From Mesorhizobium loti (GTDB taxonomy: Bacteria; Pseudomonadota; Alphaproteobacteria; Rhizobiales; Rhizobiaceae), in contig NZ_QGGH01000001.1 of the NCBI RefSeq assembly GCF_003148495.1, forward strand, positions 62,986 to 126,985: a DNA stretch of 64,000 nt. Direction: 5' to 3'. The position numbers were made by a program, and so were the translations under genes. This document shows, piece by piece, positions 1 to 64,000 of this stretch. A model generated the notes under the pieces. It was not told the origin of the DNA and searched no databases. It saw only the letters and a program-made list of their open reading frames with translations. Each line of letters opens with the position of its first letter. Position 1 is the first letter of the stretch.

Positions 1-214
1 CGGGAGACGCTCAATCTCCCGCATATGATGGGCTTGCCTAACCGCACCCTCGAACCGATCTCGAGAAGCTGGTCTTTTTGTGCCAATGACATCGAAGTTT
101 GATCCCGCACAGGATCTGCTTCAGGCGGCAATTCCTTTGGAATTACGCGGATGCCAACCCCGAAAGGGAGAGGCTGAAGCGACAATCCTTTGGATTGCGC
201 GGGTGGGCATTGGC
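1..214 (+). other. 3' part of the 16S-23S rRNA spacer with precursor-processing stems
   Basis: This is transcribed spacer upstream of the 23S gene; I see no tRNA in it. It opens with a small hairpin (CGGGAGA at 1-7 with TCTCCCG). A nested paired structure sits just before 23S: TGCCAATG (81-88) pairs with CATTGGCA (208-215), GCTTCAG (118-124) pairs with CTGAAGC (174-180), and two TTT-loop hairpins (AATTCC/GGAATT near 130-144 and CAATCC/GGATTG near 183-196) lie inside. Such stems are typical of rRNA precursor processing. The 16S gene itself lies outside the window. Confidence 0.7.
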
Positions 215-220
215 AATGAG

Positions 221-3050
<2,830 letters not shown>

Positions 3051-3196
3051 TTCCTTATGCTCATCGCTCCAGAAATGGAGGATGACAGGCACGACAAAGA
3101 CCAGCGAAAAGCTCCGACAGAGCCCCAGGCCTTACGCCTGATGCTATGTTGCGGCCAATCGCTAGAAACAGCTTCTCGAACAACGTGCGTTTTGCC

Positions 3197-3314
3197 GACC
3201 TGGTGGTTATGGCGGAGCGGCTGCACCCGATCCCATTCCGAACTCGGCCGTGAAACGCTCCAGCGCTGATGGTACTTCGTCTCAAGACGCGGGAGAGTAG
3301 GTCGCTGCCAGGTC
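3197..3314 (+). rRNA. rrf: 5S ribosomal RNA
   Basis: 5S rRNA about 145 bases after 23S. The terminal stem is visible as GACCTGG (3197-3203) pairing with CCAGGTC (3308-3314), and the conserved CCCGATCCCATTCCGAACTC block lies inside. Order and spacing fit a standard rrn operon. End positions may be off by a few bases. Confidence 0.95.
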
Positions 3315-3495
3315 TGCTAAACGCACGTTGGCTCACATCCAGGATCAATCCTGGATGGAGAGAAATCTTCTCTTTATGAACAAGGCCCGCCAATCGGGAA
3401 ACCACGGGCCGCGTAAGCGGCCCTTTCAATTGGTGAGCCATCTACCTATTTGTAGGCCATCCTATTCGTAGGCCTCGGCTTACGTCCAATGGTGA

Positions 3496-3572
<77 letters not shown>

Positions 3573-3583
3573 AATCCAATAGT

Positions 3584-3610
3584 CAAACGGCCCGCTTTGC
3601 GGGCCGTTTG
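3584..3610 (+). terminator. Terminator hairpin of the rRNA operon
   Basis: A perfect 12-bp stem with a TTT loop (CAAACGGCCCGC 3584-3595, GCGGGCCGTTTG 3599-3610) starts 12 bases after the tRNA. It is followed by CGTTTGGGG rather than a long T run, so termination is likely but not a textbook intrinsic site. Confidence 0.75.
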
Positions 3611-3769
3611 CGTTTGGGGACGGACCATCGCCAGCCAACTGACCATCGCCAGCCAGCTGAACTCCTCGGCCCACAAAGAGGCCTCAGCTGACAAGGCACG
3701 ACAAAACAAAGCCTCTCAACAAAAATCCAATTCAAAATAGCCCGCAGCCCGCGGGCCGTTTGCGTTTGG
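3599..3769 (+). repeat. Duplicated terminator arm and 18-bp tandem repeat in the post-rRNA spacer
   Basis: The 19-base right arm of the terminator plus its tail (3599-3617, GCGGGCCGTTTGCGTTTGG) recurs identically at 3751-3769, each copy preceded by an AATCCAA stretch. Between them an 18-base unit beginning GACCATCGCC occurs twice in tandem (3623-3640 and 3641-3658, one base different). The rest of 3611-3827 shows no gene. Slippage or local duplication is the simplest explanation; no integrase is nearby. Confidence 0.7.
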
Positions 3770-3827
3770 AGGGACTGGCTTCTCGGAGCACGCCGGAGCG
3801 CGCCATTGTTGATCAATCCTGGAGGCT

Positions 3828-5117
3828 TTAGGAGCCTTTGTCCTGAAAGCGGTTCCAGGCGTGCATGCGGTTGGCCACCTGCACCGCGATCGGATGGAAC
3901 GGAACCGGCTTCATATTGGTGACCGGAAGCGACATCTGCTCATCCGTGCGCCGCCCTGCCGCCCAGCGGCCGATTTCCTGGCCAAGCGACATGGAGAGTG
4001 CCACGCCACGACCGGAATAGACGCCGCCAAACACAAGGCCGGGGGCGAGACGATAAAGGCGTGGCCTGCGGTCTGGCACCACCGCGAATGTCCCGTGCCA
4101 ATATTCCACCATCTCCGGTTCGCCGCCAAACGCGGGAAAGGCCTTGCCCAGCATGCGCGAGACCTTGGTGCGGCCGCGATCGGCCTCGCCGAACCAGAAC
4201 GTATGCGTCCCGCCGCTCACCAGCCGATTGTCGCGGTCATAGTGGAAGTAACGGATGTCGTTGCGCATGTCGGACACGGCCGGATTGCCGATAAGGATCT
4301 TGGCACGCATGTCCTCCGGCAGAGGGTTGGTCGCCGCCTGGAACACTTTTAGCGGCACCAGCGTCTTCTTGAGGCCCGGCCAGATGTCGCCGGTCAGCGC
4401 GTTGGTCGCCAGCACCACCTCCGGTGCGGTGACGCTTCCCGACGCGGTGAAGACGCGCCAGCCGCCCTCCACCTTCTCGATGCGGGTTGCGCGGGAGTTT
4501 TCGTGGATGGTCGCGCCTTCGCGCTCCAGCGCCGCGGCAAGGCCGATGGTCATGGCAAACGGGTTGATATGGCCCGAATTGTGCACCATCCAGCCGCCGA
4601 GATAGGGACTGCCGATGCGCGCGGTGGCTTCGTCACGGTCCAGGCTGGAGACATTGGCGCCGAAGGCTTTCCACTCCTCATAGAACTGGCGCGTGCGGGC
4701 AAGTGTCGCCTCGGTGTGCGCGGGCTGGATCCAGCCTTCCTGCACCTGATGCGCATCGATGTTGAAGCGCTGCATCAGGCCGAAGGCCACGCCGGCGGCA
4801 TCGGCGACCATGCGGTTGTAGCGGGTGCCGACGGTCTTTCCGTATGCCGCCTCGAATTCCGAAGGCGATGCCTTGGAATGGTGGGAGATGACAAGGCCGT
4901 TGTTGCGGCCGGAAGCCGCCGAACCGATCTCGTTGCCTTCGAGCACAATGACATCGACGCCGCTGTCGCGCGCGCCGAGTGCAGCTGCCATGCCGGTGAA
5001 GCCGCCTCCGACGACCAGCACATCCGTCTTCAAATCGCCCTGCAGTGCCGGCGCCGTCTGGCGCAGATCCGCGGTCTTGCGCCACAGATGCGGCGTCTTC
5101 CAGTCGACTTCAAACAT
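3828..5117 (-). CDS. FAD-dependent oxidoreductase, DAO / gamma-glutamylputrescine oxidase-like
   Basis: A 429-residue flavoprotein of the glycine/D-amino-acid oxidase family, which oxidises C-N bonds of amines or amino acids with FAD. The dinucleotide fold is near the N-terminus (GGGFTG at 37-42, acidic residue E60 ending the second strand), and the SGRNNG stretch near residue 90 resembles the family's flavin-contact motif. Length matches PuuB-type enzymes (about 425). It is the last gene of the liv-type transporter operon and overlaps the livF-like stop by 8 bases, so it probably acts on the imported compound. The true substrate is unknown; PuuB activity should not be assumed. Confidence 0.85.
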   Translation of the reverse strand: MFEVDWKTPHLWRKTADLRQTAPALQGDLKTDVLVVGGGFTGMAAALGARDSGVDVIVLEGNEIGSAASGRNNGLVISHHSKASPSEFEAAYGKTVGTRYNRMVADAAGVAFGLMQRFNIDAHQVQEGWIQPAHTEATLARTRQFYEEWKAFGANVSSLDRDEATARIGSPYLGGWMVHNSGHINPFAMTIGLAAALEREGATIHENSRATRIEKVEGGWRVFTASGSVTAPEVVLATNALTGDIWPGLKKTLVPLKVFQAATNPLPEDMRAKILIGNPAVSDMRNDIRYFHYDRDNRLVSGGTHTFWFGEADRGRTKVSRMLGKAFPAFGGEPEMVEYWHGTFAVVPDRRPRLYRLAPGLVFGGVYSGRGVALSMSLGQEIGRWAAGRRTDEQMSLPVTNMKPVPFHPIAVQVANRMHAWNRFQDKGS

Positions 5118-5859
5118 GAAGAACTTCCACGGTGGCGCCGCCGAGATAGTGCTCGCTCAAGGCGGAATGCTCGGCCATTTCCTGTGCGGGGGCGTGAAGC
5201 TTCACCTTGCCGGTGTTCAGCAGATAGGCGTAGTCGCCGCATTCAAGTGCTAGCTGCACATTCTGTTCGACGAGCAGGATGGAAATGCCGTTGCGCGACA
5301 GGTCGAGGATGATGCGGAAGATCTGATGAACGATCTTCGGGGCGAGGCCGAGCGATGGCTCGTCGAGCATCAGAAGTTTCGGCTCGGCCATCAGCGCCCG
5401 GCCAATGGCAAGCATCTGTTGCTGGCCGCCGGACATGCGGCTCGCCATACCGTTGCGCCGCTCCTTCAGCACCGGAAAGAGATCGAAGGCCTCGGCGCGC
5501 AGCGCTTCGAAGCTCTTGCCGCCGCGGCCAACATGGGCGGCGACTAGGTTTTCTTCCACCGTCAGGCGTTGGAATATCTGGCGGCCTTCCGGGCAATGGG
5601 TGATGCCCAGGCGCACGACCTGCTCCGGCCGCAGGCCGGTGATGTCGCGCCCTTCGAAGGTGATGCTGCCGGCGGTCGGACGCGCAACGCCGGAGATGGA
5701 GTTGAGCAGCGTCGTCTTGCCGGCGCCGTTCGGGCCGAGAACAACGACGATCTCGTGCGGATCGACGTCGACGTTTATGTCTTCAAGAACGCCGACGCGT
5801 CCGTATCCCGAGCTGAGCCCGGCGATCCTGAGCAGCGGCTCGGATGTCGTCGATGTCAT
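5110..5859 (-). CDS. livF: Branched-chain-amino-acid-type ABC transporter ATPase, LivF family
   Basis: A 249-residue ATPase of the HAAT (LivF) class that powers import together with the neighbouring LivG-, LivH- and LivM-like proteins. Walker A GPNGAGKT is at 42-49, the signature is MSGGQQQ, Walker B is LLMLDEP, and the switch region reads VEQN, as is usual for LivF. The start is taken at the MTSTTS methionine. An in-frame upstream ATG would add 31 unrelated residues inside the preceding gene. It overlaps the livG-like gene by 77 bases in another frame, an unusually long overlap. Confidence 0.9.
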   Translation of the reverse strand: MTSTTSEPLLRIAGLSSGYGRVGVLEDINVDVDPHEIVVVLGPNGAGKTTLLNSISGVARPTAGSITFEGRDITGLRPEQVVRLGITHCPEGRQIFQRLTVEENLVAAHVGRGGKSFEALRAEAFDLFPVLKERRNGMASRMSGGQQQMLAIGRALMAEPKLLMLDEPSLGLAPKIVHQIFRIILDLSRNGISILLVEQNVQLALECGDYAYLLNTGKVKLHAPAQEMAEHSALSEHYLGGATVEVLHV

Positions 5860-6613
5860 TGGCGGTTCCCAGATAGGCGAGTTGGACGTCGGTGCTGGCC
5901 TGCACCTCGGCGGGTGTTCCCTGAAAAAGCAGCTTTCCGTGATGCATGACAATGATGTTGTCGCAGAGCGCCATCACCAGATCCATGTCGTGCTCGACGA
6001 TGATCGTGATCCGGTCGGGCGAGCGCTGGGCGGCGAGCTTCGCGGTCAGATCCGCCGTCTCATGATGGTTCAGCCCGGCAGCGGGCTCGTCAAGCAGCAG
6101 CAGGCGCGGATTGCAAACCAGCGCGCGGGCGATCTCCAGCATGCGCTGGCGGCCATAGGGCAGGCTGCCGGCTTCCGCGTCGGCATGGCCTTGCAGATCG
6201 AAAAAACGCAAGATCTCCATGCATTTTTCGCGTCGGTGGTCGCGGCGGGCCGAGGCATAGGGCGGCCACACGACTTCTTTCCATGTGCCGCCGACGTCGC
6301 TCGGATAGAAGCAGACCTCGAGGTTTTCGAGCGCGGTCATCTGGTCGAAGAGACGGATGTTCTGATAGGTGCGGGCGACTCCCGAATTGGCGATCTGATA
6401 TTTCTTGAGCTTGTCCAGGCGTTTGCCGTCGAGCGCTATCGATCCGGCCGAGACGGTGTAGGAGCCGGCGGTCATGTTGATGAGCGTCGACTTACCGGCG
6501 CCGTTGGGCCCGATCACACCGTGGATCAGCCCGGGGGCGAAGGAGGCGGTCACGTCATCGATGGCGACGACCTGGCCATATTCCTTTCGCAGTCTGTCGA
6601 AAACCAGGGTCAT
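5783..6613 (-). CDS. livG: Branched-chain-amino-acid-type ABC transporter ATPase, LivG family
   Basis: A 276-residue cytoplasmic ATPase with Walker A GPNGAGKST at 35-43, a degenerate signature (LPYGRQR in place of LSGGQ), Walker B LLLLDEP and a histidine switch (VEHDMD). It pairs with the LivF-like ATPase. The ATG overlaps the LivM stop by 4 bases (ATGA). The reading frame runs open far upstream inside livM, which is an artefact of high GC content. The C-terminal tail of about 30 residues, rich in R and D, goes beyond the usual LivG end and overlaps livF. Confidence 0.9.
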   Translation of the reverse strand: MTLVFDRLRKEYGQVVAIDDVTASFAPGLIHGVIGPNGAGKSTLINMTAGSYTVSAGSIALDGKRLDKLKKYQIANSGVARTYQNIRLFDQMTALENLEVCFYPSDVGGTWKEVVWPPYASARRDHRREKCMEILRFFDLQGHADAEAGSLPYGRQRMLEIARALVCNPRLLLLDEPAAGLNHHETADLTAKLAAQRSPDRITIIVEHDMDLVMALCDNIIVMHHGKLLFQGTPAEVQASTDVQLAYLGTANDIDDIRAAAQDRRAQLGIRTRRRS

Positions 6614-7605
6614 TTGCCGAACAGTCTCCGGATAAGCTTGTCTGGTCCGAAGCTGCGCGGAACGATGCCGGCCGGGCGTACGATGATCAGGAAGATCATC
6701 AACAGGCCGAGGAAAAGAATGCGCCATTCGGCGAATTCGCGCAGCACTTCCGGCAGCAGGATCAGGATTGCCGCACCGGCGACGATGCCGAGAATGTTGC
6801 CGATGCCGCCGATCACGATCATCAGCACGATCAGCACCGATTCCTGAAGCGTGAAACTCTCCGGGCTGACGAAGCGCTGGGAGGCCGCGAAGATTGCGCC
6901 CGCGATCGAACCGATCGTCGCGGAGGTGGCGAAGGCGGCAAGCTTGGCGTTGGTCGTGTTGATGCCGATGCCGCGCGCGGCATCCTGGTCTTCGCGGATC
7001 GCTGCCCAGGCCTTGCCGAGGATGGACCGCTCCAGCCGCCAGGCCACAAGGCCGGCCAGGAGCACGACGACAAGCAGGAGCCAGAAGAAATCGACCGGCC
7101 GGGCGATCTGGATGCCGAGGATCGAAGCCTTGTCGAGGCGGGCTATGCCTTTCGGCCCGCCGGTAAGCCAGTCGACATTGTTGATGATGATGCGCACGAT
7201 CTCGCCGAAGCCGAGTGTGACGATGGCAAGATAGTCGCCGCGCAATCTCAACACCGGGATGCCGAGCAATATGCCGGTGATCGCACCAAGGCTGGCGGCT
7301 ACCAGCAGAATGACCAGGAAGGGCAGGTGCAGGTCGAGCTGAGGGCTGGCAAGCAGTGCGTAGCTGTAGGCGCCGACCGCATAGAAGGCGACGAAGCCGA
7401 GATCGAGCAGGCCAGTATAGCCAATCACGATGTTCAGGCCGATGCCGAGCAAGATGTAGATCAGCAGGCTGTCGATGACACGGATATAGTAATTGGGCAG
7501 GAAGGGCGTCGCCGCGATCAGCGCGATTGCTACGGCAAAGACAAGGAACGCGACGGCCCGGCTTGAACGCGGCCTGGCAGCCGCGAGGCTCTCGGCGACG
7601 GACAT
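6610..7605 (-). CDS. livM: Branched-chain-amino-acid-type ABC transporter permease, LivM family
   Basis: A 331-residue inner-membrane permease. It has repeated hydrophobic segments and the LivM hallmarks: GIGLNIVIGYTGLLDLGFVAFYAVGAY near residues 53-79 and the EDQDAARGIGIN coupling loop facing the ATPases near 200. It lies between livH (1-base overlap, TGATG) and livG (4-base overlap), which indicates translational coupling in one transcript. Confidence 0.92.
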   Translation of the reverse strand: MSVAESLAAARPRSSRAVAFLVFAVAIALIAATPFLPNYYIRVIDSLLIYILLGIGLNIVIGYTGLLDLGFVAFYAVGAYSYALLASPQLDLHLPFLVILLVAASLGAITGILLGIPVLRLRGDYLAIVTLGFGEIVRIIINNVDWLTGGPKGIARLDKASILGIQIARPVDFFWLLLVVVLLAGLVAWRLERSILGKAWAAIREDQDAARGIGINTTNAKLAAFATSATIGSIAGAIFAASQRFVSPESFTLQESVLIVLMIVIGGIGNILGIVAGAAILILLPEVLREFAEWRILFLGLLMIFLIIVRPAGIVPRSFGPDKLIRRLFGK

Positions 7606-8555
7606 CAGAACTCCCTCTTGTACACGATGCTTTCCTCGGACACGGCCTCGCCCAATATGCCGGCGGGGCGAACGAGAAGCACGAGTATGAGGATCGCGAA
7701 GGTGAGCACATCGCGATATTCGGTGCCCAGCACGCCATGGGTGATGACGGGCAGCAGCGCGGTTCCGCCGACTTCGACGAAGGCGAGGATGAAGGCGCCA
7801 AGCATGGCGCCGGGAATGGAACCGATGCCGCCGAGGATCGCCGCGGTGAAGGCCTTCAGGCCAATGACGGCGCCCATCGTCGGCGACATGATGCCGTAAT
7901 AGCTGGCATAGAGGATGCCGCCGGCCGCGCCGAGCAGCGGGCCGACAAAGAACACCATCGAGATCGCGCCGTTGACGTTGATGCCCAGAAGCTGTGCGGT
8001 GGGGCGGCTTTCCGAAACGGCACGCACGATGATGCCGATACGGCTGCGGTTGACGAGGAAATGCAGGCCGAGCATCAACACGAAGGCGGCGACGAGGATG
8101 CCGATCTGCATCGAGGTGATGGTGCCACCCAGCACTTCATAGCGGACGACGGGAAAGAAGCTCGGAAAGGCGACCGGCTGCGGGCCGGCAAGAATCTGCA
8201 TGCCGGTGACCAGCGAAAGCGAAACGCCAAGCGAGGACAGCATTGGCGCAAGCCGGGTAGAATTTCGCAACGGCTTGTAGGCAATGCGTTCAATGCCGAC
8301 GCCGATGAAGCCCACCAGGAAGACAGCGACGACAAAGGCCACGGTAAGCGCAATCGCGCCCGCCATGCCGACATCGCCGACCAGCATGGAGAGGATCAGA
8401 AAGGCGACATAGGCACCGAGCATGAACATCTCGCCATGAGCGAAATTGATCATGCGCAGCACGCCATAGACCATCGTGTAGCCGAGCGCGATCAGCGCGT
8501 AGATCGAGCCGATGGTCAACGCGTTGACCGTCTGTTGAATGAGGTTTCCCAGCAT
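7605..8555 (-). CDS. livH: Branched-chain-amino-acid-type ABC transporter permease, LivH family
   Basis: A 316-residue inner-membrane permease. It carries the LivH opening GSIYALIALGYTMVYGVLRMINFAHGE (about residues 17-43) and a coupling loop containing ESRPTAQLLGIN near residue 190. With LivM it forms the translocation pore. It follows the binding-protein gene after a 120-base gap holding a stable hairpin, which probably lowers expression of the membrane genes relative to the binding protein. Confidence 0.92.
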   Translation of the reverse strand: MLGNLIQQTVNALTIGSIYALIALGYTMVYGVLRMINFAHGEMFMLGAYVAFLILSMLVGDVGMAGAIALTVAFVVAVFLVGFIGVGIERIAYKPLRNSTRLAPMLSSLGVSLSLVTGMQILAGPQPVAFPSFFPVVRYEVLGGTITSMQIGILVAAFVLMLGLHFLVNRSRIGIIVRAVSESRPTAQLLGINVNGAISMVFFVGPLLGAAGGILYASYYGIMSPTMGAVIGLKAFTAAILGGIGSIPGAMLGAFILAFVEVGGTALLPVITHGVLGTEYRDVLTFAILILVLLVRPAGILGEAVSEESIVYKREF

Positions 8556-8633
8556 GGGCCGGTGTCCTGTGCAATGGGTTCCCGATCGACGGTCCGTCGC
8601 ACTCTTGTCAGGCGCGGCCGTCGACAGGCAAGA

Positions 8634-8663
8634 GGAGCCGCCTTTAAAAAGGCAGGCGGCTCC
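8634..8663 (-). terminator. Attenuating hairpin between binding-protein and permease genes
   Basis: A 9-bp perfect stem, GGAGCCGCC (8634-8642) with GGCGGCTCC (8655-8663), has a 12-base loop and no following T run. In ABC import operons such hairpins after the binding-protein gene usually stabilise the upstream mRNA or partly terminate transcription; that role is inferred here. Confidence 0.6.
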
Positions 8664-8675
8664 GGCGCCCGGCTG

Positions 8676-9788
8676 CTATTTCGAGCCGACAAGCTGGAAC
8701 TTCGATCCCTCGACCTTGTAGAGGTACGATGGGGCGACTTTAAGTTCGCCCGTTTCGTCGAATTCCAGTTCACCCACGGCGGTCTTGACCTTGACCGCGT
8801 GCAGCGCCGTGTTTATGTCCTCGCGCGTCAGGCCCTTGGTCGTCTTCAGCACTTGTTCGAGGATCTGGCCTTGAACATAGCCATAGATCGAGTAAGGGCC
8901 GGCTTCTTCGCCGTACTTGGCCTTGTAGAGTTTGGCGAACTCGGCGATCTCCGGCGAGGCATCCATCGGCGGCACCTGGATGGCGACGAGCGTGCCCTGG
9001 ACGTTGGGCTCGCCGGCCTGTTTGATCAGGTCCGGCGTATAGCCGCCGTCGGGTACGATCAGGGTGGCGGTGATGCCTTGCTCATGCATCTGTTTTGCAA
9101 AGAGCGCCAGCTGCGGCATGACGGCACCGAGATAGATGACGTCGGGCTTCTTCGGCTTGATCTGCGCCAGCACGGCGGCGAAGTCCACATCGCTTGGCGC
9201 GACCGAAATCGTGTCGATGACCTTGCCGCCGCCATTCTCGAAGTTCTTGGCGAAGATTTCGGAGATTCCCTGGCCGAAAACCTGCTTGTCGTTGACGACC
9301 AGCGCCGTCTTGGCGCCAAGCTTGCCGAGCGCGTATTCAGCCGGCAGCAGCGCGCCCGCCAGATCGTTCGCGACCGGGCGCACCATAAGCTTGTAGCCCT
9401 GCTTGGTCAGCGATGGGTTGGAGCCGAAGGTCATCGTCGGCAGCGAGCAATCCTCATAGATCGGCAAGGTGGACTGGGCGACGCCGGAATTGAAGTTGAC
9501 GAGGCCGAGGACGACCTGGTCATTGTCGCAGAACTTCTGCGCCACGAGCGTTCCCTCGCGCGGATCTGCCTTGTCGTCTTCCTGTTCATAGGCGACGGTC
9601 ACACCATTGACCCCGCCATCGGCGTTCAGCTTGTCGACATAGAGCTTGAAGCCATTATGCCATGTGGTGCCGAAATAGGCCTGCGGGCCGGAGAGCGGAG
9701 CGGATAGACCAATCGTGATCTGCTCGGCCATGGCCGGGCCCGCGAATAGCGATGCTCCGAGAAGGAGTGTGGCGATAAATTTTCTCAT
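8676..9788 (-). CDS. Periplasmic substrate-binding protein of LivK type (Peripla_BP_6)
   Basis: A 370-residue type I binding protein for an amino-acid-like or amide-like ligand. A Sec signal peptide covers residues 1-21 with cleavage after PAMA; the mature protein begins EQITIGLSAPLSGPQAYFG, typical of the family. It is the first gene of the transporter operon (livK-H-M-G-F, then the DAO oxidase). A GTGTCGACAC palindrome about 100 bases upstream (9888-9899) suggests control by the adjacent GntR regulator. The ligand cannot be read from sequence. Confidence 0.9.
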   Translation of the reverse strand: MRKFIATLLLGASLFAGPAMAEQITIGLSAPLSGPQAYFGTTWHNGFKLYVDKLNADGGVNGVTVAYEQEDDKADPREGTLVAQKFCDNDQVVLGLVNFNSGVAQSTLPIYEDCSLPTMTFGSNPSLTKQGYKLMVRPVANDLAGALLPAEYALGKLGAKTALVVNDKQVFGQGISEIFAKNFENGGGKVIDTISVAPSDVDFAAVLAQIKPKKPDVIYLGAVMPQLALFAKQMHEQGITATLIVPDGGYTPDLIKQAGEPNVQGTLVAIQVPPMDASPEIAEFAKLYKAKYGEEAGPYSIYGYVQGQILEQVLKTTKGLTREDINTALHAVKVKTAVGELEFDETGELKVAPSYLYKVEGSKFQLVGSK

Positions 9789-9887
9789 GATGGTTCCCCT
9801 TGGCTACTGGTCACAGCAGGAGCGGCCGTTCCGGTCTTCTCTCCCCTTGGAACCCATCGAAGCAGACAAAGAGACTGTCGTCAAGAA

Positions 9888-9899
9888 AGTGTCGACACT
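9888..9899. promoter_or_regulatory. Putative GntR operator, site 1 (AGTGTCGACACT)
   Basis: A perfect 12-base palindrome between the start of the binding-protein gene (9788) and the end of the GntR gene (9930). It belongs to a set of four sites sharing core GTGTCGACAC (one with a single mismatch), each in a promoter region of this island. Operator function is inferred from recurrence and placement. Confidence 0.7.
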
Positions 9900-9929
9900 A
9901 TTGCGTTCAATTTCGTGCTCAGATATCGA

Positions 9930-10715
9930 TTATGCGTCGCGTGCCCTTCGCCGGCGCTTCAGATCAGCGCCGTTGCCGGGCGCGAACACCTTGAGCAGGG
10001 CGTCCTTGAGCGCCTGTTGCGTGGCGGAGACGGTCATTTCGATATGTTCGCGCAGCAGTTTCATGCCGTTTTCGGCATCCCGCCTGACGGCGGCATCGAC
10101 GATGGCCGAATGGGAGGTGATCTGCGCCTTGTCATGCGAGGGATGTTCGATCTGGATGCGGCGGATGAAGCGGATGCGCGCATTGATGGAGCTGAGCTGG
10201 CCGACAAGTTCCGGATTTCCCGACAGTTCGGCAATGAGCAGATGGAAGCCTTCGTCCTCGGCCAGGATGACATCCGGCGGCTGGTCCGGGTAGGCGTCGA
10301 CGATCGCTTCCCAGTAGCTCCGCAGCCGGTCGATTTCACTGTCGTCGGCGCGTTCGCACATCAGCTTGAAAGCAGCGCATTCGATGATCGAGCGGAACTC
10401 GTAGAGGTCGAGCAGGCCCTCGGTGCTGAGGCTTCTGACGAAAAAGCCGCGATTGGGCGTGAGCGAAACGAAACCCTCGGAGGCGAGCCGGTTCAGCGCC
10501 TCGCGGATCGGTGTGCGCGAAACGCCGAGGCTGCGCGAAAGCTGGACCTCATTGATGCGTTCCCCGGGCTTCAGCTTGAACTCCACCAGAAGCTTGCGGA
10601 TGGTGTTGTAGGCGCGTTCGCTGCTGTCGGCAGCGCGGCGCGTTTCGGCCTCGGCGGCAAGGGACGGATCGCTATCGGCGCTGGTCTCGGCTCGTTCGGT
10701 CACGACGATTCTCAT
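9930..10715 (-). CDS. GntR-family transcriptional regulator, FCD subfamily
   Basis: A 261-residue DNA-binding regulator. An N-terminal winged helix-turn-helix spans about 35-93 (INEVQLSRSLGVSRTPIREALNRL), and a helical FCD effector domain follows, with the FHLLIAELSGN segment that often supplies metal or ligand contacts. The start is the ATG at 10715; the open frame upstream of it runs through the divergent promoter. It is divergent from the ProC-like gene, with an operator-like palindrome just upstream of its own start. Together with three more copies nearby, this suggests autoregulation and control of the whole 3.8-24.4 kb island, probably as a repressor. Confidence 0.9.
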   Translation of the reverse strand: MRIVVTERAETSADSDPSLAAEAETRRAADSSERAYNTIRKLLVEFKLKPGERINEVQLSRSLGVSRTPIREALNRLASEGFVSLTPNRGFFVRSLSTEGLLDLYEFRSIIECAAFKLMCERADDSEIDRLRSYWEAIVDAYPDQPPDVILAEDEGFHLLIAELSGNPELVGQLSSINARIRFIRRIQIEHPSHDKAQITSHSAIVDAAVRRDAENGMKLLREHIEMTVSATQQALKDALLKVFAPGNGADLKRRRRARDA

Positions 10716-10733
10716 CTGATTTGTATGCAGGTT

Positions 10734-10743
10734 GTGTCTACAC
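10734..10743. promoter_or_regulatory. Putative GntR operator, site 2 (GTGTCTACAC)
   Basis: This site differs by one base from the GTGTCGACAC core of the other three. It lies between the divergent gntR (start 10715) and ProC-like (start 10814) genes and is followed by TTT, as in the best site at 17927-17942. The single mismatch would suit a weaker autoregulatory site. Confidence 0.6.
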
Positions 10744-10813
10744 TTTGTAGAGCGCCTTTCTTTCCCAACTTCGTCTGAATGGCAAGCAGCAGGTTCAAAT
10801 CCGGGGGACAACA

Positions 10814-11566
10814 ATGATTGTAGGCATTCTTGGTGTCGGGCATCTGGCGGCGTCCATGCTGGCTGGTTTCCTGCGTTCCGGGCTCGATCCCGCAGCAATC
10901 GTGCTGTCGCCGCGCGGCAAGGCCGCTGCACTTTGCGCCCGGCATGGTTTTCGGTTGGCAACCGACAATCGCGATCTCGTCGAACGGTCCGATGTCGTCA
11001 TTGTCGCCGTACGGCCGGCGCATGCGCCGGACGCGGTCGCTGGTTTGCCGTGGCGCAAGGACCAAGTGGTGGTTTCGGTTTGCGCCGGTGTACCGCTGTC
11101 GCGGTTCGCTGTCGCGCCTGCGCGCGCTGTGCGCGCCATGCCGTTCACGGCTTCCGAAATCTGTGCCAGTCCGACGATCTATTTCCCCGACATTGAGCAG
11201 GCGCAGGCGGTTCTCGACCGGCTCGGCCCCTCGATTGCGCTCGCCAGCGAAACGGACTTCGAGGTGGCGACGGTCAATGCCGCCGTCTATGGCTGGGTGC
11301 AGGATCTGATCCGCAAAACGGCGGAATGGTCGAGCACGCAAGGTCTCGATCCGGCAACTGGCCGCAGGCTGACGGCGCTGACATTCGTGGCCGCCGGGCG
11401 GCTGATTGAGGAGAAGGACCAGCCGATGGACCAAATGCTCGAGGAGCTGGTGACACCGGGCGGCATCACCGAGCGGGGCCTGCAGGTGCTTTCGGCGCGT
11501 GGTGTGCCTGCGGCCTGGGAGGAGGCTTGCACGGCCGTGCTCGACAAATTGATGGGACCAGACTGA
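10814..11566 (+). CDS. Pyrroline-5-carboxylate-reductase-like NAD(P)-dependent reductase
   Basis: A 250-residue protein of the ProC family, which reduces cyclic imines such as pyrroline-5-carboxylate with NAD(P)H. An N-terminal Rossmann motif is visible (GILGVGHLAASML, about 4-16), and the C-terminal helical domain keeps the family motif TPGGITERGL near 215. It is slightly shorter than housekeeping ProC (about 265-270). Its place in a regulated island, divergent from gntR, suggests a dedicated imine-reducing or amine-oxidising step rather than proline biosynthesis; that is inference. No Shine-Dalgarno stronger than GGGGGAC was seen upstream. Confidence 0.8.
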   Translation: MIVGILGVGHLAASMLAGFLRSGLDPAAIVLSPRGKAAALCARHGFRLATDNRDLVERSDVVIVAVRPAHAPDAVAGLPWRKDQVVVSVCAGVPLSRFAVAPARAVRAMPFTASEICASPTIYFPDIEQAQAVLDRLGPSIALASETDFEVATVNAAVYGWVQDLIRKTAEWSSTQGLDPATGRRLTALTFVAAGRLIEEKDQPMDQMLEELVTPGGITERGLQVLSARGVPAAWEEACTAVLDKLMGPD

Positions 11567-11596
11567 GGCGCGGCGTCGCTGGCGCCACGCAGTCGC

Positions 11597-12346
11597 TCAG
11601 CGTTGCGGCCCGGGCGGATAGGTATGACCGCCGGGTGCCTGTTCGCTTGGCGCAACGATCAATTCGGCGATGTCGACATGGTCCGGCATCCGCAGCGCGG
11701 CAACAAGCACGGCGGCAATATCGGCCGGGCCGAGCGGCCGCTGTTGCGTGTACATGCGCTTGCGCAAGCCCTCGCGGTCGCCGTCGAACGCCTTCAAGTA
11801 GAAATCCGTTTCCACGCGGCCGGGGGCGATCTCGGTCAGCCGCACGCCGGTGCCCGCGAGATCGAAGCGCAGGATGCGGCCGGCCTGGGAAAGGCCGGCC
11901 TTGGCCGCACCGTAGGTCGTCGTGCCGGGAAAGACGCCGCTGGCCGCCGTGCTGGTCAGGTTGAAGATGTGGCCACGCTTGCGCGCGATCATGCCCGGCA
12001 GCAACAGGCGGATGAGCTGCAATGGCGCGGTGAGATTCAGCGCCACCACCTCGGCTGTTTCCTCCGCGCTCTGCTCATGCAGCGCGCGCACGGTCGCCAG
12101 ACCGCCGGCGTTGTTGATCAGCACATCGATTTCCGCCCCACCGAGCGCAGCGGCGATCGCTTCATGATCGCGCACGTCGGCGACAAGCGGTTTTACATGT
12201 GGCCCGAGCTGTGCCTGCAGGACCTGCAGCGCGTCGCGGTTGCGCGCCAGTGCATGGACGGTCAATCCTTCCGCGATCAGGCTCTCGACGATCGCTGCGC
12301 CGATGCCTTTCGAGGCGCCGGTGACGAGGGCGGTGCGATAGGTCAT
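11597..12346 (-). CDS. Short-chain dehydrogenase/reductase (classical SDR)
   Basis: A 249-residue NAD(P)-dependent oxidoreductase. Visible motifs are the cofactor loop TGASKGIG near residues 9-16, NNAGG, a catalytic serine in the NLTSTAAS strand, and the catalytic YGAAK. The start is placed at ATG 12346 because AGGAG lies 7 bases before it; an ATG at 12352 sits too close to that site. It is separated from the upstream 3-hydroxyacyl-CoA-dehydrogenase-like gene by a palindromic repeat, so it may be the last gene of that operon or separately transcribed. Substrate unknown. Confidence 0.85.
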   Translation of the reverse strand: MTYRTALVTGASKGIGAAIVESLIAEGLTVHALARNRDALQVLQAQLGPHVKPLVADVRDHEAIAAALGGAEIDVLINNAGGLATVRALHEQSAEETAEVVALNLTAPLQLIRLLLPGMIARKRGHIFNLTSTAASGVFPGTTTYGAAKAGLSQAGRILRFDLAGTGVRLTEIAPGRVETDFYLKAFDGDREGLRKRMYTQQRPLGPADIAAVLVAALRMPDHVDIAELIVAPSEQAPGGHTYPPGPQR

Positions 12347-12373
12347 GGCCATTCTCCTGAACCGTGATGATCA

Positions 12374-12440
12374 GAGCAATTCCAGGAAAAGTGTGAAACG
12401 GTTTTCCGTCCGGAATTGCGTCAAAACAAAGAGTTAGAGC
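12374..12440 (+). repeat. Dispersed palindromic repeat, copy 1
   Basis: The core has inverted ends GCAATTCC (12376-12383) and GGAATTGC (12412-12419) around GGAAAAGTGTGAAACGGTTTTCC-like sequence, and is followed by a TCAAAACAAAGAGTTAGAGCG tail. The tail supplies the TAA stop of the 12434-13357 gene. Copies 2 (29887-29954, opposite orientation) and 3 (52997-53036, shorter) occur in this window. Confidence 0.85.
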
Positions 12441-13357
12441 GCGCCGTGTGCGGCCACCGTTTTCAAAATGCCGACGAGGCCAGCTTCGCGCGCGGCTTTC
12501 AGGTCTTCCTGGCTGCGCCCGCCCACCGCCGCATTTGTCGAAACCGTGATCGCGCGGATGGTCTCGTTGTCGAGCTTTGCGTCGAGCAGCGTGTCCCAGA
12601 TCGCCTGATAGGTCGGGCCATATTTGCGCAGGAAGTCCTCGATGCCATCGGCATTGAGGCTGTTGGAAATGAACGAACCTTGCAGCGTCCATTTCGCGCC
12701 CGGCCCATACATGAAGGCACGATCCACGTCCTCGACCGAGGCGACGCCGTCGCGCACCAGCGCGATCGCCTCGCGCCACATGGCGCCCATCAGGCGCAAG
12801 GCGATGTGACCGGTCACTTCACGGTTGAGCGTCACCGGCTTCTTGCCGATGGCATCATAGATGGCGTGTGCCCGGGCGATCGCCTGCGGATCGGACGCCT
12901 TGCCGCCGACGATCTCGACCAGCGGCATCAGATGCGCCGGATTGAAGGGATGACCGAGCACGACGCGGCCGGGCTGGCGGCACTCGCCCTGCATGTCGGA
13001 CACCAGCAGGGCCGAGGAGGATGAAGCGATCACGACCTCGTCGCCGATATGGTCTTCGATTTCGGCCAGCAGCCGGCGCTTGAGGGCCAGGTCTTCCGGA
13101 CCGTTCTCCTGCACGAAATCGACGCCTTGGAGCGTCTCGGCGAGCGTCGGAAAAAGATGGATCGCGCCGGGCGCGTGCGAGGATCCTTTCAACGCATCGA
13201 GGTCGGCCATGAGTGCAGGCAGCACCTCATTGAAAGACGCTTCGCGCCGCTCTGTCGGATCGAACACGCGCACCGCGTGGCCGGCATGGGCAAAGCAAGC
13301 CGTCCAGCGCTGCCCGATCACGCCGAAACCGACAATGCCGATGGTCAGTTTTTGCAT
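12434..13357 (-). CDS. 3-hydroxyacyl-CoA dehydrogenase / carnitine-dehydrogenase-like NAD-binding enzyme
   Basis: A 307-residue NAD-dependent 3-hydroxy-acid dehydrogenase. An N-terminal Rossmann fold (GIVGFGVIGQRW near residue 7) is followed by the family's catalytic region with GHPFNPAHLMPLVEIVGG near 135-155, and then a helical C-terminal dimerisation domain. Length fits the short one-domain members such as L-carnitine dehydrogenase and lambda-crystallin-like gulonate dehydrogenase (about 310-320). The ATG overlaps the upstream stop as TGATG, so it is coupled to the unknown gene 13357-14226. The substrate is probably a beta-hydroxy acid or its CoA ester; which one is not decidable here. Confidence 0.82.
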   Translation of the reverse strand: MQKLTIGIVGFGVIGQRWTACFAHAGHAVRVFDPTERREASFNEVLPALMADLDALKGSSHAPGAIHLFPTLAETLQGVDFVQENGPEDLALKRRLLAEIEDHIGDEVVIASSSSALLVSDMQGECRQPGRVVLGHPFNPAHLMPLVEIVGGKASDPQAIARAHAIYDAIGKKPVTLNREVTGHIALRLMGAMWREAIALVRDGVASVEDVDRAFMYGPGAKWTLQGSFISNSLNADGIEDFLRKYGPTYQAIWDTLLDAKLDNETIRAITVSTNAAVGGRSQEDLKAAREAGLVGILKTVAAHGAL

Positions 13358-14226
13358 CACCCGGCCTTCCTTCCGTCAAGCGCTGCGCGGAAGGCCTCGT
13401 TGAGGTCATTCCACGGGATGAGGAGATCGAGCCAGGCGCCGATCCGTCCGGTAACCAGGATTGCCTCGTCGATCAGGGCGTCGAAAGGATATCGATCGTC
13501 CATCGCCGCCTTGAGGCGGAAAAGCAGGGCCGGCGTTTCCTCCATGTGGCAGAAGTCGCGCAGCCGGGTCGCGGTCTTGTCGAGTGCGATTGCTGCCGCC
13601 TGGCGCAGCACCAATTCGTCCTTCCTGCCGCGCTCGGCGCGGACCCACCACAGGAATTCGTGCAGCACCCGCGCTTCCGACTCCGCGGTGAAGACGGGAC
13701 CTGCCGGGTGCATGATGGCGCGTGACGCGGTGACCCGGCTGATGTCGGCGGGACAGGACGCCCACAGCGCCTTGCGCGCGGCGATGATATCCTGCGGCAA
13801 TGGCGACGGCGGCGATGGCTCGGACACGCTGCCATCCGACCGGCCTAGCGTGCCTTCCAGAATGCGGCGGCCCTGGTCCCGCTTCAGTGTCGCGGCAAGC
13901 TCGGCAATGCCTTCCACCGGCGCGTCGAGATGGCCGAGAACGGTGATCTCGGCATTTTCCGCCTGGAGCGGCGCGAAGGTGATTTCGAGGAACTGCCGCA
14001 CCGGCCAGTAGATGAAGGCGCCGGCGGTCGCGGAAAGCACATGCGTAGCACCCTCGATATCCTCGACGATGGGAGCATGCCAATAGATATGGCTGCCAGC
14101 GATTTTGGGCGTGTGAAGCTGCAGACGCATGGGCAGGGCCAAAAGCAGCGCACGGCGCGTGCGCTCGGCATCGCCGGTCAGGCGCAGCGGCCAGCTGCGC
14201 CCTTCAGCCGAGAAGATCAGGTCCAT
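13357..14226 (-). CDS. Unknown two-part protein, possible cyclophilin-like N-terminal domain
   Basis: A 289-residue soluble protein that I do not firmly recognise. The first 140 residues are strand-rich (for example IAGSHIYWHAPIV, SATAGAFIYWPVRQFLEITF, AEITVLGHLDAPVEGIAELAATL) and recall the cyclophilin-like DUF3830 family, in which such GxIxYWP and small-ligand strands occur. After a proline-rich linker near 150-160 (SEPSPPSPLP) the C-terminal part is helical and charged. It sits in the acetoin-dehydrogenase-like operon between NIPSNAP and the carnitine-dehydrogenase-like gene, so a catabolic role is likely. The DUF3830 link is a guess from pattern. Confidence 0.6.
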   Translation of the reverse strand: MDLIFSAEGRSWPLRLTGDAERTRRALLLALPMRLQLHTPKIAGSHIYWHAPIVEDIEGATHVLSATAGAFIYWPVRQFLEITFAPLQAENAEITVLGHLDAPVEGIAELAATLKRDQGRRILEGTLGRSDGSVSEPSPPSPLPQDIIAARKALWASCPADISRVTASRAIMHPAGPVFTAESEARVLHEFLWWVRAERGRKDELVLRQAAAIALDKTATRLRDFCHMEETPALLFRLKAAMDDRYPFDALIDEAILVTGRIGAWLDLLIPWNDLNEAFRAALDGRKAG

Positions 14227-14227
14227 C

Positions 14228-14551
14228 TTACTTTCCGGGATTGAAGAAGGAGACGGGTTTGAGGATCTGGTTGCGCATGTCGAGAAGATAGTCGGTCTCG
14301 ATCACCTTGCGCCGATACGCCTGCCATTCGGGATCGGCCTCCATGCGGTCGCGCCGGTCCTCCCGGTCGGCCAGGCTTTCATATTTCCACAGATGCACGG
14401 TGCGCGACAGGTCGCCGATGTGCGTCTGGAAAAAGCCGAAGGGCTCGCCCAGATAATGCTGCTGCATCGGCAGGCCGACGTCTTCATAGAGTTTCAGGAA
14501 ATGCGACAGCTTGTTCGGGCGGGCGGTATAGGTGCGATGGTCGAAAATCAT
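14228..14551 (-). CDS. NIPSNAP-family protein
   Basis: A 107-residue single-domain protein with the ferredoxin-like NIPSNAP pattern: opening IFDHRTYTARPNKL, a central GFFQTHIGDLSRTVHLWKYESLADRE, and a hydrophobic ending ILKPVSF. The family is common in bacterial catabolic operons, usually without known enzymology. The start is ATG 14551, preceded by AAGGAG at a good distance; a GTG three codons upstream is less likely. It follows the E2-like gene in the same operon. Confidence 0.88.
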   Translation of the reverse strand: MIFDHRTYTARPNKLSHFLKLYEDVGLPMQQHYLGEPFGFFQTHIGDLSRTVHLWKYESLADREDRRDRMEADPEWQAYRRKVIETDYLLDMRNQILKPVSFFNPGK

Positions 14552-14616
14552 ATCGAGCACTCCTTCTGGCGTTCTGTATCCGGTGCCTTCGGCGCCGGCG
14601 TGATGGTCTTGTCGGC

Positions 14617-15933
14617 TCAGCCGGCGCTTCGCACCGTCTCGGTGATCAGCCGGGCTGTGAGCGCCGGTGCTTCAATCTGCGGTACATGGCCGACGCCATC
14701 GAGAAGATGAACAGCAGTGAAGCCTGGCGCGCGGACTGCATGAGCGACCGGGATGACGCGGTCGAGCCTGCCCCAGATGAACCGCGTCGGTACGGCGAGC
14801 TCGGCAAGCGCGCCCGCGAGATCGAAACCCTGCGTGCCGTCCGGGAACAGGCTTTCGGCCATCGCAGCGAGCGCGTCGCGATTGCCGATCTTTTCCATCT
14901 GCCTGAGCGCGGCCTGCGCATAGCCGACCGGCAAGGCCGATGGGTCGCCGACCATCACCGTCAGCCACCGCTCCAGGGCCTGCACCGTGGTCGCGCGGGC
15001 GAGACCGGCAATGAAGCCGGCATTGATCTCGGGGCCAAGCCCGCCAGGGGCAAGGAGCGTGACAGAGCGCACCGTAAGACGGCCAAGTCGGGCGAGCGCG
15101 AGAGCCGCCGCACCGCCGAGGGAATGGCCAACGAGATGGGCATTGCCGACGCCCATATCCTCCAGCCGGTCGGAGAGGAGGAAGGCGATCTCCTCGATGC
15201 TGCTTGCGGGTCTTGCCGCTTCCGCACCATGGCCGGGCAGGTCGAGGCTGATCGTCTCGATCCCCGGCCCGAGCAAGGGCACGACCTGCCGCCACACCGA
15301 GCGATCCGCCCCGAAGCCGTGGATGAGGACTACCGGCACCGTCTGCCGGGCCAGCGTCGGCGCGGCAACAGGCGATGCCTGGGCTGCAGCCGGCGTTCGC
15401 AGGACCGCGCCGTCATGTTCGTTCGAGCGGGCGGCCAGGATGGAATCGATGTCGCGCTTCTTGATGCGCCCATGCGGGCCGCTTCCCGAAATGGCGGCAA
15501 GGTCGAGCCCAGCCGCGGCGGCAAGCCGCCGGGCCAGCGGGCTTGCGACTGCACGGCTGCCGGGCGGCCGGATGGAGGAAGGCGCTTCGCTGGCCACAGG
15601 CTCGCGCGGATTGGATTCCACAGCTGTCGCCGTGGTCGGCGCTGTCGAAGCGGATTGGCCAGCGATCGGCTTCCCGCCAACTATCGGTTTCTCATCCGCG
15701 ATCGTGCCGAGCACCGCGCCCACCGGCGCTTCCTGTCCCTCGGCGAAGAAGATTTCCGCCAGCCAGCCGTCGCGGTCGGCTTCGATTTCGGTTGCGGCCT
15801 TGGCCGTCTCGACGGTGACGAGAAGATCGCCGGCCTTGACCGCATCTCCTGATTTCACCGCCCAGCCGATCACCAGCACGGTTTCCATATATTCGCCGCC
15901 GGCGCTGTCGATGCTGATCGGATGGGTCGCCAT
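14617..15933 (-). CDS. Dihydrolipoamide acyltransferase (E2)-like protein fused to alpha/beta hydrolase, AcoC-like
   Basis: A 438-residue fusion with three parts. A lipoyl domain covers about 1-80 (lipoylated lysine K45 in ETAKAATEI), and a peripheral-subunit-binding domain about 129-166 (ASPLARRLAAAAGLDL...GRIKKRDID). The alpha/beta-hydrolase fold, about 198-438, has nucleophile S271 in GHSLGG plus the acid in LDRVIP and the histidine in VGHVPQ. This is the layout of acetoin dehydrogenase E2 (AcoC) with an extra binding domain. The start is ATG 15933 with GGAGG upstream; a GTG at 15948 overlapping the E1beta stop is the alternative. No E3 gene is nearby, so a shared lipoamide dehydrogenase is presumably used. 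Confidence 0.88.
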   Translation of the reverse strand: MATHPISIDSAGGEYMETVLVIGWAVKSGDAVKAGDLLVTVETAKAATEIEADRDGWLAEIFFAEGQEAPVGAVLGTIADEKPIVGGKPIAGQSASTAPTTATAVESNPREPVASEAPSSIRPPGSRAVASPLARRLAAAAGLDLAAISGSGPHGRIKKRDIDSILAARSNEHDGAVLRTPAAAQASPVAAPTLARQTVPVVLIHGFGADRSVWRQVVPLLGPGIETISLDLPGHGAEAARPASSIEEIAFLLSDRLEDMGVGNAHLVGHSLGGAAALALARLGRLTVRSVTLLAPGGLGPEINAGFIAGLARATTVQALERWLTVMVGDPSALPVGYAQAALRQMEKIGNRDALAAMAESLFPDGTQGFDLAGALAELAVPTRFIWGRLDRVIPVAHAVRAPGFTAVHLLDGVGHVPQIEAPALTARLITETVRSAG

Positions 15934-15944
15934 CGCCGCCTCCG

Positions 15945-16919
15945 TCACTTCAGCGTCTTCAGCGCGGCCGTGCGGATCTTCTCGGCACTTGGCAGCATCG
16001 CCGTTTCCAGCGGTTCGGAATAGGGGATCGGCATATCCGGCAGCGTGACGCGCGCGACAGGCGCGTCCAATTCGTCGAAGGCGTGGTCCATGATCGTTGC
16101 CGAGAGCTCGGCGGCGTAGCCGCAGAAGCGCCAGCCCTCGTTGACCACCACGGCATGGTGCGTTTTCGCGATCGAGGCGACGATGGCGTTGACATCGAGC
16201 GGGCGCAGCGACCGGAGGTCGACGATTTCGGCTGAAACACCGTCTGCTGCGAGAAGGTCGGCGGCTTTCAGGGCCTCGACCACCATCTTGGAGGTGGCGA
16301 ATATCGAGATATCGCTGCCCTCGCGCAGGGTTGCCGCCTTGCCGAGAGGCACGATCACATCGCCTTCCGGCACCTCGCCGCGGGTGTTGTAGAGCAGCTT
16401 GTGCTCAAGGAAGACGACCGGCTGGTCGTCGCGGATCGCGGCCTTCAGCATGCCCTTGGCATCGGCCGGCGTCGAAGGCGCGACGACCTTGATGCCGGGT
16501 ATGTGGGCAAGCATGGAATCGAGCGACTTGGAGTGCTGTGCGCCCGCACCGGCGCCGCCGCCGCCCTGCGTGCGCAGCACGAACGGCATCTTCACCTGGC
16601 CGTTCCAGATATAGTTGTAGATCGAGGCCTGGTTGACCAGCGCATCGAGCGTCAGCGGCACGAAATCCGCATACATGATTTCAAGCACCGGACGGGTACC
16701 GGTCATGGCGGCGGTCACCGCCATGGCGGTCAGCGCCTGTTCGGAGATCGGCGTGTCGCGCACCCGCGTTTCGCCGAATTCCTCCATCAGCCCTTTCGTC
16801 ACCTTGAAGACGCCGCCATAGCGGCCGATGTCCTCGCCGAAAACGAACACGGAAGGGTCGGCCTGCATCTCTTCGCGCAGTGCTGCATTGAGCGCTTCGG
16901 CGTACCGCATCATGGCCAT
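15945..16919 (-). CDS. 2-oxo-acid / acetoin dehydrogenase E1 beta-like subunit
   Basis: A 324-residue transketolase-fold E1 beta subunit. Visible landmarks are FGEDIGRYGGVFKVTKGL near 27-45, EIMYADFVPLTLD near 100, and the QGGGGAGAGAQHSKSLDSMLAHIPGIKVVAPSTP region near 120-155 that shapes the TPP site. With the E1alpha-like protein it would decarboxylate a 2-oxo acid or cleave acetoin, handing the acyl group to the E2 lipoyl lysine. It sits between E1alpha (1-base gap) and E2 in one operon. Similarity is to AcoB/PdhB; the natural substrate is unknown. Confidence 0.9.
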   Translation of the reverse strand: MAMMRYAEALNAALREEMQADPSVFVFGEDIGRYGGVFKVTKGLMEEFGETRVRDTPISEQALTAMAVTAAMTGTRPVLEIMYADFVPLTLDALVNQASIYNYIWNGQVKMPFVLRTQGGGGAGAGAQHSKSLDSMLAHIPGIKVVAPSTPADAKGMLKAAIRDDQPVVFLEHKLLYNTRGEVPEGDVIVPLGKAATLREGSDISIFATSKMVVEALKAADLLAADGVSAEIVDLRSLRPLDVNAIVASIAKTHHAVVVNEGWRFCGYAAELSATIMDHAFDELDAPVARVTLPDMPIPYSEPLETAMLPSAEKIRTAALKTLK

Positions 16920-16920
16920 G

Positions 16921-17892
16921 TCAGTGCGCCTCGCTGTAGGGGTTGCAGGCTTCGTCGAGCGAGAATTCGGGCATCGGGTCGGAGAGGGCGGCCGCGAATG
17001 CCTCGTCTACCTCGGCCTTGGCCGCGGCCTCGATCCCGGCAAGTTTCGCCTCGCCGACGTCGCCCAAGAGCGCCTTGCGCGAGACCAGCAGAGGGTCACG
17101 CGCCTTCCAGGCCGCAATGTCCTCCGGCTTCTGGTAGCCGCCCATGTCGGAGGTGGAAAAACCCTCGATGCGGTAGGTCTTGCATTCGACCATGCCGGGA
17201 CCCTCGCCACGCCGGGCACGCTCGACCATGGTCGACACGGCGCGGTAGACGGCCACCGCGTCATTGCCGTCGACGATTTCGGCGGGCATCGCATAGCCGG
17301 CGGCGCGGATCGACAGATCCTCGACCGGCGACTGGACTTCTGAGGGAACGGTCAGGCCGAACTGGTTGTGTTCGAGCACGAAGACGACCGGCAGCTTCCA
17401 CAGCCCGGCCATGTTCATGGCCTCGTGGCAGATGCCGGTCTGCGCGGCGCCGTCGCCGAAAACGCACATGGCGACATTGCCGGTGCCGAGGATCTGCATC
17501 GACAGCGCCATGCCGGTGGCGGCCGGAATGCCCGCGCCGACAATGGCGTTGCCGCCGATCACGCCCTTTTCGGCATCGGCCACCAGCATGTGGCCGGCGC
17601 GCCCGCCGCAGGCACCGGTGGCCCGACCGAAGATCTCGGCCACCACGGGGTGCACGGCCATGCCCTTGCCGATATAGACCGCGTGGCCGCGATGGGTGGT
17701 GGCAACCTTGTCGCCCGCCTCCAGCACGGCGGTCGCGGCGACACCGACGGCTTCCTGGCCATCGCAGCGATGGATCGGGCCGCGCGTGCGTCCCTCCTTG
17801 TGAAGCGCTCCAAGCCCCTCTTCCAGATGCCGCACCAGCAGCATCCGGCGATAGATTTCCAGATGTTGTTCGACGGAAGGAGTGTTTTTCAC
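16921..17892 (-). CDS. 2-oxo-acid / acetoin dehydrogenase E1 alpha-like subunit
   Basis: A 323-residue TPP-binding subunit with the pyrophosphate-binding motif GDGAAQTG...HNQFG near residues 155-190 and the HRGHAVYIGKGM region near 75. The start is a GTG at 17892 (protein begins MKNTPSVEQ) preceded by GGGGA. The open frame continues upstream but runs through the promoter. This is the first gene of the operon E1alpha-E1beta-E2-NIPSNAP-unknown-HCDH, with the best operator palindrome 35 bases upstream (17927-17942). Confidence 0.9.
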   Translation of the reverse strand: MKNTPSVEQHLEIYRRMLLVRHLEEGLGALHKEGRTRGPIHRCDGQEAVGVAATAVLEAGDKVATTHRGHAVYIGKGMAVHPVVAEIFGRATGACGGRAGHMLVADAEKGVIGGNAIVGAGIPAATGMALSMQILGTGNVAMCVFGDGAAQTGICHEAMNMAGLWKLPVVFVLEHNQFGLTVPSEVQSPVEDLSIRAAGYAMPAEIVDGNDAVAVYRAVSTMVERARRGEGPGMVECKTYRIEGFSTSDMGGYQKPEDIAAWKARDPLLVSRKALLGDVGEAKLAGIEAAAKAEVDEAFAAALSDPMPEFSLDEACNPYSEAH

Positions 17893-17926
17893 TGGTATCC
17901 CCGAGTTCGTGCCGAAATTAAATACA

Positions 17927-17942
17927 AAAGTGTCGACACTTT
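17927..17942. promoter_or_regulatory. Putative GntR operator, site 3 (AAAGTGTCGACACTTT)
   Basis: A perfect 16-base palindrome, the longest of the four sites, centred between the divergent E1alpha-like (start 17892) and SDR (start 17996) genes. Binding here could control both directions at once. Confidence 0.75.
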
Positions 17943-17995
17943 GCAAGCGCTTCTGCAAGATAGGGCAAAACAAGTTTGTGAAAAGGGGATCGATC

Positions 17996-18742
17996 ATGCG
18001 TTTGAAGGGCAAGGCGGCCATCGTCACCGGCGCCGGCGCCGGTATCGGCGCAGCCGTCGCGGAACTGTTTGTGAAGGAGGGCGCGCGCGTTCTGGTCGTC
18101 GACCGCGACGGCGCGCGGGCCAGCGAGGTGGCCGACAGGACCGGAGCGCTGGCCTTTGAGGCGGACGTCTCGGACGAAGCCTCCGTGGCGACGATGGTGC
18201 GCCGCGCGCAAGAGGCATTCGGCCGGGTGGACATCCTGGTCAACAATGCCGGCTACGGCATACGCGGCTCGGTCGTCACCACTGCGGCGGCGGATTGGGA
18301 CGCGCTCATGGCCGTGAACCTCAAGGGCGTCTTTCTCTGCTCCAAATACGTCATTCCTGTCATGGCCGCGGGTGGTGGCGGGGTGATCGTGAACACCGCC
18401 TCCAACGTGGCCCATGTCGGACTTGCCGATCGGGCGGCCTATGTCGCCTCCAAAGGCGGCGTCGCGGCGCTGACGCGTGCCATGGCGCTTGACCATGTTG
18501 CAGACAAGATCCGCGTCAACGCCGTGGCGCCGGGTGTTACCTGGTCGAGCTATTTCGAAACCATGCTGGAAACTCATCCCGACCCTCAGGGGTTTGTCGC
18601 GGCATTGAATGCGCGTTCGCCGATGAATCGCGTCGCGCAACCGACTGAAATCGCAAATGCAATCCTGTGGCTCGCCAGCGACGAATCTTCTTTCGCCACC
18701 GGCTCGATCCTGACGGTCGACGGCGGCATGAGCGCCTGGTGA
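17996..18742 (+). CDS. Short-chain dehydrogenase/reductase (classical SDR, 3-oxoacyl reductase-like)
   Basis: A 248-residue SDR with cofactor loop TGAGAGIGAA near 13-22, NNAGYG near 88, catalytic YVASK near 155 followed by GGVAALTRAMALDHV, and the C-terminal GSILTVDGGMSAW typical of FabG-like members. The start is ATG 17996 with AAAAGGGG upstream; 38 further in-frame codons would cross the operator. It is transcribed alone, divergent from the E1/E2 operon and convergent with the mutase-like gene. It likely oxidises or reduces a hydroxy/oxo intermediate of the island's pathway. Confidence 0.88.
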   Translation: MRLKGKAAIVTGAGAGIGAAVAELFVKEGARVLVVDRDGARASEVADRTGALAFEADVSDEASVATMVRRAQEAFGRVDILVNNAGYGIRGSVVTTAAADWDALMAVNLKGVFLCSKYVIPVMAAGGGGVIVNTASNVAHVGLADRAAYVASKGGVAALTRAMALDHVADKIRVNAVAPGVTWSSYFETMLETHPDPQGFVAALNARSPMNRVAQPTEIANAILWLASDESSFATGSILTVDGGMSAW

Positions 18743-18782
18743 GGCGCGCGCCAGTCGATGGCGGAAAACGAAGCCTGCCGCT

Positions 18783-20522
18783 TCAGGCAACAGGCCGGAT
18801 GGAACGCAGGGCACTCAGCATCTCGTCGAGATCGGCGCAGGGCAGGCAGCCAAGGTCCGCTATATCCTTGGTCACGTCGACAGGCAGGCCCGAATTGGAC
18901 TCCTTGGGCACTTCGTTCAATCGTCCGCCGATGAGCACCGGCAAGGCAAGTCCGCGTGCCGCCATCGCCGCTTTCACGGCCTGTGCATAACGCAGCGCCA
19001 CGCCGTTGTAGGTGCTGACCGCGATGGCATCGGCCCCTGTTTCGGCGGCGCGGGCGACGAGCGTTTCCGGGTCGACAGCCACACCGGCATCGGCGATGAC
19101 GATGCCCAGACCTTCGAGCGCCTGTTCGACGAGGTATTTGCCGTGCTCATGCACGTCGGTGGTGCCGATGCAGACGGTTAGGGGTTTAGGGCTTTCCAGC
19201 GGCTTTTGCGTTGCGACCCAGGCGACGGCCTTGTGGTTGAGCTCGCGTGCCCATTCGGCATGGATCAGCGGCGTGCGCCCGCGCATGCCGTCCGCGCCCG
19301 GGCCGAACAGCGCCTCCATGCGTTTCGGCCCCATGCGGCGGATGGCGAACATCAGCGCGGCCGGGTCTTCGGTATCCACCCCGCGCTCGGCCAGCCCCTT
19401 CATGACGGCATCGGCAAAACGGCGCCCGCCTTCGACCAGCACATCGGCCATTGCCTCCACCTTGGTCCAGTCGAAGACCGGATCGTAGAACGGTGCGTGC
19501 AGCGTGAGCCGGTGTGCGAAGGTCTGCGCATCGATGATCTCATCGACATCGGGAATGCGCTGGTTCTCGGTCACCGGCACCGGATTGATCGCATGGCCGG
19601 AGGGCCATCGCCCAACGGCGAGAATGTCGGCCAGGAGATAACTTGCCAGGCTGGCGTAGTTGCCCGCCGGGGTCGACTGATAGGAAACGGTGTTGCCGAA
19701 GATCATGGTGCCCGGCGTGTCGCTGACCCGCACCAGCGCGGAATGGAAAGCAGCGCGCGACAGCGGATCGCTGAAGTGGTGGCCGTAGCAATGGCCGAGC
19801 CGCGCGCCGATCAGATCCTCGACGATGTGCTTTTCGACCAGCACCATGCCGAGCGCGCAGGCCATGTCGATGAACAGCCCGGCGAAGCCGTCGTCGAGAT
19901 TGGAATGGACAAGGATTTCGGCCTCCTGCGCGGCAATCAGGCCGAGCGCGGTGACGGTCGCTTCGGTGGTCGCCACATCATCGTCCCAATAGGGCAGCCG
20001 GAAGGTGAAATACTGTCCCAGATTGCCGATGGCCGTTGCCCCGGCGGCGATGGCGGCGCGGGTGTTTTCCACCGCGCCCGGCAGGCCGAGCATGAAGTCG
20101 CCGAAATGAGCGGCGGCCGGCGCGGCATTGGTGATGCGCGCGAAATCCTCGGGGCCGGTGAGCACGATGCCGGTGCCGCGCGCAGCCTTGGCGCGCATGG
20201 CCTGGGGATAACCCATCGACCAGTCGAGAGTGATGCCGAAACGGTCGACCGTTACGCCTGCCTTGCGGCATTGCTCATGCACCTCGCCGATCGCCGCCAC
20301 GGTGCGATCGACGCTTCTGAAGCCGATATGGGCGTGCTGCATGACGCGCTTTTCGGCCGCCGCCTTGCGCTTCCACGCGGCCTCGGACGGCATCCCGGTC
20401 TCGGTAAGGAAGCGGCAGCTGCCGAGGCACCAGTCGCGCGCCATGGTGCGTCCTTCGGCGAGGAGGTAGGCGCCAGGCTTGAGGCGCGGGTCGATGAGTG
20501 CGGGGGCGATTTCAGCGGTCAT
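18783..20522 (-). CDS. Cobalamin-dependent mutase-like protein with fused C-terminal B12 domain
   Basis: A 579-residue protein. The C-terminal 140 residues form a base-off/His-on cobalamin domain: DVHEHG at 456-461 (DxHxxG, ligand H458), exactly 41 residues, then STY at 503-505 (SxL position, Tyr instead of Leu), 26 residues, then GG at 532-533. The N-terminal 440 residues look like a TIM-barrel catalytic domain. Size and order resemble a fusion of glutamate mutase E (about 480) and S (about 137) subunits, but I cannot assign it to a characterised mutase. It overlaps the upstream hydrolase gene by 11 bases and lies in an operon with aspartate-dehydrogenase-like and cupin genes. No MeaB-type chaperone or cobalamin riboswitch was seen. 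Confidence 0.8.
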   Translation of the reverse strand: MTAEIAPALIDPRLKPGAYLLAEGRTMARDWCLGSCRFLTETGMPSEAAWKRKAAAEKRVMQHAHIGFRSVDRTVAAIGEVHEQCRKAGVTVDRFGITLDWSMGYPQAMRAKAARGTGIVLTGPEDFARITNAAPAAAHFGDFMLGLPGAVENTRAAIAAGATAIGNLGQYFTFRLPYWDDDVATTEATVTALGLIAAQEAEILVHSNLDDGFAGLFIDMACALGMVLVEKHIVEDLIGARLGHCYGHHFSDPLSRAAFHSALVRVSDTPGTMIFGNTVSYQSTPAGNYASLASYLLADILAVGRWPSGHAINPVPVTENQRIPDVDEIIDAQTFAHRLTLHAPFYDPVFDWTKVEAMADVLVEGGRRFADAVMKGLAERGVDTEDPAALMFAIRRMGPKRMEALFGPGADGMRGRTPLIHAEWARELNHKAVAWVATQKPLESPKPLTVCIGTTDVHEHGKYLVEQALEGLGIVIADAGVAVDPETLVARAAETGADAIAVSTYNGVALRYAQAVKAAMAARGLALPVLIGGRLNEVPKESNSGLPVDVTKDIADLGCLPCADLDEMLSALRSIRPVA

Positions 20523-21324
20523 GATGTTTGCTGTCGGCCTTGGCAATGAAACGACGAATGATGGCGGCAAAACCTTCGGGGTCGGCGAGGGGATGAAAAT
20601 GCGCACCGGGAACTGAAACAAACCGGGCACCCGGTATCGCAGCGGCGATCGCCTCTGAAAGGGCTGATGGCGTCAGGATATCGCCGGCGGCCGCAATCAC
20701 CTGGACCGGGGCGTCGATGCGCTGCAGATCGTCAAGGCGGTCGTGGTCGAGCAGCATGCGCACGCGCGCGGCGCTCACCGTCAACGGCGCCAGGGTGCGG
20801 GGGGCGGCGGTGACGGCAGCTTCAAGCTGCCCGGCGTTGGTATCAAGGTAGGACGGCTCGTGGCAGAGCACATGGCCTAGGCGCTGGTAGGTCTCGGCTA
20901 GGCCGGCCTCCAGCAGCTCGGCGCGGGCGCTGAAGAGCGTGCGGAAACGGCTGTCGGCGCGCGCCCAGGAACTACTGATCGTATAGCTCAGGCCGAGTTC
21001 CGCATGATCGAGCGCCAGCACCTGCGCGATGGCGCCACCGGTGGAATGCCCGACAATATGGGCGGGCCCGCCCGTCTGCACCAGGAGGCCGGCAATGTCG
21101 CTGGCGATCAGGGGAATGGAGCAGGGGCTTTCCGGGCGATCGCTGCGGCCGGCGCCGCGATGGTCGGTGACGATGATGCGATGGTCGGCCTCGAGCAGGC
21201 GTACCACACCAGCCCAGAATCTTCCGTCACCGCCGAGCCCCGGGATGAGGATGAGGCGCGGGCCATGGCCGCCTGATGTCTCGTAGTGGATGCGGCAGCC
21301 ATCGGCGGCGGTGAAGAAGGGCAT
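20512..21324 (-). CDS. Alpha/beta-fold hydrolase
   Basis: A 270-residue hydrolase with the catalytic triad visible: nucleophile in GHSTGG near residue 93, acid in GDILTP near 218, histidine in AHFHPL near 246. The oxyanion-hole region reads LIPGLGGDGRFW. It resembles 3-oxoadipate enol-lactonase and other small-ester or C-C hydrolases. The start overlaps the aspartate-dehydrogenase-like stop as TGATG and its end overlaps the mutase-like start, so the three are translated together. The substrate is unknown. Confidence 0.88.
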   Translation of the reverse strand: MPFFTAADGCRIHYETSGGHGPRLILIPGLGGDGRFWAGVVRLLEADHRIIVTDHRGAGRSDRPESPCSIPLIASDIAGLLVQTGGPAHIVGHSTGGAIAQVLALDHAELGLSYTISSSWARADSRFRTLFSARAELLEAGLAETYQRLGHVLCHEPSYLDTNAGQLEAAVTAAPRTLAPLTVSAARVRMLLDHDRLDDLQRIDAPVQVIAAAGDILTPSALSEAIAAAIPGARFVSVPGAHFHPLADPEGFAAIIRRFIAKADSKHHDR

Positions 21325-22100
21325 CAGTTGCGGCCCTCCCTGTCGAGCAACTCGCCAAGCGCCGCGACGAGGCTGAGCGCGGTCAGCGCCGAAGTCTTGG
21401 GATTGCCGGGCGAGGGCGCGTTGACGAGGCGGAAGGAAGCGCTGCCGGCGGAGCTCTCGACCTCGATTTCATGCGTGTTGCCGGTGGCTCTCGGATCGGC
21501 AACCACGCTAACGGTGACCTTGTCGATGCCTGCCGCGAGCGCCACGGCGAAGGCGGCGTTGAGGTTTTTCGGATAGAGTTTTGCCGCTTGCGCGGGCGTG
21601 CCCTCGAAGAGCGATACTGCTTCGTGCTCGGCTGACAGGCCAAGGGCGGCAAGCTCGGCTCTCCAGGCTGCCTGCGGCTTGCGCGAGGTGTAGCGCACCC
21701 GCGCCTCGGGAAGGGCCGCTATCGCCCTGAGATAGTCGAGGCCGCCCAACGCGCCTGACGGCAGGATCAAGCGCGCGCCGCTGTTGCGCGAAGCATCGGT
21801 CAATCGGGCGGCAAGTATCGGATCGGAGAACGCACCGATCGAAGCGATCATGGTCGGGATGCCGGCGTCGAGAAGCGCCGGCACATAGGCGGCGACTGCC
21901 TGCTGGCTTGCCGCCTCCACCACCGCCCTGGGGCGCGCCTCGATCAGCGCATCCAGCCGCGTGACAGCGCTGACATTCGCCGGCACTGCGGGGCGGGCGC
22001 CTTCGCGCGTCAGCGCTACCCAGCGACATGAGTCCTGCGGGAAAGCGGAGACGATCTCGCGCGCGATCGTGCCGAAGCCGATGAGGCCGAGCGTCACCAT
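21324..22100 (-). CDS. Aspartate-dehydrogenase-like enzyme (NadX family)
   Basis: A 258-residue NAD(P)-dependent amino-acid dehydrogenase. It shows the Rossmann motif GFGTIA near 8-13, the central PSGALGGLDYLRA near 118, KLYPKNLNAAFAVALAAGIDKVTVSVVADP near 180-208 with a following NTHEIEV (likely catalytic His), and the NAPSPGNPKTSALTALS ending. The family deaminates L-aspartate to iminosuccinate or runs the reverse. Here the setting is catabolic, so an aspartate analogue is plausible; next to a B12 mutase, a 3-methylaspartate-like compound is one hypothesis. Confidence 0.85.
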   Translation of the reverse strand: MVTLGLIGFGTIAREIVSAFPQDSCRWVALTREGARPAVPANVSAVTRLDALIEARPRAVVEAASQQAVAAYVPALLDAGIPTMIASIGAFSDPILAARLTDASRNSGARLILPSGALGGLDYLRAIAALPEARVRYTSRKPQAAWRAELAALGLSAEHEAVSLFEGTPAQAAKLYPKNLNAAFAVALAAGIDKVTVSVVADPRATGNTHEIEVESSAGSASFRLVNAPSPGNPKTSALTALSLVAALGELLDREGRN

Positions 22101-22111
22101 CCGAGGCTTCT

Positions 22112-22648
22112 TCAGGGGTTCTGTTTCAGAGGATCGAACTTGTCGGCGAGGTCTGCCCCGAACACTGTCTTGCGCTCGATTTCCAGGACGTTTTCCGGGC
22201 GCGGGAAATTGGAGGGCACACGGTCGCCGGGCTTGCGCGGCTTGCCGATCAGGCGAAAGAAGTCCTCAAGCCCGTTCGGCACGATCAACCAGATCCAGCG
22301 AAGGCGCGTATCGCCATCGTTGATGAACATGTGACGGACATTCTTCGGCAGGAACACAACGCTGTCCGGTTCCAGCGGATATTCCTTGCCGTCGATGACG
22401 GCGCGGCCATGGCCTTCGATGACGTAGACCGTCTCTTCGTTGCGGTCATGCGTGTGTTCGCGAACATAGCCGCCGGGCGCTACCGATTGCGTGCCCAGTG
22501 CGAAGGGGTGCTCCATGCCGACGATGTGCGGCGCGAGCGCGACGTCGATATGGCCGTTTGCCGGTACCGGCTGCCAGTAGCTTTCGCGCGTTTCGGTTCC
22601 GGAAACATGGATGCCTGTCGGCGCGGGTTGAAGGCGGGTGTCGTCCAT
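22112..22648 (-). CDS. Cupin-domain protein
   Basis: A 178-residue single cupin. Metal-binding residues are visible in EHTHDRNEETVYVIEGHG (about residues 69-86) and in the second motif around PKNVRHMFIN. Cupins in such settings act as dioxygenases, isomerases or binding proteins. The start is ATG 22648; the open frame before it runs into the operator. It is the first gene of the operon cupin-AspDH-hydrolase-mutase and is divergent from the KstD-like gene. Confidence 0.85.
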   Translation of the reverse strand: MDDTRLQPAPTGIHVSGTETRESYWQPVPANGHIDVALAPHIVGMEHPFALGTQSVAPGGYVREHTHDRNEETVYVIEGHGRAVIDGKEYPLEPDSVVFLPKNVRHMFINDGDTRLRWIWLIVPNGLEDFFRLIGKPRKPGDRVPSNFPRPENVLEIERKTVFGADLADKFDPLKQNP

Positions 22649-22720
22649 GGCTCTGCCTCTCGAAAGGAGCTGCGAAGGTCGTGCGGGGCACGCTGCTGAC
22701 CAAGAGAGGGTACAGCGCAA

Positions 22721-22733
22721 AAAGTGTCGACAC
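22721..22733. promoter_or_regulatory. Putative GntR operator, site 4 (AAAGTGTCGACAC)
   Basis: The core GTGTCGACAC at 22724-22733 lies between the divergent cupin operon (start 22648) and the KstD-like gene (start 22798), nearly midway, and is preceded by an A tract as in site 3. Confidence 0.72.
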
Positions 22734-22797
22734 AATAGTAGACAGATTAAATTTCCTGCCTCTATAGTGCCGTGATGATGATGGCAGGGGAATGCCG

Positions 22798-24402
22798 ATG
22801 GGCGAGTACGACGTTCTGGTGATCGGTTCGGGATCGGCGGCCTGCTCGGCGGCGCTGCGGGCCGCCAAGGGCGGCCTCAAGGTGCTTGTCATCGAAAAGA
22901 GCGAATGGCTGGGCGGCACCTCGGCCATGTCCGGGGCCGGGGTCTGGATACCCGCCAACCATGTCGCGGCCGAAGCCGGCATCGCCGACAGCCGCGAGGA
23001 TGCGCTCGCCTATCTGCGCGCGGTCGCGCCCGAAGGGTGGGAGCAGAAGGAAGATACGCTCTGGGGCGCGTTCGCCAAGGCCGCTCCGGACATGCTGCAC
23101 TTCCTGTCCGTCAACACGCCGCTCGATTTTCGCCTGATCAACGAGCCGGACCCCTTTGCCGAAGCGCCTGGCGGCAAGCTCTACGGCCGCATGCTCTCGC
23201 CGAGGCCGCTCAGCCGCCGTATCCTGGGCAAGTTTGCACGGAGCCTGCGCCGCTCAACCCTTCCCCACAGTTTCACCTACCAGGAGATCGTCGACCTCGA
23301 TCTTTATCACCATCCTATCCGAGCCGGGTTGAAGGTCTGGCCGAAGCTTCTATGGCGATGGCTGACGAATTCCGGCGGCCAGGGCACGGCTCTCATGACC
23401 GGGCTCATCAAGGGCTGCCTCGATGCCGGCGTCACATTTCAGCCGGGAACGCGTGCCGTCACCCTGCTCCAGGACCCGGACTCGCGCATCACCGGCGCGG
23501 AAGTGGAGAGCGAGGGCCAACATACGAAGATCGTCGCGCGTCGCGGCGTCGTGATCGCAACCGGCGGCTTCGAATGGGACGCCGAGATGCGTGCGCGCCA
23601 CTTCCCCGGCGCCTTCGACCGGATCGGCAGTCCGCGCGGCAATGAGGGCGACGGCCAGAAGCTTGCGGCTTCCGTTGGCGCGCAGCTGGACCGCATGGAT
23701 CAGGCGAACGTCTATCCCTGCCTGCCGACGCGCTACCAGGGAAAATCGCACGGCTTGCCGATGACCTTCCAGGCCGAGCCGCACTCGATCGTCGTCGATC
23801 GCGATGCAAAGCGCTTTGTCAGCGAAAACGCGTTCAACATCGGCGAGGCGATCGATGCGCGCGGGCCGGACGGCGCGCCGATCCATCTGCCCTGCTATCT
23901 CGTTGGCGATCATCGTTTCCTGAAAACGTCGCTGCCTTTCCGCTGGTATGCCTCCTACGAGCGCGATTGGATCAAGAAGGCCGATACGATCGCTGGCCTT
24001 GCCGCCAAGCTCGGACTGCCGGCAGCGGCGCTTGAGGAGACAATCGCCCGCTGGAACGGCTTTTGCGCGAAGGGGCACGATGCGGACTTCCAACGCGGCG
24101 ACAACGGTTGGGAGGCATACAAGGCGCATGGCCCCGAGAATCGGCTGAAGCCGATCGACAAAGCGCCCTATGTCGGCATGACGATCAATCGCTCGATCCT
24201 CGGCACCAAGGGCGGCGCTCGCACCAATGAGCGCGCGCAGGTGTTGAGGCCGGACGGTTCGATCATCCCCGGCCTCTATGCGGCCGGGCTTGCCATGGCC
24301 AACCCCATCGGCACCCGCGCCGTAGGAGCCGGCACGACGCTGGGGCCCAATCTGACATGGGGCTTCATCGCCGCCGAGACGATCCTGCATCAAAACCGGT
24401 AA
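22798..24402 (+). CDS. FAD-dependent oxidoreductase, 3-ketosteroid-dehydrogenase / fumarate-reductase-like
   Basis: A 534-residue flavoprotein of the FAD_binding_2 family. It has the N-terminal dinucleotide motif IGSGSAACSAALRAAKGGLKVLVIEK near 8-33, then LGGTSAMSGAGVWIP, a GTALMTGLIKGCLDAG segment, and a C-terminal GTRAVGAGTTLGPNLTWGFIAAE that closes the flavin site. Members desaturate C-C bonds in steroids and other ring or acid substrates. Steroid genes are absent here, so a 2-ene-forming dehydrogenation of another substrate is more likely. The start ATG 22798 has GGGGA 6 bases upstream. An operator-like palindrome lies 65 bases before it. Confidence 0.85.
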   Translation: MGEYDVLVIGSGSAACSAALRAAKGGLKVLVIEKSEWLGGTSAMSGAGVWIPANHVAAEAGIADSREDALAYLRAVAPEGWEQKEDTLWGAFAKAAPDMLHFLSVNTPLDFRLINEPDPFAEAPGGKLYGRMLSPRPLSRRILGKFARSLRRSTLPHSFTYQEIVDLDLYHHPIRAGLKVWPKLLWRWLTNSGGQGTALMTGLIKGCLDAGVTFQPGTRAVTLLQDPDSRITGAEVESEGQHTKIVARRGVVIATGGFEWDAEMRARHFPGAFDRIGSPRGNEGDGQKLAASVGAQLDRMDQANVYPCLPTRYQGKSHGLPMTFQAEPHSIVVDRDAKRFVSENAFNIGEAIDARGPDGAPIHLPCYLVGDHRFLKTSLPFRWYASYERDWIKKADTIAGLAAKLGLPAAALEETIARWNGFCAKGHDADFQRGDNGWEAYKAHGPENRLKPIDKAPYVGMTINRSILGTKGGARTNERAQVLRPDGSIIPGLYAAGLAMANPIGTRAVGAGTTLGPNLTWGFIAAETILHQNR

Positions 24403-24453
24403 TCGCGGGGCCTCGCGCACCATAAGGAGCGCGCTCATCGCCACGATCCGCTG

Positions 24454-24978
24454 ATGTCCCGTAACCAAAGCTGCAGGACGTATCCAGGCCCTGCGGCATG
24501 GCTCGATGACGCGCAACAGAATGGCCACGCGCGAGCCGGCTTCCACAGTATCGCCGGCTGGCACGGCCGAGCACATCTGCTGCGTGCGCGGTTCGAGGGC
24601 GTCGCCTTCGAGCACAAGCGCCATGTCGAGACTTTGCACAAAGCGGGCGTCGATTTCGACCAAGTGGTGCTGTCTGGCGGCGGCTCGCGCAGCACGGTCT
24701 GGCCGCAGATATTCGCCGATGTGCTGGGCGTGCCCGTTACCGTGGCACGCAGCCGGGAAACCGGAGCCCTGGGAGCGGCGATCGCTGCAGGCGCCGGCGT
24801 CGGCATCTTCGCGGACTACAGTGCCGGTGCCGCCGCCGTGACAGCGGCCGCTCGACACTTTGTGCCTGACGAGGCAGTTGCCGACGCATATGCACGGCGG
24901 TATCGACTGTACGGCGAGATCAACCAGGCGATGACCCCGATGCGGGAGCGCATCGCCGGACAGCAGGCACGCACGTGA
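24454..24978 (+). pseudogene. C-terminal remnant of an FGGY-family carbohydrate kinase
   Basis: About 140 recognisable residues match the end of xylulokinase-like FGGY kinases: HLLRARFEGVAFEHKRHVE, then VVLSGGGSRSTVWPQIFADVLGVPV, then ETGALGAAIAAGAGVGIF. A full kinase is about 490-520 residues; the whole N-terminal half, including the phosphate-binding loop and catalytic Asp, is missing, and the 5' part of the frame is not kinase-like. Its stop overlaps the GTG start of the GMC oxidoreductase (GTGA), so it probably still shares a transcript. Likely a deletion remnant. Confidence 0.75.
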
Positions 24979-26591
24979 CCGAAGCTTCACCGTCCCCGTT
25001 CGGCAGTTACGACTACGTCATCGTCGGTGCTGGCTCCGCCGGCTGCGTGCTCGCCAACCGGCTTTCGGCCGATCCGCGCAACAATGTGCTGCTGCTCGAG
25101 GCCGGCGGCAGCGACCGCTATCACTGGGTCGATATCCCGATCGGCTACCTCTTCTGCATGGGCAACCCGCGCACCGACTGGATGATGAAGACCGAGCCGG
25201 AAGCAGGTCTCAACGGACGCAGCCTCAACTATCCGCGCGGCAAGGTGCTTGGCGGCTGTTCATCGATCAACGGCATGATCTACATGCGCGGCCAGGCCGC
25301 CGACTATGATGGCTGGCGTCAGGCCGGCAATGCTGGCTGGGGCTGGGACGATGTCCTGCCCTACTTCCTCAAATCGGAAGACTTCCATGGTGGCAAGAGC
25401 GCCATGCACGGAAGCGGCGGCGAGTGGCGGGTCGAACGGCAGCGGCTGTCATGGCCGATCCTCGACGCCTTCCGGGACGCGGCCGAGGAACTCGGCATCC
25501 CCCGCACCGACGACTTCAACACCGGCACCAATGAAGGCTCGGGCTATTTCGAGGTCAACCAGAAGAAGGGCGTCCGCTGGAACACATCGAAGGCGTTCCT
25601 GCGCGGCATAGCGGCGCGCAAAAACCTGCGCGTGGTGCTCGGCGCGGAGACTGAACGGCTCGAATTCGATGGCCGGCGCGTCATCGGACTCGTCTTCCGC
25701 CAAGGCGACCGCCTGCACCAGGTTCGCGCTGGACAGACGATCCTTGCAGCCGGCGCCATCAACTCGCCGAAGCTGCTCGAACTCTCTGGCGTCGGCCGCC
25801 CCGACCTGCTTTCGAGCATTGGCGTGGATGTCCGTCACGCCTTGCCGGGCGTCGGTGAAAATCTGCAGGACCATTTGCAGATCCGCACCGTCTTCAAGGT
25901 CGCCAATGCCGCGACGCTCAACCAGCGCTACCACAATCTGGTCAGCCGTGCGTCGATGGGGCTGGAATACGCGCTCAAGCGCAGCGGGCCGCTGTCGATG
26001 GCGCCAAGCCAGCTCGGCATCTTCGCCAGGAGTGATCCGCGCCTTGCAACGCCCGACCTCGAATATCATGTGCAGCCACTGAGCACCGACCGGCTGGGCG
26101 AGCCGCTGCATCGCTTTCCAGCCGTGACAGTGTCGGTCTGCAATCTACGACCGGAAAGCCGGGGCACCGTACATATGGGTTCATCCGATGCACGGGAGGC
26201 GGCGAAGATCCGACCGAACTATCTTTCCACCGAGGGAGACCGCACCGTGGCCGTCGCCTCGTTGCGCCATGTCCGCAGTCTGATGAAGGCCCGCGCCGTG
26301 GCGCGCTTTGCGCCCGAAGAAATGCTGCCCGGCACGCAGTATGACAGCGACGAAGACCTCATCCGCAAGGCCGGCGATATCGGCACGACGATCTTCCACC
26401 CCGTCGGCACCTGCAAGATGGGTTCGGATAACATGGCGGTGGTCGACGATGGCCTGCGTGTTCACGGGCTTGCCGGACTGCGCGTGGTCGATGCCTCGAT
26501 CATGCCGACAATCGTTTCGGGCAACACCAACTCGCCGGTCGTCATGATCGCGGAGAAGGCAGCCGAGATGATCCTGCAAGAGGCCCGCTGA
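24975..26591 (+). CDS. GMC-family oxidoreductase (choline/alcohol dehydrogenase-like)
   Basis: A 538-residue FAD enzyme that oxidises an alcohol to the aldehyde. It has the ADP-binding motif VGAGSAGCVLANRL near 17-30, GMC signature 1 around PRGKVLGGCSSINGMIYMRG near 86-105, signature 2 around GAINSPKLLELSGVG near 255-270, and the catalytic His region FHPVGTCKMG near 473 followed by the VVDASIMPTIVSGNTNSPVVMIAEKAA ending. Length matches choline dehydrogenase-type enzymes. The start is GTG, overlapping the kinase remnant stop, with no nearby better ATG. Substrate unknown. Confidence 0.9.
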   Translation: MTEASPSPFGSYDYVIVGAGSAGCVLANRLSADPRNNVLLLEAGGSDRYHWVDIPIGYLFCMGNPRTDWMMKTEPEAGLNGRSLNYPRGKVLGGCSSINGMIYMRGQAADYDGWRQAGNAGWGWDDVLPYFLKSEDFHGGKSAMHGSGGEWRVERQRLSWPILDAFRDAAEELGIPRTDDFNTGTNEGSGYFEVNQKKGVRWNTSKAFLRGIAARKNLRVVLGAETERLEFDGRRVIGLVFRQGDRLHQVRAGQTILAAGAINSPKLLELSGVGRPDLLSSIGVDVRHALPGVGENLQDHLQIRTVFKVANAATLNQRYHNLVSRASMGLEYALKRSGPLSMAPSQLGIFARSDPRLATPDLEYHVQPLSTDRLGEPLHRFPAVTVSVCNLRPESRGTVHMGSSDAREAAKIRPNYLSTEGDRTVAVASLRHVRSLMKARAVARFAPEEMLPGTQYDSDEDLIRKAGDIGTTIFHPVGTCKMGSDNMAVVDDGLRVHGLAGLRVVDASIMPTIVSGNTNSPVVMIAEKAAEMILQEAR

Positions 26592-26603
26592 CCGCTATCG
26601 GCT

Positions 26604-27521
26604 TCAAGCCATGGCAACGCCGCGCGATCGCCTTTTCTCCGCGGCCGCGAGCAGGTCGACGAAGGCGCGCACCTTGGCGGGCCGGAACCGGGCCGGTGGA
26701 AAGACGGCGTGGATGCCGCCGGTGGGCAAGCTCCAGTCGGCAAACACCGGTACCAGCCGCCCTTCGGCGATATCGTCGCTGACGCTGTAGTCCGGAAACA
26801 CGCCGAGCCCGATACCGGCGAGCACGCAAGCCAGGGCGGCCGGGCTCTTGTCGCACATGATGATTGGATTGAGCTCGGTCAGCACCCTCTCATTGTCCCT
26901 GGAAAACAGCCATTGGCCGATGCCGCGCAGCTGGGCGTTGCCGACCCAGGCCAGCGATCTTGCCTGGCGCGGCGTCACGTCGGGCGGCAGGCTTGCCGCG
27001 AAGCCAGGGCTCGCCACCACGGTCTGCCGGATCGTACCCAGGCGCCGCGCCTGGTTCGAGGAGTCGGTGAGCCAGCCGACACGGATACCGAGATCGATCT
27101 GCTCGTCCACCAGATTGCTGACCGCGTCATCGAATATGGCATCGACGCGCATGTGCGGATAGGTTCTGAGATAGGCCGCCATGACCGGAGCCACCATCTT
27201 GGTGCCGTAGTCGAGCGGCGCGGTCAGTCTCAGCGTTCCGCTCGGTTCGACGCCTCCGCGCGAGATTTCGCCATAGGCCGCCTCCGCTTCCCGCAGGATG
27301 ATCATCGCGCGGTCATAGAAGAGGCGACCCTCCTCGGTCGGTGTGACACGCCGCGTCGTGCGCTGCAGCAGCGTTGCGCCGAGTTCCTCTTCGAGCTTAC
27401 CGATCTGATGGCTGACCACGGCCTTGGCGACGCCAAGCCGGTCCGCCGCCGCGGTGAACGAGCCGGTTTCCATCACCGTGGTGAAGTAGGCCAGCCGATT
27501 GAGGTTCAGAAGTTCAGCCAA
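26604..27521 (-). CDS. LysR-family transcriptional regulator
   Basis: A 305-residue regulator with an N-terminal helix-turn-helix (TGSFTAAADRLGVAKAVVSHQIGKLEEELGATLLQRTTRRV, about residues 19-60) and a periplasmic-binding-like effector domain. The start appears to be TTG, since no in-frame ATG is available near the N-terminus. It is divergent from the DsbA-like and NAD-binding genes, with a perfect 19-base palindrome 13 bases upstream of its start, so it likely controls them and itself. Confidence 0.92.
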   Translation of the reverse strand: MAELLNLNRLAYFTTVMETGSFTAAADRLGVAKAVVSHQIGKLEEELGATLLQRTTRRVTPTEEGRLFYDRAMIILREAEAAYGEISRGGVEPSGTLRLTAPLDYGTKMVAPVMAAYLRTYPHMRVDAIFDDAVSNLVDEQIDLGIRVGWLTDSSNQARRLGTIRQTVVASPGFAASLPPDVTPRQARSLAWVGNAQLRGIGQWLFSRDNERVLTELNPIIMCDKSPAALACVLAGIGLGVFPDYSVSDDIAEGRLVPVFADWSLPTGGIHAVFPPARFRPAKVRAFVDLLAAAEKRRSRGVAMA

Positions 27522-27533
27522 GGTGACAGTCTT

Positions 27534-27552
27534 TGTCTGATTGAATCAGACA
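27534..27552. promoter_or_regulatory. Candidate LysR operator (TGTCTGATT-G-AATCAGACA)
   Basis: A perfect inverted repeat with 9-base arms around one base, between the divergent LysR gene (start 27521) and the DsbA-like gene (start 27642). It contains the T-N11-A pattern expected of LysR recognition sites. Function inferred from position and symmetry. Confidence 0.75.
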
Positions 27553-27641
27553 GTTTGTATTATTGGGCGCCATTTATCGCAAGACCCCCGCCTGCCACAT
27601 AGGAGCCAAGGCATTCGACGAGGCCAGCAGCCGGACCAGGG

Positions 27642-28292
27642 ATGGCAGCGATTATGAGCAATTCAGAAGTGACCTATCTTTTCGATCCACTCTGCGGCTG
27701 GTGCTATGGCGCCACCCCGATGCTCGACAGGCTGTCGGCCACCGGCGTGCGCATCGAGCTGCTGCCGACCGGCCTGTTCTCTGGTGCCGGCGCGCGTTCG
27801 ATGGATGAAGGTTTTGCCGCCCACGCCTGGTCGAACGACCAGCGCATCGAGCGCCTGACCGGACAAGTGTTCACGCCGGCCTACCGGCACAATGTCCTCG
27901 ATATCAGCGGGACCCTGCTTGATTCGCATGCCGCCACGCTCGGCATCAGCGCCGCTGGCCTGGAAGATCCCAGCCGCCGGCTTGCCGCGCTGAAGGCGAT
28001 CCAGCGGGCACGCTATGTCGACGGCAGCGATGTCGTGACGACCAGCGGTGTCGCCGAGGTGCTCGCCGCCGCCGGCATGGCGGACGCCGCCGAGATGCTT
28101 AAGGCGCCGACCGAAACATTGCTGACGGCCCACCGCGAGCTGGTCGGCCGCGGCCGTGCGCTGTTCCAGCGCCTGCATGCCGATGGCGTGCCTTCGCTGG
28201 CGGTCATCCGCAACGATGCCCCCCGGCTCATCGGTTCCAACGCACTGTTCGGCAGCTTCGACAATCTCGTTGCCCATATCGCGGCGGCGTGA
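27642..28292 (+). CDS. DsbA-family (thioredoxin-fold) protein with CGWC motif
   Basis: A 216-residue cytoplasmic protein (no signal peptide) with the thioredoxin-fold opening YLFDPLCGWCYGATPML, carrying the redox pair C-G-W-C near residues 17-20, and a mostly helical insertion. It resembles FrnE/HCCA-isomerase-like DsbA relatives, which act as cytosolic disulfide oxidoreductases. A second ATG at 27654 (MSNSEV) is an equally good start. It is followed 43 bases later by an NAD-binding gene in the same direction; both probably answer to the LysR protein, perhaps under oxidative or electrophile stress. Confidence 0.85.
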   Translation: MAAIMSNSEVTYLFDPLCGWCYGATPMLDRLSATGVRIELLPTGLFSGAGARSMDEGFAAHAWSNDQRIERLTGQVFTPAYRHNVLDISGTLLDSHAATLGISAAGLEDPSRRLAALKAIQRARYVDGSDVVTTSGVAEVLAAAGMADAAEMLKAPTETLLTAHRELVGRGRALFQRLHADGVPSLAVIRNDAPRLIGSNALFGSFDNLVAHIAAA

Positions 28293-28335
28293 TCCCGTCC
28301 TCCAGAAACCTCCAACAAGGAATAAGGAAACAGAC

Positions 28336-28947
28336 ATGGCAAAAGTCGCTCTCATTGGTGCATCGGGTGCTGTCGGTTCGCGCCTACTCAGAGAACTTTC
28401 CGATCGCGGCCATACCGTCACCGGCATTGCGCGCAACCCGGAAAAGATCGTCTCGCTTCCGGGCGTGACGGCCAGGAAGGGCGATCTCTTCGACGAGAAG
28501 GGTCTGGCTGGCCTGCTGCGCGGCCATGATGTCGTGATCAGCGCGGTGCATTTTCTGGACAGCGATGCCGATAGGCTGATCGCCGCGGTGCGGGCCTCCG
28601 GCGTGAAGCGCTATCTCGTCGTCGGCGGCGCCGGCAGTCTCGAAGTCGCGCCCGGCAAGCGGCTGGTCGATACCCCCGAATTCCCGGCGATCTACAAGGC
28701 CGAAGCGCAGAAGGGCGCCGACTTCCTGGACAGATTGAAGACGGTCGGCGACCTCGATTGGACGTTCCTGTCGCCATCCGCCATGTTCGTTCCGGGCGAA
28801 CGCACCGGAAAATTCCGCCTCGGCAAGGACACGCTTCTCGCCTCGGACAAGGGCAGCAGCATTTCCTTCGAGGACTACGCTATCGTCATGGTCGATGAGA
28901 TCGAGAAGCCGGCCCACATCAGGCAGCGCTTTACCGTCGGCTATTGA
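28336..28947 (+). CDS. NAD(P)-binding protein, atypical SDR (NmrA/YwnB-like)
   Basis: A 203-residue atypical SDR with cofactor loop GASGAVGSRLLREL near residues 7-20 and the family's VVGGAGSLEVAPG and EFPAIYKAEAQKGADFL segments (putative active Tyr-Lys in YKAEAQK). The start is ATG 28336 after AAGGAAAC. Members bind NADPH and often respond to redox state. It is the second gene of the LysR-linked operon. Confidence 0.88.
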   Translation: MAKVALIGASGAVGSRLLRELSDRGHTVTGIARNPEKIVSLPGVTARKGDLFDEKGLAGLLRGHDVVISAVHFLDSDADRLIAAVRASGVKRYLVVGGAGSLEVAPGKRLVDTPEFPAIYKAEAQKGADFLDRLKTVGDLDWTFLSPSAMFVPGERTGKFRLGKDTLLASDKGSSISFEDYAIVMVDEIEKPAHIRQRFTVGY

Positions 28948-28972
28948 GTGGGCGAGTGGTGGCGGCCGAGCC

Positions 28973-29755
28973 TCAATCGAGGCCGGCCGACGCCAGCCGC
29001 ATCAGCGCTTCGCGGACGCCGGCGCGCCGGTAGGTCTCGGTGACGAGGCCGTCCTGTCTCAGCGCCTCGCGGCGGCGTTCGACAAAGGCGCGTTCCTCGC
29101 TGGTCAGGTCGTGCTCTCGCTTGCGCAGCCATTCCTGGTAGGACGGATCGACTTCCTTGACCGGCTTGGCTGCCGTCGAAACCGAAGCCGGCCGGTTGTC
29201 GGTATAGCGGGGCCGCAAGGCGCTGTTGGGGTTGTATTCAGTTCGCCTGTCGTTGCCTGAAATGACGAGGTCGGGATCCGAAACCCGGCCCGACGGGCTG
29301 TAGACGAATGCCGACACGATCCGGTCGAGCGCCGCGTCGACTTCCTTCGGCCGGTGCACGACTTCTCGTGGCTGGCGATCGGGGACGGCAAGCCGGGTGA
29401 TGCCACGATCATTGATGGCGTCGAGCACCTCACGGTGATCGCGCGAGGTGATGACTTCGCGCCGGGCCGGCCAGAAATCATAGGGCGCATGCGCGCCATA
29501 GCCCTTGCCGATGTGGAAGGCATAGATTTCCGGATAGACCGTCAATTCGGTGCGGCGGCTTGGCTTGACGTCGTAGAACGAGGTGATGGCGATCTGCAGC
29601 AGATGGGTCGCGCCGATGCCGCCAAGCGCGTCGTCGATCACCAGGCCGAAACGGTCATGCGGGTTCCAGTCCGGCAAGGCCTCGGCGATCGAAGCGGGCT
29701 TGCCGTCGATCTCGACATCGAACATGTTCGCTTTCAACAATGTCACGACATGCAT
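28973..29755 (-). CDS. Protein of unknown function
   Basis: A 260-residue soluble protein that I do not recognise. The N-terminal half is mixed (MHVVTLLKANMFDVEIDGKP..., FGLVIDDALGGIGATHLLQIAITSFYDVKPSRRTELTVYPEIYAFHIG), with clear strands and a YDFWPARREVI segment. The C-terminal 90 residues are highly charged and helical (SYQEWLRKREHDLTSEERAFVERRREAL). No signal peptide or membrane segment is seen. The start is ATG 29755, 6 bases after AGGAG. It stands alone, convergent with the NAD-binding gene and followed upstream by a palindromic repeat. Codon use looks like its neighbours. Confidence 0.7.
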   Translation of the reverse strand: MHVVTLLKANMFDVEIDGKPASIAEALPDWNPHDRFGLVIDDALGGIGATHLLQIAITSFYDVKPSRRTELTVYPEIYAFHIGKGYGAHAPYDFWPARREVITSRDHREVLDAINDRGITRLAVPDRQPREVVHRPKEVDAALDRIVSAFVYSPSGRVSDPDLVISGNDRRTEYNPNSALRPRYTDNRPASVSTAAKPVKEVDPSYQEWLRKREHDLTSEERAFVERRREALRQDGLVTETYRRAGVREALMRLASAGLD

Positions 29756-29886
29756 TGGGCTCTCCTGACGGCCGTCTTTCGATTCGACAAGGCTTCCGAT
29801 TCGCCAAGTCTTCATCAGACCAGCCATGAACACGCTTGTCAGCCCATATCGGGTTTGGCCCCCTCCTTCCGCACCGGTGCCCGTAT

Positions 29887-29954
29887 CGCTCTAACTCTTT
29901 GTTTTGACACAATTCCGGACAGAAAACCGTTTCACACTTTTCCTGGAATTGTTC
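29887..29954 (-). repeat. Dispersed palindromic repeat, copy 2
   Basis: Near-identical to copy 1 (12374-12440) but in the opposite orientation: CGCTCTAACTCTTTGTTTTGAC tail, AATTCCGG, a GAAAACCGTTTCACACTTTTCC centre, then GGAATTG. It ends 30 bases before the DeoR-family start, so it lies in that gene's upstream region. Confidence 0.85.
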
Positions 29955-29983
29955 TAATGTCCTCGACTCGCGGAGGATTGATC

Positions 29984-30766
29984 ATGGAGCATAGCCGGCT
30001 GTCGAAGAAGGAGCGGCATGAGCTCATCCTGTCGGAAGTGCGCCGGTCGGCCTCGATCCGTATCTCCAGGCTCGCCATACGCCTTGGCGTCGCCGGCGAG
30101 ACGATCCGTCGCGACCTTATCGAGCTTGGCGATGCGGGGCTGCTCAACCGAACCTATGGTGGCGCAACGATCTCGCTTGTGACATCCGAGCCGGTGATTG
30201 CCGAGCGCAGCCAGACCATGGTCGAGGAGCGTACCCGGATCGGGCGTGGCGCGGCCGGACTGGTCAAGAAAGGCCAGATCGTGATGATCGACGGAGGCTC
30301 GACAACCTACGAGGTGGCGCGCAATCTCTCGCAGTTGAGGCGCGACCTGACCGTCATCACCAACTCCATCGGGGTGGCCTCGGTAGCCGGCGCCAATCCG
30401 ACTTTCCGGGTTGTCCTCTGCCCCGGCACCTATGACAGCCGCGAAGCCAGCGTGTTCGGCGAGGATACGGTCGAATTCATCAGGCGCTACAATGCCGACA
30501 TTGCCATCATCGGCGCCTCAAGCCTGTCCGCGGATGGGCCCAGCGACATGATCTCGGGAGCAGCGGCGGTCAAGCGGGCGATGATCTCGCGAACGTTGTC
30601 GACAGCGCTGGTGGTGACCAACGACAAGTTCGGCCGCAACAGCCTCGAGCGCGTGTGCGGCCTCGGCGAGCTTTCCGACATCGTCACCGATCGCGAGCCG
30701 CAGCCGGCGCTGCGCGCCGTCATTGAAGCGGGCGGAACGGAACTTCACGTCTTTGGCGGCGGCTGA
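29984..30766 (+). CDS. DeoR-family transcriptional regulator
   Basis: A 260-residue repressor-type regulator. An N-terminal DeoR helix-turn-helix covers about residues 6-60 (IRISRLAIRLGVAGETIRRDLIELGDAGLLNRTYGGA), followed by a sugar-phosphate-sensing domain with IDGGSTTYEVARNL and the LVVTNDKFG motif near 215. Such proteins usually respond to phosphorylated sugars. The start is ATG 29984 with GGAGGA upstream; an ATG 27 bases earlier is possible. It is convergent with the peptide-transport operon, and the target is not obvious. Confidence 0.92.
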   Translation: MEHSRLSKKERHELILSEVRRSASIRISRLAIRLGVAGETIRRDLIELGDAGLLNRTYGGATISLVTSEPVIAERSQTMVEERTRIGRGAAGLVKKGQIVMIDGGSTTYEVARNLSQLRRDLTVITNSIGVASVAGANPTFRVVLCPGTYDSREASVFGEDTVEFIRRYNADIAIIGASSLSADGPSDMISGAAAVKRAMISRTLSTALVVTNDKFGRNSLERVCGLGELSDIVTDREPQPALRAVIEAGGTELHVFGGG

Positions 30767-30771
30767 GCCTA

Positions 30772-31275
30772 TCAGGCATCCCGGTTTGTCAGCGCGATAT
30801 GACAACAGCCGGAGCCATGGCCCGGAGTCCAGGTGACATTGTCGAAACGCACGCCGGTCGCCTCGAACAGGCCTCGGTCGAAGGCGCCGGCAATGCGGCA
30901 GAGCGTGGCGAGTTTCTCATCTCCGACGCCGGCCTCGACCCAGGCGTCTTTCAGCGGGCAGCGTTTCACCTTGAAGGCGATATGGTCGTCGCCGCGTTCG
31001 ACATCGGCCGGATACATCAGGCCGCCATCCGGGCTGACCGCCAGGAAGGCCTCGCCGATCGCGCGAGCGTCGTTAGCGCCGAAGCTGGCGAAAGCGACCG
31101 CCGCGACTTCCTTGCCGCGCTGTTCGATGGCGCGGATCATGATCGCCTCGGCCTGTTTGGCGCCCAGCTTCCCGGTCAGTTCTTCGAGGAACAGGCGGTA
31201 TAGATCGGCTCGGTTGCGAAAAGCGGAATCGAGTTCGCGCGACAGTTTCTCGGCTCTGGCTTCGGAGTCGGTCAT
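30772..31275 (-). CDS. L-2-amino-thiazoline-4-carboxylate hydrolase family protein
   Basis: A 167-residue protein resembling the ATC-hydrolase family, whose founding member opens 2-amino-thiazoline-4-carboxylate on the route to L-cysteine. The C-terminal region carries the conserved pattern: KRCPLKDAWVEAG near 104, then CRIAGAFDRGLFEATGVRF, then TPGHGSGCCHI near 150. Cysteine and histidine residues in these segments are likely catalytic. It is the last gene of the Dpp-type transporter operon with a 4-base ATGA overlap, so it probably processes a compound brought in by that transporter. Confidence 0.8.
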   Translation of the reverse strand: MTDSEARAEKLSRELDSAFRNRADLYRLFLEELTGKLGAKQAEAIMIRAIEQRGKEVAAVAFASFGANDARAIGEAFLAVSPDGGLMYPADVERGDDHIAFKVKRCPLKDAWVEAGVGDEKLATLCRIAGAFDRGLFEATGVRFDNVTWTPGHGSGCCHIALTNRDA

Positions 31276-32057
31276 GATGCGTCTTGTGTGGTCCGGTTCA
31301 ATCTCGGTGCGGCCGCCACCAGCGCCTTGCCGATGGCTGATTGCGGCGCGTCGATGACGGCGCAGGCATCGCCACTCTCGGCAATCCGCCCGGCATCGAG
31401 AAGGACGACGCGGTGGGCGATCGCCCTGATAACGCCGAGATCATGTGAAATGAAGAGATAGGCGATCCGTTCCTGGCGTTGCAGGTCAAGCAAAAGGTCG
31501 AGGATCTGTCCGCGCACGGAAACGTCGAGCGCCGACACCGCCTCGTCGAGCACGATCAGCGACGGCTTCGTCGCGACGGCGCGGGCAATGGCGACGCGCT
31601 GTCGCTGGCCACCGGAGATTTCGTGAATGGCGCGCGGGGCGAGATCAGCCGTCAGCCCGACCCGCTCCAGCAAGGCGGCGATGCGGCGCGGGCGCTCGGT
31701 GCGGGAGGCGATGCCATGAATGCGCAAGGGATCGTCGAGCACGCGCGCCACCGTGGCGCGCGGGTTGAAGGCGGCCAACGGGTCCTGGAACACCATCTGT
31801 AGGCTTGCGCGTCGCGCTCGCAGTGCTGCGCTGCGCAAGGCCAGGAAATCGTCGCCTTCGAAGTCGATGCGTCCGGCGTCCGGCTCGATCAATCGCAGCA
31901 CCAGCCGCGCGATCGTCGACTTGCCGCTACCGGAGGGCCCGGCCAGCGCCAGCGTTTCGCCGGGGTCGATGTGAAAAGAGACATCGTCGACGGCTGCGAT
32001 GGTCTTGTCGCCTCGACGGTAGCGTTTGGTGAGATTGGACACCGCCAGCAGGCTCAT
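31272..32057 (-). CDS. Oligopeptide/nickel-type ABC transporter ATPase, DppF-like
   Basis: A 261-residue ATPase with Walker A GPSGSGKST near 39-47, signature ISGGQRQRVAIARA near 147, Walker B LIVLDEAVSALD and switch His in FISHDLG. With the next gene (DppD-like) it forms the heterodimeric motor of a dipeptide-type importer. It overlaps its neighbours by 4 bases on each side (ATGA). The extra C-terminal segment of DppF proteins is short here. Confidence 0.9.
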   Translation of the reverse strand: MSLLAVSNLTKRYRRGDKTIAAVDDVSFHIDPGETLALAGPSGSGKSTIARLVLRLIEPDAGRIDFEGDDFLALRSAALRARRASLQMVFQDPLAAFNPRATVARVLDDPLRIHGIASRTERPRRIAALLERVGLTADLAPRAIHEISGGQRQRVAIARAVATKPSLIVLDEAVSALDVSVRGQILDLLLDLQRQERIAYLFISHDLGVIRAIAHRVVLLDAGRIAESGDACAVIDAPQSAIGKALVAAAPRLNRTTQDAS

Positions 32058-32851
32058 GCGTGGAGCCCGGCTCGGTTCAGCAATGGCTCTGCGTCGAGGC
32101 CGATATGGGCGTCGAGCAATGCGCGCGTATAGGGCTGGGTTGGGGCGCCGACAATCTGCGCAGTCGTCCCAAGCTCGACCAGTTGGCCATGACGGAAAAC
32201 GGCAATGCGCTCGGCAAGCTCGGCCGCCAGCGCAATGTCATGGCTGATGAACAGCAGCGTCATGCCGTCCTCGGTCACCAATCGTCGGATCAAGGCAACG
32301 ATCTCAGCCTGCACGATGGTGTCGAGCGCGCTGGTCGCCTCGTCGGCGATCAGCAATTTCGGACCGGCCGCAATGGCTGCGGCGATCGCCACACGCTGCT
32401 TCTGGCCGCCGGAGAGCTGGTGCGGGAAGGCGCGCAAGGCTGAGTCCGGGTCCGGCAGGCGGACCCGCTCGAGCAGGTGCTTTGCCTTCGCAAACGCCTG
32501 TGCCCATGTGAGGCCGAGATGAGTGCGCGCGACTTCGGCGATTTGTTTGCCGGCTGTCATGACAGGATCGAGGCTGGCGGAAGGGTCCTGAAAGACGAAG
32601 CCGATGTCGCGACCGCCGAGCGGCGCGTGGGCAAGGCCGGGCCACTCGATTCTTCCGCTGACCGCCGAAGACGCCGGCAACAGCCCGGCAATGGCCAGCG
32701 CCAGCGTGCTCTTGCCCGAACCGCTTTCGCCGATGATGGCGAGGCGTTCGCCACTGGCGATGCCGAGGTTGATACCCTTCAGCGCCGTCACCTCGCCGCC
32801 GTCGCGGCGGTAGGTCACCGTCAAGTCGCGGATCGTAGCCAGGGCGGTCAC
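32054..32851 (-). CDS. Oligopeptide/nickel-type ABC transporter ATPase, DppD-like
   Basis: A 265-residue ATPase with Walker A GESGSGKST near 40-48, FVFQDPSASLDPVMT in the Q-loop region, signature LSGGQKQRVAIAAA, Walker B LLIADEATSALD and switch FISHDIA. It starts with GTG in a GTGA overlap with the DppC-like stop. The usual DppD C-terminal cysteine-rich extension is absent or shortened. Confidence 0.9.
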   Translation of the reverse strand: MTALATIRDLTVTYRRDGGEVTALKGINLGIASGERLAIIGESGSGKSTLALAIAGLLPASSAVSGRIEWPGLAHAPLGGRDIGFVFQDPSASLDPVMTAGKQIAEVARTHLGLTWAQAFAKAKHLLERVRLPDPDSALRAFPHQLSGGQKQRVAIAAAIAAGPKLLIADEATSALDTIVQAEIVALIRRLVTEDGMTLLFISHDIALAAELAERIAVFRHGQLVELGTTAQIVGAPTQPYTRALLDAHIGLDAEPLLNRAGLHA

Positions 32852-33678
32852 GACAGGCCTCTCCTGACCGCCGTCGTCTCGACGATGCCTTCACCGGCGA
32901 GATAGACGCCGAGCACGGTCAGCACCAGCGCTATGCCCGGGACGATCGACAGGAAGGGTGCGGTGCGCAGGACAGTGCGGCCTTCGGCGATCATGCCGCC
33001 CCAGGTGACCCGGTTGGGATCTCCCAAGCCGAGGAAGGACAAGGCCGCTTCGGTGAGGATCGCGGCGGCGACGATCACCGATGACATCGCCAGCACCGGA
33101 GGCAAGGCATTGGGCAGCACCTCGCGAAAGGCGATCGCCAGCGGGTGCATGCCGATGACCCTGGCCCCGGCGACATAATCGCGTTCGCGAATGGAGAGGA
33201 CTTCCGCGCGGGCCACTCTGGCAGGTCCGGTCCAGGTGCCGAGCGCGATGGCAATCACGACGATGCCGAGCGACGGTCCGACGACGCTGACGAAGGCCAG
33301 CGCCAGCAGGAAGCTCGGCACGGTCTGGAAGGCGTCGGTGATGCGCATCAGCACCTCGTCGACGATGCCGCCGGCAAAGCCGGCCAATGTGCCGACCACC
33401 GCGCCGACGACAAGTGCGGCGGCCGCAGCCGTGAGCCCGACGGCCAGCGATGTGCGGGCGCCATGAAAGAGCTCGGCTAGCACGTTGCGGCCAAGCCGGT
33501 CGGTGCCGAGCGGCAGCGACCAATCCTGGAACGGCGGCAGCATTGCCGGTCCGGCGATGGCCTGCGGATCGCCGGGGAAGAGCAATGACGCCGACAGCGC
33601 CATGGCGATCAGCGCCGCCAGGAGGATGGCGCCGGCGAACGCCTCGGGCGTGCGCAGAAAGCGGCGGAGCGGGCTCAT
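32848..33678 (-). CDS. Oligopeptide-type ABC transporter permease, DppC-like
   Basis: A 276-residue inner-membrane permease. The DppC pattern is clear: hydrophobic first segment, a periplasmic LGTDRLGRNVLAELFHGARTSL near residue 57-76, and the cytoplasmic coupling loop AGARVIGMHPLAIAFREVLPNALPPVLA near 172-200. It pairs with the DppB-like permease, whose stop it overlaps by 4 bases. Confidence 0.92.
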   Translation of the reverse strand: MSPLRRFLRTPEAFAGAILLAALIAMALSASLLFPGDPQAIAGPAMLPPFQDWSLPLGTDRLGRNVLAELFHGARTSLAVGLTAAAAALVVGAVVGTLAGFAGGIVDEVLMRITDAFQTVPSFLLALAFVSVVGPSLGIVVIAIALGTWTGPARVARAEVLSIRERDYVAGARVIGMHPLAIAFREVLPNALPPVLAMSSVIVAAAILTEAALSFLGLGDPNRVTWGGMIAEGRTVLRTAPFLSIVPGIALVLTVLGVYLAGEGIVETTAVRRGLS

Positions 33679-34655
33679 GCGTCAGCCTCGCTAGCGCCGA
33701 CGCGCGGATCGAGGAAGACATAGGCAATGTCGACGGCAAGGTTGATGAAAATGACCAGGACGGCGCTGGTGAGAATAATCCCGAGCAGCAATGGGGTGTC
33801 CCGCGCGGCCACCGCTTCCTGCGCCAGTCGACCGAGGCCGGGTACGGAAAAGACGCTCTCGATGACGACGCTGCCGCCGAGCATCTGCGCAGACTGCAGG
33901 CCGAGCATGGTGACCAGCGGCAGCAGTGCGTTGCGGGCGACGTGGGCTAGCACGATGCGACGGCGTGACAATCCCTTGGCACGGGCGGCCAGCACGAAAT
34001 CCAGGCGCCAGACCTCGGCCATGCCGGCGCGCATCATGCGCAGATAGAGCGCCAGATAGATGAAGCCGAGGGCGGAAACGGGCAGGACGAGATGGATGGC
34101 AATGTCGGCTGCGCGATCAAGGCCGGTCTTGTCAGAGGCTAGGGTTTCGATGCCGCCGATCGGCAGCCAGCGCAGGTCGACGGCAAAGACGACGATCAGC
34201 ACCAGGCCGAGCCAGAAACCCGGTACGGCATAGAGCGCCAGCGAGCCGATCGACAGGAAGCGATCGCGGAAACTGCCTGGCCGCGCGCCGGCATAGATGC
34301 CGAGTGCCGAACCAAGCCCGAAGGAGAGCGCGGTGGCGCTGACCATCAACAGCAGCGTGTTGGGCAGGCGTTCGAGGATGACGTCGCGGATCGGTCGGGA
34401 GAACGTCACCGACTGGCCGAGATCGAGATGCAACAGAGCCCAGAGATAGTTGGCCAGCCGCGTCAGCTCCGACTGGTCGAGGCCCCAGCGATGGCGCAAC
34501 AGCTCGATCATGCCGGCGTCGCCGCCGGTCGAGACGATATAGGCATCGACCGCGTCGCCCGGGGCCGCTTCGAGCAGCAGGAAGGTGCCGATGACGACGG
34601 TCAGCAGCACGAAGATGCTGCCGACGAGGCGACGGCGGAGCAGGGTCAGGGTCAT
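33675..34655 (-). CDS. Oligopeptide-type ABC transporter permease, DppB-like
   Basis: A 326-residue inner-membrane permease with the DppB opening (LLRRRLVGSIFVLLTVVIGTFLLLEAAPGD), ADIAIHLVLPVSALGFIYLALYLRMMRAGMAEV and the coupling loop LAARAKGLSRRRIVLAHVARNALLPLVTMLG near 225-255. It follows the binding-protein gene after a 129-base gap that contains a GC-rich hairpin (34666-34686). Confidence 0.92.
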   Translation of the reverse strand: MTLTLLRRRLVGSIFVLLTVVIGTFLLLEAAPGDAVDAYIVSTGGDAGMIELLRHRWGLDQSELTRLANYLWALLHLDLGQSVTFSRPIRDVILERLPNTLLLMVSATALSFGLGSALGIYAGARPGSFRDRFLSIGSLALYAVPGFWLGLVLIVVFAVDLRWLPIGGIETLASDKTGLDRAADIAIHLVLPVSALGFIYLALYLRMMRAGMAEVWRLDFVLAARAKGLSRRRIVLAHVARNALLPLVTMLGLQSAQMLGGSVVIESVFSVPGLGRLAQEAVAARDTPLLLGIILTSAVLVIFINLAVDIAYVFLDPRVGASEADA

Positions 34656-34665
34656 GGCCGCCTTA

Positions 34666-34686
34666 CCCTCCCCACAAGGGGGAGGG
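34666..34686. repeat. CCCTCCCC-type inverted repeat, short copy
   Basis: CCCTCCCC (34666-34673) pairs with GGGGAGGG (34679-34686) across a 5-base loop. It sits between the binding-protein and permease genes, where it could stabilise or attenuate the transcript. It belongs to the same loose family as the longer structures at 37980-38127 and 60529-60654. Confidence 0.7.
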
Positions 34687-34784
34687 CAAAGCCGATGCCG
34701 CTATCCGGCAGGACAAGAGGGGGCGCGAAGGAACTCTCATTGTCGAACCTGAGCACCCGGACCGCTGATCTGCAAGTCTGGCGG

Positions 34785-36395
34785 TCAACCCGCCAGATAC
34801 GTATCCGCCCAGTTCGACACCGCCCAGCGCGGGTTGTTGGCGATGTTGCCGACCGTGTCGCGGGCAACGCTGATAAAACTCCATTCGGCGACGTTGATCA
34901 GCGGCAGGTCGGTGGCCACCTCCTTCTGGAACTCCTTGTAGAGGTCGGTGCGGGCAGTGGTGTCGAGCGTCTCCGATGCCTTAGCGATCAGCGCATCGAG
35001 CGCGTCGTTCTTGTAGCCGCCCTGGTTGGAGAACGGCACGCCGTCCGGAATGCCGCTCTGCACCAGAATGGTGGTGGAGATCGCCGGGTCGCCGCGGAAC
35101 ACCGGCGGGCCGACCGCGAGGTCGAAGGCATGGTCGGTGTAGACCGCCTTGATGTGCGCGGCCGAGTCGTTGTTGACCAACTGAGCGTCGATGCCGATGG
35201 CGGCGAGCGCCTGGCGCAGATAGTCGCCGAACTGCTTGGTCTCGTTGAAATAGGGCGCCGGCAGCAGTTTTAGCGAGAATCGGTTGCCATCGGCACCTTT
35301 CTTGTAGCCGGCCTCGTCGAGCAGCGCGTTGGCCTTGGCGACGTCGAAGGCATAGGTCGGCACGTCGGCCGTGTAGAATTGCGGATCGTTCTTCGGCACC
35401 GGACCGGTGGCTGTCGCGGCATAGCCGAGGAACACCGTCTTGACGACGAAATCCTTGTCGATGGCGTGCGCGATCGCCTGGCGCACCTTCACGTCGGCCA
35501 GTTCCTTGCGACGATGGTTGATCTCGACGACGAGCTGATAGGTCAGCCCTTCATAGCCCTTGGAGATCACCTTCAGGCCCGGCACTTTCGAGATGCGGTC
35601 GAGGTCGGCCAGCGGCACGGCGGAGAAGGCTGCGAGCTGGATCTCTTCAGCCTCCAGCGCGCTCGCCGCGGACGTGCGATCCGGCAGCACCTGATAGATG
35701 ATCTCGTCGAGATAGGGCTCGTCCTTGCTCCAGTAATCCGTGTTCTTCGCCAGCCGGTAATACTGGCCGGCCTTGTACTCGCCGAATTTGAACGGCCCGG
35801 TGCCGATGGGCGCGTTGTTGGCCGGGTTGTCCTCGATCTTGCCCACCTCGTAGATGTGCTTCGGCACCACGCTGCTTAGCGCCGGCAGCGCGTTGCGGAT
35901 CAGCTGGAAGGGCGTCGGCTTGGCGAACTTGAACACGGCGGTGAGATCGTCCGGGGTGTCGACGCTGGCCAGATCCTTGAACACGGTGCGGCCGAGATTC
36001 TGCAGCGGCTTCCAGATCTGCAGCGCCGAGAAGGCGACGTCGGCCGAGGTGAACGGTTTGCCGTCATGCCATTTGACGCCGTCGCGCAGTTTGAACGTCA
36101 CTGAGAGCCCGTCGGCAGCACCCTCCCAACTCAGCGCCAGCCGTGGAACGAGCCCGTCCTTGCCGTCGAAGGAGGCTTCGGCCAGCGTTTCGACGATCTT
36201 GCTGGAGATGAAGAACACGCCGTTGGAGGCGACGATCGCCGGATTGAGGTTGCGTGGTTCGGAATCGGCGGCAAGCACCAGGCGCCCGCCCTTCTTCGGC
36301 GTCTGCGCCCAGCCCGAAGTCGGCATGGCGGTGGAGGCCAGCAGCATTGCCGAGCCTGCCAGCATCGTGCGTCTGGAAATCGTGAAACCTGACAT
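34785..36395 (-). CDS. Periplasmic substrate-binding protein of peptide type (SBP_bac_5)
   Basis: A 536-residue DppA/OppA-like binding protein. The N-terminus holds a Tat-like twin-arginine signal (SRRTMLAG near residues 7-14) with a hydrophobic core and probable cleavage after WAQ. The mature part has the family pattern LRDGVKWHDGKPFTSADVAFSALQIWK near 100-125 and GTGPFKFGEYKAGQYYRLAKNTDYW near 190. It starts at ATG 36395, with an upstream in-frame start 14 codons earlier less likely. First gene of the operon; its upstream region carries CTGG-N5-CCAG palindromes shared with two other loci. The ligand may be a peptide, opine or thiazoline-type compound. Confidence 0.9.
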   Translation of the reverse strand: MSGFTISRRTMLAGSAMLLASTAMPTSGWAQTPKKGGRLVLAADSEPRNLNPAIVASNGVFFISSKIVETLAEASFDGKDGLVPRLALSWEGAADGLSVTFKLRDGVKWHDGKPFTSADVAFSALQIWKPLQNLGRTVFKDLASVDTPDDLTAVFKFAKPTPFQLIRNALPALSSVVPKHIYEVGKIEDNPANNAPIGTGPFKFGEYKAGQYYRLAKNTDYWSKDEPYLDEIIYQVLPDRTSAASALEAEEIQLAAFSAVPLADLDRISKVPGLKVISKGYEGLTYQLVVEINHRRKELADVKVRQAIAHAIDKDFVVKTVFLGYAATATGPVPKNDPQFYTADVPTYAFDVAKANALLDEAGYKKGADGNRFSLKLLPAPYFNETKQFGDYLRQALAAIGIDAQLVNNDSAAHIKAVYTDHAFDLAVGPPVFRGDPAISTTILVQSGIPDGVPFSNQGGYKNDALDALIAKASETLDTTARTDLYKEFQKEVATDLPLINVAEWSFISVARDTVGNIANNPRWAVSNWADTYLAG

Positions 36396-36594
36396 GATCG
36401 AACTCCGTCCTCTCCGCGACCCGGTCGGGTGCGCCAATACCCCTCAGACGCCGGCAAGCCCGCCGGCATCCTTGCGGCGGCGATTATGAGCCTTGCCGAG
36501 GGTTTCGCCAGAGACGGAATTGGCGCATCCTTGCTTGGCTTTGAAATTTTCGTCCGCTGGACCAGTTTGGAGGAAGTGGCTCAATTCGATCAGC

Positions 36595-36607
36595 CTGGTA
36601 GGACCAG
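36595..36607. promoter_or_regulatory. Putative FadR/GntR-type operator (CTGGTAGGACCAG)
   Basis: A perfect 5-base-arm palindrome with three central bases, in the 375-base divergent region between the peptide-binding-protein gene (start 36395) and the M24 peptidase gene (start 36771). The TGGTNNNACCA core is the recognition pattern known for several FadR-subfamily GntR regulators. The rest of the gap holds the neighbouring site at 36668 and no gene. Confidence 0.65.
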
Positions 36608-36667
36608 ATTGATCCGATATGCGACGGATGACGATATGGTGACATCGAGCGATGCCGTTTTTCCTAT

Positions 36668-36684
36668 TTCTGGCTGGACCAGAA
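36668..36684. promoter_or_regulatory. Second CTGG-N5-CCAG operator (TTCTGGCTGGACCAGAA)
   Basis: Perfect 6-base arms TTCTGG/CCAGAA around five bases, 73 bases from the site at 36595. It fits the same CTGG-N5-CCAG spacing and lies 87 bases before the M24 peptidase start. Confidence 0.6.
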
Positions 36685-36770
36685 TGGGCAAAATGGTGCA
36701 GGTTTGAGCCATAGCCAAGGGATCGGGAGCAGAACAGCCGGCGATCCCAGGCAATTCAGGGAGAGAAAAG

Positions 36771-37961
36771 ATGAACATTGCTCCGGGCAAGAATGCCGTC
36801 GGCAATATCCCGTTCGACGAGGCAAGGGTCGACCGGCTGATGGAGGAGGCGGGCATCGATGTGCTGCTCGCCACCTCCAAGCACAACACGCAATACCTGC
36901 TGGGCGGCTACAAGTTCATCTTCTTTGCCGCCATGGATGCGATCGGCCACAGCCGATACCTGCCGATCGTCGTGTACGAAAAGGGCGGGCCGGACCATGC
37001 CGCCTATATCGGCAACCGCATGGAAGGCGGCGAGCATCAGAACAACCCGTTCTGGACGCCGACACTGCACGCCGCCTGCTGGGGCACGCTCGACGCTGCC
37101 AACCTCGCCGTCGAGCATCTGCAGAAGATTGGCAAGGCGGGCGCCCGCATCGGCATCGAGCCCGGCTTCCTGCCGTCGGACGCCTATACGTTGATCCGCA
37201 AGGCGTTGCCGGACGCCAGACCGATCGATGCGACCGGCATGCTTGAGAGCATGCGTGCCATCAAGACCGATGCCGAGCTGGAGAAGCTGCGCACCGCCTC
37301 CGAACTGATCACGGAATCCATGCTGGCGACCATTGCCGGGGCACGCGAAGGCACGACCAAGAGCGAGATCATCGAGCGGCTGCGGCGCGAGGAAACCAAT
37401 CGCGGCATCCATTTCGAATATTGCCTGCTGACGCTGGGTTCCAGCCACAACCGCGCCGCCTCACCGCAGGCGTGGAAGCAAGGCGAGGTGCTGTCGATCG
37501 ATTCCGGCGGCAACTATCACGGCTATATCGGCGACCTCTGCCGGATGGGGATTCTCGGCGAACCGGATGCCGAACTCGAAGATCTGCTGGCCGAGGTCGA
37601 AACGGTGCAGCAGGCAGCCTTCTCCAAGGTCAAGGCGGGCATATTGGGCGGCGACATGATTTCACACGCGGAGGGCGTGCTGAAAGCCTCGAAGGTCGCG
37701 GCCTACACGGATTTCTTCGCCCATGGCATGGGGCTGATCACGCACGAGGCGCCGTTCCTGATGACCAACCATCCAGTCACCTACGAAGGCACTTATGCGG
37801 CAAAGCCGCTGGAGAAGAACATGGTGTTGTCGGTGGAGACAACCATGCTTCACCCGACGCGCGGCTTCATCAAGCTGGAAGATACGGTTGCCGTGACTGA
37901 CACCGGCTATGTGATGTTCGGCGACCGTGGCAGGGGGTGGAACAGGGGTGCGACCGCCTAG
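36771..37961 (+). CDS. M24-family metallopeptidase (Xaa-Pro peptidase-like)
   Basis: A 396-residue aminopeptidase P / creatinase-fold protein. The five metal ligands of the M24 family are all visible in the C-terminal half: two Asp (SIDSGG and IGDLCR), His in HGMGLITHEAP, Glu in LSVETTM and Glu in KLEDTVAV, so it should be catalytically active with two metal ions. The N-terminal creatinase-like domain covers about residues 15-165. A GGGAGAG Shine-Dalgarno precedes the ATG. It is divergent from the peptide transporter and shares its operator region, so it may cleave the imported compound, a proline-type peptide or a guanidino compound. Confidence 0.9.
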   Translation: MNIAPGKNAVGNIPFDEARVDRLMEEAGIDVLLATSKHNTQYLLGGYKFIFFAAMDAIGHSRYLPIVVYEKGGPDHAAYIGNRMEGGEHQNNPFWTPTLHAACWGTLDAANLAVEHLQKIGKAGARIGIEPGFLPSDAYTLIRKALPDARPIDATGMLESMRAIKTDAELEKLRTASELITESMLATIAGAREGTTKSEIIERLRREETNRGIHFEYCLLTLGSSHNRAASPQAWKQGEVLSIDSGGNYHGYIGDLCRMGILGEPDAELEDLLAEVETVQQAAFSKVKAGILGGDMISHAEGVLKASKVAAYTDFFAHGMGLITHEAPFLMTNHPVTYEGTYAAKPLEKNMVLSVETTMLHPTRGFIKLEDTVAVTDTGYVMFGDRGRGWNRGATA

Positions 37962-37979
37962 CTGGTACTGAGGCTGCTG

Positions 37980-38127
37980 CCCCCTCACCCGGATTGCCAT
38001 CCGAATTGCGAAGAGCAATTCGGGGCAATCCAACCTCTCCCCAAGGGGAGAGGAGGGAGCCGGCGATGATGCTCGTCTCTTCTCCCCTTGGGGAGAAGGT
38101 GGCCGCGAAGCGGTCGGATGAGGGGGC
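37980..38127. repeat. Long composite intergenic inverted repeat
   Basis: The outer ends CCCCCTCAC and GATGAGGGGG are inverted, and inside lie two perfect hairpins, CTCTCCCCAAGGGGAGAG (38035-38052) and TCTCCCCTTGGGGAGA (38081-38096), plus an AATTGC/GCAATT pairing near 38003-38020. It lies between convergent genes (M24 peptidase and cupin), where it could terminate both. Elements with the GCCGCGAAGCGGTCGGATGAGGGG end are recurrent in rhizobial genomes as I recall. Confidence 0.75.
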
Positions 38128-38155
38128 CTCCCAGCAAACGCGGGACGGAGGAAGA

Positions 38156-38572
38156 TCACTGCCCCGCCGGGATCAGCCTGAAATCCGGCAATTCCCGCAG
38201 GACCAGCTCCGGGCCGGCCGGCGAATAGACGACGAAAAGCTGCATCGGCCCGTCACCGGTGTTGAGCGTCGAATGAAAGCGGCTTTCCGGCACGTAGATA
38301 GTGCAGCCGGGGCCGACCTTCTCGACCATCGGAATGCCCTTCTCGTCCTCGACCATCTGTTCGCCATGGCCTGAGATGACGAAGATGATTTCTTCCGCGC
38401 CCGGATGGTTGTGGCGCGTGTGGCCCTTGCCCGACGGCAGGTCGACGACCCCGCCGGAAAACCGGGTCGCGCCATTCATTTCAGGCGCTACCGTCAGCGC
38501 CAATTTTCCCCAGTCGAAGCCGAAGGCGCTGACGTCCTTCGGGTAGACAAATATCTTGCTCTTGTCGGTCAT
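38156..38572 (-). CDS. Cupin-domain protein
   Basis: A 138-residue single-domain cupin. Metal ligands are visible in GHTRHNHPGAEEIIFVISGHGE (about residues 46-67) and in the second motif around ESRFHSTLNTG. The start is ATG 38572; the 15 arginine-rich codons before it lie in the spacer. It is the last gene of the operon Tm-1-like / PEP-hydrolase-like / cupin, 8 bases after its neighbour. Function unknown. Confidence 0.85.
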   Translation of the reverse strand: MTDKSKIFVYPKDVSAFGFDWGKLALTVAPEMNGATRFSGGVVDLPSGKGHTRHNHPGAEEIIFVISGHGEQMVEDEKGIPMVEKVGPGCTIYVPESRFHSTLNTGDGPMQLFVVYSPAGPELVLRELPDFRLIPAGQ

Positions 38573-38579
38573 CGTCTCA

Positions 38580-39443
38580 TCATCCCTTCTTTTTCTTCGT
38601 GGCCGTCTCGCTGCCAAGTGTCACCGCCTTGAAATCGGCCGTCTGCTTGGCGATCGCCGCCTCGGCCGGCAGCCGTTCCATCGAGCTGGCGCCATAGAAG
38701 CCATGCAGGCCCTTGGCATGGGAGAGAATGTAGCGGGCGTCGTCGGGCATCGAGATCGGCCCGCCATGGCAAAGCAGGATGACGTCCTTGCGCACCGAGC
38801 GTGCCGCATTGGCAATGGCGTCGATCTCGAGAACGCAGTCGTCGAGCGACTTGGCGGAGGTGGCGCCAATCGAGCCGCCTGTCGTCACGCCCATATGGGC
38901 GACGACGATGTCGGCGCCGGCCTTGGTCATGGCGCGGGCCTCATCCGGGTTGAAGACATAGGGCGTGGTCAACAGGTCGAGCTTGTGCGCCTCGGCGATC
39001 ATGTCGACCTCGAGCCCGAAGCCCATGCCGGTCTCTTCGAAGCTCTGCCGCATCTGGCCGTCAAACAGGCCGATGGTGGGAAAATTCTGCACGCCGGAAA
39101 AGCCCATTGTCTTCAGCTCTGCCAGCAGCAGCGGCATGATGACGAAGGGATCGGTGCCGTTGACGCCGGCCAGCACCGGCGTCTTCTTGACCACCGGTAG
39201 CACCTCGTAGGCCATCTCCTTGACGATCTCGTTGGCGTTGCCATAGGCGAGCAGGCCAGCGGCCGAGCCGCGCCCGGCCATGCGGTAGCGGCCGGAATTG
39301 TAGATGATGATGAGGTCGATACCGCCGGCTTCCTCCGCTTTGGCCGACAGGCCGGTGCCGGCGCCGCCGCCGACGATCGGCACGCCCTTGTCGATCATTC
39401 CCCGGAACCTCTTCAGTATGTCCTTGCGCGGTATGGCGGGCAT
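38580..39443 (-). CDS. Phosphoenolpyruvate-hydrolase-family TIM-barrel protein
   Basis: A 287-residue TIM barrel of the PEP_hydrolase family (related to PEP mutase/isocitrate lyase-like barrels). It opens [57 protein letters not shown], a pattern strongly shared in the family, and later has [36 protein letters not shown] and [14 protein letters not shown]. It lies directly downstream of the Tm-1-like gene. In plant Tm-1 proteins and fungal relatives these two modules are fused, so the two bacterial proteins probably act together. The reaction is not established. Confidence 0.88.
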
Positions 39444-39456
39444 TTTTTGGGATCTC

Positions 39457-40653
39457 TCACTGTCTGGCGATGTCGAGGAAGGCCGATGTTGCAGCCTTTG
39501 CGAATTCCGGGTCGTTGATGTGGAGCGGAAGGCGCGTCACGCGCCGCAGGTCATTCGGCCTGATGGTGCGCTCGATGGCTTCGAAGAGAACAGCGTCGGC
39601 TTCCGGGTCGAAGAAGGCGCCGCCTTCGATGTCGAGCGCCGAGACGCCTTTTTCTGGAATGAGAAAATGCACTGGCCCCTCGCAGCGAGCGAGCCTGGTG
39701 CCGATCCATTCGCCGATCGCACGGCATTCCTGCGCCGTGGTGCGCATCAGCGTGACGTTGGGATTGTGCTCGTAGAACAGCCGGTCGCGATGGTGTTCCG
39801 GGATGGTCGAAGGCGCCCAGAAGTTCACCATGTCGAGCGCGCCGACCGAACCGACATAGGGCAGCCGGGTGCGGGCGATCGCGCCAAAACGGTCCTCGGT
39901 TGCCGGCAGGACGCCGCCGAACAGGAGATCGCAAACTTCGGTCGTGGTGATGTCGATGATCCCGGACAGCAGGCCGCTGTCGGCCAGCTTCTCCATGCTG
40001 CGGCCGCCAGTGCCGGTGGCGTGGAAGACCATGCAGTCGTAGGCAGAACGGAGCTGGTCGGCGATGGCCGTCACGCAAGGCGTGGTGACGCCGAACATGG
40101 TGAGGCCGATCGACGGCTTGCCGTCGGGCGGCGGCGCCGGGCTGGCCGCCATGCCTGATATGGCTCGAGCCGCGTTGTGCAAGACAACGCGGGAGAGCCG
40201 GTTCAGTCCGGCCATGTCGGTTACAGCGGGCATCATGATGATGTCGGAGACATCGACGTAGGGAGCGGTGTCGCCGGAGGCAAGCGTCGAGACCATGATC
40301 TTGGGCAGGCCGAGCGGCAGCGCGCGCATGCCCGACGTGATGATCGATGTGCCGCCGCCGCCGCCAATGCCGATCATCCCGCCGATATCATTGCGCGATT
40401 GAACGAAGCGGGCGAAGGCGACGCCCATTGCGGCAATCGCGGTGCCGCGGTCGTCGATATCAAGCACGGCGCCGCGACCGTCGGGGTGGTGGCCGGCAAT
40501 TTCCTTTGCGGTGATGTCGACGGGAATGGTTGCGTCGCGCGTCCCGACATCGACGCGGGACACCGCTGCGCCCGCAGCAGTGATCGCATCGGCCAGGAAG
40601 GCAAGTTCTTCGCCCTTGGTGTCGGCGGTGCCCACCACATAGATGCGCTTCAT
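39457..40653 (-). CDS. Tm-1-like ATP-binding protein (UPF0261 family)
   Basis: A 398-residue protein of the UPF0261/Tm-1-like family. It begins [24 protein letters not shown] and contains the glycine-rich [40 protein letters not shown] block near 92-130, and [12 protein letters not shown]-like [23 protein letters not shown] near 250. In tomato, the homologous N-terminal half of Tm-1 binds a viral replication protein; bacterial members have no agreed function. The start is ATG 40653. It is first in an operon with the PEP-hydrolase and cupin genes and divergent from a TetR regulator. Confidence 0.88.
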
Positions 40654-40724
40654 CGCGTTTCCCTGCCGGCTGTTTGCCCGGCCTTTCCGCAAGCGAAGGC
40701 CATTGCAATTTTTTGAGACGCGCG

Positions 40725-40737
40725 TATCGTATTGATA
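40725..40737. promoter_or_regulatory. Candidate TetR operator (TATC-GTATT-GATA)
   Basis: A small inverted repeat, TATC-N5-GATA, lies in the 83-base gap between the divergent Tm-1-like (start 40653) and TetR (start 40737) genes. Around it a wider TGAGAC...GTCTCA pair encloses about 23 bases. Position supports control of both genes; the exact site is uncertain. Confidence 0.45.
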
Positions 40738-41432
40738 TGGATGTCTCACGTCAACAATCCACGGCGAGCGACGACACTGAGCGAGGAAACGGCCAGGCGA
40801 TAGAGCGCGGGCCGCGCGCACGCACGAAACGGCTGATGCTGGAGACAGCAACAAGGCTGATGCAGGCGGGCGTCACGCCCTCGGTCAGCGAGGTCGCCGA
40901 GGCGGCTGAGGTTTCCCGTGCCACTGCCTATCGTTATTTCCCGAGCCAGGCCGCGTTGGTGCAAGCGGTGGTCGACGAGGGACTGGGGCCAATCCTGACC
41001 TGGCAATCGACCTCCGCCGATGCCGAACGACGGGTCGCCGAGCTGTTCGACACGGCCATGCCGCGCATCGAGGCCTTCGAAGCCACGTTCAAGGCAGCGC
41101 TGAAGCTGTCGCTCGATCAATGGGCGCGGCGTCAGGCCGGCACGCTGGGTGGCGAGCCGGCTTTCACGCGCGGCCACCGCATCGACTTGCTGAAAGAGGC
41201 GATCGCGCCCCTCAAGGGCCGTTTGCCGCCGCGAGACTTCAAGCGGCTGGCGCAGGCGCTGTCGCTGATGTTCGGTGTCGAGGTGCTGATCGTGCTCAAG
41301 GATATATGGGGGCTGGACAGTCGCCGGACGATGTCGGTCGCGCAATGGGCGGCCGGGGCGCTGGTGCGTGCGGCGGTCGCGGAATCGATCGGCGACGAAC
41401 ACAGCATCGATCCGACGGCAGCCATGAAATAG
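40737..41432 (+). CDS. TetR/AcrR-family transcriptional regulator
   Basis: A 231-residue regulator. After a charged N-terminal stretch the TetR helix-turn-helix runs about residues 35-75 (LMQAGVTPSVSEVAEAAEVSRATAYRYFPSQAALVQAVV). The C-terminal ligand domain is helical. The start is ATG 40737 (MDVSRQQ); an upstream start 21 codons earlier would overlap the divergent promoter. It likely represses the Tm-1-like operon. Confidence 0.92.
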   Translation: MDVSRQQSTASDDTERGNGQAIERGPRARTKRLMLETATRLMQAGVTPSVSEVAEAAEVSRATAYRYFPSQAALVQAVVDEGLGPILTWQSTSADAERRVAELFDTAMPRIEAFEATFKAALKLSLDQWARRQAGTLGGEPAFTRGHRIDLLKEAIAPLKGRLPPRDFKRLAQALSLMFGVEVLIVLKDIWGLDSRRTMSVAQWAAGALVRAAVAESIGDEHSIDPTAAMK

Positions 41433-41436
41433 CCCT

Positions 41437-41453
41437 ATCTGGTTCGACCAGAT
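41437..41453. promoter_or_regulatory. Putative FadR/GntR-type operator (ATCTGGT-TCG-ACCAGAT)
   Basis: A perfect palindrome with 7-base arms and three central bases, 354 bases upstream of the sugar-binding-protein gene and just after the TetR stop. It shares the CTGGTTCGACCA core with the site at 59168-59180. The gap 41433-41790 otherwise holds only the second site and promoter described next. Confidence 0.7.
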
Positions 41454-41597
41454 TTGCATGTCGACTACTGATCTTAACCGCAGTGCGGGGTACCGGACAA
41501 CACCCACGCGTATCACTGAGTAGGAAAATCTTGGTAAAACAGGCAGATAAAGCCGGAATCCGATAGCAATGGGCAAGTCGAGCTGCCAAGAAAGGGC

Positions 41598-41627
41598 TTG
41601 ACGCGCATGCAGAATTGGTAATACCAG
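41598..41627 (+). promoter_or_regulatory. Promoter with overlapping operator TTGGTAATACCAG for the sugar ABC operon
   Basis: TTGACG (41598-41603) could serve as -35 and TAATAC (41619-41624) as -10 with a 15-base spacer, somewhat short. The -10 lies inside TTGGTAATACCAG (41615-41627), a CTGGTNNNACCAG-type palindrome. A repressor bound there would block RNA polymerase. The same arrangement and the same 13 bases occur at 59330-59360. Confidence 0.6.
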
Positions 41628-41790
41628 ATCAGACAAGAAAAGCGGATCGAAAGTGAGGGCTGCGATCCATTTTCCGGCAGGGCGAGGAGGCTCGGAACCG
41701 GAAAGGTGCGATCACGGGAGGAACTACCAGGGCCGGCCCCGTTGCCGGCTCGCATGACAAGGTAGAATGCGCACAAGGGAGGAAATCATT

Positions 41791-43107
41791 ATGCGCAAGT
41801 TAGTGACCAGCGTACTTGCTGGTATCGGCTTAACGCTTGCCTGCGGAACGTCCGTTTACGCGCAGGAAAAGTCACTCACCATCTTCTGGGCCGAATGGGA
41901 TCCGGCCAACTATCTGCAGGAACTCGGCAACGAGTACGAGAAGGAAACCGGCGTCAAGATCACGGTGGAAACCACACCTTGGTCCGACTTCCAGACCAAG
42001 GCCTTCACCGAGTTCAACGCCCATGGCGACGCCTACGATCTGGTCGTTGGCGACTCGCAATGGCTCGGCGCCGGCTCGACCGGTGGCCACTATGTCGACC
42101 TGACAGACTTCTTCAAGAAGCATGACCTCGGCAATGTCATGGCACCGGCGACGGTGAAATATTACTCCGAGTATCCCGGCAACAGCGGCAAATACTGGGC
42201 AATCCCGCTCGAAGGCGATGCGGTCGGCTGGTCCTATCGCAAGGACTGGTTCGAGGATCCCAAGGAAAAGGAAGCCTTCAAGGCCAAGTATGGTTACGAC
42301 CTCGACGTGCCGAAGGATTTCAAGGCACTGCGTGACATCGCCGAATTCTTCTACCGGCCGGATCAGAAGAAATACGGCATCGCCATCTATACCGACAACT
42401 CCTACGACGCGATGGCGATGGGCTTCGAGAATGCGCTGTTCTCCTATGGCGGCGATCTGGGCGACTATTCGACCTACAAGGTCGACGGCCATATCAACTC
42501 CGAGAAGGCCGTGGCGGCGCTCGACGCCTACAAGGAACTCTACAAGTTCACCCCTCCGGGCTGGGCCAAGTCGTTCTTTGTCGAAGACAACCAGGCGATC
42601 ACCGAAAACCTGGCCGCGATGAGCATGAACTTCTTCGCGTTCTTCCCCTCGCTGATCAACGAGGCGTCGAACCCGAACGCCAAGAACACCGGCTTCTTCG
42701 CCAATCCTCCCGGCCCGAACGGCGATCAGTTCGCCGCGCTCGGCGGGCAAGGCATCTCCATCGTCTCCTACTCGCAGAAGCAGGAAGAGGCGACGAAGTT
42801 CCTGGAATGGTTCATCAAGGACGAGACCCAGAAGAAGTGGGCGGCACTCGGCGGCTACACCTGTAGTGCGGCCGTGCTGAAGTCGGCTGAATTCCAGAAT
42901 GCCACGCCCTACAACAAGGCCTTCTATGAGACCATGTTCAAGGTGAAGGATTTCTGGGCGGTGCCGGAATATGCCGAACTGCTGCAGCAGCTTAACCAGC
43001 GCGTCTATCCTTACATGATCGGCGGCGAAGGCACCGCCAAGGAAACGCTGGACGCACTGGCTGCCGACTGGAACGCGACCTTCAAGAAGTACGGCCGCGG
43101 TCAATAA
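41791..43107 (+). CDS. Sugar/polyol ABC transporter substrate-binding protein (SBP_bac_1)
   Basis: A 438-residue extracellular binding protein. The Sec signal peptide covers residues 1-24 (cleavage after SVYA); there is no lipobox cysteine at the cleavage site. The mature protein begins QEKSLTIFWAEWDPANYLQELGNEYEKETGVKI, the typical MalE/UgpB-like start. GGGAGGAAAT precedes ATG 41791; an in-frame ATG 8 codons earlier is less likely. First gene of a six-gene operon with two permeases, a small membrane protein and two ATPases. Confidence 0.92.
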   Translation: MRKLVTSVLAGIGLTLACGTSVYAQEKSLTIFWAEWDPANYLQELGNEYEKETGVKITVETTPWSDFQTKAFTEFNAHGDAYDLVVGDSQWLGAGSTGGHYVDLTDFFKKHDLGNVMAPATVKYYSEYPGNSGKYWAIPLEGDAVGWSYRKDWFEDPKEKEAFKAKYGYDLDVPKDFKALRDIAEFFYRPDQKKYGIAIYTDNSYDAMAMGFENALFSYGGDLGDYSTYKVDGHINSEKAVAALDAYKELYKFTPPGWAKSFFVEDNQAITENLAAMSMNFFAFFPSLINEASNPNAKNTGFFANPPGPNGDQFAALGGQGISIVSYSQKQEEATKFLEWFIKDETQKKWAALGGYTCSAAVLKSAEFQNATPYNKAFYETMFKVKDFWAVPEYAELLQQLNQRVYPYMIGGEGTAKETLDALAADWNATFKKYGRGQ

Positions 43108-43174
43108 TATCGTGTCTCACGGAGGGGGCGTTGGTGCCTCCTCCGTTTCTTTTTCTGCAAACGGGAGCAGGGTC

Positions 43175-44080
43175 TTGGCGACCACGATGATCACCACACT
43201 GGACAGGTCTTCAAGAGCGGCCGCACGCGGCCTCAGCGACATCTCGATCCGCAACCTCTTCATCATTCCGACGGTCCTGTTCCTGATCGTCTTCAACATC
43301 TTTCCGCTGATCTATTCGCTCGGCTATTCCTTCACCGATTTTAGAGCGTCGACCAACGCGCCGGCGAACTTCGTCGGGCTGCAGAACTATCGCGACCTGC
43401 TCAACGACCCGTTCGTGTGGAACAATTTCGCCATCACGGCCAAATACGTCATCGTCTCGGTCGCCGGCCAGTTGTTCGTCGGCTTCGGTGTGGCGATGCT
43501 GCTCAACCGTGACATTCCCTTGAAGGGATTGCTGACGACGCTGCTTTTGCTGCCGATGATGCTCTCGATGGCCGTCGTCGGCCTGTTCTGGAAACTGCTC
43601 TACGATCCGTCATGGGGGGTCATCAATTATTTCCTCGGGCTCGGCAACTTCGAGTGGCTCGCGGACCCCAAGATGGCGCTCTACGCCGTCGCGCTCACCG
43701 ACATCTGGATGTGGTCGCCCTTCGTTATGTTGCTGTCGCTGGCCGGCCTCTCGGCGGTGCCGAAGCATCTCTACGAAGCCGCCGCGATCGATCGGGCCGG
43801 GCCGTTCTACACCTTCTTCCGCATCACGCTGCCACTGGTGGCGCCGATCCTGATGATCGCCGTCATCTTCCGTACCATGGAAGCGTTCAAGACATTCGAT
43901 CTTGCCTACATCCTGACCAGCCAGCCGACAGCCGAGCTGATCTCGATCCGGCTCTACAAGATGGCGTTCCAGGAATGGCAGACTGGGCGCTCCTGCGCGC
44001 TCGCCTACATCGTGCTGATCATGGTGCTGGCCATCACCAACATCTACGTCAAATACCTCAACAAGGTGAAGGAGCGCTGA
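43175..44080 (+). CDS. Sugar/polyol ABC transporter permease (MalF/UgpA class)
   Basis: An inner-membrane permease of about 301 residues with six hydrophobic segments and the coupling loop EAAAIDRAGPFYTFFRITLPLVAPILMIA near residue 203-231. The start is uncertain: TTG 43175 has GGGAG at a suitable distance, while ATG 43187 has no clear ribosome site. It ends one base before the second permease. Confidence 0.88.
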   Translation: MATTMITTLDRSSRAAARGLSDISIRNLFIIPTVLFLIVFNIFPLIYSLGYSFTDFRASTNAPANFVGLQNYRDLLNDPFVWNNFAITAKYVIVSVAGQLFVGFGVAMLLNRDIPLKGLLTTLLLLPMMLSMAVVGLFWKLLYDPSWGVINYFLGLGNFEWLADPKMALYAVALTDIWMWSPFVMLLSLAGLSAVPKHLYEAAAIDRAGPFYTFFRITLPLVAPILMIAVIFRTMEAFKTFDLAYILTSQPTAELISIRLYKMAFQEWQTGRSCALAYIVLIMVLAITNIYVKYLNKVKER

Positions 44081-44081
44081 G

Positions 44082-45041
44082 ATGGCCGCCGTCCGCACTT
44101 CTTCCGAAATCGGTCTCAATCGCGTCGCCATCGTCGCGGTGCTGGTGGTGACGATCATCTTCCTGGCGCCGATCTACTGGATCGCCTCGACGGCGTTCAA
44201 GCCGCGCAATCTCGCCACCACCATCCCACCGACGGTCGTCTTCCAGCCGGAAATATCGCCGTTCGTGAAGCTGTTCACCAAGCGCTCGCAAATGCGCAGC
44301 CCGCCGACACCGGAAGAGTATGCGGCCGCCCCGTGGTGGGAGCGCGTCGTCTTCGACGGCGGCGAGAAGATCGTACGCGACGGCAAGGGCCAGGTGCAGT
44401 GGTCGGGATATCCGAGCCGTTTCCTGAACTCGCTGATCATCGCCATCACCTCGACCGTGCTGGCGGTCGGCATGGGAACGTTCACCGCCTATGGCTTCTC
44501 GCGCTTCAAGGTGAAGGGCGAGGCGGACCTGCTCTTCTTCATCCTGTCGACACGCATGCTGCCGCCGGTGGTGGTGGCGATCCCGATGTTCCTGATGTAC
44601 CGGGCGGTCGGGCTCAACGATTCCCATATCGGGCTGATCATCCTCTACACCGCCTTCAACCTGTCCTTCTCGGTGTGGCTGATGAAGGGCTTCATGGACG
44701 AGATCCCGAAAGAGTATGAAGAGGCGGCCCTCGTCGACGGCTACACGCGCATGGAGGCCTTCTTCAAGATCGTGCTGCCAGAGGCCGCCACAGGTATCGC
44801 CGCCACCGCCGTGTTTTGCTTCATCACGGCGTGGAACGAGTATGCTTTCGCGCTGATCATGACCAACCGCCGCGCCCAGACGGCTCCGCCGTTCATCCCC
44901 AGCCAGGTCGGCTCCGGCCTGCCGGACTGGACGGTGATTGCCGCCGGAACCTTCCTGTTCCTGTTGCCGGTCGCGATCTTCACCTTCCTGCTTCGTAATC
45001 ATCTGTTGCGCGGCATGTCCTTCGGAGCAATCCGCAAATGA
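44082..45041 (+). CDS. Sugar/polyol ABC transporter permease (MalG/UgpE class)
   Basis: A 319-residue inner-membrane permease with the coupling loop EEAALVDGYTRMEAFFKIVLPEAATGIAATAVFCF near 212-247. It carries an unusually long periplasmic stretch after the first membrane segment (about residues 45-105, including YAAAPWWERVVFDGGEKIV), longer than in MalG. That extension resembles the second permease of rhizobial glycerol (glp) transporters. It overlaps the next small gene by 4 bases. Confidence 0.9.
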   Translation: MAAVRTSSEIGLNRVAIVAVLVVTIIFLAPIYWIASTAFKPRNLATTIPPTVVFQPEISPFVKLFTKRSQMRSPPTPEEYAAAPWWERVVFDGGEKIVRDGKGQVQWSGYPSRFLNSLIIAITSTVLAVGMGTFTAYGFSRFKVKGEADLLFFILSTRMLPPVVVAIPMFLMYRAVGLNDSHIGLIILYTAFNLSFSVWLMKGFMDEIPKEYEEAALVDGYTRMEAFFKIVLPEAATGIAATAVFCFITAWNEYAFALIMTNRRAQTAPPFIPSQVGSGLPDWTVIAAGTFLFLLPVAIFTFLLRNHLLRGMSFGAIRK

Positions 45042-45259
45042 GCTTTCGCGCCATCAATCAGAAGTATCTGGAGCCGGGTTCGCAGGTGCTGATGGTGCTC
45101 GGCATCATCGCGCTCTGCCAGCCCTGGAACCTGCTGTTGCATACCTACGGTCTGACCATCACCCTGATCGGCTTGATCGGCTTCAACATCACCTCGAAGA
45201 TCGCGCCTGAGGAGAAGGCCGGCACCGGCCAGGTGCGAAATCCGGGAGCACAGCATTGA
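45038..45259 (+). CDS. Small integral membrane protein of the ABC transporter operon
   Basis: A 73-residue protein with two predicted membrane segments (about residues 17-32 and 36-52) and a polar C-terminus. It overlaps both the permease before it (ATGA) and the ATPase after it (TTGA), so it is certainly translated as part of the operon. A small membrane protein of unknown role (GlpU) also occurs in the rhizobial glycerol transporter operon glpSTPQUV. This could be its counterpart; sequence similarity to GlpU was not checked. Confidence 0.8.
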   Translation: MSFRAINQKYLEPGSQVLMVLGIIALCQPWNLLLHTYGLTITLIGLIGFNITSKIAPEEKAGTGQVRNPGAQH

Positions 45260-46359
45260 CCCAGATCGAGCTTCGCGGCGTCCAGAAATTCTTCGGCGCC
45301 GTCCAGGTCATCAAGGACCTCAACCTGAAGATCAGCGACAACGAGTTCATCGTTCTGCTCGGCCAGTCGGGCTGCGGCAAGACGACGACGCTGCGCGCCA
45401 TCGCCGGACTGGAGACGATCGACGAAGGCGACATCCTCATCGACGGCAAACCGATCCAGCATCTGAAGGCCGCCGACCGCGACATCGCAATGGTCTTCCA
45501 GTCATTCTCGCTCTATCCGCATATGAGCGTCTACGAGAACATCGCCTTCCCTTTGCGTGCCACGCGCAAGAGCAAGGCCGAGATCGAGCAGGAAGTGCGT
45601 TCGGTCGCCAAGACGCTGCAGATCAGCGAATTGCTCGACAAGAAGCCGTCGGCGCTTTCGGGCGGCGACATGCAGCGTGTGGCCATTGGCCGGGCGCTGG
45701 TGCGGCGGCCGAAGGCGATGCTGATGGATGAACCGATCGGCGCGCTCGACGCCAAGCTGCGCGAGGAGATGCGGGCGGAGATCAAGCGGCTTCATATCAA
45801 GCAGGGCTCGACGACCATCTATGTCACGCACGACCAGATCGAGGCGATGAGCCTCGCCGACCGCATCGTCATCATGCATGAAGGCGTGCTGCAGCAGGTC
45901 GGCTCGCCGGACGAGGTCTATTCGCGTCCGGCAAACCTGTTCGTGGCGCAATTCGTCGGCAGTCCGGTGATGAACGTCGCCGATGCGGCGGTGGCAGAGA
46001 CAGCGTCCTCGGTCTCGGTGATGGTCGGCGGGGCTGCCGCCGGCTTCGAGTTCCCGCGGGCGCTGCTGTCGAAGCTCAATGGCCATGCCGGCGGCCAGCT
46101 GGCGCTCGGCATCCGGCCGGAAGGCGTGCTCATCCGCCGCGATGCGGCCGACGGGTTCCTGCCGGTCGAGACGCAGATCGTCGAGCCGCTTGGCTCCTTC
46201 GACATCGTCGACCTCAAGGTCGGCTCCAAGATGCTGCGCGCGCGCACCAAGAGCGGCTTCGTCAGCGGTCCCGGCGAGAAGGTGTTTGCCAGGATCGATC
46301 CGGCCCAGGCGCATTTCTTCGACACGGCAAGCGGCAAGTCGCTGGGGGTGAGACTCTGA
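45256..46359 (+). CDS. Sugar/polyol ABC transporter ATPase 1 (MalK/UgpC-like)
   Basis: A 367-residue ATPase with Walker A GQSGCGKTTT near 36-45, signature LSGGDMQRVAIGRAL near 134-148, Walker B MLMDEPIGALD and switch YVTHDQIEAMSL, followed by a C-terminal MalK-type regulatory (TOBE) region. The signature has D-M in place of the common Q-Q. The start is TTG in a TTGA overlap; no ATG is available. It likely heterodimerises with the next gene product. Confidence 0.9.
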   Translation: MTQIELRGVQKFFGAVQVIKDLNLKISDNEFIVLLGQSGCGKTTTLRAIAGLETIDEGDILIDGKPIQHLKAADRDIAMVFQSFSLYPHMSVYENIAFPLRATRKSKAEIEQEVRSVAKTLQISELLDKKPSALSGGDMQRVAIGRALVRRPKAMLMDEPIGALDAKLREEMRAEIKRLHIKQGSTTIYVTHDQIEAMSLADRIVIMHEGVLQQVGSPDEVYSRPANLFVAQFVGSPVMNVADAAVAETASSVSVMVGGAAAGFEFPRALLSKLNGHAGGQLALGIRPEGVLIRRDAADGFLPVETQIVEPLGSFDIVDLKVGSKMLRARTKSGFVSGPGEKVFARIDPAQAHFFDTASGKSLGVRL

Positions 46360-47444
46360 TGGCCCATATCCAGCTGAAAAACATCTCGAAGACCTTTGGC
46401 AACCACACCGCCTTGACCGGGCTCGATCTCGACATAGCCGATGGCGAGTTCTTCGTGCTGCTGGGCGAGACGGGCGCCGGCAAAACGACGACATTGCGGT
46501 TGATCGCCGGGCTGGAAAAGCCCAGCGAAGGCCAGGTCTTCATCGATGGCGTCGACGTTGCCGACTGGGGTGCGGCCGAGCGTGACGTGGCGCTGGTGCT
46601 GCAGCAATATTCGCTCTATCCGCGCTACACGGTGCGCGAAAATCTCGAGTTCCCGCTGAAGCCGAAGATCCGCCGGCTGCCCGACGCCGAGATCAAGGAT
46701 CGCGTCGACCGCGCCGCCCGCACGCTGAGGATCGAGCATCTGCTCGATCGCAAGACCGACAAGCTGTCCGGCGGCGAGATGCAGCGCGTCTCCATCGGCC
46801 GCGCCATCGTGCGCAAGCCGCGCGTGTTCCTGATGGATGAGCCGCTGTCGGCGCTCGACGCCAAGCTGCGCGAGGCGCTCCGCACGGAACTGAAGAACCT
46901 GCAGATGCAGCTCGGCGCCACCTTCCTGTTCGTCACCCATGATCAGATCGAAGCGATGTCGATGGGCGACAAGGTTGGCGTGCTCAACCATGGCCGTATC
47001 GTCCAGACCGGCACGCCGCACGAGATCTACAACAATCCGCGCGACACCTATGTGGCAAGCTTCGTCGGCTCGCCGCCGATGAACCTCATCGACGGCAAGC
47101 TAGTCAACGGCCGCGCGGTGATGGCGCCGTTGAATTTCGAACTGCCTTTTTCGGGGGCTGCGAAGGCGAGTGCGGCGACCGATGGTCGCCCGCTCGTCTT
47201 CGGCATTCGTCCCGAGGACGTCTATCTCGAGAGCGGCGCGCCGGTGGAGGCGCGCGTCCACGATGTCGAGAACCATGGCGTCGAAAAGATCCTGACGCTG
47301 CGCGTCGGCGACGCGACGCTGCGTGCCACCGTGCCGGCCAGGACCGATGTCGCCATCGAGCAAGCGGTGCGCTTCGCCTGGAACCCGGACAAGGTGGTGC
47401 TATTCGACAAGGGCAGCGGCGTCAGCTTGCGGCACGCGTCATAG
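46359..47444 (+). CDS. Sugar/polyol ABC transporter ATPase 2 (MalK/UgpC-like)
   Basis: A 361-residue ATPase with Walker A GETGAGKTTT near 36-45, signature LSGGEMQRVSIGRAI, Walker B FLMDEPLSALD, switch FVTHDQIEAMSM and a TOBE region with GIRPEDVYLE. It starts at TGATG one base after the first ATPase. Most sugar importers use one homodimeric ATPase; two different ones resemble GlpS/GlpT of the rhizobial glycerol system. Confidence 0.9.
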   Translation: MAHIQLKNISKTFGNHTALTGLDLDIADGEFFVLLGETGAGKTTTLRLIAGLEKPSEGQVFIDGVDVADWGAAERDVALVLQQYSLYPRYTVRENLEFPLKPKIRRLPDAEIKDRVDRAARTLRIEHLLDRKTDKLSGGEMQRVSIGRAIVRKPRVFLMDEPLSALDAKLREALRTELKNLQMQLGATFLFVTHDQIEAMSMGDKVGVLNHGRIVQTGTPHEIYNNPRDTYVASFVGSPPMNLIDGKLVNGRAVMAPLNFELPFSGAAKASAATDGRPLVFGIRPEDVYLESGAPVEARVHDVENHGVEKILTLRVGDATLRATVPARTDVAIEQAVRFAWNPDKVVLFDKGSGVSLRHAS

Positions 47445-47450
47445 GCCCGC

Positions 47451-47882
47451 CTATTTCGGCAGGTAGGTTTCGTAGGGCGTGTCGTTGATCAGCAGGATCA
47501 CGCATTCGGTGTCGGAGAGGCAGGCATCGTCATGCATCTCATTGGCCTTCTGGGTCCAGTAGGATCCCGGAGGCAGTTCGACCTTGGTCGCCTCGCCGCC
47601 ATCCATCTGCCAGTGCGCCCACAGGCCCTGGATGACCACTGCGCGGTAGTCGGCGGTGTGCGCGTGAACCGGCGCGCGCCAGTTGCCCGGGACTTTCAGC
47701 AACGTTCCCGCCGGGCCCTTGGCCCTTTCGCCCCATAGCGGCCCGAGGCGCTGCGGCTGGTCCGGTGCCTCGGCGACATAGGGGATCTTGTCGGTCGGCA
47801 GGTAGCTGTCCTCCAGGGCAAAGGCGCGCCCGGAGGCCACGAGCATGGCGGCGAACGCCAGGACCTTCAGATGATTTGGCAT
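47451..47882 (-). CDS. Exported cupin-like protein (DUF4437-like)
   Basis: A 143-residue protein with a Sec signal peptide (about residues 1-22, cleavage near GRAFA). The mature domain has cupin-like strands with HAHTADYRAVVIQGLWAHW near 78-97 and PGSYWTQKANEMHDDAC near 110, and a closing CVILLINDTPYETYLP. This resembles the DUF4437 cupins. The start is ATG 47882. It is convergent with the ABC operon and faces away from the AraC genes; role unknown. Confidence 0.78.
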   Translation of the reverse strand: MPNHLKVLAFAAMLVASGRAFALEDSYLPTDKIPYVAEAPDQPQRLGPLWGERAKGPAGTLLKVPGNWRAPVHAHTADYRAVVIQGLWAHWQMDGGEATKVELPPGSYWTQKANEMHDDACLSDTECVILLINDTPYETYLPK

Positions 47883-48035
47883 AGGTTCTCCTCTCGGGCC
47901 GACTTGCCGCCGACCTCTCACTTGCTTGGCAATGGCAAGCTATTGCATGCAACCGGCCCGGCAATGACATTGCGTCCGGAAGGCTTGGCAATTCATCCAA
48001 ATCCGGCAATCCACGGCAGCCGGGCCGGGATGGTC

Positions 48036-49007
48036 TCAGCGGTCTTCGGAGGTGCCGTCGACGGTGCGCAGATGGCTGGGCGCGATGCCGACGATCCGCT
48101 TGAATGCCCGACTGAACGACGCTTCGGAATCGTAGCCCAGCCTTGCGGCGACCGTCGAAACCCGCATCCGATCGTCGATCAGCCACTGTCGCGCCTGATG
48201 CATGCGCACAAGGGCAACATATCTTGCCGGCGTCTCGCCAACGATGGCCGTGAACCGTTCGGCGAAGGCCGAACGCGAGGCGCCCATCTCGTGGGCGAGC
48301 GCTTCGACGGTCCAGGTCTTCTCGGGCTGCAGATGAATGGCCGCCAGCACGCGACCGATGTCCCGATCCCTGATCGCCGCGATCCAGCCGCTGGTGTCGT
48401 CGCCGCTGTTCTCTACCCATGAACGGATGATGCTTGCGGCCAGCACATCAGCCAGTCGCGCCAACATGCCGCCGGAGCCGGCCCGATTCATGGTCACTTC
48501 GCCAGCCATGGCTTCCAGCAGGTGTGGGATGCCGGGCTCACCCGCCATCAATTCCCCGGCGCGCATCATATCCGGCATCATGCCCAGCAAGGGGTGCGAT
48601 CCGTCCAGGTTGAAGTGCATGCTGCCGCAAAACAGCAAGGTCATCGGGCCGCGGCCTCCGTTCGAGACATTGAAAACGTTGTCCTGCAAAGGCTCGACAC
48701 TGTAGCGTTCGATCGGCACGGCAGGGATGCCTGGCGCGCTGGCAAGGACATGCTCGGGGCCGCGCGGCAAGAGCAATGCATCGCCGGCCTTCAGTTCAAT
48801 CCATTCCCCGGAGCGCGAAAACAGCCAGCATCCGCGGCGACCGATGAAGTGAAACCGCGCCGCCTTCTGAGCTGGAAACAACACCGCCCACGGCTCACCA
48901 AGTTCGCAGCGGCCGTAGTCGACGCCATCAAGCCGCAATCCGCGCAACATGTCAGTCAGCGGACCGCCTGGGGCCGGCAAGATAGTCTTGGAAGAGGTGA
49001 AAACCAT
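48036..49007 (-). CDS. AraC-family transcriptional regulator with N-terminal cupin domain (copy 1)
   Basis: A 323-residue regulator. An AraC cupin-type sensing domain covers about 10-180 (FPAQKAARFHFIGRRGCWLF, GDALLLPRGPEHVLAS). Two helix-turn-helix motifs follow at about 220-315 (TVEALAHEMGASRSAFAERFTAIVGETPARYV and VSTVAARLGYDSEASFSRAFKRIVGIAPSHLR). It is a clear paralogue of the adjacent gene at 49054-50037; the two share most residues over their whole length. Confidence 0.92.
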   Translation of the reverse strand: MVFTSSKTILPAPGGPLTDMLRGLRLDGVDYGRCELGEPWAVLFPAQKAARFHFIGRRGCWLFSRSGEWIELKAGDALLLPRGPEHVLASAPGIPAVPIERYSVEPLQDNVFNVSNGGRGPMTLLFCGSMHFNLDGSHPLLGMMPDMMRAGELMAGEPGIPHLLEAMAGEVTMNRAGSGGMLARLADVLAASIIRSWVENSGDDTSGWIAAIRDRDIGRVLAAIHLQPEKTWTVEALAHEMGASRSAFAERFTAIVGETPARYVALVRMHQARQWLIDDRMRVSTVAARLGYDSEASFSRAFKRIVGIAPSHLRTVDGTSEDR

Positions 49008-49053
49008 GCCGATTTCTAGCTTGGAATCACCAGCCCGTCACGGCCTCCATGCG

Positions 49054-50037
49054 TTAGTTGGCTTGACGGATATCAGCCTGTTCCTCGGCGCGTAGGTGGC
49101 TAGGCGCCGAGCCGATGACGCGCTTGAAGGCGCGACTGAAGGCGGCGTCCGATTCATAGCCGAGACGCGCGGCAACAACGGAGATCTTCATCCGGTCGCG
49201 GATCAGCCATTGTCGCGCCTGATGCATTCTGACCTGGGTGACATATTTTGCCGGCGTTTCGCCAACGATGGTGGCGAAGCGCTCGGCAAATCCCGATCGT
49301 GAGGCGCCCATCATTCGGGCCAGCGACTCGACGGTCCAGTCGTGGTTCGGTTCGAGATGGATGGCGGCCAGCACGCGGCCGATTTCGCGGTCCCTGACCG
49401 CGGCGATCCAGCCGGACGAGTCACCACAGCCGCGTTCGACCCATGAGCGGATGACGGTGGCGGCAAGCACGTCAGCCAGCCGCGCCAGGATGCCGCCGGA
49501 GCCGACGCGTTCCATCGTCACCTCACGCGCCATCGATTCCAAAAGATGCGGAATGCCGGGTTCGTAGGCTTCCAACTCATGTGTGCGCATCACATCCGGC
49601 ATCATGCCGAGCAAGGGGTGCAAGCCGTCAAGATTGAAGTACATGCTGCCACAAAACAACAGGGTTCCCGGCCGGCAACACTCCGACATGCCTTCGTTCG
49701 ACATGCAGTAGACGTCCTTGCAGACCTCCTCGACTTCGTAGCCATGGATCGGCCAGGCCTGGGCGCCGGGTTCGCTGGCAAGCACATGGGCCGCACCGCG
49801 CGGCAGCAGGATCGCATCGCCTGCATTGAGCTCCACCCATTCGCCGGACGGCTGCTTCAGCCAGCAGCCTTTGCGGCCGATGAAATGAAACCGCGCCGCG
49901 GGCTGGGCCGGGAACTGGATGCCCCAAGGCTCCTTCAGTTCGAAGCGGCCGTATTCGACGCCATCGAGACGCAGCCCCCTCAAGATGTCGGTCAGCGGGT
50001 CGCCAGTGATTGGAATTTTGGACGAATGGTCAAACAT
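49054..50037 (-). CDS. AraC-family transcriptional regulator with N-terminal cupin domain (copy 2)
   Basis: A 327-residue paralogue of the previous gene with the same cupin domain (LTDILRGLRLDGVEYGRFEL, GDAILLPRGAAHVLAS) and double helix-turn-helix (ARMMGASRSGFAERFATIVGETPAKYV). A distinct YCMSNEGMSECC segment near 118-130 has no equivalent in copy 1. The start is ATG 50037. It is divergent from the MFS transporter, which it probably regulates. Confidence 0.92.
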   Translation of the reverse strand: MFDHSSKIPITGDPLTDILRGLRLDGVEYGRFELKEPWGIQFPAQPAARFHFIGRKGCWLKQPSGEWVELNAGDAILLPRGAAHVLASEPGAQAWPIHGYEVEEVCKDVYCMSNEGMSECCRPGTLLFCGSMYFNLDGLHPLLGMMPDVMRTHELEAYEPGIPHLLESMAREVTMERVGSGGILARLADVLAATVIRSWVERGCGDSSGWIAAVRDREIGRVLAAIHLEPNHDWTVESLARMMGASRSGFAERFATIVGETPAKYVTQVRMHQARQWLIRDRMKISVVAARLGYESDAAFSRAFKRVIGSAPSHLRAEEQADIRQAN

Positions 50038-50129
50038 GATGGGGTTTCTAGCATGGAAACTCCAGGCGGTCACTCCCTATATGTTGCATTGCAGCCAAAT
50101 GCTGCGCTGCAACACATCGGAGACTGACC

Positions 50130-51344
50130 ATGGCCGAACCCGCGACAGGCGTCATCGACGCCATACTTTTGAACCCCGCAGATTCCGACGAACGAACCGA
50201 GCCGGCCTGGGGTGCCGTGGTCTCGCTGGCACTTGGGGTGTTTGGTCTGGTGACGGCGGAATTCCTGCCCGCCAGCCTGCTGACGCCGATGGCGCGCGAT
50301 CTTGGCGTCAGCGAAGGCGTTGCCGGGCAAGCGGTGACGGCCACCGCGATCGTCGCGGCGGTCGCCGCGCCGACCATGGCGATCATCACAAGGCGCATGG
50401 ACCGCAGGCTGGTGATGTGGATGCTGACAGGGTTCCTGATCCTGTCCAACCTTCTGGCCACCTTCGCCTCGACGCTTACCGTGCTTCTGCTGGCCCGCGT
50501 CGTGCTCGGCGTTGCACTCGGCGGCTTCTGGGCGATGTCGGCGGCGATGGCGTTGCGGCTGGTGCCGATGCGGCTGATGCCGCGCGCCATGTCGATCATC
50601 CTGACGGGCGTTTCACTGGCGACCGTCACGGCCGCTCCAGTGGGCGCCTATGTCGGCGATATCTGGGGCTGGCGCATCGCGTTCATGATCGCGACAGTTG
50701 TCGCTGCGCTGGCGCTGCTGGTGCAGGTAGCCGCCATTCCGAAATTGCCGCCGGTGGGTGTGGCTAGCTTCCGCACCTTGCTCGACGTGCTGGAGCGTCC
50801 GTCGATCAGGGTCGCCCTGCTGGTCGTGCTGCTGGTCGCTTCCGGGCACTTTGCTGGCTTCACCTATGTCCGCCCCTTCCTCGAGAAGGTGCCCGTGCTC
50901 GACATCGAGACGATCTCGCTGGTGCTGCTGGCCTATGGCATAGGCGGCTTCTTCGGCAATGTCGCCGGCGGCATCCTGGCCGAACGCAGCCTCAAGGCAG
51001 CCGTTGCGCTGGCACCCCTGCTGATTGCGCTGGCCGCCGCCTCGATGCTGGTTTTCGGCGCTTCACCCACGGTCGCCGCTGCCGCTGTTGCGGTCTGGGG
51101 TTTTGCCTTCGGCGCGGTGCCGGTCGGGCTGCAGAGCTGGCTGGTGCGGGCCGCGCCCGATCAGGCCGAAAGCGCCGGCGGACTGATGGTGGCGACGTTC
51201 CAGGTGGCGATTGCGCTCGGCGCCGTCTTCGGCGGCCTGCTGGTCGACCATGCCGGCGTCGCCAGCGCCTTCGCCTATTGCGGCGCGGCGACGCTGCTGG
51301 CGGCCATCGTGGTGTTCCTGCGCGGCCCGAAGCGCGCCGAGTAG
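50130..51344 (+). CDS. MFS transporter (drug/arabinose efflux-like)
   Basis: A 404-residue integral membrane protein with about 12 hydrophobic segments. It has an N-terminal LTPMARDLGVSEGVAGQAVTATAIVAAVAAP and the loop-2 ITRRMDRRLVMWMLTGFLILSN pattern, as in the DHA1 efflux group (AraJ/YdhP-like). It is divergent from the AraC-type regulator copy 2. The substrate is unknown; export of a drug or sugar-like compound is likely. Confidence 0.9.
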   Translation: MAEPATGVIDAILLNPADSDERTEPAWGAVVSLALGVFGLVTAEFLPASLLTPMARDLGVSEGVAGQAVTATAIVAAVAAPTMAIITRRMDRRLVMWMLTGFLILSNLLATFASTLTVLLLARVVLGVALGGFWAMSAAMALRLVPMRLMPRAMSIILTGVSLATVTAAPVGAYVGDIWGWRIAFMIATVVAALALLVQVAAIPKLPPVGVASFRTLLDVLERPSIRVALLVVLLVASGHFAGFTYVRPFLEKVPVLDIETISLVLLAYGIGGFFGNVAGGILAERSLKAAVALAPLLIALAAASMLVFGASPTVAAAAVAVWGFAFGAVPVGLQSWLVRAAPDQAESAGGLMVATFQVAIALGAVFGGLLVDHAGVASAFAYCGAATLLAAIVVFLRGPKRAE

Positions 51345-51394
51345 CCTGGGCGCAAATCAGGCTTCCCTGACACTGCGCGTCGGCCCGGGAACCA

Positions 51395-51973
51395 TCACGG
51401 TTCTCGGGCCGACGCCGTTGTGATGGCAGCGACGAAGCGGTTCAGGCTGTCCTCGACATAGGCGGCCAGTTCGATCGCCGGGTCAAAGCTCCACCACAGC
51501 AACGAGCCTTGCCAATGCGAGGCCATCAGCAGGCCGATGTCGCGTGGCGGGTTGGGCGTTTCAGCAAAACAGGCTGCAAGTGCGTCGCACAGGAACGCCT
51601 TCCAGGCGGCACCGCGCGCCCTGAGCACCGGATCGCGCAGATCCTCGCGCAGCACAAGCAGGCCTTCGGCATAGGATTCGATGCCGCCATAGCCTTGCGA
51701 CAGCGCCACCAACAGCGCGACCGCGCCGGTGGGGGTTCTGGGAACAGTGGCTGCCAGCGTCCTGGTGTTCTCGTCGAGACCGTCCCAGGCGTGCAGCAAG
51801 GTGCGCTGTTTCAGCTGCGCCTTGTTCTTGAAGCGCTGCACCAGCGTTGCACCGGAGAGACCACAAGCCTTTGCCAGGCGCTCGAAGGTGAGTGCTTCCG
51901 GACCATGCTCGTGGATCAACCGGTGCGCGGTCTCCAGCACCTGCTCGTCGGACTGGGTTTTTGGGCGAGTCAT
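51395..51973 (-). CDS. TetR-family transcriptional regulator
   Basis: A 192-residue regulator with a helix-turn-helix at about residues 25-50 (TFERLAKACGLSGATLVQRFKNKAQL) and a helical ligand domain. The start is ATG 51973 (MTRPKTQ); a start ten codons upstream would overlap the operator. It is divergent from the SDR gene at 52072, its likely target, and convergent with the MFS gene. Confidence 0.92.
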   Translation of the reverse strand: MTRPKTQSDEQVLETAHRLIHEHGPEALTFERLAKACGLSGATLVQRFKNKAQLKQRTLLHAWDGLDENTRTLAATVPRTPTGAVALLVALSQGYGGIESYAEGLLVLREDLRDPVLRARGAAWKAFLCDALAACFAETPNPPRDIGLLMASHWQGSLLWWSFDPAIELAAYVEDSLNRFVAAITTASAREP

Positions 51974-51994
51974 CTTGACATCCTGATATAACCG

Positions 51995-52004
51995 AATGAT
52001 CATT
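51995..52004. promoter_or_regulatory. Candidate TetR operator (AATGATCATT)
   Basis: A perfect 10-base palindrome in the AT-rich 98-base gap between the divergent TetR and SDR genes. The AT-rich stretch (TTTATATATGATG) next to it may hold the SDR promoter's -10 element. Function inferred from position. Confidence 0.55.
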
Positions 52005-52071
52005 TATATATGATGTAAGCAGCACAGACCAGCCCGTGTCTGATCGATGAGTGCGTTTTTGGGAGAGTTCA

Positions 52072-52980
52072 ATGACGTTGCAAGGAAAAGTTGCCCTGGT
52101 CGCCGGTGGGACGCGCGGCGCCGGACGAGGCATAGCGGTCGAACTCGGCGCTGCCGGTGCCACAGTCTATGTCACCGGGCGCAGCACGCGCGCCCAACAA
52201 TCCGAATATGCCCGGCCCGAAACCATCGAGGAAACTGCGGAACTGGTCTCGGCGAACGGAGGCAAGGGCATCGCCGTGCAGGTCGACCATCTGGTGGCCG
52301 ATGATGTGCGCAGACTGGTTGAGCGCATCCGCAGTGAACAGGGCCGGCTCGACATACTGGTCAACGACATTTGGGGTGGCGAAAAGCTGTTCGAGTGGAA
52401 CAAGCCGGTCTGGGACCACAATCTGGACAATGGTCTGCGCATGCTGCGGCTTGGCATCGACACGCATCTGATCACAGCACACCATGCGTTGCCGCTGCTG
52501 ATCGAACGTCCGGGCGGGCTGCTCGTCGAAGTCACCGACGGCACGGCCGAATACAATGCCGACCACTACCGGCTGTCGCCCTTCTACGACCTTGCCAAGG
52601 TCGCGGTGACGCGCATGGCATGGGCGCACGCCAAGGATCTCGCAAAATACGACGCAACGTCTGTGTCGCTGACGCCCGGCTGGCTGCGTTCGGAGATGAT
52701 GCTGGAAGCCTTTGGCGTGAGCGAGGACAATTGGCGCGACGCCACCGCTGAGGTGCCGCATTTCGTCATTTCCGAGACGCCACGCTTCGTCGGCCGCGCC
52801 GTTGCGGCTTTGGCGGCGGATGCGGATCGCTCGCGCTGGAACGGGCAGTCGCTGTCCAGCGGCGGGCTCGCGCAGGTCTACGGCTTTACCGACCTCGACG
52901 GCTCACGGCCCGACGCCTGGCGGTACGTTCCTGAGGTCCAGGATGCCGGCAAGCCCGCCGATGCGACGGGCTATCGATAG
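52072..52980 (+). CDS. Short-chain dehydrogenase/reductase (long variant)
   Basis: A 302-residue SDR with cofactor loop GGTRGAGRGIA near 12-22 and VTGRSTR. The catalytic Tyr-Lys appears in SPFYDLAKVAV, with an insertion before it. The NNAG motif is replaced by VNDIWGG, as in a subgroup of SDRs of about 300 residues. ATG 52072 follows GGGAGAG. Divergent from the TetR gene, which probably represses it. Substrate unknown. Confidence 0.88.
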   Translation: MTLQGKVALVAGGTRGAGRGIAVELGAAGATVYVTGRSTRAQQSEYARPETIEETAELVSANGGKGIAVQVDHLVADDVRRLVERIRSEQGRLDILVNDIWGGEKLFEWNKPVWDHNLDNGLRMLRLGIDTHLITAHHALPLLIERPGGLLVEVTDGTAEYNADHYRLSPFYDLAKVAVTRMAWAHAKDLAKYDATSVSLTPGWLRSEMMLEAFGVSEDNWRDATAEVPHFVISETPRFVGRAVAALAADADRSRWNGQSLSSGGLAQVYGFTDLDGSRPDAWRYVPEVQDAGKPADATGYR

Positions 52981-52996
52981 GTAATTTGATTCCTGC

Positions 52997-53036
52997 GCAA
53001 TTCCGGACTGAAAACCGCTGCGCACTCTGGAATTGC
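52997..53036. repeat. Dispersed palindromic repeat, copy 3 (short, diverged)
   Basis: GCAATTCC (52997-53004) and GGAATTGC (53029-53036) enclose a diverged GGACTGAAAACCGCTGCGCACT centre; the AAAACAAAGAGTTAGAGC tail of copies 1 and 2 is absent. It lies between the convergent SDR and GFA-family genes and could act as a bidirectional terminator. Confidence 0.8.
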
Positions 53037-53037
53037 T

Positions 53038-53385
53038 TCACGCCGAACGCCCGTCGAAATCGAAGACCGACAGGGTCGAGGGGTCGAGATCGGCCACGCA
53101 GTTGATGTTGATGTAGGCACTGCGTTCACGGCCTTCACGGACATCCTCCGCAAAGGGATGGATGCCGCAGGCCCGGCAGAACCGGTGTGCGATGGCATGG
53201 TTGCCGAATGTGTAGGTGCCGAGATCGTCGCCCCAGGCCAGGACCTGCAAGGTCCCGTGCGGGATGGCACACAGCAGGGCGCCCTTGCGCGAGCATATCG
53301 AGCAATTGCACCGCACGGCGCCGGTCAGTTCGGCCTTGAATTCGAAGGCGACTTTGCCGCAGTGGCAGCTGCCTTTGTAGAGCAT
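53038..53385 (-). CDS. GFA-family (glutathione-dependent formaldehyde-activating-like) protein
   Basis: A 115-residue zinc-binding protein. Cysteines are placed as in the GFA/CENP-V family: GSCHCGKV near residue 6, CNCSICSRKGAL near 27-38, and CRACGIHPF near 82. Length is typical. Most members do not act on formaldehyde despite the name. ATG 53385 follows AGGAAA. It is a single gene, divergent from the amidase. Confidence 0.92.
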   Translation of the reverse strand: MLYKGSCHCGKVAFEFKAELTGAVRCNCSICSRKGALLCAIPHGTLQVLAWGDDLGTYTFGNHAIAHRFCRACGIHPFAEDVREGRERSAYININCVADLDPSTLSVFDFDGRSA

Positions 53386-53490
53386 AGGATTTCCTCGCAT
53401 TCGACAGGGTGCAAAACTGCTTGCGCCGGGTTAAGTCTCGGCAAGCCATGCCTCAAGGACGTTCAAGGCGTCTGGAGTCCGACACCGAAA

Positions 53491-54786
53491 ATGCAATCAG
53501 TCCGTGATCGACTGGAAATCATCCTCGCGCGGCTCGCTGCCCATGCGGGTGAAGAGCGCGTGTTCACGAAGCTCTATGCCGAAGCCGCGCGAGCGGCGGC
53601 TGATGCCAGCGATGCCCGCAAGCGGGCAGGGGTGAGGCTCGGGCCGCTCGACGGTACCATTGTCTCGATCAAGGATCTGTTCGATGTCGCCGGCGAACCA
53701 ACCACGGCCGGCTCGCTGATGCGCAAGACCGCCGCGCCCGCCTCGCACGATGCCGCCGTCGTCAGCCGGCTGCGGCAGGCCGGCGCGGTCATCATCGGCA
53801 AGACCAACATGACCGAATTCGCCTTTACCGCGATCGGCGACAATCAGCATTTTGGCACGCCCGGCAATGCCGTTGACGCCAGTCGCATTCCGGGCGGCTC
53901 TTCCTCGGGCGCCGGCGTTTCCGTCGGCGAGGGGACGAGCGAGATATCGATCGGTTCCGACACCGGCGGTTCGATACGCATTCCGGCTTCACTCAATGGT
54001 GTTGTCGGCTTCAAGCCGACAGCGCGGCGCGTGCCGCTCGCCGGCGCGTTCCCACTGTCCGCCACGCTGGACTCGATCGGTCCGCTTGCCCGAACCGTTG
54101 CCCAGTGTGCCGCCGCCGCCGCCGTGATGGCCGGCGAGGTGCCGACCGCGCTGACGCCGATTGCACTTGCTGGGCTCCGCATAGGCATTCCGCGCGGCGT
54201 CCTTTTCGAAGAGACGGAAGGTGAGGTCGCGGCAGCGTTCGAGCGCTGTCTCGGCAAGGCCGAACGGGCCGGCGCACAGACCGCGGATTTGTCGATCGAT
54301 GATCTGCTTGCCGACATGCGCGCGGCCACCAAGCGTGGTTCGATCGCCGCGATGGAAGGGGCCGAAGTGCATGCCGACTGGCTGGCGACAGGGGCACCGG
54401 TGCCGGTAGACCCGCACGTCAGCGGGCCTTTGTCGCGGGCAGCAATGCTGCCAACCCCTATATACATCAGGGCGCTGCGCCGTCGCACAGCGCTCGTCGC
54501 TGCGATGGATGAGCGGCTGGCATCGGTCGATGTGCTGGCCCTGCCGACCACACCGGTGACAGCGCCGACCATCGTCTCGATGACTGAAGATGCCGAACTG
54601 CGCGACCGTATTGAAGGCCTGCTGCTGCGCAACACGCAGGTCGCCAACCAGTTCGACCTTTGTGCGATTTCGCTACCGATGCAAGGCACGGCGCTGCCTG
54701 CCGGATTGATGCTGGTGGCGCGCAACGGGCATGACCGGCGCCTGCTGCGGATTGCGGCCGAAATAGAGGCGCTGCTTGGCGCGTGA
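53491..54786 (+). CDS. Amidase-signature-family amidase
   Basis: A 431-residue amidase with the Ser-cisSer-Lys triad visible: Lys in VSIKDLFDVAG near residue 66, the glycine/serine-rich GGSSSGAGVSVGEG near 140 (cis-Ser), and the nucleophile serine in SDTGGSIRIPAS near 165. It hydrolyses an amide to acid and ammonia; substrate unknown. The start is ATG 53491; the long open frame upstream overlaps the GFA gene antisense and is not coding. Confidence 0.9.
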   Translation: MQSVRDRLEIILARLAAHAGEERVFTKLYAEAARAAADASDARKRAGVRLGPLDGTIVSIKDLFDVAGEPTTAGSLMRKTAAPASHDAAVVSRLRQAGAVIIGKTNMTEFAFTAIGDNQHFGTPGNAVDASRIPGGSSSGAGVSVGEGTSEISIGSDTGGSIRIPASLNGVVGFKPTARRVPLAGAFPLSATLDSIGPLARTVAQCAAAAAVMAGEVPTALTPIALAGLRIGIPRGVLFEETEGEVAAAFERCLGKAERAGAQTADLSIDDLLADMRAATKRGSIAAMEGAEVHADWLATGAPVPVDPHVSGPLSRAAMLPTPIYIRALRRRTALVAAMDERLASVDVLALPTTPVTAPTIVSMTEDAELRDRIEGLLLRNTQVANQFDLCAISLPMQGTALPAGLMLVARNGHDRRLLRIAAEIEALLGA

Positions 54787-54804
54787 CCAGGGCTGAACTG
54801 ACTA

Positions 54805-55188
54805 TCAGTGCGACGAACAGTGCTTGCGTTCGCTGTCCTTGGCGGTCCGTATGATGCGGGTCGCGACCAGCCATGGCAGGCTGTACTCGTTGCCGGTGAT
54901 GGTCTGGGTGCGGTGCTCGATCGAGCCCCTGACGACGATCTTTCCGCTGTAAAGCACGTCGGACTGATCGATTATCGCCTTGTCGGCCTGCGGCAATCCG
55001 CTGGCGTCGATCGACACGCCCTTGATGATCGTGCCGGTGGCAAGGTCGAGCGCGCTGTTCGACGGGCAGGGCGCCTTGAAGCAGCGCAGTCCGTTGTCGC
55101 AATAGACATAGCTGCTCTGGGCCGCGGCGAGTGCCGGCAAGGCGCAGATGGACGAGGCAATCAGAAATGCGAGGCGAAGACCGGACAT
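54805..55188 (-). CDS. Small secreted protein of unknown function
   Basis: A 127-residue protein with a Sec signal peptide (MSGLRLAFLIASSICALPALAAAQ, cleavage after about residue 23). The mature part contains four cysteines (YCDNGLRCFKAPC near 28-40 and one near the C-terminus) and mostly strands; a disulfide-bonded periplasmic protein is likely. I do not recognise the family. ATG 55188 is preferred over an in-frame TTG three codons upstream. It is convergent with the amidase gene. Confidence 0.72.
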   Translation of the reverse strand: MSGLRLAFLIASSICALPALAAAQSSYVYCDNGLRCFKAPCPSNSALDLATGTIIKGVSIDASGLPQADKAIIDQSDVLYSGKIVVRGSIEHRTQTITGNEYSLPWLVATRIIRTAKDSERKHCSSH

Positions 55189-55230
55189 GGCTCGCAACGT
55201 CGCGGAGAATTGGGGCGAAACCGCGATGCG

Positions 55231-56223
55231 CTATATGTCGAGAGGAAACCGCCTGCGGTAGTGATCGACCACTTCGGGGTTGCGTAGGTTGACCGGCAGT
55301 TTGCCCGCCAGCACCAGCAACGCTTCGCTTGCCGCGCCGACGCCCATGCGCATCATCGATTCCTCGGTAATGCCTGCCATATGCGGGGTGATGATGACGT
55401 TGTCGAAGCTGAAATAGGGATGATTTGACGGCAGCGGTTGCGTCGAGAAAACGTCTAGTGCTGCACCGCCGATGCGGCGTTTCTGCAAGGCCTCGATCAG
55501 CGCATCGTCATCGACGACCGGCCCGCGCGACACGTTGATCAGCAGCGCGTTGGGCTTCATGCGGGCGATGCGCTCGCGGCTGATCAGGCCGCGCGTCTCC
55601 GGCGTCAGCGGGCAGCAGAGCACGATGATGTCGCTCTGCTCGACCAGCGCGTCGATCGACAGAAAGCCGACTTTTTCGGGCGCCGGCTGCATGCTGCGCG
55701 TCGTGGCCACCACTTTGAGGTCGAAACCATGCGCCGCGATATGGCCGACGGCCTGGCCGACGGCGCCAAGGCCGACGATGCCGATGGTCTTGCCGGCAAG
55801 TTCGATGTTGGAATTGGCGTGCTCGCGTCCGGCGAGCCAGCCTTTGGCGCGCAGGTCGCGGTCGACCCTGCGGAATTGCCGCAGCAGCGCAAGTGCGGTG
55901 AACATCACATGTTCGGCGACCGAGCGGGCATTGACCGCCGGCACGTTGGCCACCAGCACGCCGGCCGCAGCGGCTGCTTCCATCGGAATCATGTCGAGCC
56001 CGGCGCCGTGGCGGATCGCTGCCCGCAGCTTCCAAGCCCCTTCGAACAGTGCAGGCGGCAGTGGCGCGCGCACGATGACGATGTCGGCGTCTTTGGCCTC
56101 TCTGGTCAAGGTGGCAGGATCGAGCGCCGATGCGATGACGAGTTGACCAGCGCCGGCCAGCTTGGCTGAAGCGCGCGGGTGCAGCGGATGGGTCGACAGA
56201 ATCTTCGGCACGGTCTGGGCCAC
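55231..56223 (-). CDS. D-isomer 2-hydroxyacid dehydrogenase (phosphoglycerate-dehydrogenase-like)
   Basis: A 330-residue NAD-dependent 2-hydroxyacid dehydrogenase. It has the NAD motif GIVGLGAVGQAVG near 147-159, catalytic Arg in NVSRGPVVDD near 235, a Glu around residue 264 and the active His in ITPHMAGITEES near 285. It starts at GTG 56223, two bases after the GntR stop, and is the last gene of the operon epimerase - enolase-superfamily - GntR - dehydrogenase. It probably interconverts a sugar-derived 2-hydroxy/2-oxo acid. Confidence 0.9.
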   Translation of the reverse strand: MAQTVPKILSTHPLHPRASAKLAGAGQLVIASALDPATLTREAKDADIVIVRAPLPPALFEGAWKLRAAIRHGAGLDMIPMEAAAAAGVLVANVPAVNARSVAEHVMFTALALLRQFRRVDRDLRAKGWLAGREHANSNIELAGKTIGIVGLGAVGQAVGHIAAHGFDLKVVATTRSMQPAPEKVGFLSIDALVEQSDIIVLCCPLTPETRGLISRERIARMKPNALLINVSRGPVVDDDALIEALQKRRIGGAALDVFSTQPLPSNHPYFSFDNVIITPHMAGITEESMMRMGVGAASEALLVLAGKLPVNLRNPEVVDHYRRRFPLDI

Positions 56224-56225
56224 GG

Positions 56226-56945
56226 TCAGGCCTTTTCGAGCGCGGGGCTTGGCGGCGCAACCGCCTTGCCGCCTTCGATCAGGCCCTTCCAGTAGCTCTC
56301 CGCCCCTTGCAGATGGGCGCTCATCAGCGCCTGGGCGAGATTGCCGTCGCGGCGCAGCAGCGCCTCGTAGATCTGCACGTGCTCGGCATGCGAGCGCACG
56401 CTGCGTTCGGGATCGTTGAAGTAGATCGGCAGGCGCTGTTCGCCCATCAGATAGTAGACGCTGCAGATGTTATGGAAGACGCTGTTCTTGGTGGCGCGCA
56501 CGATCTCGAGATGAAACTCGCGGTCTTCCTTGGCGAGGCCTTCGCCGGCGGCGATGCGCTCCTCGGATGCCTTGAGGATCTCGCGCAGCCGTTCGAAATT
56601 CTCCTCGGTGGCGCGCGAGCAGGCAAGCTCGGCGGCCTTGATCTCATGGATCTTGCGCAGCTCGACCGTTTCATAGATCTGCAAGGGATCAAGCGGCAGG
56701 CCGGCGCGCGCGAACAATGCCAGCGCTTCGACACTGGCCTGCTTGGTGTCGATATAGATGCCGGACTTGGCCCGGCGCTCGACGATGCGCATGGCTTCGA
56801 GGATGGCCAACGCCTCGCGGATCTGGCCGCGGCTGACGCCGAAATGCTCCGCCAGCTCACGTTCCGACGGCGTGCGGCCGGTCTCGCTGTCCGAGTGGGA
56901 GAACAGATAGGCGGCGAGTTCCGCGAGGAGGTTCTTTTCTTTCAT
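56226..56945 (-). CDS. GntR-family transcriptional regulator, FadR/FCD subfamily
   Basis: A 239-residue regulator with a winged helix-turn-helix at about 20-75 (RTPSERELAEHFGVSRGQIREALAILEAMRIVERRAKSGIYI) and an FCD domain with REFHLEIVRATKNSVFHNI (likely metal and ligand site) near 150. It sits inside the sugar-acid catabolism operon. The start is ATG 56945; a TTG at 56951 overlapping the upstream stop is the alternative. FadR-subfamily proteins often bind TGGTNNNACCA, the pattern found in front of this operon and at two other loci here, so it is the best candidate binder. Confidence 0.92.
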   Translation of the reverse strand: MKEKNLLAELAAYLFSHSDSETGRTPSERELAEHFGVSRGQIREALAILEAMRIVERRAKSGIYIDTKQASVEALALFARAGLPLDPLQIYETVELRKIHEIKAAELACSRATEENFERLREILKASEERIAAGEGLAKEDREFHLEIVRATKNSVFHNICSVYYLMGEQRLPIYFNDPERSVRSHAEHVQIYEALLRRDGNLAQALMSAHLQGAESYWKGLIEGGKAVAPPSPALEKA

Positions 56946-56947
56946 CG

Positions 56948-58117
56948 TCAACTGCGTTGCGCGTGCGCCTCCAGGAATCGCTCAGAAATGGTGAATCCCA
57001 ATCCGGGCTTTTCCGGGATCGCTATCATACCGTCCTTTGCTTCGACAGTCTCTTCGATCAGATCGTGGATCATCGGGTTGGCGCCGAGCGAATATTCGAC
57101 GGTAAAACTAGACGGCGAGGCGGCACAGACATGCAAGCCGGCGAAGAAGCAGGGTGCGCCGGCCCACAGATGCGGCGCAAAGCGCAAATTGAAGGCGCTG
57201 GCGATGGTGCCGATCTTCATCGCCTCGCTGATGCCACCGCAGAAGGCGGGATCGGGCTGGAAGATGTCAGCCGCTTTCAGCACAGCAAGGTCGCGGAAGG
57301 CATAGCGTGTCGCCTCGCTTTCGCCGGTGGCGATCGGAACGGAGCCTGATGCCCGCACTTCAGCCATGCCCGGCTTGTCGTCGGCGATGATAGGCTCCTC
57401 GAACCAGGCGAGATCCAGATCGTTGACTAGGTGGATGAAGCGCTTGGCTTCGGCCACCGTATAGGTGCCGTGCGCATCGACCATCAACTCGACATCGGGG
57501 CCGAGCGCCTGCCGTGCGGCGCGGACGCGCGTGGCGGACACATGTGCTGCGCCGTCCATGGCGCCAACCCGCATCTTCAGGGCCTTGAAGCCGCCCTTGG
57601 CGATGTAGGACTTCAACTGCTCGCCGATGGCGTCGGCGGCCGCCCAGCCGCCCGAGGCATAGGCCGGCATGCGATCGAGCTTGCGGCCACCGAGCAGCCG
57701 CCAGACCGGAACGCCAAGCGATTTGCCGAGGATGTCCCACAACGCGATGTCGACGGCGCTGATGGCGGCGATGCTCATGCCGCGCCGCGCCAGCTGCGGC
57801 ATGGCGTGGCCGGCGCGGGCGGCGCTGTCGTGGCGCACGCCATTGTAGAGCATTTCCCAGATGACGCCGATGTCGGCCGGATCGCGGCCGATCAGCTGCG
57901 GCCCGACCTCATGGTTCAGCATGTGGACAAGCGCACCGTAGCTGCCGGCGCTGCCGGCGGCGTTCTTGCCTTCGCCCCAGCCGACCAGCCCGTCATCGGT
58001 TTCGATGCGCAGGATGGCGGCGTCGAAGGTCGTCACCTGACCGAAGTCGCTGCGGTGTTGCCGAGCGGCTTCGATCGGGATGCGGACCCACCAGGCTTGG
58101 ACGGTCTTGATGCGCAT
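56948..58117 (-). CDS. Enolase-superfamily enzyme (mandelate racemase / muconate lactonizing type)
   Basis: A 389-residue sugar-acid dehydratase or racemase candidate. It has an N-terminal capping domain and a barrel with the general-base region GFKALKMRVG near 180-189 (K-x-R rather than K-x-K). Metal ligands are Asp in VDAHGTY, Glu in FEEPI and Glu in GESEATRYAF. ATG 58117 (MRIKTV) is preceded by GGGGAA; an upstream start 16 codons earlier is unlikely. It is in an operon with a hydroxyacid dehydrogenase and an epimerase, so sugar-acid dehydration is the leading guess. Confidence 0.87.
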   Translation of the reverse strand: MRIKTVQAWWVRIPIEAARQHRSDFGQVTTFDAAILRIETDDGLVGWGEGKNAAGSAGSYGALVHMLNHEVGPQLIGRDPADIGVIWEMLYNGVRHDSAARAGHAMPQLARRGMSIAAISAVDIALWDILGKSLGVPVWRLLGGRKLDRMPAYASGGWAAADAIGEQLKSYIAKGGFKALKMRVGAMDGAAHVSATRVRAARQALGPDVELMVDAHGTYTVAEAKRFIHLVNDLDLAWFEEPIIADDKPGMAEVRASGSVPIATGESEATRYAFRDLAVLKAADIFQPDPAFCGGISEAMKIGTIASAFNLRFAPHLWAGAPCFFAGLHVCAASPSSFTVEYSLGANPMIHDLIEETVEAKDGMIAIPEKPGLGFTISERFLEAHAQRS

Positions 58118-58175
58118 ATTCTTCCCCAGCCCTGCCGCCGCCTGGCGGAAGGGCAAATTCCCCAACAGCAGTCGG

Positions 58176-59063
58176 CTACTTGATCAGCGGCAGCAACGTT
58201 TCAGCGTTGATGCGCATCTGGTCGGTGTAGAACTTTTCCGTGAGCACGCTGGAGCCGTGGTCCTGGATGAACTTCAGCTGTTCTGGCGAGATGTCGACCG
58301 GATTGCGCTCGACCATGTCGGGATAAGGTGCAGCCGGTGTCCGGTCGACGGGCGCGACGAACTCGTTGGTCAGCGCGCCATCGTAGCCGATCTCCCGCAA
58401 GGTGGCGACGATCCTCGGCCAGTCGATCTGGCCAAGGCCGGCGGCGAAACGGTTGTTGTCGGCGACGTGGAAATCGAACAGCCGCTTTCCGGCCTGCCGG
58501 ATCGCGTCATAGACGTTAAATTCTTCCATGTGGATGTGGTAGGCATCGAGGCAGACGCCGCATTCAGGGCTGACCGCGTCAGCCAGCGCCAGGGCCTGGG
58601 CGCCGCGATTGAACAGATAGGTCTCGAAGCGGTTGAGCGGCTCGACCGCGATCTTGACGCCGACCTTCTTGGCATGGGTGAAGCATTCCCGGGTCGCATC
58701 GACAACCCACTTCCATTCCTCTTCCTCGGTGCCGTCGGGCACGACCTTGCCGACCGTCGCCGGAACCAGCGTGATGATCTCGCCGTCGAGTTCGCTGACC
58801 ATGGTCAGCACGTCCTTGACATACTGAACGGAGCGCTCGCGCTGGCCCTGGTTTTTGGCCGCGAGGTTGCGCTCGCCCAGCATCAAGGTCACCGCGCCCC
58901 AGCAGCGGATGCCATGCTCCTTCAGCAGCGCGCGCGTCTCCTTGGTCTTGTATTGCTCGGGCTCGCCGGAAATCTCGATCGACTCATAGCCGAATTTCTT
59001 GATGCGCTTGAGCGTCGTCTCCAAGGGTTCCGCGCGCATCCAGTTGTGCGTCGAAAGATGCAT
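58176..59063 (-). CDS. TIM-barrel sugar isomerase/epimerase (D-tagatose-3-epimerase-like)
   Basis: A 295-residue AP-endonuclease-2-fold barrel. The metal site of tagatose/psicose 3-epimerases is visible: Glu in AVEPLNRFETYL near 153, Asp in CLDAYHIHMEE near 185, His in FHVADNNR near 211 and Glu in TNEFVAP near 246. It probably isomerises or epimerises a keto-sugar. ATG 59063 is the first codon of its operon, 105 bases from the operator at 59168. Confidence 0.88.
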   Translation of the reverse strand: MHLSTHNWMRAEPLETTLKRIKKFGYESIEISGEPEQYKTKETRALLKEHGIRCWGAVTLMLGERNLAAKNQGQRERSVQYVKDVLTMVSELDGEIITLVPATVGKVVPDGTEEEEWKWVVDATRECFTHAKKVGVKIAVEPLNRFETYLFNRGAQALALADAVSPECGVCLDAYHIHMEEFNVYDAIRQAGKRLFDFHVADNNRFAAGLGQIDWPRIVATLREIGYDGALTNEFVAPVDRTPAAPYPDMVERNPVDISPEQLKFIQDHGSSVLTEKFYTDQMRINAETLLPLIK

Positions 59064-59167
59064 GGTCTGTCCTTCCCAATTCGTCTCTATGGTTCGCCTG
59101 CGACATGCATCGCCAAAAGGCGAAGCAAGGGTTCCTCCCCAAGGCATCCCCAGCCTTTTCTCGCAAA

Positions 59168-59180
59168 CTGGTTCGACCAA
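59168..59180. promoter_or_regulatory. Putative FadR/GntR-type operator (CTGGT-TCG-ACCAA)
   Basis: A near-perfect palindrome upstream of the epimerase-to-dehydrogenase operon that contains the FadR-like regulator, which suggests autoregulation. It shares TGGTTCGACCA with 41437-41453. It lies 180 bases from the second site at 59348; the pair at 41437/41615 is 178 bases apart. Confidence 0.68.
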
Positions 59181-59329
59181 TTGGGCCTGAAAGGAGATCT
59201 ACAGCAAATTCTGCGGGACGGCAAGAAGCGTGGGAAGGCAACTTCCAATGCAGATTACTTCATTGATTATATTGATCTATATGCCTGGATTTCGCATGCC
59301 CAAAGAGGTTCGACGGTCCATTGCGAGGC

Positions 59330-59360
59330 TTGACCAAATTCCCATATTTGGTAATACCAG
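59330..59360 (+). promoter_or_regulatory. Promoter with overlapping operator TTGGTAATACCAG for the second sugar operon
   Basis: TTGACC (59330-59335) and TAATAC (59352-59357) form a -35/-10 pair with a 16-base spacer pointing to the gene at 59464. The -10 lies within TTGGTAATACCAG (59348-59360), identical to the 13 bases at 41615-41627. The remainder of the 400-base gap 59064-59463 holds no gene that I can support. Confidence 0.65.
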
Positions 59361-59463
59361 AATGGCGCGTACACAATGCGCTCGATCTGAAAAGACCAAA
59401 GTGGCTGGCCCTGCTTCCAATCGGCGCTATGCTCGGTCGCGAGAACAATGAGGGAGGATGCCG

Positions 59464-60519
59464 ATGCCGACGACAATGAAGGGCCCTGGACTGTTTCTGG
59501 CGCAGTTCGCGGGCGATGCCGCGCCGTTCAACTCGCTGGCGTCGATCACCAAATGGGCGGCTGGTCTCGGTTACAAGGGCGTGCAGATCCCGACTTGGGA
59601 CGCGCGGCTGTTCGATCTCAAGAGAGCGGCCTCTTCCAAGGCCTATTGCGACGAGGTGAAGGGTATCTGCGCCGACGCCGGCGTCGAGATCACCGAACTG
59701 TCGACGCATCTGCAGGGGCAATTGGTGGCGGTGCATCCGGCCTATGACGCGCAATTCGACGGCTTTGCGCCGGCTTCGGTGCACAACAATCCAAAGGCGC
59801 GGCAGAAATGGGCGGTCGAGCAGATGAAGTTCGGCGCCAAGGCCTCGAAGAACCTTGGCCTGAAGGCCTCGGTGAGCTTTTCCGGAGCCTTAGCCTTCCC
59901 TTACCTCTACCCGTGGCCACAGCGGCCGGCCGGATTGATCGAGGAAGCCTTTACCGAACTCGGCAAGCGCTGGAAGCCGATCCTCGACGTCTATGAGGAC
60001 AATGGCGTCGATGTCGGCTACGAGATCCATCCCGGCGAGGACGTGTTCGATGGCGCGACCTTCGAGATGTTCCTCGACGCGGTCGGCGGCCACAAGCGCT
60101 GCAACATCAACTACGATCCGTCGCACTTCCTGTTGCAGCAGCTCGACTATCTGGAATTCATCGACATCTATCACGAGCGCATCAAGGCGTTCCACGTCAA
60201 GGACGCCGAGTTCAACCCGACCGGCCGGCAAGGCGTCTATTCCGGCTATCAGAGCTGGACCAACCGCGCCGGCCGCTTCCGTTCGCTAGGTGACGGGCAG
60301 GTGGATTTCGGCGGCATCTTTTCCAAGCTGACACAGTACAATTATGATTCCTGGGCGGTGCTGGAATGGGAGTGCTGCCTGAAGCATCCGGAAGATGGCG
60401 CGGCCGAGGGCGCGCCTTTCATCCAGCATCACATCATCCGGGTGACGGAGAAGGCATTCGACGATTTCGCCGGCGGCGCTACGGACAAGAAAGTGCTGCG
60501 CGCCATGATGGGTATCTGA
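59464..60519 (+). CDS. TIM-barrel sugar phosphate isomerase/epimerase
   Basis: A 351-residue AP-endonuclease-2-fold protein of the longer type that recurs beside Gfo/Idh dehydrogenases. Candidate metal ligands are Glu/His in YEIHPGEDVF near 185, Asp in NINYDPSHF near 219, His in AFHVKDAEF near 242, and Glu in LEWECCLK near 302. The start is ATG 59464 because GGGAGG sits 6 bases upstream; the ATG at 59458 abuts that site. First gene of the rightward operon. It likely acts on a keto-sugar or glycoside. Confidence 0.87.
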   Translation: MPTTMKGPGLFLAQFAGDAAPFNSLASITKWAAGLGYKGVQIPTWDARLFDLKRAASSKAYCDEVKGICADAGVEITELSTHLQGQLVAVHPAYDAQFDGFAPASVHNNPKARQKWAVEQMKFGAKASKNLGLKASVSFSGALAFPYLYPWPQRPAGLIEEAFTELGKRWKPILDVYEDNGVDVGYEIHPGEDVFDGATFEMFLDAVGGHKRCNINYDPSHFLLQQLDYLEFIDIYHERIKAFHVKDAEFNPTGRQGVYSGYQSWTNRAGRFRSLGDGQVDFGGIFSKLTQYNYDSWAVLEWECCLKHPEDGAAEGAPFIQHHIIRVTEKAFDDFAGGATDKKVLRAMMGI

Positions 60520-60528
60520 CGCGGTGTT

Positions 60529-60654
60529 ACCCTCCCCCTTGAGGGGAGGGGTCGATCCGCGTAGCGGATCGGGGTGGGGTCGCCGGGGGCGTAGAGCTCG
60601 GCATGAACCGACCCCACCCGGCCCTTCGGGCCACCCTCCCCTCAAGGGGGAGGT
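60529..60654. repeat. Long intergenic inverted repeat with CCCTCCCC ends
   Basis: ACCCTCCCCCTTGAGGGGAGGG at the left and its inverted counterpart (CCCTCCCCTCAAGGGGGAGG) at the right each form hairpins and can also pair with each other across the element. Inside are GATCCGCGTAGCGGATC and CCGGCCCTTCGGGCC-like hairpins. It lies within the operon between the epimerase and Gfo/Idh genes, so it may modulate the relative expression of the downstream genes. Confidence 0.75.
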
Positions 60655-60676
60655 GAGCAACAGCAAGGAGAAAAAC

Positions 60677-61864
60677 ATGGTCGGCGCATCGAAGTCGGAA
60701 GCGGGAGGCGGCCCGATCCGCTATGGTATGGTCGGCGGCGGGCAAGGCGCCTTCATCGGCGCAGTGCACCGGATCGCGGCGCGCCTGGACAATGACTTCG
60801 TGCTGGTTGCTGGTGCTTTGTCATCCGACCCAGCTCGCGCAAAGGCCTCGGCCGCTGAGCTCGGGCTCGACCCCGATCGCAGCTATGCGTCCTATGCCGA
60901 GATGGCCAAGGCCGAGGCCAAGCGGCCCGACGGCATCGAGGCGGTAGCTATCGTCACGCCCAACAATGTCCATGTACCGGCGGCAAAGGCTTTCCTGGAA
61001 GCTGGCATCCACGTCATCTGCGACAAGCCGCTGGCGACGACGCTCGCCGAAGCAAAAAAGCTGGCGGCCGTGGTCGAGAAGACCGGTAAGGTGTTCGTGC
61101 TGACGCACAACTACACCGCCTATCCGATGGTGCGGCAGGCGCGCGAGATGGTCGCCAAGGGCGTGCTCGGCGACATCCGCATCGTGCAGTCCGAATATCC
61201 GCAGGACTGGCTGACCGAGGACTTGGCCGCCACCGGCCAGAAACAGGCGGCGTGGCGCGGCGATCCGAAACAGGCAGGCGCCGGCGGCGCGCTGGGCGAT
61301 ATCGGTACGCATGCCTATAATCTCGCCCGCTTCGTCTCCGGGCTGGAGCTGGATTCCCTGTCGGCCGATCTCGACGCCTTCGTGCCGGGACGGCTGCTCG
61401 ATGACAATGTCAACGTCATGCTGCGCTTCAAGTCTGCGGGCAAGACGCATCCGGCAAAAGGCATGATCTGGGCAAGCCAGGTGGCGCCGGGCCACGAGAA
61501 CGGGCTGAAGCTGCGCATCTATGGCTCGAAGGGTGGGCTGGAATGGGTGCAGGCCGACCCGAACTATCTCTGGTACACGCCGTTCGGCCAGCCCAAGCAA
61601 TTGATCACCCGCAACGGCGCCGGCGCGCTGCCGGTAGCAGGGCGTGTCAGCCGCGTGCCGTCGGGCCATCCCGAGGGCTATCTCGAAGGCTTCGCCAACA
61701 TCTACCAGGAGGCCGCGAGGGCCATCCGCGCGGCGCGTCGCAAGGGCGGCAAGCCGGCAAAGGATGTCGTCTTTCCGACCATTCACGACGGCGTCGAAGG
61801 CATGGCCTTCATCGAGGCCTGCGTGAAGTCGTCGAAGAAGAATGGGGCCTGGACGAAGCTCTGA
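60677..61864 (+). CDS. Gfo/Idh/MocA-family NAD(P)-dependent sugar dehydrogenase
   Basis: A 395-residue oxidoreductase with the N-terminal Rossmann motif GMVGGGQGAFIGAVHR near 17-32, the family DKPLATT near 119, which aligns with the catalytic E/DKP motif, and GDIGTHAYNLARFVSGL with the substrate-site His near 220. ATG 60677 follows AAGGAG. In combination with TIM-barrel epimerase-like proteins, such enzymes oxidise sugars or inositols, often at C3. The exact sugar is unknown. Confidence 0.9.
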   Translation: MVGASKSEAGGGPIRYGMVGGGQGAFIGAVHRIAARLDNDFVLVAGALSSDPARAKASAAELGLDPDRSYASYAEMAKAEAKRPDGIEAVAIVTPNNVHVPAAKAFLEAGIHVICDKPLATTLAEAKKLAAVVEKTGKVFVLTHNYTAYPMVRQAREMVAKGVLGDIRIVQSEYPQDWLTEDLAATGQKQAAWRGDPKQAGAGGALGDIGTHAYNLARFVSGLELDSLSADLDAFVPGRLLDDNVNVMLRFKSAGKTHPAKGMIWASQVAPGHENGLKLRIYGSKGGLEWVQADPNYLWYTPFGQPKQLITRNGAGALPVAGRVSRVPSGHPEGYLEGFANIYQEAARAIRAARRKGGKPAKDVVFPTIHDGVEGMAFIEACVKSSKKNGAWTKL

Positions 61865-62039
61865 CCAAGGGTGCAGATATTCAGGTGATGCCGGCCTGCA
61901 AATGGCAGCTTCCTGCGCTTCCGGTGCTCACGTACCAAAAGTACGCTCCGCTCCGGTTCTCGGAACCAGCCATTTTCGACTCGGCCTGACCTGAATCTCA
62001 ACACCTTGGGGCATCAACAGGGAACTGGGAGGGGCGTCG

Positions 62040-62891
62040 ATGAAAATCGGCATGTGCATGTTCTTGTGGACGACGGCCGTGTCGAAGAAACACGAGCCGT
62101 TGCTGCGCGATATCAAGGCGACCGGCTTCGATGGCGTCGAGATACCAATCTTCGCCGGCACGCCGGACGACTACAAAAAGCTCGGCGAGCTGCTCGACCG
62201 CATCGGGCTGGAGCGGACCGCGGTTTCGGCCATGGGCGATCCGGCGATGAACCTGATCGCGGCCGATGCGGCAATGCGCAAGGCCGGTGTCGACTACATG
62301 AAATGGGCTATCGACTGCGCCAATGCGCTCGGCGCCAGCAGGCTGAGCGGCCCGCTGCATTCGACGCTCGGCGCCTTTTCCGGCGCTGGGCCGACGGCCG
62401 TCGAGAAAAAGCGCTCGGTCGCCTCGCAACGCGCCATCGGCGATCATGCCGGAAAGAGGAACGTCACCATCGGGCTTGAGGCGCTCAACCGCTTCGAATG
62501 CTATCTCCTCAACACGATGGCGGATCTGTCGGAGCATATTGACGCCATCGACCGGCCGCACATCAAGGCGATGTACGATACCTTCCACGCCAATATCGAG
62601 GAGGCCGACCCGATCGGCGCCTACACAAAACACCGCCGGAATGTCGTGCATATCCACATCTCCGAGAATGATCGCGGCGTGCCCGGGCGCGGCAACATTC
62701 CATGGAAGGAGACATTCTCGGCCATCCGCAAGAGCGGCTATGACGACTGGCTGACGATCGAGGCGTTCGGGCGTTCGCTCAAGGATTTAGCGGCGGCGAC
62801 CAAGGTGTGGCGCGATTTTTCGGAGAGCCCGGAAGCGGTTTATCGCGAGGGGTATGAGCATATCAGGAACGGGTGGAAACGAGCGGCTTAA
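62040..62891 (+). CDS. TIM-barrel sugar isomerase/epimerase (D-tagatose-3-epimerase-like)
   Basis: A 283-residue barrel related to the 58176-59063 protein. The metal site is visible: Glu in GLEALNRFECYL near 148, Asp in MYDTFHANIEE near 182, His in HIHISENDRG near 207 and Glu in TIEAFGRS near 242. The ATG follows GGGAGGGGCG. Third gene of the rightward operon after a 175-base gap that holds no evident gene. The pair of related epimerases in divergent operons suggests successive or complementary keto-sugar steps. Confidence 0.88.
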   Translation: MKIGMCMFLWTTAVSKKHEPLLRDIKATGFDGVEIPIFAGTPDDYKKLGELLDRIGLERTAVSAMGDPAMNLIAADAAMRKAGVDYMKWAIDCANALGASRLSGPLHSTLGAFSGAGPTAVEKKRSVASQRAIGDHAGKRNVTIGLEALNRFECYLLNTMADLSEHIDAIDRPHIKAMYDTFHANIEEADPIGAYTKHRRNVVHIHISENDRGVPGRGNIPWKETFSAIRKSGYDDWLTIEAFGRSLKDLAAATKVWRDFSESPEAVYREGYEHIRNGWKRAA

Positions 62892-62892
62892 G

Positions 62893-62952
62893 CGCTCACT
62901 TCGTCATCACGGGCGAAGCGGACGCGGAGACCCGTGGATGACGAAGTGAGCG
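62893..62952. terminator. Strong bidirectional terminator hairpin
   Basis: CGCTCACTTCGTCATC (62893-62908) pairs perfectly with GATGACGAAGTGAGCG (62937-62952), extended by ACGGG/CCCGT with one bulged base. It stands between convergent genes (epimerase and PhnE-like permease). No T run follows, so it may act as an mRNA 3' stabiliser as well as a terminator. Confidence 0.7.
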
Positions 62953-62984
62953 GTGGGCTGCCGGCAATCATGGCGCCGAGGCGC

Positions 62985-64000
62985 CTACCCCTGCTCGGCC
63001 TGGATCCTGTTGTAATCGTGGATGGTCCGGCTCAGCCGGCGGCGCAGGAAATTGGAAATGTTGTCGAAAATGAAGACGACGAGCAGGATCAGCAGCACCA
63101 TGTAGAAGACGTTGGCCCAGTTGGAATTGGTGCGCATCGCCTCCCACAACTTGAGGCCGATGCCGCCGGCGCCGACGGCGCCGATGATGGTGGCGCCGCG
63201 GGTGTTGGATTCCCACTGGTAGAGCGTCTGGCTGATGAATATGGGGATGACTTCCGGCATCACGCCGTAGCGCTGCACCAGCAAGCCGTTGGCACCGGTC
63301 GACTTGATGCCCTCGCGTGGCTTGTCGTCGATGTTTTCGAGGCCTTCCGAATAGACTTTGCCGAGCGTGCCGATCTCGGTGAAGAAGATGGCTGCACTGC
63401 CCGCGAGCGGGCCGGGCCCGAAGGCGCGGGTGAAGAACAGCGCCCAGATCAGCATGTCGATGGAACGCATGAAGTCGAAGAAGCGCTTGAGCACCTGGTT
63501 GACCAGCCGGCTGGGCGTGATGTTGCGGGCGGCGAAGAAGGCGAGCGGGAAGGCGACGATGCCGCCCAGCATGGTACCGAGAAAGGCCATGACGATGGTC
63601 TGCAGGAGTTTCGTCCAGACATCGCCGTGCTGCCACTGGGCATTGTTCCAGATGTTGTCGCCGGCCAGCGCCAGATTGGACGTGCCCGGTTTCAGTTCGG
63701 GTCCGGAGACGATCAGCGAGGCCACTTCGCTTGCCGATTTGCCGAAGAAAGGCGAGCGCGTGTCGAAGACGAAGTTTGCCCAGCCGAGAAAACGCTTGCG
63801 GAGCCTGACGCGGTCAACGGCGACGCGGGCCTCGCCGGCAAAGCCCATGTCGGCGACGACCTCGTCCTCATGCGCGGTGATCCAGCCGGGAACCGGTCCG
63901 GAGATCAGCGGTTTGCCTGTGCCAAGTGCGACCGCAACGGTTTCACCGTTGGCAATGATCGTCGCTTGCGTCTTGTTGAAGGTGATCGACTTGGCGGTGC
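62985..64000 (-). CDS. phnE: Phosphonate-type ABC transporter permease, PhnE-like (5' end beyond window)
   Basis: At least 338 residues, with the reading frame still open at the window edge, so the start is missing. The permease core shows the PhnE pattern: TIVMAFLGTMLGGIVAFPLAFFAARNITPSRLVNQVLKRFFDFMRSIDMLIWALFF, the coupling loop EGLENIDDKPREGIKSTGANGLLVQRYGVMPEVIPIFISQTLYQWESNTRGATIIGAVGAGGIG, and a hydrophobic C-terminus. The visible N-terminal part (TAKSITFNKTQATIIANGETVAV and on) is long and soluble, as in the larger second PhnE subunit of some rhizobia. The ligand is phosphonate, phosphate or phosphite. Confidence 0.88.
   Translation of the reverse strand, partial: TAKSITFNKTQATIIANGETVAVALGTGKPLISGPVPGWITAHEDEVVADMGFAGEARVAVDRVRLRKRFLGWANFVFDTRSPFFGKSASEVASLIVSGPELKPGTSNLALAGDNIWNNAQWQHGDVWTKLLQTIVMAFLGTMLGGIVAFPLAFFAARNITPSRLVNQVLKRFFDFMRSIDMLIWALFFTRAFGPGPLAGSAAIFFTEIGTLGKVYSEGLENIDDKPREGIKSTGANGLLVQRYGVMPEVIPIFISQTLYQWESNTRGATIIGAVGAGGIGLKLWEAMRTNSNWANVFYMVLLILLVVFIFDNISNFLRRRLSRTIHDYNRIQAEQG

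Follow-up and report, generated by a model that had tools for sequence, protein, structure and literature searches.

The question raised by this locus of Mesorhizobium loti is which reaction, and which pathway, is served by a predicted adenosylcobalamin-type mutase of 579 amino acids, encoded on the minus strand at 18783..20522 of the window (the whole 64-kb stretch of DNA analyzed here) and delineated from its open reading frame, Pfam matches, an AlphaFold model and an alignment of relatives. The protein consists of a TIM-barrel domain (residues about 13-440) followed by a B12-binding domain (about 445-579), the latter recognized by Pfam (PF02310; E 3.5e-10, 40.2 bits against a cut-off of 32.1) and carrying a base-off/His-on signature: D456-x-H458-x-x-G461, 41 residues, S503-T-Y505, 26 residues, G532-G533. 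The original prediction had called this signature exact, and it is, in residues as well as in spacing; the DxHxxG-S-GG spacing is identical in all 71 relatives aligned (drawn from the best 80 loci, without 9 near-duplicates or cut ones; the family occurs in at least 207 genomic stretches of the collection searched). An adenosyltransferase and MeaB are encoded in the same genome, and no cobalamin riboswitch was detected in the 64-kb window at Rfam gathering scores. Where the mutase gene ends, a terminator-like stem-loop is predicted (18772..18796, minus strand); it is a consensus match only, in a region where 8 such sites were found and 3.5 are expected.

The catalytic half presents a different facet of the problem. 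No Pfam or NCBIfam model matches the roughly 440 residues ahead of the B12 domain, and in sequence searches against solved structures, with the single protein or with a 36-row profile, the significant matches (E < 0.001) fall on the B12-domain end; the few others are weak and scattered, and no mutase barrel is among them. The AlphaFold model (pLDDT 90.8, pTM 0.91) is more telling. When residues 13-464 of the model are compared with solved structures, the best matches are B12-mutase barrels, headed by GlmE of glutamate mutase (1cb7_B; Z 27.8 over 363 residues), followed by lysine 5,6-aminomutase (Z 26.1), ornithine 4,5-aminomutase (Z 21.6) and methylmalonyl-CoA mutases (Z about 16-20), with the non-mutase barrels IspG, ThiC and DHPS at Z 15-17; the B12 domain matches GlmS with Z 16.1. 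The predicted fold supports membership of the protein in the adenosylcobalamin TIM-barrel mutase class, as well as the putative barrel that had been proposed ahead of the cobalamin domain; a barrel outside the mutase class, the outcome named beforehand as counting against the proposal, is not what structure prediction returned.

Within this class, the protein does not settle into any known branch. Glutamate mutase (GlmE, PF06368, plus GlmS) shares the barrel fold, the B12-domain fold and the His-on signature, but PF06368 does not match the protein at E 0.001 and has zero matches in its genome, and the hhalign profile probability against GlmE is 0.3%, in a weak comparison with only 2 rows on the GlmE side. 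The link to GlmE is therefore one of predicted fold alone, because the profile comparison shows no sequence homology, and the protein, judged by its sequence, is not a glutamate mutase. The domain arrangement differs too: the B12 domain is C-terminal on a single chain here, whereas it lies in front in the two GlmE relatives compared. Lysine 5,6- and ornithine 4,5-aminomutases act on amino acids and have a partner dehydrogenase for the product, but the protein lacks a matching Pfam model, and its short B12 domain presumably leaves no room for the PLP-lysine part of those enzymes. The methylmalonyl-CoA-type mutases have the same order of barrel and B12 domain; however, there is no mutase Pfam domain here, and Pfam assigns none of the four operon genes to CoA ligases or to acyl-CoA enzymes. 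Literature full-text searches yielded no description of the family in the titles and abstracts among the matches listed. As far as sequence comparison goes, then, none of the curated protein families searched accounts for the catalytic half, no characterized member was found, and the original view that the mutase is not assignable to a characterized family stands.

The conserved barrel residues tell a similarly mixed story. A P-x-x-E-x-x-x-I-P motif, its Glu being E319, is retained in 71/71 relatives, and the E-x-x-x-I-P part has the same spacing as around E330 in the GlmE sequence, an equivalence drawn by hand and without coordinates. Two published reports place Glu330 in glutamate mutase, as well as its counterparts, at the adenosyl group (PMC4413051, PMC3958899). 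Many other His, Asp and Asn residues of the barrel are invariant across the 71 relatives. In an uncertain hand alignment, H65, G104 and H139 lie opposite the substrate-binding arginines of GlmE, Arg66, Arg100 and Arg149, and N167 lies opposite its Glu171. Thus, the likeness to a fused glutamate mutase E+S that was noticed initially holds for the predicted fold, but not for the sequence or, by this alignment, for the substrate arginines.

The mutase gene is the last of a four-gene operon on the minus strand, running from 22648 to 18783 in the order cupin, aspartate-dehydrogenase (AspDH)-like enzyme, hydrolase, mutase, two of the junctions overlapping (by 1 and 11 nt) and the third leaving a gap of 11 nt. 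The small cupin (PF07883; 22112..22648) begins at a chosen ATG, the longest open reading frame starting at 22735. The AspDH-family enzyme (21324..22100) exceeds the cut-off of the subfamily model NF009828 (194.6 bits; cut-off 177), matches PF01958 (103.2 bits) and aligns with solved aspartate dehydrogenases (residues 38-251 with 1j5p), but scores below the cut-offs of the remaining aspartate-dehydrogenase equivalog models and, unlike L-aspartate dehydrogenase, is set in a catabolic cluster with a mutase. The gene for the alpha/beta hydrolase (20512..21324; Pfam) runs 11 nt past the start of the mutase gene. All three partners had been named correctly; the KstD-like FAD enzyme (22792..24402, plus strand), also counted among the neighbors, falls outside the operon because it is divergent, and it scores below the cut-offs of its 25 best NCBIfam models, reaching at best 356.9 bits of the 788 required by the curated 3-ketosteroid dehydrogenase equivalog. 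Downstream, an SDR dehydrogenase (17996..18742, plus strand; Pfam/NCBIfam) converges on the mutase and is kept as a neighbor in many loci.

The genes beyond the operon are suggestive of catabolism. On the minus strand lie 2-oxoacid/acetoin dehydrogenase E1 alpha-like (16921..17895, start approximate) and E1 beta-like (15945..16919) genes, an E2 of the acetoin-dehydrogenase type fused to an alpha/beta hydrolase (14617..15948; NF011457, 310.2 bits, cut-off 307), a NIPSNAP-family protein (14228..14560; Pfam), a conserved protein without Pfam or NCBIfam match and with a low-confidence model (13357..14226; pLDDT 62.7), a 3-hydroxyacyl-CoA/carnitine-dehydrogenase-like enzyme below equivalog cut-offs (12434..13360) and a second SDR (11597..12352), whose best NCBIfam model, YdfG, is scored below its cut-off. 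The label DUF3830 finds no backing in Pfam for the conserved protein. These are followed by a ProC-like reductase of the pyrroline-5-carboxylate-reductase family on the plus strand (10814..11566), below both NCBIfam cut-offs (130.2 of 254 and 114.6 of 196.75 bits), and, again on the minus strand, a GntR/FCD regulator (9930..10709, start approximate), genes for a branched-chain-amino-acid-type (Liv) ABC importer (5110..9788) and a DAO-family amine/imino-acid oxidase (3828..5117), for which the best NCBIfam model is L-pipecolate oxidase (244.3 bits, under the cut-off of 600). The importer comprises a substrate-binding protein (8676-9788; Pfam), permeases (7605-8555 and 6610-7605) and an ATPase (5110-5874), with an additional ATPase frame in between; the permeases and the ATPase take their names from annotated genes at another locus (L013) to which they are 85-87% identical.

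A scan of viral contigs found no relative. The neighborhoods of the relatives add the comparative dimension. Among 35 non-redundant neighborhoods (39 representatives minus 4 under 14 kb), and with partner-call thresholds chosen post hoc, the neighborhood data already in view, a ProC-like reductase is the commonest partner (20/35), often overlapping the mutase gene or lying within 40 bp of it; the original list of partners had missed it. The AspDH-like partner, which that list did contain, recurs in 13/35, including beside divergent relatives, and additionally in locus L091; in another locus (L019), the AspDH-like gene, 38% identical, is on the opposite strand, 2.2 kb off. One or both partners occur in 28/35 neighborhoods (29/35 counting L091), and neither in 6/35. 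Hydroxyproline-type genes lie near the mutase in 18 of 88 loci, a set that includes near-duplicates, and in 8 of the 39 representatives: 16 of the 88 have a DadA-like enzyme, a hydroxyproline-epimerase family member and a T3LHyp-dehydratase-like enzyme, and 2 further loci a different set (proline-racemase family, DapA, DadA and ALDH). The hydroxyproline genes belong to the Ancylobacter group, E1/E2 and KstD chiefly to rhizobia, and PhyH appears in seven loci, six from one clade; this difference in gene content between clades could mean that one enzyme serves several pathways. The window cluster itself contains no hydroxyproline-type gene.

Taken together, these observations suggest that the family consists of single-chain adenosylcobalamin mutases that probably function in the catabolism of an imported cyclic amino or imino acid. 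The association with hydroxyproline-type genes favors such a compound over the glutamate/3-methylaspartate-type substrate guessed originally; that reaction is possible but not favored. Glutamate, 2-methyleneglutarate, pipecolate, betaines and opines were also weighed as substrates and set aside because evidence for them was lacking.

Among the alternatives, an adenosylcobalamin eliminase, acting on a vicinal amino alcohol (ring-opened pyrroline-4-hydroxy-2-carboxylate, for instance) and releasing its ammonia, fares best, improbable as it is: the epimerase-containing gene set of 16 loci, hydroxyproline-type genes co-directional with the mutase in one locus (L067), the invariant His, Asp and Asn residues of the barrel and an arginine set not found in the hand alignment all accord with it, but the top structural matches are mutases, with no eliminase in the best 50 listed, and a DapA-like enzyme present in 13 of those 16 loci could perform the same step. 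A diverged glutamate mutase, yielding 3-methylaspartate for oxidation by the AspDH-like enzyme to methyl-oxaloacetate, would account for GlmE being the best structural match and for a partner above its family cut-off that aligns with solved aspartate dehydrogenases. We consider it quite unlikely, given the absent PF06368 match and profile similarity, the residues that the uncertain hand alignment places opposite the GlmE arginines and Glu171, a genome (G056) that holds a PF06368 enzyme and this family side by side, and the absence of AspDH from 15 of the 20 neighborhoods that have ProC. Hardly more credible is a mutase acting on an unsaturated dicarboxylate in the manner of 2-methyleneglutarate mutase, which is one chain, barrel then B12 domain; the domain order would be the same and the size similar, but the partners here are amino/imino-acid dehydrogenases. 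A corrinoid methyltransferase-type protein is very improbable: the His-on motif is common to MetH and MtgC-like proteins, and MttB homologues lie near 3/88 loci, but no methyltransferase Pfam domain is present and mutase barrels score far higher than DHPS barrels.

If the protein is indeed a mutase of cyclic amino or imino acids, H458 would ligate the cobalt, the B12 domain would close over the barrel, E319 would hold the adenosyl ribose, and homolysis of the Co-C bond would produce a deoxyadenosyl radical. This radical may initiate the 1,2-rearrangement of an amino or imino acid that is free rather than bound to CoA, with the matching amine/imine redox step left to the AspDH-like or ProC-like product of a neighboring gene. 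The importer, regulator, hydrolase, dehydrogenases and acetoin-type E1/E2 would then form one catabolic unit, degrading a cyclic, amino-acid-like compound that the cell takes up. A more specific scenario, tentative and unlikely as so specified, is that of an aerobic, CoA-free adenosylcobalamin enzyme whose substrate, a cyclic amino or imino acid of the hydroxyproline type, undergoes radical rearrangement by ring contraction, ring expansion or a shift of its skeleton; the product would enter an undescribed catabolic pathway in soil and marine Alphaproteobacteria. Few B12 mutases are known to work independently of CoA, and those few come chiefly from fermenting anaerobes. The present family, with its ties both to amino/imino-acid dehydrogenases and to hydroxyproline-type genes, gives concrete access to a new radical enzyme and possibly also to a new nutrient pathway.

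The 579-residue product of the ORF at 18783-20522 (minus strand) is recognised by Pfam and NCBIfam in its C-terminal part only: a Pfam profile search places a B12-binding domain at residues 455-535 (E 3.5e-10), and sub-threshold NCBIfam matches are to methylaspartate mutase S, MetH and MtgC. The base-off/His-on cobalamin signature of the original prediction is present exactly (D456-x-H458-x-x-G461, 41 residues, S503, then GG at 532-533) and is retained in 71 of 71 relatives. The HMM search suggested there for the N-terminal 440 residues gave no hit in Pfam or NCBIfam at E 0.001; structure prediction, the companion check, supports a mutase-type barrel. The AlphaFold model (36 sequences; pLDDT 90.8, pTM 0.91) retrieved methylmalonyl-CoA mutases at the top of a Foldseek search, with ornithine aminomutase and glutamate mutase within the top 25, and VIA-align placed it closest to the glutamate mutase E component, GlmE (1cb7_B; Z 27.8, rmsd 3.5, 363 residues), followed by lysine 5,6-aminomutase (26.1), ornithine aminomutase (21.6), methylmalonyl-CoA mutases (16-20) and the other barrels IspG, ThiC and DHPS (15-17). 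The predicted B12 domain likewise resembles GlmS (1i9c; Z 16.1), but sequence comparison of the barrel with GlmE found no link, so that the kinship is one of predicted fold only.

An active site can be inferred from sequence comparison. The segment V-P-V-T-E319-N-Q-R-I-P, the sole E-x-x-x-[IV]-P in the protein, seemingly lies behind the barrel strands at the place of Glu330 in GlmE (K326-T-P-H-E330-A-I-G-I-P), and all 71 relatives compared have the motif. Glu330 of glutamate mutase, Glu370 of methylmalonyl-CoA mutase and Glu338 of ornithine aminomutase are described as contacting the adenosyl group (PMC4413051), Glu330 through the ribose hydroxyls (PMC3958899). Invariant in all 36 aligned rows are H63, R69, D100, H139, D142, N167, R175, H206, N208, D210, D211, H248, H249, H310 and N313, and H65 is kept in 33. 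By a tentative hand alignment, H65, G104, H139 and N167 would fall at the positions of GlmE Arg66, Arg100 and Arg149, its substrate arginines, and of Glu171. On this alignment the cofactor side would resemble that of the adenosylcobalamin mutase class, and the substrate side would differ from that of glutamate mutase. The conversion of glutamate to 3-methylaspartate, as guessed originally, is improbable.

The literature covered (titles and abstract openings of full-text articles, most subscription journals lying outside) yielded no description of the family. A genome scan recovered 207 relatives; among the best 80 of these, 75 are from NCBI-ranked Alphaproteobacteria, the rest being four from Bosea (unranked) and one from an unranked Pseudomonadota bin. 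Counting the source genome, the family occurs in 3 of 299 sampled Pseudomonadota genomes and, as a near-full-length copy, in 6 of 25 within the genus (one cut by a contig end). Nine plasmid records carry it, eight of them with a query coverage of 80% or more. On a Rhizobium lentis plasmid (L016, 7833-8798), near IS66 genes, only the C-terminal part is present (query 334-577, 40%), likely a relic. One genome (G028) has two members, 47% (L019) and 33% (L020) identical to the query, the latter branching very far out on the tree; another (G056) carries both a family member and a PF06368 enzyme. Pseudomonadota PF06368 glutamate-mutase relatives at L108 (1474-3405) and L109 (1477-4080) have a B12 part joined to the N-terminal side of E, the reverse of the domain order here. 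Elsewhere in the source genome, a small B12-binding ORF immediately followed by MeaB (G000:C2:32825-34053; L113, L110) is probably a further adenosylcobalamin mutase locus.

The mutase ends a four-gene minus-strand run of cupin (22648-22112), AspDH-like (22100-21324), alpha/beta hydrolase (21324-20512) and mutase (20522-18783) genes. A gap of 11 nt separates the cupin from the AspDH-like gene, the two junctions after it overlap by 1 nt and 11 nt, and a terminator-like stem (consensus match only) is present at the mutase stop. The operon proposed originally thus holds for these neighbours but not for the KstD-like gene (22792-24402), which is divergent; an SDR gene (17996-18742) converges on the mutase. 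The catabolic cluster starts directly behind a 23S-5S rRNA and tRNA-Met set (224-3572), and a conserved cluster protein (13357-14226; clustered in 32 of 88 loci) had no Pfam or NCBIfam match and a model of pLDDT 62.7.

ORFs were clustered across 88 loci, and partners were counted in the 35 of 39 representatives with at least 14 kb, at identity thresholds chosen after the clustering result: ProC-like genes in 20, AspDH-like in 13, cupin in 13, NIPSNAP in 12, hydrolase in 11 and LivK in 11. Either ProC or AspDH lies near the mutase in 28 of the 35, and both in 5; an additional AspDH-family gene found by HMM in L091 raises the total to 29. In the deep branches L015, L018, L100, L101 and L102 the ProC-like gene adjoins the mutase and is co-directional with it; the copy in the window is about 7 kb away (10814-11566, plus strand). 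Rhizobial loci such as L014, L025, L035 and L040 share the long gene cluster that runs from KstD to the Liv importer. A PhyH-family dioxygenase (Pfam, for the L064 copy) stands beside ProC in 7 of 88 loci, and MttB-type methyltransferase homologues occur near the mutase in L054 (one copy, Pfam) and in L091 and L100 (BLAST).

A link to hydroxyproline is suggested by L067, where cupin, SDR, AspDH, DadA-like, 4-hydroxyproline-epimerase (NF010578, 576.9 bits vs cut-off 376), mutase, DapA-like, T3LHyp-dehydratase-like (439.9 bits, under its cut-off of 550) and hydrolase genes run co-directionally. Sixteen of the 88 loci combine DadA, HypE and T3HypD homologues, and 13 of these also have DapA; in L015 and L045, distant from each other on the tree, a different set (proline-racemase-family, DapA, DadA, ALDH) adjoins the mutase. 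Counted over the 39 less redundant representatives, such genes are present in 8. Against such a link count the window cluster, which has none of these hydroxyproline-type genes, and the proline-racemase-family genes elsewhere in the same genome. The most likely reading is an adenosylcobalamin mutase that belongs to a catabolic cluster with an importer and a GntR regulator, and that consumes or yields an amino or imino acid on which the AspDH-like or ProC-like enzyme also acts.
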